Assembly: GCA_034440575.1 (NCBI GenBank)
Contig: JAOTOL010001511.1
Coordinates: 1,352,001 to 1,416,000 of the forward strand
Direction of reading: 5' to 3'
DNA length: 64,000 nt
DNA from: Imbricaverruca yamaguchii
Lineage: Eukaryota > Arthropoda > Thecostraca > Neoverrucidae
Both the position numbers and the translations under genes were made by a program. Under the pieces are notes generated by a model. That model worked only from the letters and a program-made list of their open reading frames with translations, was not told the origin of the DNA and ran no database searches. Numbering within the stretch: position 1 is the stretch's first letter; each line of letters begins with the position of its first letter. Below, in pieces: positions 1 to 64,000 of the stretch.

Positions 1-119
1 GGTCAATCGCCCTGATAATCGTAACAGACAAAGCTAGTACCTATCCATCACCCGCCAGCGGCATACTGACACATTAGTCGTCCAATCACCACCACCGGAC
101 ACCAAGCTGGCCTATACTG

Positions 120-293
120 ACCAGAGACACAAGCACAGACAGAGATACAGAGAGACATAGAGACAGAGAGGAAAAGAGGCAGAGACACAGAGAGAGAGAG
201 AGGAGGAGACGGAGAGAGAGAGAAAGAGATAGAGAGATGGAGACAGGGGGAGGGAGAGGGGGAGGGAGAGGGTGAGGGAGAGGGTGAGGGAGA
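120..293. repeat. GA-rich purine tract
   Basis: The plus strand is almost purely purine, with interspersed GAGA and GGGAGA blocks. It is simple sequence in the intron or 3' flank of the minus-strand SLC17 gene. It abuts the tail of the SINE at 295-458. Open frames here are low-complexity and not genes. Confidence 0.85.
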
Positions 294-294
294 G

Positions 295-458
295 GGAGTT
301 GGTTATTGTTTTTTTGCGACACATCGACCGTTGAGTCATGTAGCGTAGCCAATCTCTCACGCCGATTGGTCGTGGGAAAAGAGAAGCGACAGGTGGGACT
401 CGAACCCACAGCCTTACGATTGTGAGACAATTAACTCACCCATAGGCTACTCGTCCCC
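295..458 (-). mobile_element. tRNA-derived SINE, copy A
   Basis: Read on the minus strand, the element opens with GGGACGAGTAGCC, followed by a tRNA-like head with a B box GGTTCGAGTCC. The body holds the motif GCGTGAGAGATTGGC and the tail reads AATAACCAAC. The element at 57203-57363 has the same head, body and tail in the opposite orientation, so this is a dispersed SINE family. Copy A sits between two purine-rich tracts, which hide any target-site duplication. Confidence 0.75.
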
Positions 459-461
459 TTG

Positions 462-632
462 GGAGAGGGAGAGGGAGAGGGAGGGGAGGGGGAGAGAGAG
501 AGGGCGAGGGAGGGGCGAGGAACAGGGAGAGGTAGGGGAGAGCGATAGAGAGAGGGCGAGGGAGGGGGCGAGGGACAGGGAGATGTAGGGGAGAGCGATA
601 GCGAGAGAGAGAGAGAGAGAGAGCGAGGAACT
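462..632. repeat. GA-rich purine tract
   Basis: The tract consists of GGGAGA and GAGCGA blocks with a pure GA dinucleotide stretch near 605-625. It starts right after the donor of the SLC17 exon at 636-749, so on the coding strand it is a pyrimidine-rich (CT) intron start. Confidence 0.8.
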
Positions 633-635
633 GAC

Positions 636-749
636 CGGACAACACGGCGCCGTTGAAGCCCACGGTGAGCACCATCAGCGTGAGCACGACGACGTCATAG
701 CGGCCGGCGAACGACACCCCGATCAGCGTCACGGCCGGGATGTACATGC
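636..749 (-). CDS. SLC17-like transporter, exon 7 of those visible
   Basis: The exon encodes GMYIPAVTLIGVSFAGRYD and then a hydrophobic helix ending VGFNGAVLSG. This matches the late transmembrane segments of SLC17 (sialin/VGLUT/phosphate cotransporter) proteins, where a GFNG motif is typical. The acceptor is CCGCCGCAG before GCATGTAC. The donor is GTCAGT, with low end at 636. The exon begins in phase 1 and ends in phase 1, joining the exon at 1299-1428 in frame. The expected next segment, the GFQVNHxDIAP region, is not present in bases 1-635, so the gene continues off the left edge. Confidence 0.8.
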
Positions 750-899
750 CTGCGGCGGATGGTGGGGTCAGGGCGTGTCAGTCGGCGCCAGACCGCTGGC
801 TGCTCACCATCGCCTGTCAGCCCCCCGGCGATATGTGTCGACAGACGACGCCAGACAGCTAACTAGCGGACGGTCTTCCTGTACTGTCGGCCTGTGCTC

Positions 900-1290
900 A
901 TTGTTCACTCACCATCGTCCCAAAATGTCCCACAATACACTTCACTACCGCCGGTTGTTTGATCGCTACCACCAGCTGCCGGATCACCACCAGAGCTGGT
1001 GGTGATCTAATGTGCACAATATGTGTACTAATATGTCAGCTCTGACATATCATTACCACCAGCGGCCAGAACACTAACACCAGCTGGCAGATCATCACCA
1101 GCTGACATGTCATTACCACCAGCTGACAGAGCACTAGCACCAGCTGACAGATTGTTACCACGAGCTGATATCGCCAATTGGCAGATCACTTCCACCAGCG
1201 CATGGACCACCATCACCAGCATAGAGCGCGTTTCTATCAGCTGACGAATCATTGTCACCAGCTGGCAGATCACTACCACCAGCGTAATAG
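900..1290. repeat. Degenerate CCACCAGCTG tandem repeat
   Basis: Imperfect units of about 20-24 bases are built on ATCATTACCACCAGCTGGCAG-like sequence, with strong variation between copies. The array fills the intron between the SLC17 exons at 636-749 and 1299-1428 and stops next to the donor of the latter. No coding potential is evident beyond repeat-driven open frames. Confidence 0.75.
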
Positions 1291-1298
1291 CGACGTAC

Positions 1299-1428
1299 CG
1301 ACCGAGTTCCACAGTTTTCTGTTGACACCAAGACTGAGGCGGCCCCGTGCCAGCCGGTCGGCGGCGAAGGAGACGCTGATGGCGAACACCATCTTCGCCA
1401 GCTGAGGCAGCGCCGAGAACAGGGCGTT
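1299..1428 (-). CDS. SLC17-like transporter, exon 6 of those visible
   Basis: The minus-strand translation reads NALFSALPQLAKMVFAISVS, then FAADRLARGRLSLGVNRKLW and NSV. This is the SLC17 segment NGxLSALPYL...ADxL...VRKL, covering a transmembrane helix and the following cytoplasmic loop. The acceptor is CTTCCACAG before AAC, with first base 1428. The donor is GTACGT and leaves one base for the next codon. There are 43 codons plus one base, with phase matching both neighbours. Confidence 0.85.
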
Positions 1429-1816
1429 CTGTGGAAGCAGGTCAGGTCAGGTCATCGCCGCGCCGAGGTGAAACCGCACACCAGTCGGACAACCGAATGC
1501 GGCTTGATATGCGAGTGGCCTGGCTCTGCATTGTACAGTGGACGATCTGGCCTCGTATTGCACAGTGGTTCGCTTACAGACCCACTGTGGTTAGAAAGGA
1601 TGTTCACTTGTGATGTGCTACTGGGATGCTAGCGTGGTAGTACGCGATTGAACCGCCCTCGATTGATCAGCGCAAGCTCTTGTAGAGTTTACGTGTTCCT
1701 GGTCGAGCTTTGAGCTTGAGCAAGACGGCACTTTATCGGTGAGTGAAAGCACAGGCAACAGCTGAGTGCATCGTGGAGAAGTTCGAGCGTCCTCGCCCAG
1801 ATGTACGCGTTCGCAC
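1429..1816. other. Intron of the SLC17-like gene
   Basis: This is non-coding sequence between the exons at 1299-1428 and 1817-1972. I see no repeat array or recognisable element. The translation downstream of the donor at 1816 is an intron read-through. Confidence 0.6.
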
Positions 1817-1972
1817 CGTGCTGAGGGGGTAGTGCAGTGTCGTGCCGATGTAGGTTGGCAGGTCGGTCATGATGAGGTAGTCGCCCCAGTTCTGGCAGAA
1901 GTGCACCACCACCAGCGCCTGGAAGGGCCGAGACCGCAGCACCTGCCTCCACGGGAACGCTTCCGTCGAGCC
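1817..1972 (-). CDS. SLC17-like transporter, exon 5 of those visible
   Basis: The exon encodes GSTEAFPWRQVLRSRPFQAL followed by VVVHFCQNWGDYLIMTDLPT and YIGTTLHYPLST. The pattern P-W-R-x-x-L-x-S-x-P with HFCxNWGxYxxxTxLPxY is highly characteristic of SLC17 proteins, covering the central loop and TM7. The acceptor is TTTGTCAG before GGC. The donor is GTGCGA at 1816-1811. The exon is exactly 52 codons, phase 0 at both ends. A small duplicated segment (CAGGAGCTCCTGCGGTCGCT, around 1996-2055) lies in the intron just upstream of the acceptor. Confidence 0.88.
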
Positions 1973-2239
1973 CTGACAAAGCCACACGCTCTGTCAGGAG
2001 GAGCTCCTGCGGTCGCTGCCTCTGTCAACAGGAGCTCCTGCGGTCGCTGCATACAATGCACTGCGGCCGCTGAGGCCGGGCCAAAAGGCAGAGACATATA
2101 TGCAACGCAACGAAAAGGCGATCGAGCATAAAACAACATCGCCTCAATGAAATGTGTCTGTGAAATGTGTCGAAGAGATTTGTAAGTGTACATTTTCTTC
2201 TTAACCCGCACCATCTAGGGAGGGGTCTCCCCTGCCCTC

Positions 2240-3030
2240 CCAATATTTTTATCGCGGATGGTGAAATAAATTGCGCGCAGAAGCGCGCCGAAATTTTACA
2301 TTTCTCTTCCTACATCAATTTTACACGTGTGCAAATTGTGAGGTCAGGTCATCCACGGTCACCGAGTTAGTTAAAGTCAAGCTAAGTCACTTCCAAAAAT
2401 GCGCAACGAGTCGTCACACTTACAAAGGTAATGATATTTGGATATAACTTTCAGCGTTCACTTTTCTTCAGGGATGCAATAGAAAACACCGAAGGAATTT
2501 TTTGCGTTTTTCCATGACATATTTGCTTTGCATATTAAGGATAAAATCGAAGATTCTGCCTAAAGTAAGGCCATTTGTGAGGCCAAGTTACTTAAAGCAA
2601 CTATTATCAGCGCACTCGATCCACTATAAACAAAAATTGAAAAACAGCGAAAACTCAACCTTTTGATATTGTCCATTTTTTTCTCAAGTTGGTGGGAAAA
2701 TATTTTATGGGCATTGTCGATTCTATCTTCCAGTTCTATTCCAAATCGGTATATTTTTCAAATATATTCGAAGATGAACTCCCAGAGCAAAAACATGACA
2801 TCAGTCGTGCTCTTATAAACCTCCCTAGTGACGTCACTTTTTCAGGAGAATGTTTGGGGGATGGTTTCGGGCTGTACTAGCCGAGCGCTTTCCAATGCTC
2901 TTTCGTTTTTCGTCTTCGTGCAACGTTTGGTTTGGAGATTAGTACATGGAGGAAAATACTGATCCCCCCTACCCCACCAGAGACGGGGTGTGAGAATCTA
3001 ACCACGGAAAGGGTTAGCCTCGGTCACATT
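2240..3030. repeat. Dispersed repeat family, copy 1
   Basis: About 0.75 kb is clearly similar, in the same order and orientation, to 49090-49830. Shared landmarks include a GCGCGC...GCGCGCC block, CACATCAATTT-like sequence and GTCA...ACGAGTTAGT. Others are a CTTTCAGCGTT...GGGATGCAA segment, a late GACGTCA-like block and the terminal CCCACC...GACAGGGTG-like stretch. No protein coding is conserved between the copies. The copy lies inside an SLC17 intron. Family and mobilisation class are unknown. Confidence 0.7.
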
Positions 3031-3418
3031 GCGTAGAGCTATAGCCCGGTTCACCCCTTTTGGACCCGTCCCTTACCGAGTAGCCAGAGTTCTGATTGCA
3101 TCGTAGACGTGAGCGTCGACACAAGTGCAAGACGTCGAGATTCTGGTGTCCTAGTCACCTACGGAGTACGGAGTAATGTTTTTCAGCCTTCAGGAACACC
3201 AAACGGAAAACAGAAAGCTCCGCTTCCTGGAGTGCGGTGCCGACTGAAACGCTCCAATAAGTGCCACAATCCACATACCCTAATTTAGCTGGCAATTCGT
3301 TTCCGATGACTCATGACCGAGCAGCCGGCCTTGTCCGCACACGCGGCGCTACAGCCAGCCCGTGCCCAGCGATCCATCCCGGTCGCAACCCCAACACTTG
3401 TCCCCGCCATTCGCCGAC

Positions 3419-3642
3419 CTTGTCCATGTCGCGGCGCGCGTACGCGTGTATGTAGAGCCTCTCGCGGTACGAGATGCGCGGGTGGTCTCTGGGCGTCTCG
3501 TGCACGACCGCGATGAAGACCAGGCACCAGACCAGACTGACGCCGCCGGTCACGTAGAAGACGGCCTGCCAGCCGCCCGCCCACCGCCAGCTGCATAGTG
3601 GGCCGGCGGTGAGGATCGTCACCGCCGTGCCCAGCTGCTTAC
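3419..3642 (-). CDS. SLC17-like transporter, exon 4 of those visible
   Basis: The exon continues GKQLGTAVTILTAGPLCS, then GGWQAVFYVTGGVSLVWCLV and a tail with HETPRDHPRIS and MDK. The W-x-x-V-F-Y-V-x-G-G-x-x-x-x-W and S/T-P-x-x-H-P-R-I-S motifs are typical of SLC17 around TM5-TM6 and the start of the central cytoplasmic loop. The acceptor is CCGGGCAG before GTAAGCAG, so the first base is 3642. The donor GTCGGC at 3418 is weak but preserves phase 0 to the next exon. There are 224 bases. Confidence 0.82.
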
Positions 3643-3659
3643 CTGCCCGGCCGCGACAC

Positions 3660-4100
3660 CACGGTGGGAGTATGAGGTCACCGTGGGGTCACGAGGTCAC
3701 CGCGGGGTCACGACGTTACCACGGGACCACGAAACCACTGAGATATCATTAGGTCACCGTGAGGTCAGGAGGTCACCGCGGGGCCACGACGCTATCACAG
3801 CGTCACCAAGTAGCCGCGGGTCATGACGTTACCATGGCACCACGAAGTTGACACGGGGTAATGGCGTTAACACGAGGTCACGAAGTCGCTGCAGGGTCAC
3901 GAAATCAACGAGGGCCCATGAGGTCACTCCGGGCTGCAAGGTCGTTGCGAGGTTACGTGAGATTAGCGCGGAATCATGAGGTTACCACGTATCACGAGGT
4001 CATCATGGGGTCAGACGTCACGGTACTGGGTCACATTCGACTCATGAGGACCACAACAGGGTTGCGATGTCACTGTTCTGTCAGAAGAGCATTACGGAGC
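3660..4100. repeat. Degenerate GGTCAC-rich tandem repeat
   Basis: Imperfect copies of units such as CACGAGGTCACCGCGGGGT alternate with GTTACCACG variants. The period is irregular (about 16-32 bases). The array lies in the intron immediately 5' of the exon at 3419-3642 on the minus strand. It does not include the acceptor. Confidence 0.7.
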
Positions 4101-4429
4101 CAAAGAGAACTTTGATGTCACAATTGCCGTGCCTGCTTGTTATGGGCTCACTTTGAACTTCACACATTAAGAAGAACTTCGTTTTTTTTGTAGCTTAGGG
4201 GTGCATTAATAAGGGCCATATTGATGCACCGATGCTGCGAGATTTGATCAGATTGGATGATGTTTCAAGGTGAATTTGGCGACTGGCGTTGCGGTGGAAT
4301 AAGGAGGCTTCGGGAGAGACTCTCCCAACGCTTCATAAATTTAACATGATACCTATCAGCTTTGCGTAGATGGAATGTACCATTTAACCATAATATCCCC
4401 TGCCTTCAATTTGAATATGCTGGGGCACC

Positions 4430-4890
4430 GGACTTTAGCTGCAGTGGCAGTGCGGCTGTCAGTCTACCATTGCCATAGTGCATGGCTGTCAGCTTACCAT
4501 TGCCATAGTATATGGCTGTCAGTTTACCATTGCCATAGTGCATGGCTGTCAGTTTACCATTGCCATAGTGCATGGCTGTCAGTTTACCATTGCCATAGTA
4601 CATGGCTGTCAGTTTGTCATTGTCATGACATGCGCAGCAGTGCGTCTGTAAGTCTGCCATTGCCATGTCACATGGCTGTCCGTCTACCATTGTCTCAATA
4701 CATGCAGCAGTGCGTCTGTAAGTCTACCATTGTCATGTCACATGGCTGTCAGTCCACCATTGTCGTGTCACATGGCTGTCAGTCTACTATTGTCATGATA
4801 CATGCAACTGAGCGGCTGCCAGTCTGCCATTGCCATAGCATATGCAGCAGTGTGACTATTGGTTTGCCTTTGCCATGGCATATGCAGCGG
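4430..4890. repeat. 30-bp minisatellite
   Basis: About fifteen tandem units of about 30 bases are built on CATGGCTGTCAGTTTACCAT plus TGCCATAGTG. The first five or six copies are nearly identical and later copies diverge (CATGCAGCAGTGCGTCTGTA variants). The open frames on both strands are produced by the multiple-of-three period. The array is in an SLC17 intron. Confidence 0.9.
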
Positions 4891-5057
4891 TACCGGAGGC
4901 ACCCGCAGACAGATTACTAACAATATTGGGAGAGGAAAGAGTATCGGATGCTTTCATTCCACCAAAAATTCGTGAAGCTCAAGCTGTGACAGATCAGTTT
5001 GTGGTGGGCAATCTATTTCCCATTATTCCACTCAAACTATCCCTGGAGATAACTTAC

Positions 5058-5145
5058 CGACGTAGACGAAGCTGCTGATGCGGCTGCGTTCCGGCGGTGG
5101 TACCCAGCGCGCCAACAGGCAGTGCACCGACGGCGTGGTCACCCC
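5058..5145 (-). CDS. SLC17-like transporter, exon 3 of those visible
   Basis: This short exon encodes GVTTPSVHCLLARWVPPPER and then SRISSFVYV. It matches the SLC17 segment G-V-x-x-P-x-x-H-x-x-x-x-x-W-x-P-P-x-E-R-S-R, the conserved cytoplasmic loop after TM4. The acceptor is CCTGCCAG before GGGG. The donor is a consensus GTAAGT. There are 29 codons plus one base. The single leftover G joins GTAAGCAG of the next exon to give G-K-Q-L-G-T, confirming the chain. Confidence 0.85.
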
Positions 5146-5379
5146 CTGGCAGGTCAGGTCAGTGGGGTCAGGTCAATCGGGTCAGGTGTCGGGTCGGACC
5201 GGCAGGTGGCTGCACGTGCAGCCAGCCGCTACCACTTCCCAGATCTGATAAATACTGAACGGACCTTCCGGTCTAGGCAAGGTCTGGCAGAATCCGCCAG
5301 GTCGGACACACCGCCAAACCTGAGCTCGGCAGATCAGGTCAGCCACAGCTAGGCATTGCAGAACACCGACAGGGCCAGA

Positions 5380-5616
5380 TGCTGGTCAGACCCTGCAGTA
5401 CACTGACAGGGTCACTTAAGGGTCAGGCTCCGTAGTATACCGACAGTGTCATGTACAGGCCAGGCCCTGCTGTGCACCGACAGGGTCAGGTGCCTGTCCG
5501 ACCCTGCGGTACACCGACAGGGTCAGGCACCGGCCAGACCCTGCTGTACGCCGACAGGGTCATGCACGGGTCAGGCCTTACGGTACACCGACAGGGTAGC
5601 AGGGTGAGGTACTCAC
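5380..5616. repeat. 37-bp array adjoining a splice donor
   Basis: Units of about 37 bases follow the pattern GACCCTGCGGTACACCGACA plus GGGTCAGG and variable bases. The units share the block GGCCAGACCCTGC with the end of the SLC17 exon at 5617-5850, directly next to its donor. The array therefore appears to have grown from the exon-intron junction. Related GGTCAGG-rich sequence extends back to about 5150. Confidence 0.65.
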
Positions 5617-5850
5617 GCTGGCCAGACCCTGCAGGGCGCGGGCGACGATGAGCGCCTCCACCCGCCAGAGGGCGCACGCCGGCGTGAGCAGGGTGAGCAG
5701 GCCGGTGAGTCCGATGCCGGCGGTGAGCGTGCGCACGGCGCCGGCCCGCTCGGCCAGCCGGCCGCCCGGCACCTGCGACACGGTGTAGCCGACGAAGTAG
5801 GCGCTCAGGATGACGCCCTGAGTCAGCCCGCTCCAGACGAACGGGCCGTC
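5617..5850 (-). CDS. SLC17-like transporter, exon 2 of those visible
   Basis: The exon encodes DGPFVWSGLTQGVILSAYFV, then GYTVSQVPGGRLAERAGAVR and ends at the helix VARALQGLAS. This is the diagnostic SLC17 region W-x-x-x-x-Q-G-x-I-L-x-x-Y-F-x-G-Y-x-x-x-Q-x-P-G-G-x-L-A-E-R (TM2-TM3) followed by A-R-x-L-Q-G-L (TM4). It is 78 codons, phase 0 at both ends. The acceptor is TGTGTGACAG before GACGG and the donor is GTGAGT. The acceptor and first exon bases are repeated many times upstream (5851-7070). Confidence 0.9.
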
Positions 5851-7070
5851 CTGTCACACAGGCGGGGTGTGAGAGTGGGGGAGACTGTCAGGAGCGAACG
5901 GGCCGTCCTGTCACACAGGCGGGGCGTGAGAGTGGGGGAGACTATCAGGAGCGAACGGGCCGTCCTGTCACACAGGCGGGGTGTGAGAGTGGTGTGTCAG
6001 AGTGGGGGAGACTGTCAGGAGCGAACGGGCCGTCCTGTCACACAGGCGGGGCGTGAGAGTGGGGGAGACTATCAGGAGCGAACGGGCCGTCCTGTCACAC
6101 AGGCGGGGCGTGAGAGCGGTGTGTCAGAGTGGGGGAGACTGTCAGGAGCGAACGGGCCGTCCTGTCACACAGGCGGAGAGGGTGTGTCAGAGTGGGGGAG
6201 ACTGTCAGGAGCGAACGGGCCGTCCTGTCACACAGGCGGGTGTGAGAGTGGTGTGTCGAGTGGGGAGACTGTCAGGAGCGAACGGGCCGTCCTGTCACAC
6301 AGGCGGGGTGTGAGAGTGGGGGAGACTGTCAGAGCGAACGGGCCGTCCTGTCACACAGGCGGGGTGTGAGGGTGTGAGTGGGGGAGACTGTCAGGAGCGA
6401 ACGGGCCGTCCTGTCACACAGGCGGGGTGTGAGAGTGGTGTGTCAGAGTGGGGGAGGAGCAAGGCGTCCTGTACACAGGCGGGGTGAGAGGTGTGAAGGG
6501 GGGAGACTGTCAGGAGCGAACGGGCCGTCCTGTCACACAGGCGGGGTGTGAGAGGGGGGGAGACTGTAGGAGCGAACGGGCCGTCCTGTCACACAGGCGG
6601 GGTGGAGTGGTGTGTCAGAGTGGGGGAGACTGTCAGGAGCGAACGGGCCGTCCTGTCACACAGGCGGGGTGTGAGAGTGGTGTGTCAGAGTGGGGGAGAC
6701 TGTCAGGAGCGAACGGGCCGTCCTGTCACACAGGCGGGGCGTGAGAGTGGTGTGTCAGAGTGGGGGAGACTGTCAGGAGCGAACGGGCCGTCCTGTCACA
6801 CAGGCGGGGTGTGAGAGTGGTGTGTCAGAGTGGGGGAGACTGTCAGGAGCGAACGGGCCGTCCTGTCACACAGGCGGGGTGTGAGTGGTGTGTCAGAGTG
6901 GGGGAGACTGTCAGGAGCGAACGGGCCGTCCTGTCACACAGGCGGGGCGTGAGAGTGGTGTGTCAGAGTGGGGGAGACTGTCAGGAGCGAACGGGCCGTC
7001 CTGTCACACAGGCGGGGCGTGAGAGTGGTGTGTCAGAGTGGGGGAGACTGTCAGGAGCGAACGGGGCGTG
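5851..7070. repeat. Array carrying about 17 copies of a 3' splice junction
   Basis: Units of 58-75 bases each contain ACGGGCCGTCCTGTCACACA followed by GG. On the minus strand this is the acceptor CCTGTGTGACAG plus the first 13 bases of the adjacent SLC17 exon. I count 17 units with the junction intact and one damaged (near 6466). Units differ by presence of the GTGTGTCAGAGTG segment. The true exon at 5850 is the terminal unit. Confidence 0.9.
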
Positions 7071-7580
7071 AGGGAGGTGAGCGGTTCTCTCGTTGAGAGC
7101 GGTGTGTCAGAGTGGGGGAGACTATCAGAAGCGAACGGGGCGTGAGGGAGGTGAGCGGTTCTCTCGTTGAGAGCGGTGTGTCAGAGTGGGGAGACTATCA
7201 GGAGCGAACGGGGCGTGAGGGAGGTGAGCGGTTCTCTCGGAGAGCGGTGTGTAGAGTGGGGGAGACTATCAGGAGCGAACGGGGCGTGAGGGAGGTGAGC
7301 GGTTCTCTCGTTGAGAGCGGTGTGTCAGAGTGGGGAGACTGTCAGGAGCGAACGGGGCGTGAGGGAGGTGAGCGGTTCTCTCGTTGAGAGTGGTGTGTAA
7401 GAGTGGGGAGGCTATCAGGAACAAGCGGGGTGTGAGGGAGGTGAGCGGTTCTCTCGGCATGAGTGGTGTGTGAGAGTGGGGAGGCTATCAGGAACAAGCG
7501 GGGTGTGAGGGAGGTGAGCGGTTCTCTCGGCATGAGTGGTGTGTGAGAGTGGGGCAGTATATCAGGAACGAGCGGGGTGT
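7071..7580. repeat. Second sub-array lacking the splice junction
   Basis: Six to eight units of about 60-73 bases contain GAGCGAACGGGGCGTGAGG and GGTGAGCGGTTCTCTCG. They share the GGGGAGACTATCAGGAGCGA part with the preceding array but have lost the CCTGTCACACAGG acceptor block. This is the distal, more diverged end of the same array. Confidence 0.85.
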
Positions 7581-7930
7581 GAGGGAGGTGAGCAGACTTA
7601 TCCAGAGGAGCATGTTTCGAGGAATTAACTGCATGGGAACTTGGGAGACCATGGAGGGAGACACTGCGTCCTCTGTTTCACTTCACAGTGCTTTCCAGGC
7701 GATGATGATCGATGCACGCAAACAGATTGATTGATTGATTATTCGGGCTTAAGGGCGCATCGACTACTAAGGTCCTTTTGCGCCCAGCACGCACACAGAC
7801 GCACATTCACGCAAACATGCGACACATTGATGTTGACTACCACAGCTGCCGATTAGCAATGGGGATTGGCATCGACGCCGTCGCCAAGGGTGCAATTTGT
7901 GTGGCAGAGCATGCCGACCTTGTGTCTTCG
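7581..7930. other. Intron segment with possible retroelement tail
   Basis: A GATT tetranucleotide run at about 7722-7740 borders a segment (about 7740-7830) with GGGCGCATCGACTAC and TCCTTTTGCGCCC. Short ATTG-type tails followed by unique sequence can mark 3' ends of non-LTR elements. I cannot identify a family and no second copy is visible in the window. Confidence 0.3.
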
Positions 7931-8036
7931 TGTAGGTCAGGTTGGTGCTGGTACTGAACTCGGTCAGGTCAGGTTGGTGCTTGCACTGAACTCGGTCAGG
8001 TCAGCCGACACCGGCACTGACCTCAGTCAGGTCAGG
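7931..8036. repeat. Three-unit array spanning a splice donor
   Basis: Units of about 38 bases read GGTCAGGTTGGTGCTGGTAC plus TGAACTCGGTCA. The unit nearest the exon, GGCACTGACCTCAGTCAGG, is the donor junction of the SLC17 exon at 8022-8248. The two more distant units carry a T instead of G at the donor GT, so they are unlikely to function as donors. Confidence 0.6.
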
Positions 8037-8248
8037 TCCCGGCTGCCAGGTCGCGTTCCCTGTGTTGTTGGCGTCCCAGGTCGTGTTGTCGCCGGCCGAC
8101 GGTGGCGCGCTGGAGTTGGCGGACAGGCGAGCCACCGCCGTTCTGTTCACCATGGCCACGATCGCCATCGAGATGTTCACCCGCAGCGAAAACGACACGG
8201 AAAAGCCGAGGCAGCCGAGCACTGCCAGCGTGTGACGAACACCCCAGC
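8022..8248 (-). CDS. SLC17-like transporter, exon 1 of those visible
   Basis: The translation begins WGVRHTLAVLGCLGFSVSFS and continues LRVNISMAIVAMVN, the TM1 signature of the SLC17 family (Y/S-x-L-R-V-N-x-S-x-A-I-V-A-M-V). A luminal or extracellular loop follows with several N-glycosylation sequons (NRT, NSS, NTT, NNT, NAT), as expected between TM1 and TM2. The acceptor is TTCGCAG before GCTGGGG and the donor is GTCAGT. There are 227 bases, starting in phase 1, so at least one upstream coding exon is missing. The seven exons found together give about 391 residues of a protein usually 450-550 long. SLC17 members are proton- or sodium-coupled organic anion/phosphate transporters. Substrate cannot be read from this sequence. 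Confidence 0.88.
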
Positions 8249-8255
8249 CTGCGAA

Positions 8256-8520
8256 TAGGTCAGGTCAGGTCAGGTCAGGTCAGATCAGGTGAAACAAAAA
8301 TATAGTGACAAAAGTTCAGATCAGATCAGGAAATCCACACCTAGAGACTGGCTAGGTCAGGTCAAATCACCCTGCCCAGAGGCCAAATCACATCAGTGAG
8401 CCTCAGGCTACACGATGACTAGGTCAGGTTAGGTCAGATAAGACCAGCCTGCCGACAGGCAAAATCGGATCGGAGAGCCTCAGTCTTCATGATGACGCGG
8501 CCCGGTCAGGTCAGAACACA
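8256..8520. repeat. GGTCA pentamer-rich region
   Basis: A perfect run of GGTCA pentamers (8257-8282) is followed by scattered AGGTCAGGTCA and AGATCAGA variants. The run is upstream of the first visible SLC17 exon on the minus strand. The pentamer contains nuclear-receptor-like AGGTCA half-sites, but this is the simplest expected product of the repeat. Confidence 0.7.
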
Positions 8521-9394
8521 TCAGAACACTGATAGATTAAATCAGATCGGACAATTACAGCCCAGCTACACACGTAGGGCTGCCCCATTTCCTGGGCCCG
8601 ACCAACAGAGTACCGGCTCGGTGACGCGAGGCGACCCTGTGCCCTCGGGGTGTGCCACTGAAAGATGTGCTTAAAGGCAGATCATGTTCGTGGGGCCGAT
8701 CGGTCAGAGTGAGTCCCGTAGCAAGGTGGACAGTCCTTAGCTACTGCCACGTCCCGGGTAGCAGCCTGTTGAGCAAACGTCTGCAAAGGACCATGCCTTA
8801 GCCAAGGGCCTCCCACAATCAAAGCAGACGCATAGTTAGGTATTTTCGTTCATGGGCATCATGATGGTTTTCCTGATAATTCCTGCCATAATTTCATAAA
8901 TAGTCACCGACTTTGTTCAACTAATCGCTAACCTACTGGCTAATCTAGCAATTGCCATGATCGCTGATCTGAAAGTGCATCAATGTTTACCCTGAAAGTT
9001 GCTGTGGTTGGCATTTGTGCAGTTATTCTCATCGGTATCATGTAGTTGCCAGTACCTTATAGTTAGTATCCTCCTCATAATTACCCTTGGAGTTACATTT
9101 CTAATTACCCTTCTAATTACCCCTACAGTAACCTTAATCATTATAATGCCAGTTAAGTTGCTAGGGTGTGTGTGTGCGTGTGTGTGTGGTGGATTTTTCC
9201 AGCCTGTAAGCTATTCTATCGTTGCCGTAGTAGTTACGCTGGTAGTTACAACGATGGTCTCTCTTGCAGTTATATTGGCAGTTACACATGCAGCGTTGCT
9301 ACGATAGTTACCCTTTGGTGGTTGGACAGCCGGTGTCTCGCCCTCTACGGTACCGTAGTACTGGTGGTTTTCATGAAGCAAGCACGGATACTGC
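8521..9394. other. No gene recognised
   Basis: No conserved protein or RNA is visible. A pyrimidine/AGTTA-rich stretch (9040-9310) contains TTACCCTTCTAATTACCC-like degenerate repeats and a short GT run near 9168-9188. Confidence 0.5.
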
Positions 9395-9710
9395 TCGTCA
9401 GGTATGGTGGAACTGCAGCAGAAAGAGTGTCGTCAGGTGAGGTGGGACTGCATCAGCAGGTGTGTCGTCAGATGTGGTGGGACTCCAGCAGCAGGTGTGT
9501 CGTCAGGTGAGGTGGGACTGCAGCAGCAGGTGTGTCGGCAGGTGAGGTGGGACTGCATCAGCAGGTGTGTCGTCAGATGTGGTGGGACTCCAGCAGCAGG
9601 TGTGTCGGCAGGTGTGGTTGGACTCCAGCAGCAGGTGTGTCGGCAGGTGTGGATGGACTCCAGCAGCAGGTGTGTCGGCAGGTGTGGTTGGACTGCAGCA
9701 GCAGACCGGG
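9395..9710. repeat. 35-36 bp minisatellite
   Basis: About nine tandem units follow GGTGTGTCGTCAGGTGAGGT plus GGGACTGCAGCAGCA. CATCAGCA/CAGCAGCA and TCGTCAG/TCGGCAG variants alternate. Open frames on both strands follow the repeat only. Confidence 0.9.
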
Positions 9711-11169
9711 GCCAGTTGATACACTGGATGGTGGATTCAACAGCACTTTTCCCGAAAGTATGAAGCCAGTTGCTATAGCTACCACACATGTTGCTGCTGG
9801 CAGTCTCTTCTCGCGGCAAAACCAAGCGCAAGTCCATTCGACCTGAGGCAGCGGAATGGTGCTGATGCGGCACATGTCTGGAGGAAAAATCAAAGTGGTA
9901 TGTCTCTGCTTCCCCAATAATTTCTCATTTGTTGCCCATTTACTAACGTTTCATTGTGATGCTGTCTCAGCTTTGCATCGGTGAATTGCTTTTATCGTTT
10001 GCCGCTACGCTGCACTCGCGACGTTACATAACATGTTGCTGTCTGCACCAGAAAACCTGCGGCATACATTGATTCAGCATGCATTATCTTAAGCAGCCTG
10101 TATCAAAGTCAGCCTGTGACGACGTTTTGTGGACCGGTAGTGAGATAAAATAGCTACAGCAGTTCCTATTATTATTTATGTATTTGCTACAACTGTTTCA
10201 AGATTCTTCAATTTTTCTACGGGTATTTATCACCAGACGGAAGGGACGGTGGAGAAGAAGGTGGAGAAGGTGCAGCTACGGAACCGCGCATTCCATAATT
10301 GGCAAAAGCCATGAGCTATGCCCAGCCAGGACTCAAGCCAGTATTATTGCTGCAAAGGTTGAATATAAGCCTTTTAGACGACGAAAACTAATGCCATCTA
10401 TAGATGATACATCTTAGTTAACTCATATGTTATCAACTTAATCCATCGTCAGGAACATCTTATCCCTATGGTGGGGTAAATCAATGAACCGGTAGTGGTG
10501 CGATGTTTTGCTGTCTGGTGGAAAACCCAGAGGATGTCATGGAAAAATAATTATCGGGGATGATAATAAAAGGTTTGCCATATATGTAGCTACCTCCTCG
10601 CTACCCTTCCAAAGTGATGAGCTATTTTCAGATTCCCCAAAATTGCATCAATTAGATCCGGTTTCCCCTACCCGCATTTTGTAATGCATGATGTCAGATG
10701 TTCTCTTAAGTATTTGCCCAACAAGCAATTTAATCGAACTTCGTTCATGAAAGCATCTCGTTCACAGTAGGATCATCGAAGCCCAATTTGTTGGCTTTGG
10801 TTAATTTCCTCTCTTTACCTTTTTTGGTCTCTTGGGGACGGATACATTGGGTGTATTTAGATCACATTATTGGAGGTGTTCGGTACGAATGGAGATAAAT
10901 ATGCTCGGTCGATGTCCGGCAAGCCGGTAGCATTTATTCCCTCTGTTGCACCCAATGCCCAGGCATAGGTTTACTGGCTCCACTGGCATTCCCAGCCTTT
11001 GCAACCTGCGCAAGGTCAACATGTTGCACACCGCACCAACGGGTCGGTCTTGATGTGTATTTGCTTTTACCGAGTACGTCATCTGTTTATAAACTGATGC
11101 ATGATTAATTGTTTATATAAGTCAATGCTCATAGCACGCATACCGATATAGAAATGTATGCATTTAGCC
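9711..11169. other. No gene recognised
   Basis: AT-rich, apparently unique sequence. I found no conserved reading frame, RNA gene or repeat array in either strand. Confidence 0.5.
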
Positions 11170-11900
11170 GAACCGATATAATCCCCTGAGGTCAGCCTAT
11201 TTGGCGGCCATGCGTAAATGAGGCCACTTACCTTGCCACCCACACCATGGTGCCGCACCGTTCCGTCGACGAGGCGCTCACGTGACCTCAGGTAAGGTCA
11301 CGGCAGACCTCGGGTGACCTCAGATCAGAGAACACCTCGCGTGACCTCGTGTCAAACAACGGCAGACCAAACGCGACCTCAGGTCAGACAGCACGTCCCA
11401 CAGCCGCGTGTCCGACGGCGGTGAGCGCGTCGCGTGACCTGAGGTCGGTCAAGGTGGACGCGCCACGTGACCCGGTGTCAGGCGGCGACGCGACGTGCGC
11501 CGCGGCGGATCATCAGGCGCACTGGCGCGACGGCACGAGAGCAGTCGGGTCGGCGGCCGGCCGATACGGAGCCGCGGCGCAGATAGTCGACACCGTGTGG
11601 GTGCCGGTGTGTGTATATGCGGTGTTTAGTCTTCCGAGAGGGAGGCGCATTGTACTGTGTGCCGCCGGCTGCACACGACAGCGGCGGAAGTGAGTGGTGC
11701 ACGCGACGCCGACGTCTCTGCACACCCGGCCGGCGAGCCGCCCCCCGCGTCTGCCGAGCACGGCGAGTGCTGGCCGCCGCCTGGAGGTGTTCCCGCGCAC
11801 ATGATAGTTCCGTGCGGTGTAGTGCACACTGCACAGCTACCGCGCGCTTGCAGAGTGCACAGCGTGCACTGTGCATGCACGGTGATCAGATCACATGCTA
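11170..11900. other. CpG-rich region with TGACCTCAGGTCA motifs
   Basis: Sequence turns abruptly GC- and CpG-rich. Bases 11273-11480 hold imperfect repeats of CGTGACCTCAGGTCAGAC. From 11480 to 11830 CpG is dense without obvious tandem order. A minus-strand GGCAAG/GTAAGT donor-like site lies near 11197. Position and composition would suit the promoter or first exon of the minus-strand SLC17 gene, but I could not define a start or a phase-compatible exon. Confidence 0.35.
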
Positions 11901-12406
11901 CGACGTCAGTGACGTGATAGCGCTATCTGTGCACTCTGGAGGTGATCGGTCAATATCAGATTCAACGAGCCAATCAAGCATTTATGTAATCGAAGCATTT
12001 TGGGGTGACGCCTGCTTGAAAGTAATCATGCATTTACGCTACGGTTTGACAACAATATCAAGAGTGGTCCAAACCACGGGAGCGTTGAGCTCAGCCAGGG
12101 ACTTGGGTTTCACTGATGATAGTAGGGAACGCGCTCCCTATCCACATTATACCAAATGACGTAATGGTTGCATTTTTACGTTAAATGGCACATAGTTTAA
12201 ACTTCCATCCAGGCGGCTCGACCGCAACCCAACATGCTGCACCAATCAGAATGGCATCAAATTAGAGTTCGCATATATGTCCAAGATTTAGTTCCCGTAA
12301 CAAATTTGCATTAAGGAGAATCAGATCAGAAGCTAATCAAACTTTTCTTCCAGGCAAAACATCAACTCGGTTTCACTCTCAGTGAAACATAAGGCCAGTT
12401 TCTATC

Positions 12407-12640
12407 GTGCCAGCGAAGGGTCTATTGGGCGGCCCGGGTGGATCTGCTGAGGATCTGTCGAGTGGTCAGGGTGGGCCAGCAGAGGGTCTTCTGGGCTGCC
12501 CGCGTGGACCTGGCCAGCAGAGGGTCTTCTGGGCGACCCGGGTGGGCCAGCAGAGGGTCTTCTGGGCGACCTGGGATGATCTGCTGAGGTTCTGCCTGGC
12601 GGCCCGGGTGGGCCAGCAGAGGGTCTGCCGAACGACCTGC
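12407..12640. repeat. 33-bp minisatellite
   Basis: Six to seven imperfect units contain GGTGGGCCAGCAGAGGGTCT and TCTGGGCGACCCG. Unit boundaries shift through small indels. Surrounding sequence (11900-12406 and 12641-13470) shows no recognisable gene. Confidence 0.8.
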
Positions 12641-13479
12641 GGGCGGATATACACTGGCAGTACTGAGCCGAGGAAGACAGCCTTAAGCTGAGACGTCGTC
12701 AGGTTGTTAGGCTGTCTTCAGGATCGCCAGGACTTTTGCACACACGAAGTCCCAACGTTTCCATCGCGAGCGGGATTTGCTGATAAGTGCTGATATCAAT
12801 ATAATATAGATGCATGTTAGGTACATTGTATAAAGTCAAGGTTCATACAAATAAAATTGATTCATCTGTCTCCATAGTGGACGTGCCCGAGTTATCCTTG
12901 CCGTAGAAACAAAAAGCGACGACGAAAAATAACTCCATTTGCTTAACTTGAGAAATTCTTCAGACTCCCTTTTCGACCCGAATTCGTGATGAAAAATTTC
13001 ACGGGTGTAAGATTAATCATGCAACCATGTAGAAAGCAAAAGGCGCTATTTATTTATTGAATTTAGTATTTTATATTCAATATTGAATTGAATTGAGTAA
13101 TTGAAACATTACCCTACCATTCAGAAGACGTTTTCTTAAAAACACTAAAACAAATACTGAACAAAACTGGCATTCTGTGGAATGAAAAACTTGCGCCTTA
13201 TGCACAAATTTAAATACAAGCCGTTGTTCATGACGCAACATTCAACGATACTTCTGGATTTTCGTATGCTCAAGAGTGGCTTCAGTACTGCAGAGAAAAT
13301 ACGTAACTTCAATGCATGTTCCAAATACATGGTTTAAGATTGGTGAGATAACAGCACGCTTCGTGACCAGTAGCGCAACCAGAGGTGGGCTAAGAGATTC
13401 CGCCCCCATTCCAGGGTGGTTCCATTTCGGAGCCCGAAGCGCGTGGAGAGTTAGCTTCGTTCGCCTGCTGGAAACCAGT

Positions 13480-13870
13480 AACAACTGGGGCCTCTGGGGG
13501 GTGGTGGGCTCCAAAGAATCGCGCCGGCATTCTTTAAAATCGTGCCGGGACAACGAACAAAAATCCTGGGCTCTAGAAATTACTGTCAGGCCTAAAAAGA
13601 AATCCGGTCGGAGGCATAAAATAGGGGACCGAAAATCGTACCGTGAGTTCCACAACATTGAGCGTGTGCCCCAAAATTCCGTCGGACCCAAACATTCGTG
13701 TCGTGGGCCCCAAATAAACTCAGCGTGGTCCCCCAAATTCCCGTTCCCAGCCCCTCCCCCTCAAACAAAAATACATCTGGGCACCGAATAAGCATATCGG
13801 GACCCCCAAGGCAGTGCATTTGGGCCCAAAACATTTTCGTTGGGACCACAAAAAATCAAGCCGGGTGCAA
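13480..13870. repeat. Degenerate GTGGGCCCCAAA repeat region
   Basis: Loose copies of a pattern GTGGGCCCCAAAATTCCGTC recur every 25-30 bases with heavy divergence, producing open frames on both strands. They do not resemble a known protein. The flanks (13000-13480 and 13870-14750) hold no gene I recognise. Confidence 0.45.
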
Positions 13871-14750
13871 TGTTGCAGCATACGGCAATATCTTCGGCAA
13901 AGCGAATGAAAACACCACATAAACGTTTGGGAATGGAATGTGCATCGTCGCTTTTTGGTCAACTCACAACGGGCCATGGCCAACCAATCTCTACGAGCGT
14001 GCAACTTGTTTGCCGATGGCAATCGCATTCATCGAAGGGTCGAGATTGTACATTCGACAGGCCGGACCTCGGCGGGAGCATGCATGCACGGCCAGATAGG
14101 ATCACATCAGCAAACATAGATAGGACATAGGAGCGCTTGTCTGCCTGCAGTCCGAGAGATAGGCGAAAGGCACACATGCAGACCTATTTCGGGACTGTGC
14201 ATGCATATGCCGTGCATAACGATGAACTCTAGGAATGATTACATTGCATATTCATCGAACTTCACGAAGCTGCATGGAAGTCAACACATGATGACAGCTC
14301 CAGGGTGTGTGTGGATGGCCACCTCATGCGCATCATTGGCAAATCAAAGGGATATGCCCAATTAAGGGCAAACTCGCGATAATGAAACACTGAAGTACTG
14401 GCCGGCGGCGTGGAGTGATGGCAAATCACATGTGAACAAAATTGAATAGGCTATTGACGTGGCGCTTCATGATCCAGGTTATACGTACATTAGCAATTTT
14501 ACGACACCACTAAGTTCCTTAGTTGGGTGGATAACGAGTGACGTCTGATAAGCTATTTCATCAGATTCCCAGACTGTTTATATGTATGCATATATCCGAA
14601 GAGGTAAAAAGGCCTGGCAATGTTTCTCTGTAGTCATCTCCTCAACTTACTGACGTGTAGTAGGGCATGTAATGCCGATATAACGTACATTGAAGCGTTG
14701 CTGTGCAATTGTTTGTGGCATGGTGAAATGCATGGTTGGAAGGAAATAAC

Positions 14751-15841
<1,091 letters not shown>

Positions 15842-17757
15842 GGCATAAAGACATAAAAGATTAGTGTAACTATGAGCCACAAGGGCCCTTCTTGGTTGCA
15901 CTCTGTACACTGAACCAGTTGCCCACCAAATCTGTCAATCAGCACGCCCTGTAATACTAAAAAACAAGCCCTCTATTCTTATAATGATTGTCTATGCTGT
16001 TTTTAAAGATGTTCAATGTGCTGCTACTGACAATGTTTTCTGGCAGCTGGTTCCAGTGTTCTACTACCCTGTTGGTGAAGAAAGTCTGCCTTAACCTTGT
16101 TCTGCTGTGGCTAACTTTAATTTTGAATGTATGACCTCTAATTCCATCATTTCTGTTCAATTCAAACATTTACCCAGGATATCCCCTCTCCAGACCATGG
16201 ACAAATTTAAAGACCTCGATGAGATCTCCTCTCAGCCTTCTATATCTAAGTGAAAACATATTAAATTTCTTCAATCTTTCCTCATATGCCAGGTTTCTTA
16301 TGCCATTAACCATTTTTGTAGCCCTCTTTTGTACTCTCTCTAAAAGCCAACAATCTTTTTCATAGCTAGGAGACCATGCTTGGATGCAGTATTCCAAATG
16401 TGGGCGGACATATGCACAGTAAAGCTTCCTGATCACTTCCTCACTTCTGTATGATACATTCCTATTTATTGCCCCAATCATTCTCAGTGCCTTCTTCCTG
16501 GCTTCCTTGGTCTGTTCTGATGCCCCCACTTTTGTGTTGAAAGTCTTTTTTGCAGCGAGATATGCTCATCTTGACCTGTTATTGCCCTAAAGGCCTTCAA
16601 ATCATCCGCAAATTTCAAAACTTTACTGCTTAGGCCACTTTCAATGTTATTTACAAATATAATGAACAGTAGTGGCCCCAGTACTGACCCCCGGGGGACT
16701 CCACTAAGAACATTTTGTCATGATGACTTTGTACCATTTAGCATCACTCTTTGCCGTCTATCTGAAAGCCACAACTCTATCCATTTTAAGATGCTACCTG
16801 CAATACCATGGGACTGAAGCTGTATCATTAACCGTTTATGGGGTACCTTGCCAAAGCCCTTACTAAAGCCAAGATATGCTACATCAACCTGATTTCCCTG
16901 ATCAAATTGTTCTGTGGCGAAGTTCAAAAGGTCCAAGAGATTTGTGAGACACGATCGTCCTTTTCTAAACCCATGTTGAGTATCTTGAATCAATATGCTA
17001 CCTTCCAGATAACTAACTATTATATCCTTGATAATTGATTCGAGTACCTTGCAGACTAGGGATGTGAGACTTACTGGCCTATAGTTTTCAACTTTCCCTC
17101 TTTCTCCTTTCTTGAAAATAGGAACTACATTTGCTCTTTTCCAATCGTTTAATACAACGAAGAATGGCTCTTAGGTGCTCCTGGGTTTTAGACATTGCGT
17201 GAGACGAAATGTACGACCCTCAATATACCAGGAGGTGCTGGGTTTGCTCAACATCAAAAGTAGCGTTAGGGATCATGCTATATTGCTCAACGTTTCGGCC
17301 AGGGGCCATCATCAGGACTCCTGATGATAGCATGATCGCTAACGCTACTTTTGATGTTGAGTAAACCCAGCACCTCCTGGTATATTGGGGGTCGTACATT
17401 TCGTCTCACGCTTTTCCAACCGGTTGGAATTTCATTTTGTGGAACTGATCTACAAAATATTATACTAAGTGGAAATGCCAGTTCCTTTTCAGTTTCCCGC
17501 AACACCCTAGCATAAATATCATCAGGTCCTGCTGCCTTGTTTGGCTTTATTTTCCTGATATGATTGTAAACAACATCACTATCAATGAAGAGATCACATG
17601 TCACTGAACTAGGGTGTACGGTCGGCATATTCGTCTTATTTTCCAATGTAAACACTGATTTAAACTGCTTGCTCACCTCTTCAACCATCTCACCATCCTC
17701 ACCCAATGTAGTCCCGTTTACTTCCAGTGGACCAATTGTGCTAGAAACTTTAAACTT
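15842..17757 (-). mobile_element. CR1-like LINE, copy 1 (5'-truncated, inactive)
   Basis: Minus-strand fragments encode a CR1/L2-type reverse transcriptase. They include KPNKAAGPDDIYARVL, HGFRKGRSCLTNLLD, then GKVPHKRLMIQLQSHGI and a C-terminal HLEYCIQAWSP...KRATKM block. The frame is interrupted by shifts and stops, and by an inserted inverted repeat at about 17149-17410. Compared with copy 2 at 18985-21380 it lacks the endonuclease end. Both copies share the 3' terminus (CTTTATGTCTTTATG-like tail). CR1 elements normally encode an endonuclease and RT for target-primed retrotransposition. This copy cannot be active. Confidence 0.88.
17149..17410. mobile_element. Inverted-repeat insertion with hammerhead-like core
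   Basis: Two arms of about 86 bases (17197-17282 and 17323-17410) are near-perfect reverse complements, both beginning GCGTGAGACGAAATG from the outside. The intact LINE copy 2 shows this is an insertion: CTTTTCCAAT/CCG occurs on both sides, probably a target duplication. On the minus strand the loop holds CTGATGA, a GGCC/GGCC stem and GAAAC (17315-17292), the conserved core order of a hammerhead ribozyme. Confidence 0.6.
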
Positions 17758-18370
17758 TTAAACTTGGATACACTCCGCCAAGCTAGGAGACCTTTGTACT
17801 GCTTGGGCTCCCTCAGTCGGCCCAGGTGCCCTTCGCATCTTCTCGGAACACTTTCCGACGCCCCGAGATCCTCTTCGGCGGCTAGAGACCCATCTCCGTT
17901 GGCCCTCTCCGCCAGCACGATAGCCCTTCCAGTGATCCGAGGCTCTCTCCGTCAACCTTCACGATACCTTCACAATAAGGCCCACACCGGACCCCCAACG
18001 TCTATCCGTGAGCACTCTCCTACTCGTATACTGGTCTCCTAGAGGCCATATGAAAAGCAAGATTTCACGTGTGCCTCGTCACAGCCTATGTTGAAACACA
18101 CCGTATTCAACGCTCCGTGTGAGCTTCTTCGGGGTCCAAATGGATACGATGGCCAATCACCCTGCATCCGCCACTGGCAGGGAGAGACCATGGACCCCAT
18201 GGACTATCTCTGGTGGCCCCTTATAAGGGCCCTGGGTTTGCCTCTGACGATGATGGCTCCAAACCGAAGCATGTTTTATTTCGTACAAAATAATTAAATT
18301 ATAATGTGAAGAATTAGTTAATTTAGCTCCAGTACGTTTGCAATTTCTTTCATTTCTGTTTTCTTTCTAG
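17758..18370. other. Upstream region of the aminotransferase gene
   Basis: Bases 18130-18300 contain a run of short motifs ending in an AATAATTAAATTATAA tail, possibly an unidentified SINE-like remnant. No protein is recognised. Confidence 0.35.
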
Positions 18371-18609
18371 TTATAAATGAAACGCCGGGTTGACCTTCGC
18401 GAAAGTCACCTGCACAAATGCATACCTGACACCGGCGCAGCTGTTGGCAAAAGTAGGCGTGGTCGGCGCGGGTGCCACGAAGCGCCAAGAGGAGGACAGT
18501 GGTCGTCGGAGGTGTCTGATTCCTGTGAGGTTGGATCGTATTTTCTGGGCATCGTTTGACTTCTGAGCTAAGGAAAACAGTCAGGGACTGTCCGGCTCGT
18601 AGAATCACC
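18371..18609 (+). promoter_or_regulatory. Probable promoter and 5'UTR of the aminotransferase gene
   Basis: A CpG-rich stretch (about 18380-18600) precedes the start codon at 18610 in an otherwise AT-rich, LINE-filled neighbourhood. No TATA box is evident at a convincing distance. The assignment rests on position and composition only. Confidence 0.4.
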
Positions 18610-18718
18610 ATGAGTCGTTTTGCGAACGTCCAAACCGCCCCTCCAATCGAAGTGTTTGCCCTTACCAGAGCATTCAATGCTGATCAACATGCAAAGAAAG
18701 TCAATTTAGGAGTTGGGG
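18610..18718 (+). CDS. GOT1: Cytosolic aspartate aminotransferase, exon 1
   Basis: The start codon is in ATCACCATGA context and encodes MSRFANVQTAPPIEVFALTR to KKVNLGVG, matching the N terminus of cytosolic AspAT (F-x-L-T-x-x-F-x-x-D...KVNLGVGAYR). No mitochondrial targeting peptide precedes it, so the cytosolic isoform is favoured. The donor GTGAGT follows 18718 and leaves one G. The enzyme exchanges the amino group between aspartate and 2-oxoglutarate using PLP and serves the malate-aspartate shuttle. An upstream in-frame extension is open but lacks conservation. The exon is flanked by two LINE copies in inverted orientation. Confidence 0.93.
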
Positions 18719-18984
18719 GTGAGTACCTACGCACCTAGCTACTAGCTAGAGAGACAAATAGGAAGCATTTGGTCTAAGTGAGTCTTGTTCTATCAATTAA
18801 TCCAAAATTTGGTTGGTGCAAATGATTATTAGGGATAAGTGGTGGTTTGCATTGGCTATATAAAGGGGATGTACTCTTATGCACTTTTGGAATTGTCAGT
18901 GCAACACCAATTGGCATAGCAGTGCTACATACAATGTTAATATTTGTACTGCCTGCATAATGGTCACCTGCCACTGACAGTTGC

Positions 18985-21380
18985 TTGCTGCCCCACTGTG
19001 GGGTTGGCCTCTACTCAGCTGGTTTACACCAGTTTGTATCGGAACCTACCAGGCATGGTTCATTCTTGGACCTTGTATTCTCGGATTTAAGTGACTTGGT
19101 TCAAGACTTGACTGTAGGCGAAACTCTGGGAAAAAGTGACCATAACATAGTTAGATTCAGGCACATGTAGGGGAAACTATCAAGGATAATTTGGTAAGGT
19201 TCCAATTTCAACAAAGCAGACTTTAACGGCATGAGGCGGCTTTAAGTGCCATCAGATGGGAAGAAGAATTCTCCAATTTAAATGCCTGTGAAATGTGGGA
19301 AAGTTCAAATCTTACTTAAAGGAAACTCAGATTAGACATGTCCCCCAAAGCAAAGACGCAAAGAAGGGTAGGAAGCCAGCATGGCTTACACCAGGCGTGA
19401 TAAAAGCAATTAGGGCTAAGAAAACTGCATTTAGAGTTTTTAAAGAAGCCTCAAATGTCATTAATCTAAAGGCGTATCGAAAGCTAGAGACACTGTGAAG
19501 CAAAACCAGAGCAGCAAAGCGAGCAAAGGAACTGGATTTAGCTAGAAACTGTAATGGGGACAGTAAAAGTTCTTTAGTTTCTACAAGCTGAGTAAAGTTT
19601 CTAACACAATTGGTCCACTGGAGTAAACGGGACTACATTGGGTGAGGATAGTGAGATGGTTGAGGAGCTGAGCAAGCAGTTCAAATCAGTGTTTACATTG
19701 GAAGATATGACCAATCTGCCGACCGTACACCATGGTTCAGATACATGGGATCTGACAAATGATGTTGATTTATTGGTAGTGATGTTGTTTACAATCATAT
19801 CAGGAAAATAAAGCCAAATAAGGCAGCAGGACCTGATGATATTTATGCTAGGGTGTTGCGGGAAAACTGAAAGGAACTGGCATTTCCACTTAGTATAATA
19901 TTTTGTAGATCAGTTTCACATAATGAAATTCCAACCGATTGGAAAGGGCAAATGTAGTTCCTATTTTCAAGAAAGGAGAAAGAGGGAAAGTTGAAACTAT
20001 AGGCCAATAAGTCTCCATCCTAGTCTGCAGGTGCTCGAATCATTATCAAGGATAGAATAGTTAGTTATCTGGAAGGTAGCGATTGATTCAAGATACTCAA
20101 CATGGATTTAGAAAGGACGATCGTGTCTCACAAACCTCTTGGACTTTTTGAACTTCGCCACAGACAATTTGATCAGGAAATCAGGTTGATGTAGCATATC
20201 TTGACTTTAGTAAGGCCTTTGACAAGGTACCCCATAAACGGTTAATGATACAGCTTCAGTCCCATGGTATTGCGGGTAGCATCTTAAAATGGATAGAGTG
20301 TGGCTTTCAGATAGACAGCAAGAGTGATGCTAAATGGTACAAAGTCATCATGGCAAAATGTTCTTAGTGGAGTCCCCAGGGGTCAGTACTAGGGCCATTA
20401 CTGTTCATTATATTTGTAAATAACATTGAAAGTGGCCTAAGCAGTAAAGTTTTGAAATTTGCAGATGATTTGAAGGTCTTTAGGGCAATAACAGGTCGGG
20501 GTGAGCATATCTCGCTGCAAAAGACTTAGACGAACTTGTGAAGTGGTCCGAAGAATGGCAAATGAAATTTAACTTTGATAAGTGCAAAATCATGCATGTA
20601 GGTAAGCAGCATATGAAGGCTCCATACTTGATGGGTGGCCAAGCGCTTTCAGTGACTCAACAGGAGAAGGATTTAGGTGTTATTCTAAACACAAAATTGG
20701 GGGCATCAGAACAGACCAAGGAAGCCAGGAAGAAGGCACTGAGAATGTTCGGGGCAATAAATAGGAATGTATCATACAGAAGTGAGGAAGTGATCAGGAA
20801 GCTTTACTGTGCATACGTCAGGCCACATTTGGAATACTGCATCCAAGCTTGGTCTCTAGCTATGAAAAGATTGTTGGCTTTTAGAGAGAGTACAAAGAGG
20901 GCTACAAAAATGGTTAATGGCATAAGCAACCTGGCATATGAGGAAAGATTGAAGAAATTGAATATGTTTTCACTTAGATATAGAAGGCTGAGAGGAGATC
21001 TCTCGAGGTCTTTAAATTTGTCAATGGTCTGGAGAGGGGATACCTTGGGGAAATGTTTGAATTTAACAGAAATGATGCAATTAGAGGTCATAAATTCAAA
21101 ATTAAAATTAACCACAGCAGAACAAGGTTAAGGCAAACTTTCTTCACCAACAGGGTAGTGGAACACTGGAACCAGCTGCCAGAAAACATCGTCAGTAGCA
21201 GAACATTGAACATCTTTAAAAACAGCATAGACAATCATTATAAGAATAGAGGGCTTGCTTTTCAGTATTACAGGGAGGGCTGATTGGCAGATTTGGTGGG
21301 CAACTGGTTCAGTGTACAGAGTGCAACCAAGAAGGGCCTGTGGCTCAGAGTTGACTGATCTTTATGTCTTTATGTTTATG
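18985..21380 (+). mobile_element. CR1-like LINE, copy 2 (inactive)
   Basis: Plus-strand fragments run from the end of an endonuclease domain (FVSEPTRHGSFLDLVFSD then GKSDHNIV) through RT motifs (AGPDDIYARVL, DFSKAFDKVP-like, FADD-like) to a C-terminal segment. That segment includes KLYCAYVRPHLEYCIQAWS and NRVVEHWNQLPENI. Numerous frameshifts break the reading frame. It lies in intron 1 of GOT1 and is a reverse-oriented near-duplicate of 15842-17757. The 3' end is near the CTTTATGTCTTTATG repeat at 21360-21380. Confidence 0.88.
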
Positions 21381-23600
21381 GTTATGGAGTGGTATTCCCT
21401 TGGGTTACCACAGCCACCCCAATAAGGGGCATGGAAGCATGGAGGTGTTTCCAGAGCTCACACAGTCCCCATCATCCATCCTTCTCTTCCCTTCCCAGTA
21501 TCCATCCAATGGCAACATCCCTTGGTATGTCCTGCATCCAACTCTTCAACAACAATTAGAGGATGAGTTCAATTGGGATGCTTCCTATCACAAATAAAGT
21601 TGTCTTCTATTTATGTTCCTCATTAACTTGCTGGTACACCTGACAAAATGAGGATTGTAGCACAGCATGGTGTCACACTTATGTCAACCAATTATATATA
21701 GTTGTCTCATTGACTGACCTTCATGTATATGCCATTGTTTGAATGAGCATGATATGGGTGCTGCAGGACAGATGCAATTGATGCAACTGTAAGTTCCAAT
21801 AACCAGCCAACAGTCACTCCTTGAACATGCAGAGCACACCAAGCTTGTTTTAAAAGTGCATGATGTCCAGCTACAAATGTGAATGAATATTTTGGAGTAG
21901 GTACCTACCTAGGAAGGTTGGTAACTACTTGCATTGGGTAATTTTCATTTGTATAGCCTCTTGACTACCAATGCCATACCAATGGGTTATACAAGGATTA
22001 GGATTAGGTGAGTGCTCTTACACAAGGGGAATACAGTTGAATTAATGTTTGCAATGCCACTAATACTGCAAAGTCTTTGTGTACATGAAATTTACCTTGT
22101 TAGATTGATAGGTCCACACCTATTTCATTGCATCCATTGAAGTAAGTAAGTAGGTACGTACCTACTTGCCGACTAAATTTATACTGGTTGTGAACATTTT
22201 ATTTCTACTGATTTGACTAGGGTACTGTTAATTGACCATATCAGAAGTTGGGCTGGGGCATACATCTCTCAACCTCTGTGAAGCTTAATGTTATGTATGT
22301 GGCATTGCATGGAAATAACAAATGCTGATAAGTATTCTCTGGGATGACACTTGGTTGGATGTTTTCATGGCTCTTGGGCTCCCAGTGGCTCAGTGTGAAA
22401 TTTTTCAAGAAAATCGGTGGAAAATACCACCTAATGAAAGTTCAATAGACCTCCCTGTCTATGGCTTTTTGTGAAATCCTTGCTTACTAGCTGCTGATTA
22501 TGAAACCAACATGAACTCAACTAAAGACATCCTGATGCCCTTTAACAATTCAAATATGCCATAGTTGGGGTGCACCAATAATCTCTGATCAGGAAATTTT
22601 CTGAAACTGTATCACAGAGCCTCTTCTCTTTCAGATAGTCTACCCAGTATCCTGAAACCCGGTATCATCCAGCACTCCTTAAGTCCTTACTCAGCAAGCA
22701 ATGAAGCCCTGCACTGAATACAATATGCAGTCTTATCAAAGTTGCTCAGTGATAAATTATTCCACTTTCTGAATATACCACTTCCTGAACACTCAATCGA
22801 CATCTGTCTCCAAGAAGTATCAGCATCCTGCTCATTGATATGAAGCATTTATGTCTCCTTTGTAACAGTATCTTGTTTATAAATAGCATGTGCATGTCCT
22901 CAATATGGAATGGTATTACACGAACATTTTGCAATGCAATTTTGGGTAAAGGGATCATCTATGTGATATGGAATACAATACCAGTTCATCATAGTTATTT
23001 TTCTCATTATCCCGATTTGCATCTTTTCTTAAATTATGAATCTTAAAACAAATGATAAAGGTCCAGTCATAATCACCTACCCCATCAACTCAAATTTTTT
23101 CTTAAAAACCCCCAAAAAATTTTTAAAATACAAAATATATATCAAAAATTTTCAAAAACCAATCTAATTTTTTTAAACAACCCCCCACAAAAAAAAAAAA
23201 AATTTTTTTCTCCCGCAGTGGCTCCACCTTTGGATGGTATATTCAACATACGATCTGAATGGAGCTGCCAAGAGTTCCAACAGCTCATGAAGATCGTTCA
23301 TAAAGGGTCATCCCAGATAATGTTCATCATTTTTATGAACACTAAGGTGTCTCAAGAACTTAATTGTAAACCATCCAATTCCTATGTTAAAAAGGCATGA
23401 TGATGCCCATGGTACTATTTACTATCCAGGCTTAATTTTGAATGTCTGCCAACTCCTTTTCTGGTCACCATCATGTGCCTTGTCCCTATAATTCAATGGG
23501 TCAGATTAATTTTGCATTGCATATCACATGCCTCCAATTCATTTAATTGTGTGTGTGCAATTTGCCATGTTAATGAGGATATGAGTTCAAACACCCTGCA
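21381..23600. other. CpG-depleted part of GOT1 intron 1
   Basis: About 2.2 kb contains only a handful of CpG dinucleotides, compared with dense CpG in the exon at 23814. Short GTAGGTACCTACC-type islands occur at about 21897 and 22142. Bases 23090-23215 form a low-complexity A/T/C tract with homopolymer runs. No gene is recognised. Confidence 0.55.
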
Positions 23601-23619
23601 CTTGAGTTGATGTGTAAAG

Positions 23620-23810
23620 CTGTTTGTAAATGTATTGTGTGTTACTTAACATACACATGGCTTCAGCTATGTGTAAAGCTATTGTATGTTAAGCTGTGTG
23701 TAAAGCTATTGTGTGTTAAGCTGTGTGTAAAGCTATTGTGTGTTAAGCTGTGTGTAAAGCTGTTGTGTGTTTAGCTGTGTGTTAAGCTGTGTGTAAAGCT
23801 GTTGTCATGA
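23620..23810. repeat. GTGTAAAGCTGTTGTGTGTT repeat next to exon 2
   Basis: Imperfect units of 25-28 bases of AGCTGTGTGTAAAGCTGTTG run up to within a few bases of the acceptor of GOT1 exon 2 (TCATGACAG at 23805-23813). The array is part of intron 1 and is pyrimidine-poor. Confidence 0.8.
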
Positions 23811-23813
23811 CAG

Positions 23814-23995
23814 CCTATAGGACGGACGAGGGCAAGCCGTGGGTGCTGCCGGTGGTGCGCAAGCTGGAGGCGCAGCTGTCGTCCGACGACACGCTCACAC
23901 ACGAGTACCTGCCCGTGCTGGGACTGGACGCGCTCGCCAGGGCGGCCGTCCACATGCTGCTGGGCACCGACTGCCCGGCCGTCATCGAGAACAGG
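23814..23995 (+). CDS. GOT1: Cytosolic aspartate aminotransferase, exon 2
   Basis: The exon encodes AYRTDEGKPWVLPVVRKLEA and then HEYLPVLGLDALARAAVHML to CPAVIENR. This aligns without gaps to the A-Y-R-T-D...PWVLPVV...EYLPILGL segment of family members. The acceptor is GTCATGACAG and the donor is GTAGGC. It starts in phase 1 and ends in phase 0. The residue run LGVG-AYR is completed across the splice. Confidence 0.94.
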
Positions 23996-24039
23996 GTAGG
24001 CGCCGTGCGTGTGTGTTTCGGGCGCCTTGTCGGCCGGCA

Positions 24040-24312
24040 CGCCGCAGTCGGTGTCACGTGGGCATCGGGGTGCAGAGCAGTGCCATGTCAGTCGGCATAC
24101 CGCAGTCCGTGTCACGTGGGCATCGGGGTGCGGAGCGGTGCCATGTCAGCTGGGGATACCGCAGTCCGTGTCACGTGGGCATCGGGGTGCAGAGCAGTGC
24201 CATGTCAGTCGGCATACCGCAGTCCGTGTCACATGGACATCGGGGTGCAGAGCAGTGCCATGTCAGTCGGCATACCGCAGTCGGTGTCACGTGGGCATCG
24301 GGGTGCAGAGCA
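24040..24312. repeat. 58-bp minisatellite in GOT1 intron 2
   Basis: Four to five units of about 58 bases contain GTCGGCATACCGCAGTCCGT plus GTCACGTGGGCATCGGGGTG. They start about 45 bases after the exon 2 donor and are highly similar to each other. No splice junction is included. Confidence 0.9.
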
Positions 24313-24829
24313 GCTGTATGTCTGCTGACTCCAAACCTGGGCCATTTTCAACTGGTCATGTTCCACGTGTTGAGGTGCGTCGCCCACCATCTGTAAAACT
24401 TTGATGATAGAAAGTCTGACAAAAGCCATTCATGCAAGGCTGTGCCAGAATGACGTCTCGTTTTGATGCGAAGACGTGTGCCGTGTGCACAGGTGTCATG
24501 GTGTGATTTTTATTTATATTAACGAGAACTGTGTAGTCCTCTTGGAATGGGAAATGGCATGTTAAGGAAAGCCAGCTGTGAACAGATGGTATTAACGTGC
24601 TTTGAGTTGCTGGCTACAAACCAGGTTCGTTTGTGCACTAACCCCTTTGCGAAGCAGAGGCACACAACATTCGATGCGCTGAAAACGTAATTATGTGACA
24701 CCAACTCGACTCACTAGGTTACCTGACCGATTGAATTAACTGAGGTGGCTGGCCTGCCGATCGTGCTGCAACAACTGGAAAGTGATGATTTTCCACCAGC
24801 CAAGCAGATCTGTTCTGTTGTATCTGTTT
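24313..24829. other. GOT1 intron 2 spacer
   Basis: Unique-looking intronic sequence between two minisatellites. Nothing recognisable is present. Confidence 0.5.
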
Positions 24830-26440
24830 CGGCGGTGTGGCCGGTGTCTGTTGTGCTGGTGTGGCCTGTGTCTGTTGTGCTGGTGTGGCTGGTGTCTGTT
24901 GTGCTGGTGTGGTTTGTGTTTGTTGTGCTGGTGTGGTCTGTGTCTGTTGTGCTGGTGTGGCCGGTGCCTGTTGTGCTGGTGTGGCTGTGTTGTGTGCTGG
25001 TGTGGCCTGTGTTTGTTGTGCTGGTGTGGCCGGTTGTTGTGCTGGTGTGGCTGTGTCTGTTGTGTGGTGTGGCTGATGTCTGTTGTGCTGGTGTGGCTGA
25101 TGTCTGTTGTGTTGGTGTGGCTGGTGTCTCTGTGCTGGTGTGGCTGTGTTTGTTGTGGTGTGGTGTCTGTTGTGCTGGTGTGGCTGGTGTCTGTTGTGCT
25201 GGTGTGGTGTGTCTGTTGTGCTGGTGTGGCTGTGCCTGTTGTGCTGGTGTGGCTTGTCTGTTGTGCTGGTGTGGTCTGTGTTTGTTGTGCTGGTGTGGCT
25301 GTGCTGTTGTGCTGGTGTGGCTGTGTCTGTTGTGTGGTGGTGTCTGTTGTGCTGGTGTGGTTGTGTCTGTTGTGCTGGTGTGGCCGGTGCCTGTTGTGCT
25401 GGTGTGGCTGGTGTCTGTTGTGCTGGTGTGGTGTCGTGTCTGTTGTGCTGGTGTGGTCTGTGTCTGTTGTGCTGGTGTGGTCTGTGTCTGTTGTGCTGGT
25501 GTGGTCTGTGTCTGTTGTGCTGGTGTGGCCGGTGCCTGTTGTGCTGGTGTGGCTGATGTCTGCTGTGCTGGTGTGGTCTGTGTCTGTTGTGCTGGTGTGG
25601 TTAGTGTCTGTTGTGCTGGTGTGGTCTGTGTCTGTTGTGCTGGTGTGGCCGGTGTCTGTTGTGCTGGTGTGGCTGTGTCTGTTGTGCTGGTGTGGTCTGT
25701 GTCTGTTGTGCTGGTGTGGTCTGTGTCTGTTGTGCTGGTGTGGTCTGTGTCTGTTGTGCTGGTGTGGCTGGTGTCTGTTGTGCTGGTGTGGCCTGTGTCT
25801 GTTGTGCTGTGTGGCTGGTGCCTGTGTGCTGTGTGGCTGATGTCTGTTGTGCGGTGCTGTGTCTGTTGTGCTGGTGTGGTCTGTGTGTTGTGTGGGGGTT
25901 GTCTGTTGTGCTGGTGTGGCTGATGTCTGTTGTGCTGGTGTGGTCGTGTCTGTTGTGCTGGTGTGGCCGGTGCCTGTTGTGCTGGTGTGGCTGATGTCTG
26001 CTGTGCTGGTGTGGCTGATGTCTGTTGTGCTGGTGTGGTTGTGTCTGTTGTGCTGGTGTGGTTAGTGTCTGTTGTGCTGGTGTGGCTGATGTCTGCTGTG
26101 CTGGTGTGGTCTGTGTCTGCTGTGCTGGTGTGGCTGTGTCTGTTGTGCTGGTGTGGCTGTGTCTGTGGCTGGTGTGGCTGTGTCTGTTGTGCTGATGTGG
26201 CGGTGCCTGTTGTGCTGGTGTGGCTGATGTCTGCTGTGCTGGTGTGGTCTGTGTCTGTTGTGCTGGTGTGACCGGTGCCTGTTGTGCTGGTGTGGCTGAT
26301 GTCTGCTGTGCTGGTGTGGTCTGTGTCTGTTGTGCTGGTGTGGCCGGTGCTGTCTGTTGTGCTGGTGTGGTCTGTGTCTGCTGTGCTGGTGTGGCCAGTG
26401 CCTGTTGTGCTGGTGTGGCTGGATGTCTGCTGTGCTGGTG
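24830..26440. repeat. 1.6 kb 24-bp minisatellite in GOT1 intron 2
   Basis: More than sixty tandem units follow GTGTCTGTTGTGCTGGTGTG plus GCCG/GCTG variants. Indels break the period in places. The 24-base period keeps frames open on both strands and creates long spurious proteins (VSVVLVWP-type and HTSTTDTG-type repeats), which I do not accept as genes. The strand bias is strong, with the plus strand nearly free of A. Confidence 0.97.
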
Positions 26441-26486
26441 ACGCCGACTTTGCATCGGTGTTGACTCGGCGTGGCGCCCGTTGCAG

Positions 26487-26595
26487 GCGATTGGCGTGCA
26501 GTCTCTCTCGGGCACGGGGGCGCTCTTCATCGGCGCTCTGTTCCTGCACAGGCTGCTCGGCTACGACACCTACTACTACTCGCAGCCCACTTGGG
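26487..26595 (+). CDS. GOT1: Cytosolic aspartate aminotransferase, exon 3
   Basis: The exon encodes AIGVQSLSGTGALFIGALFL then HRLLGYDTYYYSQPTWG. It includes the conserved G-V-Q-S-L-S-G-T-G-A-L segment, which contacts the PLP phosphate, and the P-T-W whose Trp stacks on the cofactor. The acceptor is CGTTGCAG and the donor is GTGCGT. It begins in phase 0 and ends in phase 1. Confidence 0.94.
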
Positions 26596-28052
<1,457 letters not shown>

Positions 28053-28218
28053 ACGAGAGGATCGGCAACCTCACCGTGGTGATGTCCGACCCGGAGCTGG
28101 CGGCGGCCGTTCAGACCCAGCTGACGCTGCTGGTGCGCGCCTCCTACAGCAACCCGCCGGCACACGGCGCGCGCATTGTCGCCGCCACGCTCACTAACAA
28201 GGACCTGTTCGCAGAATG
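28053..28218 (+). CDS. GOT1: Cytosolic aspartate aminotransferase, exon 5
   Basis: The exon encodes NERIGNLTVVMSDPELAAAV then QTQLTLLVRASYSNPPAHGA and ARIVAATLTNKDLFAEW. The NER-x-GNLTVV segment contributes the Arg that binds the PLP phosphate. SNPP-x-x-GA-R-I-V is strongly conserved in cytosolic AspATs. The acceptor is CGTGTTGCAG. The donor GTCAGT splits the Trp codon. Confidence 0.94.
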
Positions 28219-28528
28219 GTCAGTGTGTCTCCTGTACTCGTTAATTACCTGGCGCCAAATGATCGTGTAGTCGGCGCGCAATTAAGCCCAAATAATCGAT
28301 AAATTAATCGGTAATTAACGTCATTGAATAGCTAGACACCATCGATGTGAAAATTACGATTCTTTGTTTTTGCTGATTGCTATGTCGCTGATTAGTGTGC
28401 ATGTGAGCATGCTATCCTCAGTGGCGGCGTATTACCGATACAAGTCCCAAGTGTTGGCAACGGCAGCCCTGGGGCAGTTTGCCGGTGTGGATTGTGGGGC
28501 TTATATAGTATGGCAAGAATAGTAGGAG

Positions 28529-28700
28529 GGTCCGAGGTGGTCAAGTGGTTAATGCGTTGAGCTCAGGCCACCAAAGGGCCCGGGTTCAACACTCACACCA
28601 CTGTGGACATTTCCCAATCCCGTGGCCCACCGGCGAAACAGTGTGGGCGGCGCCATTGGCCGTGATCGTGCATAAAGTGCGTAGAGAATCACCCAATAAA
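28529..28700 (+). mobile_element. tRNA-related SINE, second family
   Basis: The head contains an A box TGGTCAAGTGGTTAA and, 35-40 bases later, a degenerate B box GGGTTCAACACTC. The body ends near the A-rich tail CAATAAACAAACAAATA. This differs from the 295-458/57203-57363 family. It is intronic in GOT1 intron 5. Confidence 0.6.
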
Positions 28701-28709
28701 CAAACAAAT

Positions 28710-28780
28710 ACCGGGTAGACTCGGCAATACCGCCGGTTGTGTGGTTCGAACCCACGATCTTACAAACATGAGTATTAAAG
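28710..28780 (-). mobile_element. tRNA-like B-box fragment
   Basis: On the minus strand GTGGGTTCGAACCACACAAC resembles a tRNA T-arm with B box GGTTCGAACC. No complete cloverleaf or A box can be drawn, so a SINE remnant is likelier than a tRNA gene. Confidence 0.4.
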
Positions 28781-30221
28781 CCCGAAGTTTCTGTTAATAT
28801 TACGTTAAAAACGTTAAAAACAGGGTTACTAAAAGCAAGCTTGAGCTAGTTTTAGACAATTTGTTGACTAGAACTAGTTTAATCCATTCAAAGCTGCCCG
28901 GTACTGAATAGAAGCAAATATTGATATTCCTCGAGTAAAATATATCCAGCAATTTACATTTAAGATTGCATGCATTGCACCACCTACAAAGTATCAAGCA
29001 CATGGTAGATGTGTGAATAGAAAACCATATCCCTCTCTTCATTTAAAAAAAGTGCCAGAACAAACAGCACAGCGAAATCCAGTGTGTATTTAATTGCCAC
29101 CTGGAAACACATGAATAACAATTTGGCCAGAATCCAGCAGACTGTAAACAATGCAGCATGCAAGTATGATAATTTGATCAAGATCTTGCTACAGTTCTTA
29201 CCTGAACTATTTTTTATTCAAACTGTATTACTTTCTGTTTTTGTTCATTCGAGCTGGTGTTGGTCCCAATCTGAGTTTTTGGTGTTTGTTACGTACATGT
29301 GTTTTTATATATCACTGACCAAGTCAGTGTGGTGAATTTTTGTATGGCATTGATGAGCCAAGCGCGCCTCGTTGCCTTTGTTGCAATGGTTTGCAGACTG
29401 GAAATGACTATCTGACACTTTATACACACAGCCCACACATTATGATGATATGATCGCGTGACGGCCAGCTGAATCTAAACGGCTACGTAATGGGGGAGTT
29501 TAACCATGCACTCTTCCTCTGAGCAAATATATCTGAGTACTTTATGGATAATTTTAGGGGTGAAAACTGGTATAAATCCAACTGAAATGAACATGTTCGT
29601 TTCTCAGTAAAATGTTACATCTTGACACATTGCGTCAAAATAACCGTCACTAGGGTTTACAATTGTGACTGTCGTACCAGGCTGGGGTCGAGTTGCTCAG
29701 ATGTACTGATGCACTGTACTGTCGGCTATAAGCGGGAGTGGACTCACTCGGGCTCCACTCTCGCTAGTAGTCGACCCCTGGAACATCCAGCGCCTGTCGG
29801 GAATCGGGCCTGGGCTCATTGGAGAAATGTCCCTCAATATATAATCTTCCCCCTTTTGGGCATGATTGATCGGTCACCTTTGAATGGCCGATATAAAAAG
29901 AGGCACTCGCTCCGACTTGTATGCGCCCTTATGTGATTAAGGCAGTTGTGAAGTTGTGTTTTGTGTATGCTGCATACAGCTGAGTGAGGAAACACTGCAA
30001 TGTCATTGGGCCAAGAATAGCAACATGAATTATAACAACGCGATACTGGGGCTCTACGTGGTCTCATTTTTAGGCAAAAAGAGGAACATTCTCCACCCAC
30101 CATTCTCTCCTTGCCTGAACCATAAGGACTGACGGTATCGCAAGCCCAATAACAATGACACGAAATGGCCTGGCCTGGCCGTACCGCGACGACGCCGGTG
30201 ACGCGACCGGCGGCCCCGCAG
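28781..30221. other. Remainder of GOT1 intron 5
   Basis: AT-rich from 28800 to 29640 and then mixed. No conserved frame, array or element is recognised. Confidence 0.5.
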
Positions 30222-30363
30222 GCAGGACCACATCAGGACCATGTCGGGCCGCATCATCCAGATGCGGGAGGCGCTGCGGGACCGGCTGGTGAAGCTGGGC
30301 ACTCCGGGCACCTGGGACCACATCACGCGCCAGATCGGATGTTCTCCTTCACCGGCCTCACGC
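30222..30363 (+). CDS. GOT1: Cytosolic aspartate aminotransferase, exon 6 (one-base deletion)
   Basis: The exon completes the Trp codon and encodes QDHIRTMSGRIIQMREALRD then KLGTPGTWDHITRQIG. After that, the conserved continuation MFSFTGLT lies in the next reading frame. The sequence ATCGGATGTTC is one base short of the expected Gly-Met-Phe coding at about 30338-30339. Acceptor (CCCCGCAG) and donor (GTGAGT) are good and phases outside the lesion fit both neighbours. Either the assembly has a one-base error or this allele is frameshifted near its C-terminal domain. Confidence 0.88.
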
Positions 30364-31137
30364 GTGAGTTCGTGCGGCAGCGCCGGCCGAGACCGGCTGT
30401 GTCGGATGGCTGCGGCGGGCCCGGCCGAGTCGCGTTGGTGGGGCTCCTCGTGGGACCTATGCTCGTCGCGGGTATACGGTAGCATCTCGATGCGCCAGTT
30501 TTGTGGCTCTGTTGTTGCCCTGCAATGTCGGCATTCGTACGCATGAAGTAATCCGAATTTGTGTTCGGGTGGGTGTAGAGTCGGCCAATATCAAGTGCAG
30601 TCGTTGGCCTTGAACCCACCACTCATTCAGTGAATTCCGTGGGAAGGGTACGATGGTAGATGAAAATTTCGGCTTCTCGCCAATGTTTGGCCCACTGCCC
30701 CTGTTGTCGCCTCTCCAGCCTTTTTGAGCCACTAATTTCCGAATGCCAAGCGGGGAGCTGAATACGAACGCTTCGATCGAATCGAGCCGCGTCTTGTCGA
30801 TACGGGGAAAGTTGAAGGCAAGACGATCTGAGTTAAGTAATGGGTGATATATATAGCGTATAGGTTATATCGTGGTTATATTGTATATTATGGGCGCTAT
30901 ATGATCAACATGGTTGATGCGCCCGAAAGCCGAAAATAACTAATTATATCGTATATTACATTAGTACTTGTACACTTGTATTCTGCAATGTCCTGTTACG
31001 GTCCCACACAGTAAATGGTCGTCATGTCATCATTGAGGTGTGCTGCATGAGCGGTGTCCCACACCGCTAGCTCGATGGAGTTGCGCTGCAGTGTCGGGGG
31101 TCGATCCGGAGGTCAACCGTCACGCTCTGACCGACAG
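30364..31137. other. GOT1 intron 6
   Basis: Intronic sequence with a TATA/ATAT-rich stretch at 30840-30960. No element is recognised. The acceptor reads GACCGACAG at 31129-31137. Confidence 0.55.
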
Positions 31138-31280
31138 CCGAGCAGTGCGACCACCTGGTGCACGAGCACCACGTCTACCTGCTGCGCAGCGGCCGAGTGA
31201 ACATGGCGGGCCTCAGCTCGGGCAACCTCGACTACGTGGCCGCCGCCATCCACGACGCCATCACCAAGTTCCCCGCCTAG
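31138..31280 (+). CDS. GOT1: Cytosolic aspartate aminotransferase, exon 7 with stop
   Basis: The exon encodes PEQCDHLVHEHHVYLLRSGR then VNMAGLSSGNLDYVAAAIHD and AITKFPA before TAG at 31278-31280. SGR-x-N is the conserved segment whose Arg binds the substrate alpha-carboxylate. The seven exons sum to about 406 residues after allowing for the missing base, close to the 400-415 of cytosolic AspATs. Confidence 0.94.
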
Positions 31281-31560
31281 AGGACGTCGGCCGCCGGTGC
31301 GGCGCGAGCCGGAGCTCTCGTGACGGACGGGACGGAGGGGCGCTCAGGGCGGGTGGCGGTGCCAGCTCGCCGGTGGGCTGTAGGGTGCGCTGGATAGGCT
31401 GTTCGGATGCCGTTGATTCTTTCAGTCGGCCGATGTTATTTCTGTTAGAAACTGGAGCGAACCGTGTGATACCCGGGGGCGGTGACATGCGATCAGACGA
31501 AATGGCCCAAAATCGAGGAGTAAGGACAAGCAATAATCATGCAAGGATTAAATGTGGGTG
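31281..31560 (+). other. Probable 3'UTR of GOT1
   Basis: The region is CpG-rich at first, then AT-rich. It is partly duplicated downstream (32335-32845), which marks it as part of the duplicated unit. No clear AATAAA is visible before 31560. An AATAAA occurs at about 31690. Confidence 0.45.
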
Positions 31561-32334
31561 ATCTGGGTATTAATTATATTTTGATTCCTCCTTCAATTCG
31601 TGTGCGTGGTTGCACAGAGCGACCACGAAGACGAAAGTTACCAATTTGTAATTCTTGGAGCATGAATTTCCGGTGCTTGAAGTTTCACAATAAAGTCGAA
31701 CATTCATCTCCCCATCAGCGTAACTGTGTTAAATCAATCAGCAAGGCATGACTCAATTTTCCTCACAATGTAACATCACCAGCTCTTAAATATATGCAAT
31801 TGTCGATCCGAACTTCCAACTAGATCATGTTTCAAGCCACCGAGCAGAAATGGCGTCAGCCGGTTACCACAGGCTTTAACTCGAAATGTTGGTCAGTCTA
31901 GTCGTGTGGTGTGGCACGTGCACTCACGTGTCTTCGCGTCGTCACATAAGCGGTGGTGTCCAGTGATCGGTTGGCGATGTAGTCGCCGCGTACTACTATG
32001 TGCCGTCTTGACCCGCGTCGCGAACTCAGCCCGAACGTAGTCTTTCGGTGGATTAAATGGCAACACGTTCTTCCAGGCCCCGCATTGTGTGGTGACGTGA
32101 CTTGTGCTTTGTCGTAGTTCCCGTGTCCGTGCGAGAGGCCGTATCTCACAGTTCGGGTGTTTGTACTGAATACATCGCCGGAGAAGACGCATCGCTATCC
32201 AGTAAACACACAAAATGTTGTGTGGTGGAAGCTCGTTTGAGATACCGAGATCGCGTGCCGCGCTCTGTTCCGGCTAGCTAGAGTTGACTGTTAAGTGGCA
32301 TTGCTGTGAGGCAGTTGTATAGAGTATTCGACGC
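31561..32334. other. Spacer between GOT1 and its partial copy
   Basis: No gene recognised. Mixed composition, and no tandem array. Confidence 0.5.
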
Positions 32335-32845
32335 ACATTCACGATGCCATCACGAGGTTCCCAGCCACCTCGGCCGCCGGTGTGCCGAGCGCCAGAGCTC
32401 GTGACGGAACGGAGACGCCCTGGTAGTGGTGGATGTGCGTTCTAGGGCGCGTCGACCGTGTCGGTCATTTCGCGCCCATAACGCTACCTATGATAATATT
32501 GTTAAGCGAGGGTTTCAGCTCGCATCAAGAGTGCTTATGGTGGGGTATACTATGTCAAAATTTACTTGTTCCAGGCATTTAAATATGTCCCCGGATGCCA
32601 GCAAAGACCCAAGATATCTGCGGCGTGCAGGTTCCCGACGCCCCCACGTCTGGCGATGGTGCCTGCTCGCCGGTGTGCTGATGGGGCCGGTGGATAGACC
32701 CTCGATGCGCTACTGATCCGTTCAGCTGGTCGGTGCCATTTCTGTTAGACTGGATTAAACCGTTGATGCCCAGTGACATGAAAACTGACGAACAGGCCGC
32801 GAATCGAGGTCAACTAACTAGCAACAGTCATACAATGATCAAATA
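32335..32845 (+). pseudogene. Decayed partial duplicate of GOT1 last exon and 3'UTR
   Basis: Bases 32335-32365 (CATTCACGATGCCATCACGA and following) match the end of the GOT1 coding region at 31249-31280 (IHDAITKFP), but the stop codon region is altered. The next block parallels GACGTCGGCCGCCGGTG...GAGCTC...GTGACGGA of the 3'UTR. After an inserted 200-base stretch, 32620-32845 matches 31340-31560 (CTCGCCGGTG...TTTCTGTTAGA...GTGACATG...AATCGAGG). The earlier exons are absent. Confidence 0.7.
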
Positions 32846-33505
32846 TCAGTCGTTAGATTCGTTTTATGCTGGCCTTTCCTTTGATTTGCATTGAAACAAG
32901 TTGTATATAAGTCGCAGCTTTGCTCCATCGGTTGTAATCACCAGTTGTATTATGGTCGGATGCACTGTCGACATAGAAGCCCTTAATGTGACTGGGCTGG
33001 GGTTGTCGCAAGCCTGTCCAATCAAATCGAACCACAGTAGCTCCGTGCAGGCACGAAGAAGCATAACCGAACTGCGAGTGTGAGTTTGCGGTGTGTGCAG
33101 ACTGCTCACATACAGCACTCAACACGCATGTGCAAGGAAAACGTAAGTGCGTGCGTCAGGGGAACAATACAAAATAGTGCGATCCGCGAGGAGGCCGGGC
33201 TCCAAACAAGCAAGCGAGCAGACACCAGATACTGTTTGAGATCTTGCGCGACACAAATTGTACGCAGCTACAGCACGATTACCACGCGGAGATCGGCACT
33301 GTTGTGGAACACACCCGTGCCTCGGATGACTCCGGATGGCCTCGCAGAACTCTGCGTCCACTCGCAACTACTCCGTTTGGCCGTCTTCGTTTTGTTGCAC
33401 GAGAACAACACCAGAACAGTGCCTGTATAGGTGTGGCAGCCAAAGCCTGGCATCTGCATCACTGTGATAGCACCAGTCTAGCAGCCATCCAGGGTGGCAT
33501 CACCA
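32846..33505. other. No gene recognised
   Basis: Unique-looking sequence with moderate CpG. Open frames on both strands lack similarity to known families. Confidence 0.45.
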
Positions 33506-33803
33506 GGTGAGATCCGATTGCCGCGACCTCCGACGAAGGCAACCGCACAGGCGATGGTCCATGTCCTCTGGCAGAGGGGGCCGCACAGACGATTGGTGTT
33601 CCGCGACGAAGGTGATTATTGACTACTCTTCCACGCAGGCGACCACACAAGCGACGATCACCAGCTCTTCGGTACCACCACGCAGGAAGCGGTCCCATCC
33701 TCACTCCCTGACGAAGGCGGCCACTCTGGGCACCATCGCCAGTTCACAGCTAAGGCAGGCGCGCAGGCCACTCACCAGGCGCCACTTCGGTCCCGTGAGG
33801 CTG
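33506..33803. repeat. Repeats resembling the end of the TMEM216 coding region
   Basis: Several degenerate blocks such as GACGAAGGCAACCGCACAGG, GCAGGCGACCACACAAGC and TGACGAAGGCGGCCACTC resemble CTCACGAAGGCGACCATACA. The latter is the true 3' end of the adjacent TMEM216-like coding sequence at 33804-33840. Confidence 0.5.
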
Positions 33804-34202
33804 CTATTCCCTCACGAAGGCGACCATACACGTGACCGCGCACACCGTCTCGGCGGCCATGAAGGCGAGCTGCAGGCCGGCCAGCACCACCTCCAGCCGC
33901 AGCACGTACGTCTGCCACAGCAGGAAGTAGCAGACGGCCAGCGCGGCGGGCGCCGCCAGCAGCACCGCCACGGCCAGCGGCAGCGTGCGCTGCGTCAGGT
34001 TGCCGCGCCGCGACAGCAGCAGGCGCGCCGCCTCGGCCGCGGCCAGCAGCGCCGCCAGCGCCACTTCCGAGGCCAGGTTTACCGCCGGGTACGGCAGAAC
34101 GGCGCGCTTCCAGAGCAGAAGCAGCAGCGTCACTGTGATGTAGCAGGCCGTGAACCAGCCATGCAGATAGGCCAGCAGCTCGTACGCCAGCGACGAAGCC
34201 AT
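33804..34202 (-). CDS. TMEM216: TMEM216-like ciliary transition-zone protein
   Basis: A complete single-exon frame of 132 residues starts MASSLAYELLAYLHGWF and ends MVAFVRE. It aligns along its length with TMEM216. Shared features are an N-terminal helix with the L-x-G-W-x-x-x-Y core, the cytoplasmic-side LPYPAVNLASEV segment and the E-A-x-R-L-L turn. The G-N-L-T-Q-R-x-x-P-L motif and the very conserved L-Q-T-Y-V-L-R-L-E-V stretch are also present. Four transmembrane helices are predicted from hydrophobicity. In animals TMEM216 belongs to the MKS/B9 module of the ciliary transition zone. The related TMEM80 is an alternative, but the QTYVLRLEV block and the length favour TMEM216. Coding DNA is extremely GC- and CpG-rich, ending abruptly at a CpG-poor 5' flank. 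Confidence 0.87.
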   Translation of the reverse strand: MASSLAYELLAYLHGWFTACYITVTLLLLLWKRAVLPYPAVNLASEVALAALLAAAEAARLLLSRRGNLTQRTLPLAVAVLLAAPAALAVCYFLLWQTYVLRLEVVLAGLQLAFMAAETVCAVTCMVAFVRE

Positions 34203-34917
34203 GCCAACTGTGGGATCAGATGTGTGATATGAACAATGTCAGATTGGACCACATATCAAAAGAAGTGCATGGTAATACATGGAACACATATTTCATAGAT
34301 TCCAGTCTGTACTGTGCAGTCCTTGCAGTATGCTGAAATTATATAATCTTCAGAATCAAATCTCTGAAATATAGAACTATGCACTACCAATTTTTGTTTA
34401 TATAATTCAATGCAGTTGCCAAGGGATTTTCACATCATCAGGTATTCTGACAACTTGGACATCACCAGTTGAAACTCACCAGATGCAATACATGAATGTT
34501 TCACTGATGGGTACAGTTGGATGCAGTTTACACATCTATTCAGACATGGGGAAGGAAGTGCACAGCACATTGTGGTCCAGAATATCCAGTACATGCCATA
34601 GGGCCTATGCAAACTTTGGTCTTCCTCCATCCCCACCTGAGTATTCAACCAAGGCTCTTAATAGTGATGTTAAACTGTCTGAATTAACAATTCCATTAAC
34701 TATGCACTATTCTTTAAACAAAAGTATGGACAATAGCACTCGTATGCTAGTGAACAAAGGAAGGCAGCTCCAAATATGAATGCAGTTCCAATGATTCTCC
34801 CACCATAACATTTGTTATCAATTCCCTGGGACATGTTGTCATGATGAACCTACATTGCAAGGCTAGTTCACAGTATGAACTAACACATTACCTAGGCAAC
34901 AACTTACAATGAACTGT
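34203..34917. other. CpG-poor spacer between TMEM216 and CDC26
   Basis: About 0.7 kb contains one CpG. It is either the TMEM216 upstream region or 5'UTR intron, or the CDC26 3' flank. No additional frame is conserved. Confidence 0.5.
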
Positions 34918-35118
34918 TTATTTGGTGGTATTTGGCTTATGTGGAGCCAAACCCAGCCTCTCCTCTACCATCTGTTGCTTTGTTTTTGCTACAGGTGTTT
35001 CCTGCATGCTGTCTGAGTGCAGTTCACTTCTCATGAGCTCCCTCTCTCTTCTCATGTTTTCATACTCCTGAAGGTCTTCCAGTCTCAGCTCAATGCGGGT
35101 TGGCGGTCTTCGTATCAT
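34918..35118 (-). CDS. CDC26: CDC26-like anaphase-promoting complex subunit
   Basis: This short frame starts MIRRPPTRIELRLEDLQEYE, the hallmark N terminus of CDC26/APC12. The family pattern is M-x-R-R-x-P-T-R-x-E-L-x-L-x-D-x-x-E-Y/F-E, the segment that threads into the TPR groove of APC6/CDC16. The C terminus has KTKQQMVEERLGLAPHKP, matching the second conserved patch (K-x-x-x-Q-M-I-x-x-R-I-G). It is 66 residues with stop TAA at 34918-34920. I choose the ATG at 35118 over an upstream in-frame alternative at 35133 because conservation starts there. A splice junction just 5' of it cannot be excluded. The gene sits in a CpG-poor domain. Confidence 0.85.
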   Translation of the reverse strand: MIRRPPTRIELRLEDLQEYENMRRERELMRSELHSDSMQETPVAKTKQQMVEERLGLAPHKPNTTK

Positions 35119-35990
35119 GCCTAGGCAGGCCAAGGGGTATTCATGTCACTCTGGAAAGCACAACAACTTTCAACTTAATGGACAACTTTCAACTTAATGT
35201 AGTCTGTGCATGGGCAAATGTGGTCAAATGTAAGGGTTTCTGGGCTGTCCTCACACACAAGTGCATATGTCAGGTGCCCACCTAGGCAGGTAGGTAGGTA
35301 CCTACCTATCGCAGGAATGGACCAAACTGCAAAGCATAGCACTTGACAGGATCATGTCAGTACACAGCAGACAGGCAGCAGTGTGGCTGGTGTAGCAATT
35401 GGTGCAGGGATAGGTACCTGGTGCAGGTAGGCTGATAATCCACTGACAATTAACACATCTTCAAAAAAAATCACAAGAAACAAAAAATTGCAACAACAAA
35501 AAGTACAGTAATCCACATCTGTCTAAGTTGATAGCTTTCAAGTTCATTTATTTCATGAAACAAATTGTTACCAAATTCAGTTTAATGCCTAATACAGTTC
35601 AAAACAACAGAGTAGAAAGTGAAGGATGTTCATGGTGTAATCCTGTGCCAGTGTTGGAAAACTGGCATTTGTTGGTGTCATGCATATCAATACATTTTGT
35701 ACTCCAAGATTGTGACTAGACTAAATTAAATATTTTGTACTCCAGAAGGGAAAAGGAAGAACAGCTTTGTTTTGTCAAATGCTACCATTCAAGAGCCATA
35801 CCTGGAAAAACTAGCAGTTTCAGCAGTCCCTATGTGCTGACCCATGAATGGCCACAATACAGCTTCAAAGGGTGGTGCAAATCATGCAGTTTTTGTAAGC
35901 ACACTGCCAATGTTGCACAAAAGAAAACCGATTCTCAGAAATGGCTGTGGGTGACGTCATATGAGAAGATGCTATATTTGTGTGAATTTA
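35119..35990. other. CpG-poor upstream region of CDC26
   Basis: Contains a GGTAGGTAGGTACCTACC island at about 35289-35306 and otherwise unique sequence almost without CpG. No gene recognised. Confidence 0.5.
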
Positions 35991-36200
35991 GTCAATATTT
36001 AGTTCAAAATTTGTTCAATATTGATTCAATATTTATTCAATATTTATTCCATATTGATTCAATATTGATTCAATATTGATTCAATATTGATTCAATATTT
36101 ATCAATATTTATTCTTATATTAGATATTTATTTTAATCAATATTTATTCAATATTGATTCAATATTTATAAATATCTATTCAATATTTGTTAATAGATAT
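35991..36200. repeat. 12-bp AT-rich tandem repeat
   Basis: Units of ATTGATTCAATA and ATTTATTCAATA repeat head to tail with small variants. Both strands look alike because TTGATTCAA-type sequence is semi-palindromic. Confidence 0.85.
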
Positions 36201-36289
36201 TTGTGCTGAAGTGCTCACCAAGAACAGAAATCACAGCTGAAATACAAAGTCTACATAGCTGACAAATATTAGATGTACTTGCGTATCAT

Positions 36290-37530
36290 TCCAAACCCAT
36301 GCAATCCCTCCACCTGTGCCACCACAGCCAATCTCATCAGTATGACATCGCAAGGAAGTTGCCAATATCCCATGCATCACAAGTTAGAATTCAAAAACAA
36401 CATTTTCCTGTCTAAAAAATTATCCACCCTACTTTTAAAGACATTCAATGAGGGACTCCCCACTGCATCAGCAGGCAGCCTATTCCATTGGTCAACAACC
36501 CTTTGACTGAAGACCTGTTGTCGTTTAACTGTCCTGCACCTCATTTTGTCTAACCTGAATTGATGACCCTATGGGATATTCTAAACTGCAGAGCATCATT
36601 CAAATTGACCTGATCTAGCCCTCTAACAATTTTGTACATTTCAATCATGTCTCCCTTAATCTCCTATATTTGAGTGAGTACATATCTAATGCATTAAGCC
36701 TTTCTCCATATTCTAAGTTACTTAATCCACTGACGAGTCTAGTGGCTTTGCGCTGGACTCTTTCTAACATATCTATATCCTTTTCTAGGTAGGGGCTCCA
36801 TGCTTGTACAGAGTACTCCAAGTGGGCCGCACATATCTAAGTACAGCTTTTTCATGACTTCCTGCTCTTATATTTACACTTCTATTAATGAGTCCCAGCA
36901 TTCTGAGTGCCCTATTTCTAGCTGAGATACATTGTTTTTCTGCTTTAAGATCTTTTGAGACCAACACACCTAAGTCCCTTTCCCTTCAATAACATCCAGT
37001 TCCTCCTCCCATTTTATAACTGAATGTCTCGCCTGCAGACCCTATATGCATAACCTTACACTTATCATAGTTGAAAGTCATCTGCCATTGATCAGCCCAC
37101 TCTTTTAGGTCGTCCAAATCTAGTTGAATATTACTAGATTGATCTCTGCTGTTAGCCACTCCTACCAGCTTGATGTCATCAGCAAATTTGAACACTCTAT
37201 TCCTCAGCCCTACTAATGTTGTTCACAAAGATGATAAAGAGGAGAGGCCCTAGAACAGAGCCCTGTGGCACTCCACTCAGAACATCTTTCCAACCAGATT
37301 TACATCCATTCAATACTACCCTTTGTTTCCTTCCCTGCAACCATGCTTCAATCCAATGTAGAACTTTTCCTACAATCCCATGTTGTTGTAATTGATGAAT
37401 TAACCTTCCATGTGGAACTTTATCAAAAGCTTTGCTAAAGTCCAAGTACACAACATCCATCCTGCTTTCTTTTGATACTTGGACAAATACTTGGTATCGC
37501 CGAAGTAAATACTTGAATCCTTGTTTGGTC
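36290..37530 (-). mobile_element. CR1-like LINE, copy 3 (different subfamily, inactive)
   Basis: Minus-strand fragments encode RT motifs: DVVYLDFSKAFDKVPHGRLI, then QRVVLNG and SGVPQGSVLGPLLFIIFVNN. They are followed by MFKFADDIKL, LKEWADQWQMTFNYDKCKVM and a C-terminal QVFSQRVVDQWNRLP-like tail. It diverges from copies 1 and 2, with a different residue after FADD and a different 3' end. Frameshifts (near 36830 and 37195) show inactivity. The 5' part, including the endonuclease, is missing. Confidence 0.85.
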
Positions 37531-38234
37531 ATTAAGGTGCTTTGAATATGCAATTGAAGGACATTTTGCTAGACAATTTTTTAGACACAATGAGCCCATT
37601 CAATGCAAAAGACTCACTATAAAATTCCTCAGTGGCTCCGAAGCAAGCAAGTGCTCTGAGGCAATGACACAAAGAAACCAATCCCACTTGTGAACTTATG
37701 GTTATGAATGACTGTAAAAAATTTGTTGGGGGGAATGTGCTCCAACTTACTCCTGCCGAGAGCAGGGGCAGCTTGGAGCAACTTGGAGTATCACAAATGT
37801 GGCGCTGACGATACATTTGCGAAGCGCTTTGAGGAATCTGCGTAATTTGCGTCAACAAGTTTTGAACATCTGCGTCATATATGTAACCATAATGCAAGTA
37901 CAAACAGCTGATTTTTACTCCAAGTTACTCCAGACATTCTAGCGCTCGTTTTTCCCGAGCCTGCTCCGAACTGTTCCAAGTTGCTCCAAGTTGCGCTACT
38001 ATTGATCAGGAACAGACCCATAGTGTTGCGCAAAGCAAAAGATCAGTGAAGTTCTTGTGTTGGCAGTATGCCACTGATAAACATGTGTTCAAAGTTTCTA
38101 ATCGTCATGACGTCATATAAAAAATACCCTGCACCGATTGATTGAACAACGGTTTTTAGAACAGAAAATGCTAACGGAGCAAACACTGGCCGGCGGCCTC
38201 CAGGACTCCGAAATACGTCTCTTAAAACTGTCAC
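37531..38234. other. Spacer before the foldback element
   Basis: Mixed unique sequence. Repeated small words such as TTGGAGCAACTTGGAGTA and GTTGCTCCAAGTTGC occur but no gene is recognised. Confidence 0.45.
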
Positions 38235-41200
38235 TTTTTCCCGGGTGGGTCTACTCCGTTCCCCTGGGCTGTTGCCGTGACCATATTCAGAAACTACCGA
38301 ACCAAATTCCACCAAACCTTCACCAATCGATTCAGTTGGGTCGATTTATGTGGGACTTTTGAATATGGGGACTCTTACCGTTACGCAAAGCTATAAAATT
38401 ACCCCTCAAACTTGGGGCGGCCATTTTGAAATCATTTTGAAAGTGTTGCCGTGCCCATGCTCATAAACCGCTGCACCGAATTGAACGAAACCTTCACCAA
38501 TCGATGCAGCATAGTCGATTTACTTGGGACTTTAAAATATGGTGACCTTGACCTTGACCTAAGGTCGCTGATTAAGTACATCTTTATTTTGAATTGTTGC
38601 CGTGACCATGCTCCTAAACTACTGAACCGAATTTCGTGAAACCTTCACCAATAGACGTGACATGGTCGATATACCTGGGACTTTTGAATATGGTGACCTT
38701 GGCCTTAGGTCAAGGTCATCAAAAAAGCACAAAACCATTTTTAAGACTTTTAACCACGCCCATACTCTGAAACTACCCAATACAATTTCATGAAACCTTC
38801 ACAAATCGACGTAACGTGTTCGGTATACGTGGGACTTTGAATATCATGACCTTGACCTTAGGTCAAGGTCACCAAAATCCCAAAAATCGTTTTCTTGCCT
38901 ATTTGACACGCCCATGCTCCCAAAGTACCGAACCGAATTTGATGAAACATTCACCAATCGACGTGGAATGGGCGATATATTCTGGAGTTTAAATATAATG
39001 ACCTTGGCCCTAGGTCAAGGTCATCAAAAATGCATAAAACTCATTTTAATGGTTGTTGCGCCGCCCATGCTCCGAAAGTACGGAACCGAATTTCATGAAA
39101 CCTTCGCCAATCGACGTGCCGTGGTCGATATACTTGGGACTTTTCAATATGGTGACGTCGGCCCTAGGTCAAGGTCATAAAAAGTGTATAAAACTCATTT
39201 TAATGGTTATTGCGCCGCCCATGCTCCGAAAGGACGGAACCGAATTTCATGAAACCTTCGCCAATCGACGTGCCGTGGTCGATATACTTGGGACTTTTCA
39301 ATATGGTGACCTCGGCCCTAGGTCAAGGTCATAAAAAATGCACAAAACTCATTTTAATGGTTGTTGCGCCGCCCATGCTCCGAAAGTACGGAACCGAATT
39401 TCATGAAACCTTCACCAATCGACGTGCCGTGGTCGATATACTTGGGACTTTTCAATATGGTGACCTCGGCCCTAGGTCAAGGTCATGCAAAATGCATAAA
39501 ACTCATACCACTGCTCACCAAACGACCGAAATATAAACGTATTGCAGTACCATACACGGCATAAAATAGCAAATGCGGGCACAGTCTAACACGACCACGC
39601 ACCTAGAAGACAGCAGCAGACGCAAGGGAAATACGTTGACCTTGGGAGCCCATAAATAGTCATGGTCAATCATGTTATATAAATTTGTTGTAAAGTAGTT
39701 ACTGGGAACAACGTATGGCTTGGTCGGCGTCATGTAAAGGATATAAATGACAATCATCATATTCAAGAGCCGAAAGTATATCGACCACGGCACGTCGATT
39801 GGCGAAGGTTTCATGAAATTCGGTTCCGTACTTTCGGAGCATGGGCGGCGCAACAACCATTAAAATGAGTTTTATGCATTTTGTATGACCTTGACCTAGG
39901 GCCGAGGTCACCATATCGAAAAGTCCCAAGTATATCGACAACGGCACGTCGATTGGCGAAGGTTTCATGAATTCGGTTCCGTATTTCGGAGCATGGGCGG
40001 CGCAACAACCATTAAAATGAGTTTTATGCATTTTGATGACCTTGACCTAGGGCCAAGGTCACCATATTGAAAAGTCCCAAGTATATCGACCACGGCCGTC
40101 GATTGGTGAAGGTTTCATGAAATTCGGTTCCGTACTTTCGGAGCATGGGCGGCGCAACAACCATTAAAATGAGTTTTGTGCATTTTTATGACCTTGACCT
40201 AATGTCGACGTCACCATATTGAAACGTCCCAAGTATATCGACCACGGCACGTCGATTGGTGAAGGTTTCATGAAATTGGTTCCGTACTTTCGGAGCATGG
40301 GCGGCGCAACAACCATTAAAATGAGTTTTGTGCATTTTTTATGACCTTGACCTAGGGCCGAGGTCACCATATTGAAAAGTCCCAAGTATATCGACCACGG
40401 CACGTCGATTGGCGAAGGTTTCATGAAATTCGGTTCCGTCCTTTCGGAGCATGGGCGGCGCAACAACCATTAAAATGAGTTTTATACACTTTTGATGACC
40501 TTGACCTAATGCCGAGGTCACCATATTGAAAAGTCCCAAGTATATCGACCACGGCACGTCGATTGGCGAAGGTTTCATGAAATTCGGTTCCGTACTTTCG
40601 GAGCATGGGCGACGCAACAACCATTAAAATGAGTTTTATGCATTTTTGATGACCTTGACCTAGGGCCAAGGTCATCATATTTAAACTCCAGAATATATCG
40701 CCCATTCCACGTCGATTGGTGAATGTTTCATCAAATTCGGTTCAGTACTTTGGGAGCATGGGCGTGTCAAATAGGCAAGAAAACGATTTTGGGGATTTTG
40801 GTGACCTTGACCTAAGGTCAAGGTCATGATATTCAAAGTCCCACGTATATCGAACACGTTACGTCGATTTGTGAAGGTTTCATGAAATTGTATTGGGTAG
40901 TTTCAGAGTATGGGCGTGGTTAAAAGTCTTAAAAATGGTTTTGTGCTTTTTTGATGACCTTGACCTAAGGCCAAGGTCACCATATTCAAAAGTCCCAAGT
41001 ATATCGACCATGTCACGTCTATTGGTGAAGGTTTCACGAAATTCGGTTCAGTAGTTTAGGAGCATGGTCACGGCAACAATTCAAAATAAAGATGTACTTA
41101 ATCAGCGACCTTAGGTCAAGGTCAAGGTCACCATATTTTAAAGTCCCAAGTAAATCGACTATGCTGCATCGATTGGTGAAGGTTTCGTTCAATTCGGTGC

Positions 41201-41440
41201 AGCGGTTTATGAGCATGGGCACGGCAACACTTTCAAAATGATTTCAAAATGGCCGCCCAAAGTTTGAGGGGTAATTTTATAGCTTTGCGTAACAGTAAGA
41301 GTCCCCATATTCAAAAGTCCCACATAAATCGACCCAACTGAATCGATTGGTGAAGGTTTGGTGGAATTTGGTTCGGTAGTTTCTGAATATGGTCACGGCA
41401 ACAGCCCACGGCAACAGAGTAGACCCACCCCTTTTTCCCA
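38235..41440. mobile_element. 3.2 kb foldback structure of 154-bp repeats
   Basis: Left arm (about 38235-39525) and right arm (about 39770-41440) are reverse complements unit by unit. Matching ends are GGGTGGGTCTACTCCGTT on the left and AGTAGACCCACCCC on the right. Each arm is a tandem of about 154-base units (seven or eight left, nine or ten right). Each unit carries a palindrome of the form TGACCTTGACCT(T/A)AGGTCAAGGTCA, degraded to CTCGGCCCTAGGTCAAGGTC in inner units. A non-repetitive loop (39530-39765) separates the arms. There is no transposase frame, so it resembles a non-autonomous foldback element or an inverted duplication of a satellite. Open frames on both strands follow the repeats. 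Confidence 0.82.
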
Positions 41441-43985
41441 CTATAAGGTGGCTCGAAAGCAGGTTTCTGGAGACGCATCGGCGGAATTCGTAGCGACCGG
41501 ATCAAGGTGACCGGATGCCACTGTTCAGTGCGTAGGCCCCATGTCTGGCGCGTTGTTGTCGGAATTTCCGTTGGTTGTGTGTGGTGTGTGTTCGGATGCT
41601 GTCTGTAGTCGGTTTTACAGCGGCAATTTGCTCCCATATCTACTGGCCTTCGAGTCTTCTAGGTTCTTCGTTCATTCAGCTAAATATTCCAGACATGAAC
41701 TAAAAGATTAAATCGACAAGCTCATAATATTCATAAATATTGGCTTCAATCAATTTTCTCAGCTTTTGTACTTGAAAAATTGCTATCGATGGTGGAAATT
41801 AAATAACTAAACGGATCTCTAGCATAATTTTTAACAAACCATTTTTTATTCTGAAACCTATATCTCAATAGATGGCAAGTAACAAGTCAGTGGGTGCATT
41901 TGCATTCTACTCATGGGGTTTGTTGTTAATATTTACTAGTTGTGTGGTTTGAGAATGTTGGGAGTATCAGGTATGGATTGATAAACTTGGTTGACATGGA
42001 TTAAGTATACCTTTCTTGTTATTTTTTCTGTGGTTGCTCAGGAAGTTGGCTTACAACCACATCCTTCGCTAATTTAACGATAGTGCCAATTTGGCTCTGG
42101 CATTCAATCGTCGGCTGCCATATACAGCAGAGCTGGGTGTAGTCTCCATGTAAATCAGAAAGCATATTGCAATTTACTGATGTTCAACTGATATAATAAC
42201 TATATTTAGTGGTCTGTCTTTAATGTATGTTGATCATTGTGCCAGGTCTTCTCCATCTATCTCATCCAAGGTCTCTTTCCTGAGACCTGGGACCTGCTAG
42301 CAAAGTTCTGCTGTAAAACCAACTTGTGTGTTTAGTGGTAGAAAGTGGCTAGTTTATTTGGTAATCATAAGTAGAATAACATGTTTGGAAGAGATCAAAT
42401 CCCCAAAGAAGTGCTGTAATTCCCACTGTGCTTAAGACATCATACATTGAATGGCTCTGCCACTGCTTATATATCGCCAAACCAATAATTGTACTGTGCT
42501 TGCAGAATGCAAAAATGAACAAGCTATCCATATTTATACAGTTCCTTTGGGTGGAAATCATCCAACTACTCAAAAGAAGCAGCTGAAAAACAGGGCAATT
42601 ATTTTCTCGTGACGTGCCATATTCCAAACATGAAAATGCTGCTGTCATGCATTACGAACACCAGGCATTTAGTTTCCCGAACACCACTGAATCATTTATA
42701 TCCTCAACATTTTTGTTTTGTTCATGATGGAAGTTCATTTATGGTTTGTGGCTAATTTTCCTATCATAATTATTCACAAGTTTATTGATGAATGGCTCTA
42801 TATTGGCTGGGCATGGGCAGATGTAGAAAGTGCATTACATAATCTGTAGTGTTTAATGCATTTTTAGCTTTTTTTTATTAAAGAAGGTGCACCTGGTCTG
42901 ACTGAATAGTGAGGATGATGGCTTGATATGTACTTGTCACTCAAGCAATACCTTGAGCAGGCCCCCAGTGGAAACTCCCTGGTGGGAACAGGGGAGGATC
43001 CAGTTATGTCATCCGGATATTTGTCTGGAGGAGTGCTAATTTATCCATGGAGTGCTGCAGTGAATGTCCCTGAATGGGTCTTTGAGGTACAAATCATGCA
43101 TACATCCATGTTTTGGTGAGGGGATGGCCCCTAGCACTGGCTATTACACATTACCACCAAATTACCAGGTGTGGGAGTTTGGTTGACATTATGCTTACAG
43201 TGTTGGCTCCACATCACCAGTGGACCTAGATGTCCGTCATAACTTACCCACAGAGCTTTGGCATGAACGAGCATCTTAAATGCTTGACCATTGAACCAAA
43301 TAACGAAGTTGAACGAATGTCGTATATTTCAGGTGCAGATCGTATATTTCAAGTGCAGATCAAGGATTCACCATGTGGGGGCACATTTCTTCGGAGCACC
43401 TTCTGTTGAGAAATCGTTGAGTGGGGAGGTGGTGTACCCCATTGCCAGCTTATATCAAAAGGGCACCTTTTTCTCTAAATCTAAAAGGAGTAGTGACTTG
43501 CTTTAAAAATCTGCTTAGGGTTGGGGTGGCATGCATCCAAGCATTCAAAGTGCCTGTCCCTGCCAGATGGGCACCACCTGTCCATGATAGGGGGTGCATA
43601 CCTCCAATGCCCCCTCTGTATTCGCCACTGGTATATTCGCGAGCAACGACCCACAAGTCCTCTGGCACACTGGGGGAGTGCTCAACTGCCCGTCTCCGCC
43701 CGAAAACACGGCGGCGATGATCGGAGAAGGCGGCACCGTCTGCGACGAACGATGTGTGCAGGTGTTCCGACAGCACTGCTCAAGTCTTCCACCGATACAA
43801 ACACTAAGCAACAAGAGCTAGTAACTAACACTAAACAGGCACAGCACCGGCACATGCCTCACACACGATGTCTGCGACGACTTCCTCATCATCACCATAG
43901 TCGTTCAGTAGGCAGGCATAGTATCCTTCACATACGGCAGGAAGCACTAGGTGTGAACAGTTGTGTGGCACATGCGACATTCAAC
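41441..43985. other. No gene recognised
   Basis: Mostly AT-rich with low CpG from about 41820 to 43300, then more mixed. No conserved frames or arrays are visible. Confidence 0.5.
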
Positions 43986-44400
43986 CGAATTCCTGCCCAG
44001 TGAACATGCCAATAGGGGCCCTTTTCCGGCCGGGGAGGTGGAATGTCCGCTCGTGCCGAGATGCAGCCGGCACCCAACCGACATGCAACCGACGTAGGGC
44101 CGAGGCCGGGAAGATGTCAGGCTGTTGGGACGAAAGCGGCTCGCTGTTGGCTGTGGAGCAAAATGTCGCACAACGGCCCGACATTGGCTGACTATTGATT
44201 TTCCGAACACATCCCGACATATGTTGATTAGTTTGCCGATGTCGGCCGTGATTGGCCGGATGTCGGTATGCTGCTTACGAGATGGCGGATTCGCCCCGAC
44301 ACGTGCCGACAGCGGGCCGACATCGGCATGTCTGCTGGGTGTCCATTCCGGCGCCGTGTTCTTGGCGCCAGCTGGCTGACCATCTGACGCAAATACAATA
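43986..44400. repeat. CCGACAT-rich internally repetitive element
   Basis: The words CCGACAT, GCCGACATCGG and their complements recur in both orientations at irregular 20-40-base spacing, e.g. CGATGTCGGCC and GGCCGACATCGGC. It may be a MITE or hairpin-rich element. No TIR pair could be fixed. Confidence 0.4.
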
Positions 44401-46255
44401 TACGTCTTTCCTGAGTGCTGTGCGTCTGGTAGTGTGCGCGGGAACGGTGCTGCGCCAGCATTCGTCAGCCGTCTCACGCTGGACCGACTGGGCAGGTGCG
44501 GACGTCGCCGTTACTCGATCACGCCCTCGGTACGACCGGCGTGCCTCCTGCCCTCGCTGCTGCTCATGATCATGACACCAGAAGGGAAACGAGATGCAGG
44601 CTGGAAGGTGTTGTTCTCTCCTTCCCACTTGCGCACATCTTTGGCATTAACAAGTGTTAGGCAAAGGCCTTCTCCGGTTTGTCCTACTGTTCGAGCCGTG
44701 CATGATGCTGGGGACGGTGTATGAATGACGTAGCTGTGACCTGCCTCGTGGCCAGTAGCGTCGGGCGTCACCGGCTGGTCGCCAGTCTTCTTTCGAGCTC
44801 AGTTTCCTGGAGGCAGCAAGTTGTAGCCATCGCCTTTCCCTTACGGAAAGGTGGTTCCACTCCGACCGGGAAAGCACCCATTCAGGAAGGCCAGGGTGCA
44901 TCCTTCCCACCCTGTGCTCAAGAGATTTGTTGGCCACAAATGCATCTCTCAGAGGAAAATGCACCCTGTGGGGAAGAAAGGTTCACATTCAATATGCTCC
45001 AGTGTTCCCTCCCCACTTCGGGAATTTTTCTGCCGAAGACCTCTGGAGAAATCTGACCCTCCCCAATGATGCCCACTGGATCTGCCCCTGCCAGGGGCAA
45101 CCTTAAAAACGCTTGAATCCCGGGATTAAAACGCTAATTAAATCCGTGTTCTGAATTTAGCACACACGTTTTAGCAGGTGCAGATACACTTGCCGTATTA
45201 CGAACACCGCCGTTCGGTTCACGAAACGCACAGAAATTGGCATGTGGTGTTTGCTGAACACTTTTCTAACCCGATAGAGATGTTTAATATGTTTCAGCCA
45301 AATAATGCATAATTCCATGCAGTTACAAGACTTCAATGAAGCTGTTGTGGTCCAAGTTGTTAGTATCCGCTAAAAGATACCGAGGTTTTTTTGTTTTTTT
45401 TAATAGTGGAAAGAACTATTTTCATGTGCAAATAAAACATGTGCAGAACACTTTTAGAATGACACATTTACAGCTAAAAAATACGATATATTCTGCATGA
45501 TCCTTTCCCTTGACATGCACATATTTCACAAGTAGCTTGGGTGCACAAAGAGTATCAAGCAATCCAAGAAAACAAGACTATACTAGGTGTCAGTTTGCAC
45601 CTATCTGTGATAATATGCAAACCCTGGCAACAAATGAGCTGCACTTATTGCATAATCATTCAATGAATTAGCAATTCATATCCCAAGTATGCAATAACTA
45701 AGAATAGTTGATGGCACTGTGATAATTTGATGGATGGATGGAAAGGATGCAATGCCAAGAATCGGCAGCAGGATTTTAGAGGCTATTGCACTGATGCAGA
45801 GCCAAAGCCAAAGCGGTGCCCTCAAATTGATATTACATTGCGTGAGTGGGGTATTGGGAGTATCTGTTTTGTGCCAAAGTTTGCAATGATATTGAAGTAA
45901 TAAACCAAGGAACATACATAAAATGGTTCCCATCTGGCAAGTGGCACTTTTTAACAGAGTCACACATTCATTGTGAGTGCTTGTTCAACTTTCAGATGGT
46001 ATGTGTCATTCTGAGGAATTCCACGGGATCATGAGTTTGTGCACCTCTAGTCTCCTAGTTAGGGTGTGTTTGTGTGTGTCCATCTCTCACCAACATCACT
46101 AACCCTGTGCTGTGCTGCCGACTAGTATGACCTGGTCACTCCCAGTACTTCCCATCGTTGTCCATGTATTTTATAGTGATCTATGTAAATTATTTCACAT
46201 GGAATCAGCATTAACATTAACAGAGCACTCACATTAATGCTTGCACTTGTTTACA
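44401..46255. other. Upstream region of POT1
   Basis: No gene recognised. Bases 45590-46260 are CpG-poor. A 3' splice site TTGTTTACAG at 46246-46255 precedes the first coding exon, so an untranslated first exon probably lies further upstream. Confidence 0.5.
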
Positions 46256-46267
46256 GGTGTGGTCAGC

Positions 46268-48817
46268 ATGGTCACTGCAGCACCTGCTGGTAGTGACAAC
46301 CCAGCTGAGCTCCTCAAACTCCACTATGTATGCTGTTTGGCCCAGTGCAGATGGAGTTCAGGCTTGCACGTGCCAGTGCGGGATTGCCTAGGGCAGACCA
46401 GAGATGCTTGGTCGCTTGGCATCATTGTCAAGGTCATTCCACATGCACCCAAAAGTGGCGTCCAAGCGGTGATGATGAGCGAGGTGCTGCCGGACGGCAC
46501 CGTCGCCAGCCCGCCCATCCGGGTGTGGTTCTGCGACGGCTACTGGCAGCGCGCCAGGGAGCTGGTCCGAGAGAAGGACGTGCTGTGCTTCTGGTCGCCG
46601 ACGGTGAGCGCCTTCATGGGCGACTACCTGCTCTCCGGCCAGGGCATCATGGTGGTGGCCGACCGCTCCGAGCCGGGTCGTACCGCGCTGTTCCGACTGA
46701 CGGGCCGGCCCGGCTGCCGCACCTGCCGGCCGCACCCGGCGGCACACGGTGGGCCGTCGCGCGCCAAGAAGCGGCGTGTGGTCGTACAGGACAGGGAGGC
46801 GCAAACTGCCACTACTGCACCACTGACGACCGCCTCTGTCGTACAGGACAGGGAGGCGCACACTGCCACTACTGCACCACTGGCGACCGCCTCTGTCGTA
46901 CAGGACAGGGAGGCGCACACTGCCACTACTGCACCACTGGCGACCGCCTCTGTCGTACAGGACAGGGAGGCGCACACTGCCACTACTGCACCACTGACGA
47001 CCGCCTCTGTCGCCGAACCAGACCCGGAGCCGGAGCCGGCACAAGGGCCGGCGCAAGAGCCGACGCAAGAGTCGGCGCAAGAGCCGACGCAAGAGCCGGC
47101 GCAAACTTTGGAGCCGCGGACCGTCACCCACGAATCCCACGCCGGGCAGAGATCGCCCTCCCCCGTGCAGCCGGCGGATGACGCGTCGCCAGCGACTGGA
47201 AGTCCGGACTCGCCGGTGCTGCCGGTTGTGGCGGCCGAGTTCATGCTGCGCGTGCCGGCCAGCGACCCGGCCAACCCGTACACCCTGCTGTCGGCCGTGG
47301 GCCGCGACGACCCCGACCTGCGGCGGCGGCCGCACGTGATGGGCGTCATCGTGGCGGTGCCGCAGCCGGCGCGCCGCACCCGCCGCGGCCTGATGGTGAT
47401 GGCCGCCATCAAGGACCCGTCGTGCTGCGTGGACACGTCGCCGCGCCACGACCTGATCGTGTTCGTGTTCGTGGGCTCGAGCGCCGAGCTGCCCGACGCG
47501 ACGCCCGACCACGGCTTCCAGCTCGGCAACGTGCTGCGCGTGCGGCACGTCAAGATCGAGCGGCGCAACGGCAAGCTGGACGGCCGCGTGTTCCAGGGCT
47601 CGGCGGTGGCGGTGTTCTCGAGCGGCGTGGACGAGCCGCTGGCGCCGCTCGGCACGCGCTCCGGCGCCAGTCCGCTGACGGACGCGGAGCGTGCGCGGCT
47701 GGTGTGGCTGCGCCGCTGGTGGCGCCACCAGCGGCGCTGGCAGGCCGTGCTGGACAGCGCCACCGACGCCACCATCGAAGATCTGCTGCGGCCCGGTCTG
47801 TACCACCTGCACTGCGAGGTGGTGTGTCTGACGGACGCCGTCGGCCGGCGCCCCGCCTACCTGCACGTGCGCGACGGCAGCCGCACGCGGGCGCTGTTCG
47901 TGGAGCCGAGGCTGGAGCCGGACAGCGGTGCCAGCTCGTCATGTTCCCCCGAGACGCAGCTGCTGCGTGGAAACGCCCACAGCCTACACGTGCGCGTGGC
48001 GGACCAGCGGTGTGTGGCGGCGCTACAGCAGCTGGTCGCCGTGCAGCGGCTGCGTTATGTGCAGCTGCTGCGGATGCGGGTCGTCAGCGCGCTGGTTGAC
48101 AGCGAGACTGAGGCGCTGGAGGTGGAGCTGCGGCCCGCCGACGAGCCGCTGGTGCTGCAGCTGGAAGCCGAGTCGGCGGCGGCCACGCACCTCCGCCAGC
48201 GACTGGAGACGGTGGACGCTATGGAACGGGTCAGCCCCGTCAGCCCAGGCGGACAGGCGGCGCCAACAGAGCGGAGGCAAGCAGCGGCGGCTCCCACCCA
48301 GCCGGGGCAGGAAGTGGTGTCTCCCGCCCAGCCGGGACAGGAAGTGGTGTCTCCCGCCCAGCTTGGGGAGGAGATGGTGTCTTCCGGCCAGCCGGGACAG
48401 GAAGTGGTGTCTCCCGCCCAGCTTGGGCAGGAGATGGTGTCTCCCGGCCAGCCGGGGCAGGAAGTGGTGTCTCCCGCCCAGCCGGGACAGGAAGTGGTGT
48501 CTCCCGGCCAGCCGGGACAGGAAGTGGTGTCTCCCGCCCAGCCGGGGCAGGAAGTGGTGTCTCCCGGCCAGCCGAGGCAGGAAGTGGTGTCTCCCGGCCA
48601 GCTGGGGCAGGGAAGGCAGGACATGATAGCTCTTGTTCAGTCGAAACCGGAGGCAGGAACTGGGGAACAGGCTGCATCTGTTTTGGCCGTCACCAAACGT
48701 GTGCTCGATGATTCCACGTCGGGATTAGTGAAGAAGGTGCCTCGTGTCTCTGGTCACGCCCAACCGGAACAGGCCGCCCACACCGACCGGCCAGAATCGC
48801 CAAGGACACGCGGGACG
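46268..48817 (+). CDS. POT1: POT1-like telomere-protection protein, coding exon 1
   Basis: The exon opens after TTGTTTACAG (46246-46255), with ATG at 46268 (MVTAAPAGSDNPAE). It ends at 48817 before GTGAGC: 850 codons, phase 0. Residues about 45-145 look like an OB fold (GIIVKVIPHAPKSGVQAVMM...). Residues about 325-453 match POT1 OB1 (PHVMGVIVAVPQPARRT..., then GNVLRVRHVKIERRNGKLDG). Residues 468-484 (LTDAERARLVWLRRWW) match the POT1 inter-OB linker. About 500-640 match OB2 (GLYHLHCEVVCLTD...AYLHVRDGSRTRALF). POT1 binds single-stranded telomeric DNA within shelterin. Two coding minisatellites interrupt the protein (46788-47017 and 48293-48605). Very GC-rich third positions give an equally long but meaningless frame on the other strand. 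Confidence 0.8.
46788..47017 (+). repeat. In-frame 57-bp coding minisatellite in POT1
   Basis: Four units of 57 bases encode VVQDREAHTATTAPLATAS with minor differences. They are followed by a short EPTQESAQEPTQEPAQ run (47035-47105). The period is a multiple of three, so copy-number change keeps the reading frame. It separates the N-terminal OB-like region from OB1. Confidence 0.95.
48293..48605 (+). repeat. In-frame 30-bp coding minisatellite in POT1
   Basis: About ten to eleven units of 30 bases encode QEVVSPAQPG, with SPGQ, SPAQL and SSGQ variants. It lies in the linker between OB2 and the C-terminal domain, a region that is also unstructured in other POT1 proteins. Confidence 0.95.
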
Positions 48818-49089
48818 GTGAGCTGAACTTACTGTATGCTTTTCCTTCATCGACCATGATGTATTTTCAATTCTTCTCAATCTAATCCAGAACCGCTTCA
48901 GGCATACAGCACAGCCAAGTAAAAATATAATAAATTACCTAAACTTAAATCATCAGCTTCTTCGTTAAGAACTCTGCCAAATTTCACCCAATTCCCAAAT
49001 TTCCAAGTCACAAATGCACAAATGTCCAAGTCCCAACTGTCCTGAGGCATTATAATTCCATCCCATGTTAACCCATCCTGTCTCGGGGG
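48818..49089. other. Start of POT1 intron
   Basis: The donor GTGAGC is followed by unique AT-rich intron sequence. An in-frame TGA follows at once, so read-through would truncate the protein after OB2. Confidence 0.6.
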
Positions 49090-49830
49090 TCTTCAGGTTT
49101 TTCGCTGATAGTGGACGAACGGCGCGCGGCAGCGCGCCCAAATTTGGCATACCTTTTCCCACATCAATTTGGCATGCTGTTTCAAAATTTTGAACTCCGG
49201 TCATCTAGGGTCAACGAGTTAGTCAAGGTCAAGTGAGGTCACCTCCAAAAGAGTTCAACCAGTCGTCAAGCTTTAACGGATACAGATATTTTAATGAAAC
49301 TTTCAGCGTTTGCTTATCTTCGGGGATGCAACAAAACGTACGAGTGGAATTTTTCATTTTTCTTTCGTTTTTGACTATATACATTTTTCGTTTTTACCAA
49401 ATTGCAGTTCAAATAGAGGATTCTGGCTAAAGCAAGCATTTAGACTTCCAACAGCGTTTTTCGGTCTGCTCTATCCATTGGAAAAGGAAAATTAAAGAAA
49501 AATTGAACACTCAAAATTTTGAAATTAAAAAAATATTTTTGGGGGGGCCAAAAAGATTAAAGCCCTCGTCGATTCGCTGTCGAGCCAAAAACATAATGTA
49601 AGTCGTGAAAAGTCGTACAAATCTAGCCCCCCTGGTAACGTCATTTTTGGGGGGAAACTGTTATGGGGGTGGACCTGGACCCCACTCGTCAAGCGCTTTC
49701 TGATGACACCCCTTTCGTTTTCGTACGATGCTTAGTTTGAATTTTAGAGGGGGTTACTAACCCCCACCCCCACCCCACCCACTAGACAGGGTGAGGATCT
49801 GACCGGAAAGACGGCGCGGGTTAACAAAAA
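49090..49830. repeat. Dispersed repeat family, copy 2
   Basis: Same family as 2240-3030 and same plus-strand order: the GCGCGCGGCAGCGCGCCC block, CACATCAATTT and ACGAGTTAGT are followed by CTTTCAGCGTT...GGGATGCAA. A CAAAAACATAATGTAAGTCG segment, GGTAACGTCA and the CCCACCCCCACCCCACCC end complete the match. Identity is patchy, implying an old family. Located in the POT1 intron. Confidence 0.7.
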
Positions 49831-50340
49831 TATGGCATTGAATCTGGTGAAAATGGACCAGTTTACGCCTGTAGTTGTGTTTTCCAAGCTAAAAGTTAAC
49901 TTATATTGCATAGCAATTTCCTTGCATTTTGCCATGTTATGTAAGAATATGTGCCAGCAACATGGCTTAGCCTTCGCAGACTGTGCGGCAGAACTTGCTA
50001 TCGTCGTAAGCGGTCCGTCAATTTGACCCTTTCCACTGGCTCCTTTTGTAGGTCAGGAAACACATCTCTGTCCAACGGCGTTGCGTAGCTCCGTCCTCAA
50101 ACTATCGAGAGTTAATAAGAGCGTTTTTGGTTACCTAAATCGGTTGACATTTTTGGACGTGCTTCTCTGTCGCTTAGGGAAACATTAGGCGACGAGTCAT
50201 CCATTGTCCAATCGATGCGCCCCGAAACTTAAATAACCAACCAATTTCAAGTCTAGTTAAGTAGGTCTATGTTGGAGTGAATCCAGGCACCCGGTCGTGG
50301 CCGTTGTACTCAGAGCCTGGTCTTCCGACAGATTCCGACA
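49831..50340. other. Remainder of POT1 intron
   Basis: No element recognised. A short TCTTCCGACAGATTCCGACA duplication at 50321-50340 begins the junction array. Confidence 0.5.
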
Positions 50341-50560
50341 GGGGACGTGTACGTCATATCGGCTGGTCGGTGAGACTGCAACGGATGTGTGTCTTCCGAC
50401 AGGGGGCGTGTGCGTCGTATGATCTGGTCGGTGAGGCTGTAACGGATGTTTGTCTTCCGACAGGGGGCGTGTGCGTCGTATGATCTGGTCGGTGAGGCTG
50501 TAACGGATGTGTGTCTTCCGACAGGGGGCGTGTGCGTCGTATGATCTGGTCGGTGAGCAG
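50341..50560. repeat. 61-bp array of a POT1 3' splice junction
   Basis: Acceptors of the form TTCCGACAG/GGG end at 50341, 50402, 50463 and 50524, exactly 61 bases apart. Each is followed by about 33 bases CGTGTGCGTCGTATGATCTG plus GTCGGTGAG. After the last acceptor this block runs straight into conserved coding sequence (CAGATCAGCCTGCTC). The first copy is the most diverged. Confidence 0.85.
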
Positions 50561-51441
50561 ATCAGCCTGCTCGCCACGCAGCAGTCCTCACAGGGCGCCA
50601 ACACCGAGGGATTCGTCACGGCACCGCAGTCTCCGTCGGCTGCTCCGGCGTGCCCCAGCGAGCCTCCAGCGACGACGGCCGCCTCGCCGAGTACCTCAGC
50701 TCCGGCGGCCTCCCCGCAACACTCGGCGGCACCGGCCGCCTCCCCACAACACCGGCGGCGCCGGCCGCCTCCCCACAACCCGCGGCGCCGGCCGCCTCCC
50801 CACAACACTCGGCAGCGCCGGCTGCCTCCCCACAACGCGCGGCGGCGGCCGCCTCCCCACAACACTCGGCAGCGCCGGCTGCCTCCCCACAACCGGCGGC
50901 GGCTGGCTCGTCGCCACCCGTGCTGAGAGTGCTGGACGCGCGGCTGCCCAGGTGCTCTCTCCAGCAGCTGACCGACTGGCCGGCCGGCCAGCCGTGCCAG
51001 CTCCAGTGTCGCGTGCAGTGCGGCCGACTGGCGGCCGCGCCCGGCGGCCTGCTTGACCTGCTGTCGGCCGTCTGCACGCGCTGCGACATCCAGCTGAGCG
51101 GCGACGCGCTGCCGGCCGTGCGGCTGTCGCCGCGGCTGGAGCTGGAGCACCACTGTCCGCGCTGTCGGCGGCCGGTCCGGCTGGTGCTGACGCTGCCCCT
51201 GCGGCTGCGCGCCGCGCGCGGCCGGCTGCGGCTGCCGGCGCTGCTGACCGGTGACCCGGCCGAGCGGCTCCTGGGCGCGCCGGTGCGGCCGGCCGCGCTG
51301 CCGGCGCTCTGGACTCGCGTGCGCCGGGTCGCCGACGCGCTGGCCGGCTGGCCGCTGGCGCAGGTGGGCGTGATCCCGTGCGCGCTGCCTGACGGTCAGC
51401 GGCAGTACCTGGTGGTGGACACGGTGCTGGCGGCCGACTAG
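50525..51441 (+). CDS. POT1: POT1-like protein, C-terminal exon (one-base deletion)
   Basis: The exon begins in phase 0 at GGGGCG (50525), or alternatively at ATCAGC (50561) after GGTGAGCAG. Residues ISLLATQQSSQGANTEGF lead to an APAASPQ repeat. About 50752 one base is missing between two repeat copies, so the frame changes from the 50525 frame to that of the C-terminal part. The end matches the POT1 C-terminal OB3: CSLQQLTDWPAGQPCQL, then CTRC (about 51070) and CPRC (about 51155) as the zinc pair. The final WPLAQVGVIPCALPDG and QYLVVDTVLAAD align with the POT1 C terminus. The Holliday-junction-resolvase-like insertion of vertebrate POT1 is absent. Stop TAG is at 51439-51441. Confidence 0.78.
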
Positions 51442-52147
51442 TCAGACCATTGTGTCTGACCACCGCCCCACCGACCGGTGTGCGTCGTCTCAGGTGCGTT
51501 GTATGCCGGGCCGTGCGGTTGGCGAGGATCTCGGTGCCTCGTGTGTCGGCTTGTTTTTGTTGTCGGCAATTGCGCGCCCTTATCGTGTGCTGGCTTGTTT
51601 CCGCTGATAATTTCTATGTTCTCACAACATCCACAATACAGTGCTGATGTATGCCTTACGGGCAGCATGGGGTCTGGATTAACTCTGGACTAATTAGTAA
51701 CAGCAATGAAACATCGGTCTGTCTTCCAGTGGTTGTATATATTTAGCTTAGCATTTAGTCATGCTGTGACATATCGGATTTACGATGCCTGTCAGCTCAG
51801 ATAGTTTATTATAGCAATGTGGCAGAAAATACTCCGGAATTCATGAAGGTTGGTCAGGGCCGGAGCGCTGAGAAGCCTGTACTTGCGAAGCGGAAATGTG
51901 CGAAGCAGAACGTAGCGCGGCACGACCCAACAAACGATTACACTGACCTGCGTTTCAAAACTTTTTTTTAAAGGTCGGAAGTTTCTCAGCTGTTCTAATA
52001 CAAGTTTCGTGTGCTAAATCCGAAAATACTATCCATTTTTCTCGATTAGCTCAAGTTTTCACACTACGTCAAAGATAACAACTCACACACTGATGTATCA
52101 GCATGCATACTGTAGTATGATATGTCAGTAGCGGAGAGAAGTGAGAA
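51442..52147. other. POT1 3' flank
   Basis: Probably 3'UTR at first, then AT-rich spacer before the transposon-derived gene. No clear polyadenylation signal was singled out. Confidence 0.45.
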
Positions 52148-53442
52148 TTGGGACGCGGGAGGAAAGGAACGAAGTATTATCTTTTAAAGTACAAGTACAT
52201 CCCGGAACCCGATGTCGACATCGAGTCATCTTCCGGCTCTAGTGGGGATGAAATGGACGCAGACGCGTCTGGTGCGTATGAACCGACCGAGAAGGATCGA
52301 CCGGTACCGTTGAACCAAGCTGAGCTCAATGACCTAACGAGAGACCTGAACTTGTCCAAGGAATCTGCTCAGCTGCTGGGTTCACGGCTCCGCGAGAAAC
52401 GTTTGCTGGCGCCTGAAACGACATTCTTTTGGTATCGTAATCACGAAAAAGAATTCAGAGAATACTTTACCTTCGACGAAGAACATTCTCTTGTCTACTG
52501 CAAGAACATCGCGGGCCTAGTAGAAGCAATGGGTACAGAGTGCAACCCGGCAGAATGGAGGCTGTTCATAGACTCCTGGAGTAGGAGCCTGAAGGCAGTT
52601 CTGAACAACGTCAATAAGTTCGCGTCGATTCCTGTTGGACACTCCGTGCAACTGAGGGAAACGCATAACAGCATGGAACTTTTGTTGTCAGCCTTGAACT
52701 ACAAAGAGCATGGTTGGCTGATCTGTGGTGACCTCAAGGTAGTAGGTCTCGTCCTTGGGCTGCAGGGCGGCTACACGAAATATCCATGCTTTCTATGCCT
52801 CTGGAGCAGTCGGGCTGACAAACAGCACTATGTACAACGCGACTGGCCATCCAGGCATGCACTTGAACCTGGCTCCCACAACGTGCAGTCACGCCCCCTG
52901 GTTGAACCACAGAAAATCCAATTTCCACCACTCCATTATCAAACTCGGTTTGATACATAAAAATTGTGAAAGCGCTGGATAAAGAAGGACGAGGATTTGC
53001 ATTTTTGGGATAGAAGTTTCCTAATGTGAGCAGAGAGAAGCTAAAGGCTGGTGTATTCGACGGTCCTCAGATAAGGGAGCTCATGAAGGATACTCGATTC
53101 GAAGAATGTCTGGAACAGTCTGAGCTCTTTGCATGGCTGGCCTTGAAGTCAATCATCACCAATTTCCTGGGTAATCACAGAAGTGCGGAATACGTGAAGG
53201 TCGTCGATGAGTTGATGAACAGTTTTCAGCAACTTGGTGCTCGAATGTCGGTAAAAATGCACTTCCTTGGGTCCAATCTAGATTATTTCCCAGAACTGTG
53301 GAGATATTACAGTGAAGAGCAGGGAGAACGCTTCCACAAAGACATACGGGTGATGGAAGAACGCTACCAAGGTCTGAAGAGGGATGTCCCATCTGCTGAA
53401 CACAGTCGGAAGTCCCTGAAAAGGCCATTTATTCCGCAGTAG
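52148..53442 (+). pseudogene. Broken transposon-associated gene
   Basis: The first frame (52148-52960) carries the segment KYPCFLCLWSSRADKQHYVQ and the GSHNV...PLVEPQKI block. The second (from about 53026) carries KLKAGVFDGPQIRELMKD, NFLGNHRSAEYVKVVDEL, SEEQGERFHKDI and SLKRPFIPQ. I recognise these as one protein family that occurs in many copies in invertebrate genomes and behaves like a mobile-element gene. Between them the frame shifts near 52940-52960 and hits an in-frame TAG near 53012. About a dozen residues expected between RYQG and LKRD are missing. No TIRs or target duplications were found. Confidence 0.65.
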
Positions 53443-54320
53443 TGTGTATTGTTGGGATGCGCTCTGAATACACTTATGGTCCATCTGTTTGGAGTTTAAA
53501 CCTTTATTTATATAGCTTCTGTGTTATAATCGTCTGCCGGGTCGTCAGATGTTCGGAAAGGTTATTCGTAAAAGTTTTTGGGAAGTGACTATGGGAATAG
53601 TATATATACATATATATGTATATATATATATATATATGTGCGTTTATGTGCATATGTATATTTATGTATTGTCCAGTATTGCACATTCAGAGACGTGTTT
53701 CTACAATATTTTAACCTTACAATACCATATTAGTAACATACAAATTAGAAGGTAAGTAGGTGCGTAATTACCTACCTAAGTGCAATGTTGGTGCGTTCTT
53801 TGATATCTGGTTTCGCATTTGGTACATATAGATACCTAATGCCCGAATTGAGAACGTCGTACCCGCCTGCCCACACGACTCCGACTGGCAGAGCGACAGA
53901 GCATGGGCCTTGCACAGGGCTACGGGATTGCAGGAAAAAGAACAGGACAGGGAGTGTCCTCGGCCCGTGACCTTTACTTATGCAAGAAATACCGCGGCTA
54001 TCCAAGCACTAACAGCAAAAATAATTTTCCGCCAACGTCATCATCTTCGACCGCACTGTACATATCTCCATAAACAATTTCAGTTAAAATGGAGACTAAA
54101 CTTCCAGAAGTTTAGTAAATATTCCTACTAAACTCATTTCTAACGCTATCGAGAAGCCAGAGATTCATGTAATCTAAGGGCCATAATATAAACATCTATC
54201 TATACTTGGGGAGCTCTGGGAGGTTTTGGAGGAAATAGCCGTCTCGCTTGGTAGTAGCAAGTTTTTTTTCGATTCCGGTGGGCATGATTTCGTAGGTATT
54301 GCTGTGTAATTCCGGTGAGT
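53443..54320. other. No gene recognised
   Basis: Includes a TATATA-rich stretch at 53600-53640 and a GTAGGTGCG...TTACCTACCTA island at 53753-53778. Otherwise unique. Confidence 0.5.
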
Positions 54321-54327
54321 TATCGAA

Positions 54328-54418
54328 GTAGGTAGGTACGTATCCACGTATAACTGTTTGAAAGAGGTCCGGGAGGTAGGTAGGCATGCAGGTAGCACCT
54401 ACCTACCTACCTACAGGC
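54328..54418. repeat. GTAG/CTAC tetranucleotide islands
   Basis: GTAGGTAGGTACG (54328-54341), GGTAGGTAGGCATGCAGG and CACCTACCTACCTACCTAC (to 54414) form semi-palindromic islands. Similar short islands occur at about 21897, 22142, 35289, 53755 and 54778. Confidence 0.7.
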
Positions 54419-54639
54419 AGACTTGTGCTGGACTACAGTTAAACCAAGAATCGACTCATGAATCAATCATTTTTGGATGAGTTACAAGTTGAGTCAATTC
54501 TTTTCCCAAAAAAAAATGTAGTCATGAGTTGAATCACATCTTTCTTTCTAAACAAAAATGTTGAATCACGAGTCAATCATTCAAATATCATGCAAGCAGT
54601 GTACACTGAATCATATGGCTCATGGGCCTCATACCAATT

Positions 54640-54745
54640 ACCCAGCCAGCATTCCCAAATGGGACCCATATGGGATATATGTGGGCTACCTGGGATAGTC
54701 CATATATGGGCTGTGAGTGGGCAGCTATCTGGGCCCCAGATGGGA
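54640..54745. repeat. ATGGG/CCCAT semi-palindromic element
   Basis: Words of the form CCCATATGGGAT, GGGCTACCTGGGATAG and GGGCCCCAGATGGGATGCCC recur in alternating orientation. It looks like an internally repetitive short element, similar in style to the CCGACAT region at 43986-44400. Confidence 0.45.
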
Positions 54746-54787
54746 TGCCCAGATATTGTACTCAATTTTGTTTACATGTAGGTAGGT

Positions 54788-56690
54788 AGCAATAACCCTA
54801 TTTTTTGGTTATTCTTCATTGGATGTAAAAAAAGAATGCTAATTATGAAAATGAGTTCAACAACACACTGGGTTGCATGTGGGCCACATGTGGGGTTGGC
54901 TATTCAGCTTATGGTTGGCCAAACAACCTGCCTCACTGACTGCATTGCCCCACCCCACATTCACTGGTGACATTACTTGGGTTTGATTATTTGTATTATG
55001 ATGCTGTCCTTCAGGGGTGTGTAGATCTAGATTGCAGACAAAGTAATTTCCTCAAAGGTAATACAACTATACAGTGAGCATCACAAAGCCTGGGGATAAA
55101 TGTTTCTGCAATGTTTGCAGCTCTCTCACTATTGCTTGTGCCACTATTGCTGTTGGAATGATGACCAAATTTTACTATCACAATGTGTACCCCCTTATAT
55201 CACAATGTGGGGCTGGACATGCATGCCAAAGATTATTGACTGATTTAGCCAGTAGATGAACCCAGTGAATGGATGGGGTGCTGCATGACTAATGCAGTTG
55301 ATGCACCCCTAAACCCCAATGACCCACCAAACCAGTGAATGGAAACAATCCTTTATTGCTTGTGTTGGCCACTTTCGAGACCCAAACCCTGCTTTTTAAG
55401 ACTGCTTTTGAAGATTGCTTTGATGTGCACCTCTCCCTTGGGCAAACATTTCATGTGCATCAAAAATGTTTGCACTGACAAGGGTTGCCATTGGATTGGC
55501 CACATGCACACTGATGTTGGTTTGATGTTGATTCGTCCATGGATTGGCAACCCATGTTGCAGACATTGGAACAGTCCCAACACATTCAAATTGGTCAAAA
55601 TCTGACTGAATGAATAGCAATTTCCCATGTTAAGTCAATGAGCGATTGTCAATTTTGGTGGAATTGTCTCTCATCACCCCTGTGTGTCTTGCATGCAACA
55701 TGTCAATCTGACTTATTGGAGACTTGCCTGGTTGGTGGGCAACTTTATGAGCATTATTGTGGTACAAACCCTGGCTCAATGGAGTCTGTCAGCCCAGCCA
55801 AGCTCTGATATGTGCAACATGCATTTTTCGTTTAACATTTTCTAACTTGATGCTGAGCCAATGAGTGTGTCAGCACCCTTGCAGCACATACAAAATGTTT
55901 GCTACTGGCATTGCTGCAGTGAGATGGGCAGAAGATAGTGGTTCAGTCTGTTGCCAGTGAGTCAGTTATTGAATGTAAAGTATGATTTTGATGGAAGAGA
56001 TGCCTTATCAAACTTGCCTTATTGAGTCAACATCTCACTGAGCGAATTTGAGAACACTGCCCAAAGCTCCTGTATCCCATGGCTGTCAGGTCTGTATCAT
56101 TTTCCTTGTCCTGACTGATCTACAGTTTCTGTAGCCAGCCAAGAGTTCATATGTCACATGCTTTTGACCAGTCCACAACCCTATGGACTGTGTATGTCCT
56201 CTGGGTGGTCTGAGGCCTTGACAATATCAGGCAATCATCTAACCATCTCTAGGCCTGAGGCAAATTTCAGGATCTGTTACTGCCCAAGGTCCTGAGCCCT
56301 GACTGCCCCATAGCTCCTGTTTCCATCCACCTGAGACTGAATTTGAAAACCAGCATCTCCATATGAATTGATCCTCAAGACACTGATTTTCTATTTGCAT
56401 GGACAGAGAACCATGTATGCCTGAAAAGTACCTCTTCACACAATAATTGCATGATCACCTCCATGTTTACAATCCTTCAGGTGCCTCTTCATGGATAACG
56501 ACACAATCTCTCAAAGCAACACTCCAAATATTTTTGCAATATTTGACATGTGGTGCTGTGAAGGAAGATGCTCCTGATGTATCTTCATCCAAACATACTT
56601 TTGCTGGTGGAATCAGTAATATGGAATACTAGTATAATCAGTTATAATGGGTAATTCAATCTGGAGGCTTCCTGAAGTGTTAAATATTTT
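54788..56690. other. CpG-depleted upstream region or intron of STOML1
   Basis: About 1.9 kb holds fewer than ten CpG. No conserved frame. It may contain the untranslated first exon of STOML1, because the coding exon at 56704 is preceded by a splice acceptor. Confidence 0.5.
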
Positions 56691-56703
56691 GTCTTTCAGG
56701 AGT

Positions 56704-56896
56704 ATGAAGAAAAAGGAGTACACAGCAGTGAGTCTGGAGGACACAGAAGCCAACACCAAGCAGACAAACTACAATTCAGCATTCAATTATGAGTCTGCCT
56801 TTGATTTCCGATCCATTGCCAAGTTTAATCAGGCATCTTTTCCATCAAAATCATACTTCACATTTACCAAACAGGCCGGCCCACCTAAGGAGACAG
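56704..56896 (+). CDS. STOML1: Stomatin-like 1 (STOML1/UNC-24) N-terminal exon
   Basis: The exon opens after TGTCTTTCAG at 56690-56699, with ATG at 56704 (MKKKEYTAVSLEDTEANT). It ends at GAGACAG/GTAAGT with one base over (64 codons plus one). The N-terminal pattern Y-x-A-x-x-L-x-D resembles the start of STOML1, and the last base joins the exon at 58995 in frame. The rest (NYESAFDFRSIAKFNQ, SYFTFTKQAG) is not clearly conserved. Assignment depends on phase, direction and position. Unlike the next exons it is CpG-poor. Confidence 0.65.
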
Positions 56897-57202
56897 GTAA
56901 GTGTATGTTTTGTATTTCTGCATGGAACTGGTTGAGGTGGACATTGCTGTTCCACTTGTATTGGCTGTCTCCTTTTCAGTTCTGCACTTGGAATGTGTAA
57001 TTTTGTATCGTGGTTATTGAAGTGTATAATTGTACACCATTTGAAAGTACCTTCCTTGTAGTTGTCCAGCCCAGAATCAATATTCAATAACTGATATCGT
57101 TGCATAGGCAGGTATGATACCTTGTCCCATATGTGAATGTATCCTAAGAGAATGACAAGTATGCTCTCCCAAAATCACTTCTGGACTACCAAAAGTAGTC
57201 AG

Positions 57203-57363
57203 GGACGAGTAGTCTAGGGGTAAGTTTCTTGTCTCACAGTCGAAAGGCTGTAGGTTCGAGTCTCACCTGTCGCTACTCTTTCGCCCGCGACCAATTCGGC
57301 GTGAGAGATTGGCGATGCTACATAACTCCATGGTCGCTGTGTCGTAAAACCAATAACCAACTG
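57203..57363 (+). mobile_element. tRNA-derived SINE, copy B, with target duplication
   Basis: The 161-base element is flanked by ACTACCAAAAGTAGTCAG (57185-57202) and ACTACCAAAAGTGGTCAG (57364-57381), an 18-base target-site duplication with one mismatch. The head GGACGAGTAGTCTAGGGG and B box GGTTCGAGTCT mark a tRNA-derived pol III unit. The tail is CCAATAACCAACTG. It matches copy A at 295-458. It is intronic in STOML1. Confidence 0.9.
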
Positions 57364-57381
57364 ACTACCAAAAGTGGTCAG

Positions 57382-58480
57382 TCATCGACTGGTTTCGCAA
57401 TTGTATTCACCCAGTTCTGCTCGACATGTAAATAATTAACATTGCCTAATTGTGGCGAAAATTTTCCAAATTTATCGCCTCAATCAGCAACTTACGAAAT
57501 GTATCGTTCCCCTCACAATTCTGTTTTGTTCATAAGAGTGCATCGCAAAAATGCAGGGCTGACCTGCTTTTCAGACACTCAAAACATCTATGATTTAACA
57601 ACAATCATCTGAGCCACTGTGAAAGGAAGTTTTACTTGCACTATCTTCAACCCAATATCTATTGTCTGGTGTACCTAGGAGCAAAATGTCGGCTCTTAGA
57701 TCAACCCTAGGTCATTCCATAGCTACCGTGGTTATTCTGGTTTTAATGAGGTTCACTAAAACGTACCCAGGGGTCATACAAATTATCTGAGAGTTTGCAG
57801 AGCTTGCATTAAATTCGTACCATATGACTATGGTTACAACTTAGTTGTACTCAGGAGGCTATCTACTCCTATTTCCCTTTCCCTTCTGATGCATATTCTT
57901 AGTGCTAACATCAGATATTGTCCAAAAGTTCATCCATCTTGCTCAGCTGTTTGTATGCCCCTGTTTCCTTCTTATGCACGTGCAGATAGTTCGGCTTTAC
58001 CAGCTGATCTGTACGGTCGCTGCAAAAGTCAGTCTCGGTTTCCAGCTGTCTCCAACCTCTCCAACTCAGATTGGTTCCATGAAATCATATGTGGAATACC
58101 CCATAAGTGCAAGTAGCACAGTAGCAACAGGTTCCTGTGCTTATGTTGACTAACCATTAACTGTATTGGTGGTACGTTTTCTCTAAACAACCTTAAAGTT
58201 GTCATGGGTCACATTTCTTGCATTCATTTCTTTGCCTTTGCTCATCTATTCCCAGCAAGGCTCATGTTGACTTAATTCTAATAGTGTAAGCCGATTGACT
58301 TGAAACAAGCCCAAGTTCACCTATCTTGTACTGGCTTACACAAACTTATAAGCGTTTGTGTAACGTGCGTATTTACTTTAACTCACTGTTTCATTGACCA
58401 TGTTCTGGGACGCTGCATGACCGACGCAGTCGATGCGCCTTTAAACTCTAAAGACCAACCAATCACTGCTGACGCTGGCG
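57382..58480. other. STOML1 intron 1
   Basis: Unique-looking intron sequence with no element recognised. Around 58420-58480 it changes into the GC-rich junction array. Confidence 0.55.
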
Positions 58481-58486
58481 ACCTTC

Positions 58487-58994
58487 TGACGTCACTGTCC
58501 TACGTGTCCAGTGGCAGACGTCAGCTGTCTGACCCGGCCTGTGACGTCACTGTCCTCCGTGTCCAGTGGCCGACGCCAGCTGTCTGGCCCGGCCTGTGAC
58601 GTCACTGTCCTCCGTGTCCAGTGGCCGACGCCAGCTGTCTGGCCCGGCCTGTGACGTCACTCGTCCTCCGTGTCCAGTGGCCGACGCCAGCTGTCTGGCC
58701 CGCCCTGTGACGTCACTGTCCTCCGTGTCCAGTGGCCGACGCCAGCTGTCTGGCCCGGCTGGTGACGGCCGCCCTGTGACGTCACTGTCCTCTGTGTCCA
58801 GTGGCCGACGCCAGCTGTCTGGCCCGGCTGGTGACGGCCGCCCTGTGACGTCACTGTCCTACGTGTCCAGTGGCCGACGCCAGCTGTCTGGCCCGCCCTG
58901 TGACGTCACTGTCCTCCGTGTCCAGTGGCCGACGCCAGCTGTCTGGCCCGGCTGGTGACGGCCGCCCTGTGACGTCACTGTCCTCCGTGTCCAG
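58487..58994. repeat. Array of eight copies of a STOML1 3' splice junction
   Basis: Units of 54-69 bases contain TGTGACGTCACTGTCCTCCG, the acceptor TGTCCAG and then TGGCCGACGCCAGCTGTCTG, which is the first 20 bases of the exon at 58995. Longer units (58741, 58801 and 58921 lines) add a further 24 exon bases (GCCCGGCTGGTGACGGCC...). The most upstream copy is the most diverged. Every unit also carries a TGACGTCA palindrome. Confidence 0.92.
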
Positions 58995-59251
58995 TGGCCG
59001 ACGCCAGCTGTCTGGCCCGGCTGGTGACGGCCGCCCTGCTGGCGCTGGTGTACGCGCTGGTGCTGGCGACGCTGCCAGTGACCGGCTGGTGGACGGTGCG
59101 GCGCGTGCAGCGGTGGCAGCGGCTGGTGGTGTTCCGCGTTGGCCGGGCGCTGGCGATGCGCGGCCCCGGCTGGACCCTGCTGCTGCCCTGGCTGGACGTC
59201 CACCACACGGTGGACCTGCGCAACAAAGCGATCCTGGTGCCGCCGCAGCAG
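58995..59251 (+). CDS. STOML1: Stomatin-like 1, exon with hairpin helix and SPFH start
   Basis: Starting at TGGCCGAC after TGTCCAG, the frame reads VADASCLARLVTAALLALVY, then TLPVTGWWTVRRVQRWQRLV. It continues VFRVGRALAMRGPGWTLLLP and WLDVHHTVDLRNKAILVPPQ. It matches STOML1: SCL, the membrane hairpin, F-P-I/V-S/T-G-W, R-x-I/V-V-F-R-x-G-R, G-P-G-x-x-x-L-L-P and D-L-R. Stomatin-like 1 is a membrane-hairpin SPFH protein that in nematodes (UNC-24) works with MEC-2 type stomatins. The exon ends in phase 0 at CAGCAG/GTACGG. A usable acceptor is repeated eight times upstream. Confidence 0.88.
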
Positions 59252-59649
59252 GTACGGGCACGCCATGTTCTGCCGCAGCCACCCGACCTCCGCCGCTAGT
59301 CTGTACTGTTGGTGTGCATCTGTGAATATCTGATCAACATTATATGACGTGCTATCTGATGAAAGGTGGCCTTTCTTCTCTGAGAGAACATGCGCTGCTC
59401 CGGTGGAGTTCTTTTCCATATTTCAAGTGCCAGCTTTGCCTGCTAAGACATTCAAAAACAGTATTTGCAGTTAGAAGGCCCTTTATCCGATTCGTATCCA
59501 AGGACCACATGGCAGCAAATGTGGCTTTGCGACCAGTTTCCTCTTCATACTTTTGCTAGAAATGTTTGCATTATGCGGATACGGGTGGGTGAGCTCTTAA
59601 ATATGGTCAATTGTGAGAATAATGATATGCCTGAGTGCATGTTTGCTCC
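59252..59649. other. STOML1 intron 2, unique part
   Basis: No element recognised before the array begins at about 59650. Confidence 0.55.
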
Positions 59650-62402
59650 AGAGGTTACTCCAGCTGATCACCTGTGACGGCGCTGTGGTGGAGCTCGGTG
59701 TCAGGTGCTGTACCGGACCTCTGTTGTGACATCTCCAGCTGATCACCTGTGACGGCGCTGTGCCGGAGCTCGGTGTCAGATGCTGTACCGGACCTCTGTT
59801 GTGACGTCTCCAGCTGATCACCTGTGACGGTGTGGTGGAGCTCGGTGTCAGGTGCTGTACCGGACCTCTGTTGTGACGTCTCCAGCTGATCACCTGTGAC
59901 GGTGTGCTGGAGCTCGGTGTCAGGTGCTGTACCGGACGTCTGTTGTGACGTCTCCAGCTGATCACCTGTGACGGTGTGCTGGAGCTCGGTGTCAGATGCT
60001 GTACCGGACTCTGTTGTGACGTCTCCAGCTGATCGCCTGTTGTGACGTCTCCAGTTGATCACCTGTTGTGACGTCTCCAGTTGATTACCTGACGGCGCTG
60101 TGGTGGAGCTCGGCGGTGTCAGGATGCTGTACCGGACCCTGTTGTGACGTCTCCAGTTGATCACCTGTGACGCTGTGGTGGAGCTCGGCGGTGTCAGATG
60201 CTGTACCGGACCTCTGTTGTGACGTCTCCAGCTGATCACCCGTGACGCTGTGCTGGAGCTCGGTGTCAGATGCTGTACCGGACCTCTGTTGTGACGTCTC
60301 CAGCTGATCACCTGTGACGGTGTTGTGGTGGAGCTCGGTGTCAGGTGCTGTACCGGACCTCTGTTGTGACGTCTCCAGCTGATCACCTGTTGTGACGTCT
60401 CCAGCTGATCACCTGTTGTGACGTCTCCAGTTGATTACCTGTGACGGTGTGGTGGAGCTCGGTGTCAGATGCTGTACCGACCTCTGTTGTGACGTCTACA
60501 CCTGTTGTGACGTCTCCAGTTGATCACCTGTTGTGACGTCTCCAGTTGATCACCTGTGACGGCGCTGTGGTGGAGCTCGGTGTCAGGTGCTGTACCGGAC
60601 CTCTGTTGTGACATCTACAGCTGATCTCTGTGACGTCTCCAGCTGATCACCTGTGACGGCGCTGTGGTGGAGCTCGGTGTCAGGTGCTGTACCGGACCTC
60701 TGTTGTGACATCTCCAGCTGATCACCTGTGACGGTGTGGTGGAGCTCGGTGTCAGATGCTGTACCGGACCTCTGTTGTGACGTCTCCAGCTGATCACCTG
60801 TTGTGACGTCTCCAGCTGATCACCTGCTGTGACGTCTCCAGCTGATCACCTGTTGTGACGTCTCCAGCTGATCACCTGTTGTGACGTCTCCAGCTGATCA
60901 CCTGTTGTGACGTCTCCAGCTGATCACCTGTTGTGACGTCTCCAGCTGATCACCTGCTGTGACGTCTCCAGCTGATCACCTGTTGTGACGTCTCCAGCTG
61001 ATCACCTGTTGTGACGTCTCCAGCTGATCACCTGTGACGGCGCTGTGGTGGAGCTCGGTGTCAGATGCTGTACCGGACCTCTGTTGTGACGTCTCCAGCT
61101 GATCACCTGATGTGACGTCTCCAGCTGATCACCTGTTGTGACGTCTCCAGCTGATCACCTGTTGTGACGTCTCCAGCTGGTCACCTGATGGGGCGTCTCC
61201 AGCTGATCACCTGTTGTGACGTCTCCAGCTGATTACCTGTTGTGACGTCTCCAGCTGATCACCTGTTGTGACGTCTCCAGTTGATTACCTGTGACGGTGT
61301 GGTGGAGCTCGGTGTCAGATGCTGTACCGGACCTCTGTTGTGACATCTCCAGCTGATCACCTGTGACGGTGTGGTGGAGCTCGGTGTCAGGTGCTGTACC
61401 GGACCTCTGTTGTGACGTCTCCAGTTAATCACCTGTTGTGACGTCTCCAGTTGATCACCTGTTGTGACGTCTCCAGCTGATCACCTGTTGTGACATCTCC
61501 AGCTGATCACCTGTTGTGACATCTCCAGTTGATTACCTGTTGTGATGTCTCCAGTTAATCACCTGTTGTGACGTCTCCAGTTGATCACCTGTTGTGACGT
61601 CTCCAGCTGATCACCTGTTGTGACGTCTCCAGCTGATCACCTGTTGTGACGTCTCCAGTTGATTACCTGCTGTGACGTCTCCAGCTGATCACCTGTTGTG
61701 ACGTCTCCAGTTGATTACCTGTTGTGATGTCTCCAGTTAATCACCTGTTGTGACGTCTCCAGTTGATCACCTGTTGTGACGTCTCCAGCTGATCACCTGT
61801 TGTGACGTCTCCAGCTGATCACCTGTTGTGACGTCTCCAGTTGATTACCTGCTGTGACGTCTCCAGCTGATCACCTGCTGTGACGTCTCCAGCTGATCAC
61901 CTGTTGTGACGTCTCCAGCTGGTCACCTGCTGTGACGTCTCCAGCTGATCACCTGTTGTGACGTCTCCAGTTGATCACCTGTTGTGACGTCTCCAGCTGA
62001 TCACCTGTGACGGCGCTGTGGTGGAGCTCGGCGCCGAGGTGCTGTACCGGACCTCTGTTGTGACGTCTCCAGCTGATCACCTGTTGTGACGTCTCCAGCT
62101 GATCACCTGTTGTGACGTCTCCAGCTGATCACCTGTGACGGCGCTGTGGTGGAGCTCGGCGCCGAGGTGCTGTACCGGACCTCTGTTGTGACGTCTCCAG
62201 CTGATCACCTGTTGTGACGTCTCCAGCTGATCACCTGATGTGACGTCTCCAGCTGATCACCTGTTGTGACGTCTCCAGCTGATCACCTGTTGTGACGTCT
62301 CCAGTTGATCACCTGTGACGGTGTGGTGGAGCTCGGTGTCAGGTGCTGTACCGGACCTCTGTTGTGACGTCTCCAGCTGATCACCTGTTGTGACGTCTCC
62401 AG
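59650..62402. repeat. 2.75 kb array of a STOML1 3' splice junction
   Basis: Two interleaved units occur. The short one (26 bases) reads TTGTGACGTCTCCAGCTGAT plus CACCTG. The long one (about 75 bases) adds TGACGGCGCTGTGGTGGAGC, TCGGTGTCAGGTGCTGTACC and GGACCTCTG. Both begin with the intron end GTGACGTCTCCAG and continue with the first 11 or about 57 bases of the exon at 62403. Units near the exon (about 62030 and 62158) share its exact TCGGCGCCGAGGTG, while distant units have TCGGTGTCAGGTG. More than sixty CTCCAG acceptors are present. Confidence 0.95.
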
Positions 62403-62558
62403 TTGATCACCTGTGACGGCGCTGTGGTGGAGCTCGGCGCCGAGGTGCTGTACCGGATCTGCGACCCGCTCACGTTCGTCGGCGCCTGTGTCGACCCGTC
62501 GATGCTGCTCCGCTCCCTGGCCAAGACGACACTGGTCAGCACGCTGTCTGCGCAGGAG
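62403..62558 (+). CDS. STOML1: Stomatin-like 1, SPFH-domain exon
   Basis: The exon encodes LITCDGAVVELGAEVLYRIC then DPLTFVGACVDPSMLLRSLA and KTTLVSTLSAQE. It matches the SPFH segment of STOML1 in which D-G-A-V-x-x-V/L-G-A-x-V-x-x-R-I-x-D-P is conserved. It is 52 codons, phase 0 at both ends, with acceptor GACGTCTCCAG and donor GTAGGC. The exon's own 5' end is the terminal unit of the 2.75 kb array. Confidence 0.9.
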
Positions 62559-63905
62559 GTAGGCCACTGTTGGTCTGTGTACACGTGCTGTGCGTGAAAA
62601 CAAAACATGATTTGTTAAACTTTTTTTGCAGGCGTTTTCCTTTCGTTTACCTAACCTGTACTTCTTGTTGTGATGTTAGCATGGTCGAATATGGTCAGAC
62701 TGGATCGTTGCCATGTTTCATGGCATTCAGTAAGTGTTGTAAGTAACCGCCAGATGTTCTGAAGTAAATTACGCCGCCACGCGGAGATATGCTACGACGC
62801 TGGTGATGATATAATGCTCAACCCTTGTTAAGGAATCTACAAGAGCTATATTGTAAAGCTACAAATGTGTAAGTTGGAAGAAAAAAAACCATGTTATCTG
62901 GCGTCTTCTTTGTTCAATTCCATCGTCGTTCTATTTTGCACTGATTAGTGCAGTACAGTAATGTGCAATAATGTAATATGTAGGAAGTGCCCAACACACG
63001 ATTATTGAAACGAGAGGAAGCTTTTCATCATGTGCATGTCTTCGTGGCACGTTATGTATACAGTGACAAAGACGCGTATGTTTGTATTACGATAGGGATT
63101 CGACTGTACGTCCATGTAAATGATGCTCACAGGCAGAATGAAAACATAATTCTGTTACATTTTGTGAGGCCAGCAAGGATGAACATGGTCGGATGTTTCG
63201 ATTGCCAGATCACCTGATGCTCCGCGGTAAAATTTCATTGTCACACGTAGGTAAGCGTATGGTTGACCTATCGGTACTGGAGACCTTGAATTTTGTGAAA
63301 TTTGTTAAGGCATGCTTCAGGACTTACATCAGTAAATTTTACCTACTCTTTGTTGAGCAAACGTTTGCCGTCGCCTGTGAGAACGGAACCTGACTCGGCA
63401 CGACATCCGGCCGCAGTTGAGGATCGAGGTGAATTGTTGATGGCGGCGGTGCTGGCCAGGATTCGCTCGGATCCAGGAGCACGATGCACCGTGATCGGAG
63501 GCGCGATCCCATGCATCGTGCCTGAATCGCACGTTGCATGGGATCGGCCGTGATTAGGTTGCCAAACGAATTCGGAAGAGGAATCCAGAATTCACTCAGT
63601 TACACTATTTGTTGCATCAGGTAATGTGGGTGTTGTTGCTCGCGGGATTTACGTGAGGGCAGTTGTAAGCAGCTAACTTTGTGACCAAAGTATGTGTGTG
63701 CCACGGGTTTACCTGGCCCGGCAGGCAGCTGCTGTTAGCTGGCCGCTTGGCAGCTGGGCAACCGGCCGCTGGACAGCCGACCGCTGGACAGCGGGGCATC
63801 TCACCTGACTCACAACGGTGAACGTAGTCTGTTTTGCGGTGGCATTACGTTGCCGCGCGTGCGAACGTCGGTACGTCCTCACGATGTCTTGTTTATGTCT
63901 TGCAG
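62559..63905. other. STOML1 intron 3
   Basis: No tandem array or element recognised. Contains a short GATCGGAGGCGCGATC/GCATGGGATCGG inverted-like stretch near 63490-63550. The acceptor reads GTCTTGCAG at 63897-63905. Confidence 0.6.
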
Positions 63906-64000
63906 CTCTCTGTGATTGTCAAAAGGAGTTCTGAAGTGGAGGAAACTGTACTGCTGAGCATCAACAGCCAAATCAAGGACTGGGGAATGGAGGCGTCTGC
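63906..64000 (+). CDS. STOML1: Stomatin-like 1, next exon (cut by window edge)
   Basis: The exon begins in phase 0 and encodes LSVIVKRSSEVEETVLLSIN then SQIKDWGMEAS. This matches the SPFH helix before L-L-x-x-I-N-x-x-x-x-x-W-G-x-E-V in STOML1. The remaining SPFH sequence and any C-terminal SCP2-like domain lie beyond the right edge. Confidence 0.85.

Follow-up and report, generated by a model that had tools for sequence, protein, structure and literature searches.

A tandem array of splice-junction copies makes up most of STOML1 intron 2 in a barnacle

The window, the whole 64,000-nucleotide stretch of barnacle DNA analysed here, carries a STOML1 gene together with TMEM216, GOT1, SLC17-like and POT1-like genes; the features discussed below are collected in Table 1. 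The name STOML1 comes from the match of the joined exon model to predicted STOML1 proteins, with alignment identities of 63-69% to those of Amphibalanus amphitrite (P0020) and Pollicipes pollicipes (P0021) and to P0022. In P0021 and P0022, the join of exons 2 and 3 is exact and uninterrupted (PPQQ/LITCDGAV in P0021, PPQQ/LLTCDGAV in P0022; slashes mark splice junctions throughout). Pfam searches with single STOML1 exons gave no match. TMEM216 (PF09799) had a best match of 85% and was 83% identical to its counterpart in Pollicipes pollicipes, a thoracican barnacle, 76% to that of Amphibalanus amphitrite and 43-48% to those of three named decapods. Amphioxus, a host that the mirage papers discussed below had brought to mind, was rejected on this result. 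Rfam and ARAGORN scans of the window found nothing. Open reading frames at 16170-17757, 20505-21131 and 37197-37568 resemble pieces of LINE-type reverse transcriptases. Two arrays with 154-base units (38606-39506 and 39754-41239) have consensuses that by eye look like mutual reverse complements.

Table 1. STOML1 exons and junction-associated arrays in the window (positions count from its first letter)
Feature	Position	Strand	Description
STOML1 exon 1	56714-56896	+	
STOML1 exon-2 acceptor array	58487..59038	+	eight upstream copies, 55-56 or 69 bases, of GTGTCCAG/TGGCCGACGCC; exon start 58995
STOML1 exon 2	58995..59251	+	donor CAGCAG/GTACGG at 59252; phase 0 at exon end
STOML1 intron-2 junction array	59664..62402	+	71 tandem units, nearly all combining 12 or 50-56 exon-3-like bases at the head with an intron tail ending CTCCAG
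STOML1 exon 3	62403..62558	+	52 codons, phase 0; functional last copy; barnacle STOML1 proteins align across the join
STOML1 exon 4	63906-64000	+	exon start 63906
SLC17-like acceptor array	5838..7593	-	exon 5850-5617; 17 upstream GTGTGACAG/GACGGC copies, spacing 56-119 bases
Donor-side array, SLC17-like exon A	7934..8037	-	CTGACTGAG/GTCAGT, then two copies with TT for GT
Donor-side array after SLC17-like exon B	5357..5597	-	intron repeats words of the exon tail (GCAGGGTCTGGCC and variants); donor not kept; weak
POT1-like acceptor array	50333..50557	+	three upstream 61-base copies of CTTCCGACAG/GGGGCGTG, outermost diverged; exon start 50525

The array in STOML1 intron 2 was found with TRF and by direct reading, and its units were defined by cutting after each acceptor. 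Its 71 units account for 2739 of the 3151 bases of the intron, 87% of which is made from copies of its own 3' end; the initial 12 bases of exon 3 also fall inside the TRF-called array. By length there were 50 short units (26 bases each), 19 long units of 70-76 bases (seven of 75, seven of 72, three of 76 and one each of 71 and 70) and two odd ones (22 and 19 bases). The hexamer preceding the unit was CTCCAG in 69/71 cases and CTACAG in one, and one had lost the AG. A typical short unit consists of 12 exon bases, the first usually C for T, followed by the intron tail; 26 of the 50 equal the consensus, and the mean number of differences is 0.78. Long units carry 50-56 exon-like bases, 80-96% identical to the exon over the alignment, and then CCTCTGTTGTGACGTCTCCAG or a near variant. 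Read by eye, the intronic tail common to most short and long units is the 18-base CTGTTGTGACGTCTCCAG. The earlier note on this DNA had taken the units for copies of a splice junction and the true exon for the last of them. Both readings were confirmed, and exon 3 starts at 62403 after the 71 upstream units. The authentic junction adjoins the copies and is attached to intact exon 3, with tandem units spanning the exon-intron boundary.

The edges of the units bear on how the array arose. Short and long units have a common intronic edge and different exonic edges, from which we infer that at least two duplications were needed. At the short-unit join, CTGT, read by eye, occurs both in ACCTGTGACG on the exon side and in CTGTTGTGACG on the tail side. 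At its left end the array matches the unit tail in CTCCAG alone, and the founding duplication has therefore not been retained.

Junction copies of this kind recur in the window. The real exon edge is the last unit in four acceptor arrays belonging to three genes, and the earlier note's claim that the architecture recurs at other exons was thus borne out at three more acceptors (58995, 5850 and 50525). The two SLC17-like donors are weaker instances, and at the exon-B donor the 18-base junction word itself is without any copy. The label POT1-like is putative; a Pfam search gave no match for the gene. Its reading frames contain minisatellites at 46781-47012, 47033-47104, 48291-48611 and 50697-50901, with periods of 57, 12, 30 and 30/57, each divisible by three. 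Near GOT1 junctions, three arrays come to within 11-46 bases without including any exon base; one of the GOT1 introns contains a 1.6-kb array of a 24-base unit (24834-26440) that ends 46 bases before the acceptor, likewise without exon bases. Exons were GC-rich (0.64-0.77) with or without arrays, the exceptions being STOML1 exons 1 and 4 (0.44 and 0.49), neither of which adjoins an array holding exon bases. Because exon GC is high regardless of arrays, these data show no link to biased gene conversion, and we rejected it as a candidate.

It had also been claimed that exon-proximal units are the more exon-like ones and that the array grew from the exon edge. Thirteen of the 19 long units have their starts in the interval 59664-60718; nearer the exon, short units predominate. 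The two long units that agree best with the exon (61997 and 62125, matching exon bases 2-55) do lie fairly near it, but the nearest long unit of all, at 62305, belongs to the diverged type. The relation of position to exon identity over the 19 long units was not significant (Spearman 0.35, p 0.145). In this array, therefore, growth from the exon edge is weakly indicated, by a trend that falls short of significance. Elsewhere, the outermost copy was the sole changed one in the compared stretch of the STOML1 exon-2 array (3/25 bases) and the POT1-like array (6/33), and roughly the outer third of the SLC17-like acceptor array is built of 71-74-base units without the GTGTGACAG/GACGGC acceptor. A polarity of growth across the arrays is plausible, though not proved.

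We assessed whether arrays mark junctions with 22 modelled junctions in four genes, a set drawn up with the arrays in view, and 33 merged arrays of period at least 10 covering 20.3% of the window. SLC17 and STOML1 joins were checked against homologues; for GOT1, exon 4 alone was compared, and the positions of the other exons are presumed from the general GOT1 sequence. The exact donor site of SLC17 exon A was inferred and lies in an unconserved tail, and the POT1-like gene entered the set because its array had been seen. Overlap of arrays with exon boundaries, named beforehand in the earlier note as the test that could refute a general process, was not above chance in the window: 5/22 junctions lay inside arrays, against 4.4 expected under rotation and 7.0 under gene or local jitter. 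The 18-base word test agreed (5, against 4.4 under rotation and 7.4 under jitter). With 20% of the window occupied by arrays, overlap stands at chance level; the signal resides in where array edges fall.

An array edge lay within 60 bases of 11/22 junctions, compared with 2.4 under rotation (reached in 0/4877) and 2.97 under gene jitter (0/4000). The count was robust to removing POT1 (10/21; 2/3730), to removing both POT1 and arrays shorter than 100 bases (9/21 against 1.78; 3/3730), and to a 100-base limit (12/22; 7/3730). Five of these 11 close edges belong to arrays holding exon bases by their TRF limits and six to arrays without, including the three at GOT1. Moreover, the five junction-containing arrays enter the exon by just 12-44 bases, where 0.94 such cases would be expected from rotation (8/4877) and 1.13 from jitter (8/4000). 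When arrays were confined to their own introns, 9/18 junctions had an edge within 60 bases, against 2.9 (0/4000), or 3.9 if 45 exon bases were allowed (3/4000). At a 20-base limit the count was 5, against 1.05 (3/4000) or, more weakly, 1.7 with 45 exon bases allowed (44/4000). Arrays crossing into the exon numbered 4, where the null allowing 45 exon bases gives 1.3 (about 100/4000), a mild excess. Acceptors accounted for most close edges (8/12; 0/3730 rotations); donors alone were not significant (3/10; 278/3730), and neither was the difference between acceptors and donors (Fisher p 0.20). The idea of a general process thus drew support in this window from edge position, under rotation, jitter and intron-confined controls, but not from overlap.

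The array presents the spliceosome with many candidate sites. Two decoys reproduce the true acceptor exactly from -29 to +11, and 43/71 agree with it at 38 or more of these 40 bases. Given this near-identity, either a feature other than the local site presumably favours the last copy, such as exon definition together with the donor, or selection among the copies is leaky and decay removes the wrong products. Reading from the upstream acceptors through to exon 3, 0/71 stayed open and in frame, the first stop falling at codon index 3-30. Judged by open in-frame extension of exon 3, then, no unit (0/71) behaves as a member of an array of alternative coding exons. The earlier note's picture of dozens of candidate acceptors, some placed before coding sequence, held for the acceptors and their exon-like heads, but not for an open reading frame.

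Two further features of the decoys were considered and set aside. In 47/71 decoys, the unit before has within its exon-derived head a YTNAY word (YTGAT) whose A sits at -23. We rejected the supply of branch points by this exon-derived word: no YTNAY occurs in the 50 bases that precede the STOML1 exon-2 and POT1-like acceptors, and such words arise often by chance. Of 72 copies, 71 keep the A of the acceptor and 71 the G, a count biased toward the acceptor word because units were cut at it, and six other tail columns are kept equally well. We therefore make no claim of selection for the AG.

We conclude that the STOML1 array is most likely a junction-spanning minisatellite, a "mirage" in the terminology taken up below, that grew by duplication, was largely neutral, and lengthened the intron without moving the splice site. 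On this model, small tandem duplications would have captured the last ~18 intron bases with 12 or about 55 exon bases, perhaps starting from microhomology at the CTGT common to exon head and intron tail. Both nested units would then have multiplied by slippage, which we favour, or by unequal exchange. Since all the duplicates precede an exon that is itself unchanged, neither the reading frame nor the last acceptor is lost; the array is therefore tolerated and the intron simply becomes longer. The last acceptor is presumably the one used in cells, and the array most likely has no selected function.

Three other explanations were weighed against a largely neutral junction-spanning minisatellite. 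The array could be an ordinary intronic minisatellite that happened to reach the exon, the junction not having seeded it. Arrays make up 20% of the window, their overlap with junctions is at chance, and the three arrays near GOT1 junctions stop short of exon bases, all as this explanation would have it. It accounts poorly, however, for exon bases in nearly all 71 units (up to 55 in long ones), for exon bases in four acceptor arrays, and for the clustering of edges at junctions under all three kinds of control, and we consider it improbable. Slightly less probable still is a regulatory role, in which decoys compete with the true acceptor and stop-containing products tune the level of STOML1 by decay. 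The early stop after every upstream acceptor (71/71), the intact hexamers (69/71) and the YTNAY words at -23 would suit such a role, but chance alone would produce early stops over these lengths and YTNAY words in plenty, and six other tail columns are as well preserved as those of the A and G. The array also leaves no trace in the predicted STOML1 proteins P0021 (Pollicipes) and P0022, although proteins could not reveal an intronic array.

An assembly artefact, in which a small genuine repeat had been inflated or mis-stacked, seems to us very unlikely. There is a precedent in an amphioxus globin mirage that was apparently wrongly assembled in the draft (PMC3087553). The STOML1 units nevertheless differ by point changes and indels, in ordered mixtures of two types, and three further acceptor arrays occur in the window; the copy number could still be wrong.

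Beyond this locus, we offer only tentatively the proposal that acceptor-seeded duplication is a recurrent route of intron lengthening in barnacles, copying exon heads into the preceding intron independently of amphioxus. In the predicted Amphibalanus STOML1 (P0020), 12 extra residues lie exactly at the exon 2/exon 3 join (ILVPPQQ-VRDSSSLVPLQQ-LLTSD). At the protein level the insert looks like a translated second copy of the exon-2 end and donor, its VR being compatible with GTNCGN, and hints at duplication of the opposite junction of STOML1 intron 2 in another barnacle. In protein P0084, the SLC17 exon-B segment is flanked by apparent non-repeat intron sequence, so the SLC17-like array is probably not common to the source of that protein. 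Were the acceptor bias to hold across the genome, something local that causes breakage or slippage at 3' splice sites would be implicated, and both intron growth and the choice among near-identical acceptors would become directly testable. The STOML1 array itself offers a ready-made case for asking how the spliceosome settles on the last of about seventy nearly identical acceptors.

Ordinary intronic and coding minisatellites have the same size range and turnover as the STOML1 array. They differ from it in that the STOML1 unit consists of an exon edge plus acceptor, with the exon itself as the last copy. The tandem-duplication models of intron gain (Rogers; Gao and Lynch; as cited in PMC3087553) likewise involve internal duplication carrying splice signals, but STOML1 shows an existing intron growing and no new intron. 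The closest relatives are the mirages of amphioxus, and the process, which the earlier note had not seen described under a name, accordingly has one (PMC3087553, PMC3902484). As described there, mirages are minisatellite-like tandem units lying across either exon boundary, with splice signals kept in many copies, in Adh3, troponin C and the globins BflGb6 and BflGb9, with similar repeats in PGBD5; units measure 10-72 bases in Adh3 and 150-160 in the globins (PMC3087553, PMC3902484). Those authors suggest that regular splicing is undisturbed, and length and somatic instability are cited for Adh3 (PMC3087553, PMC3902484). The STOML1 units similarly span the intron-exon boundary and keep the splice signal. 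They differ in copy number, with 71 in STOML1 where two BflGb6 haplotypes have 3 and 6 (PMC3087553), in having two nested units with one common intronic edge, in the presence of several such arrays within one 64-kb window, and in their host, a barnacle and not a cephalochordate. In the literature searched for barnacles, crustaceans and other hosts, no mirage was found outside cephalochordates; as far as that literature shows, the STOML1 array is a mirage in a new phylum. Several mirages in 64 kb of barnacle DNA suggest that the process is no peculiarity of amphioxus.
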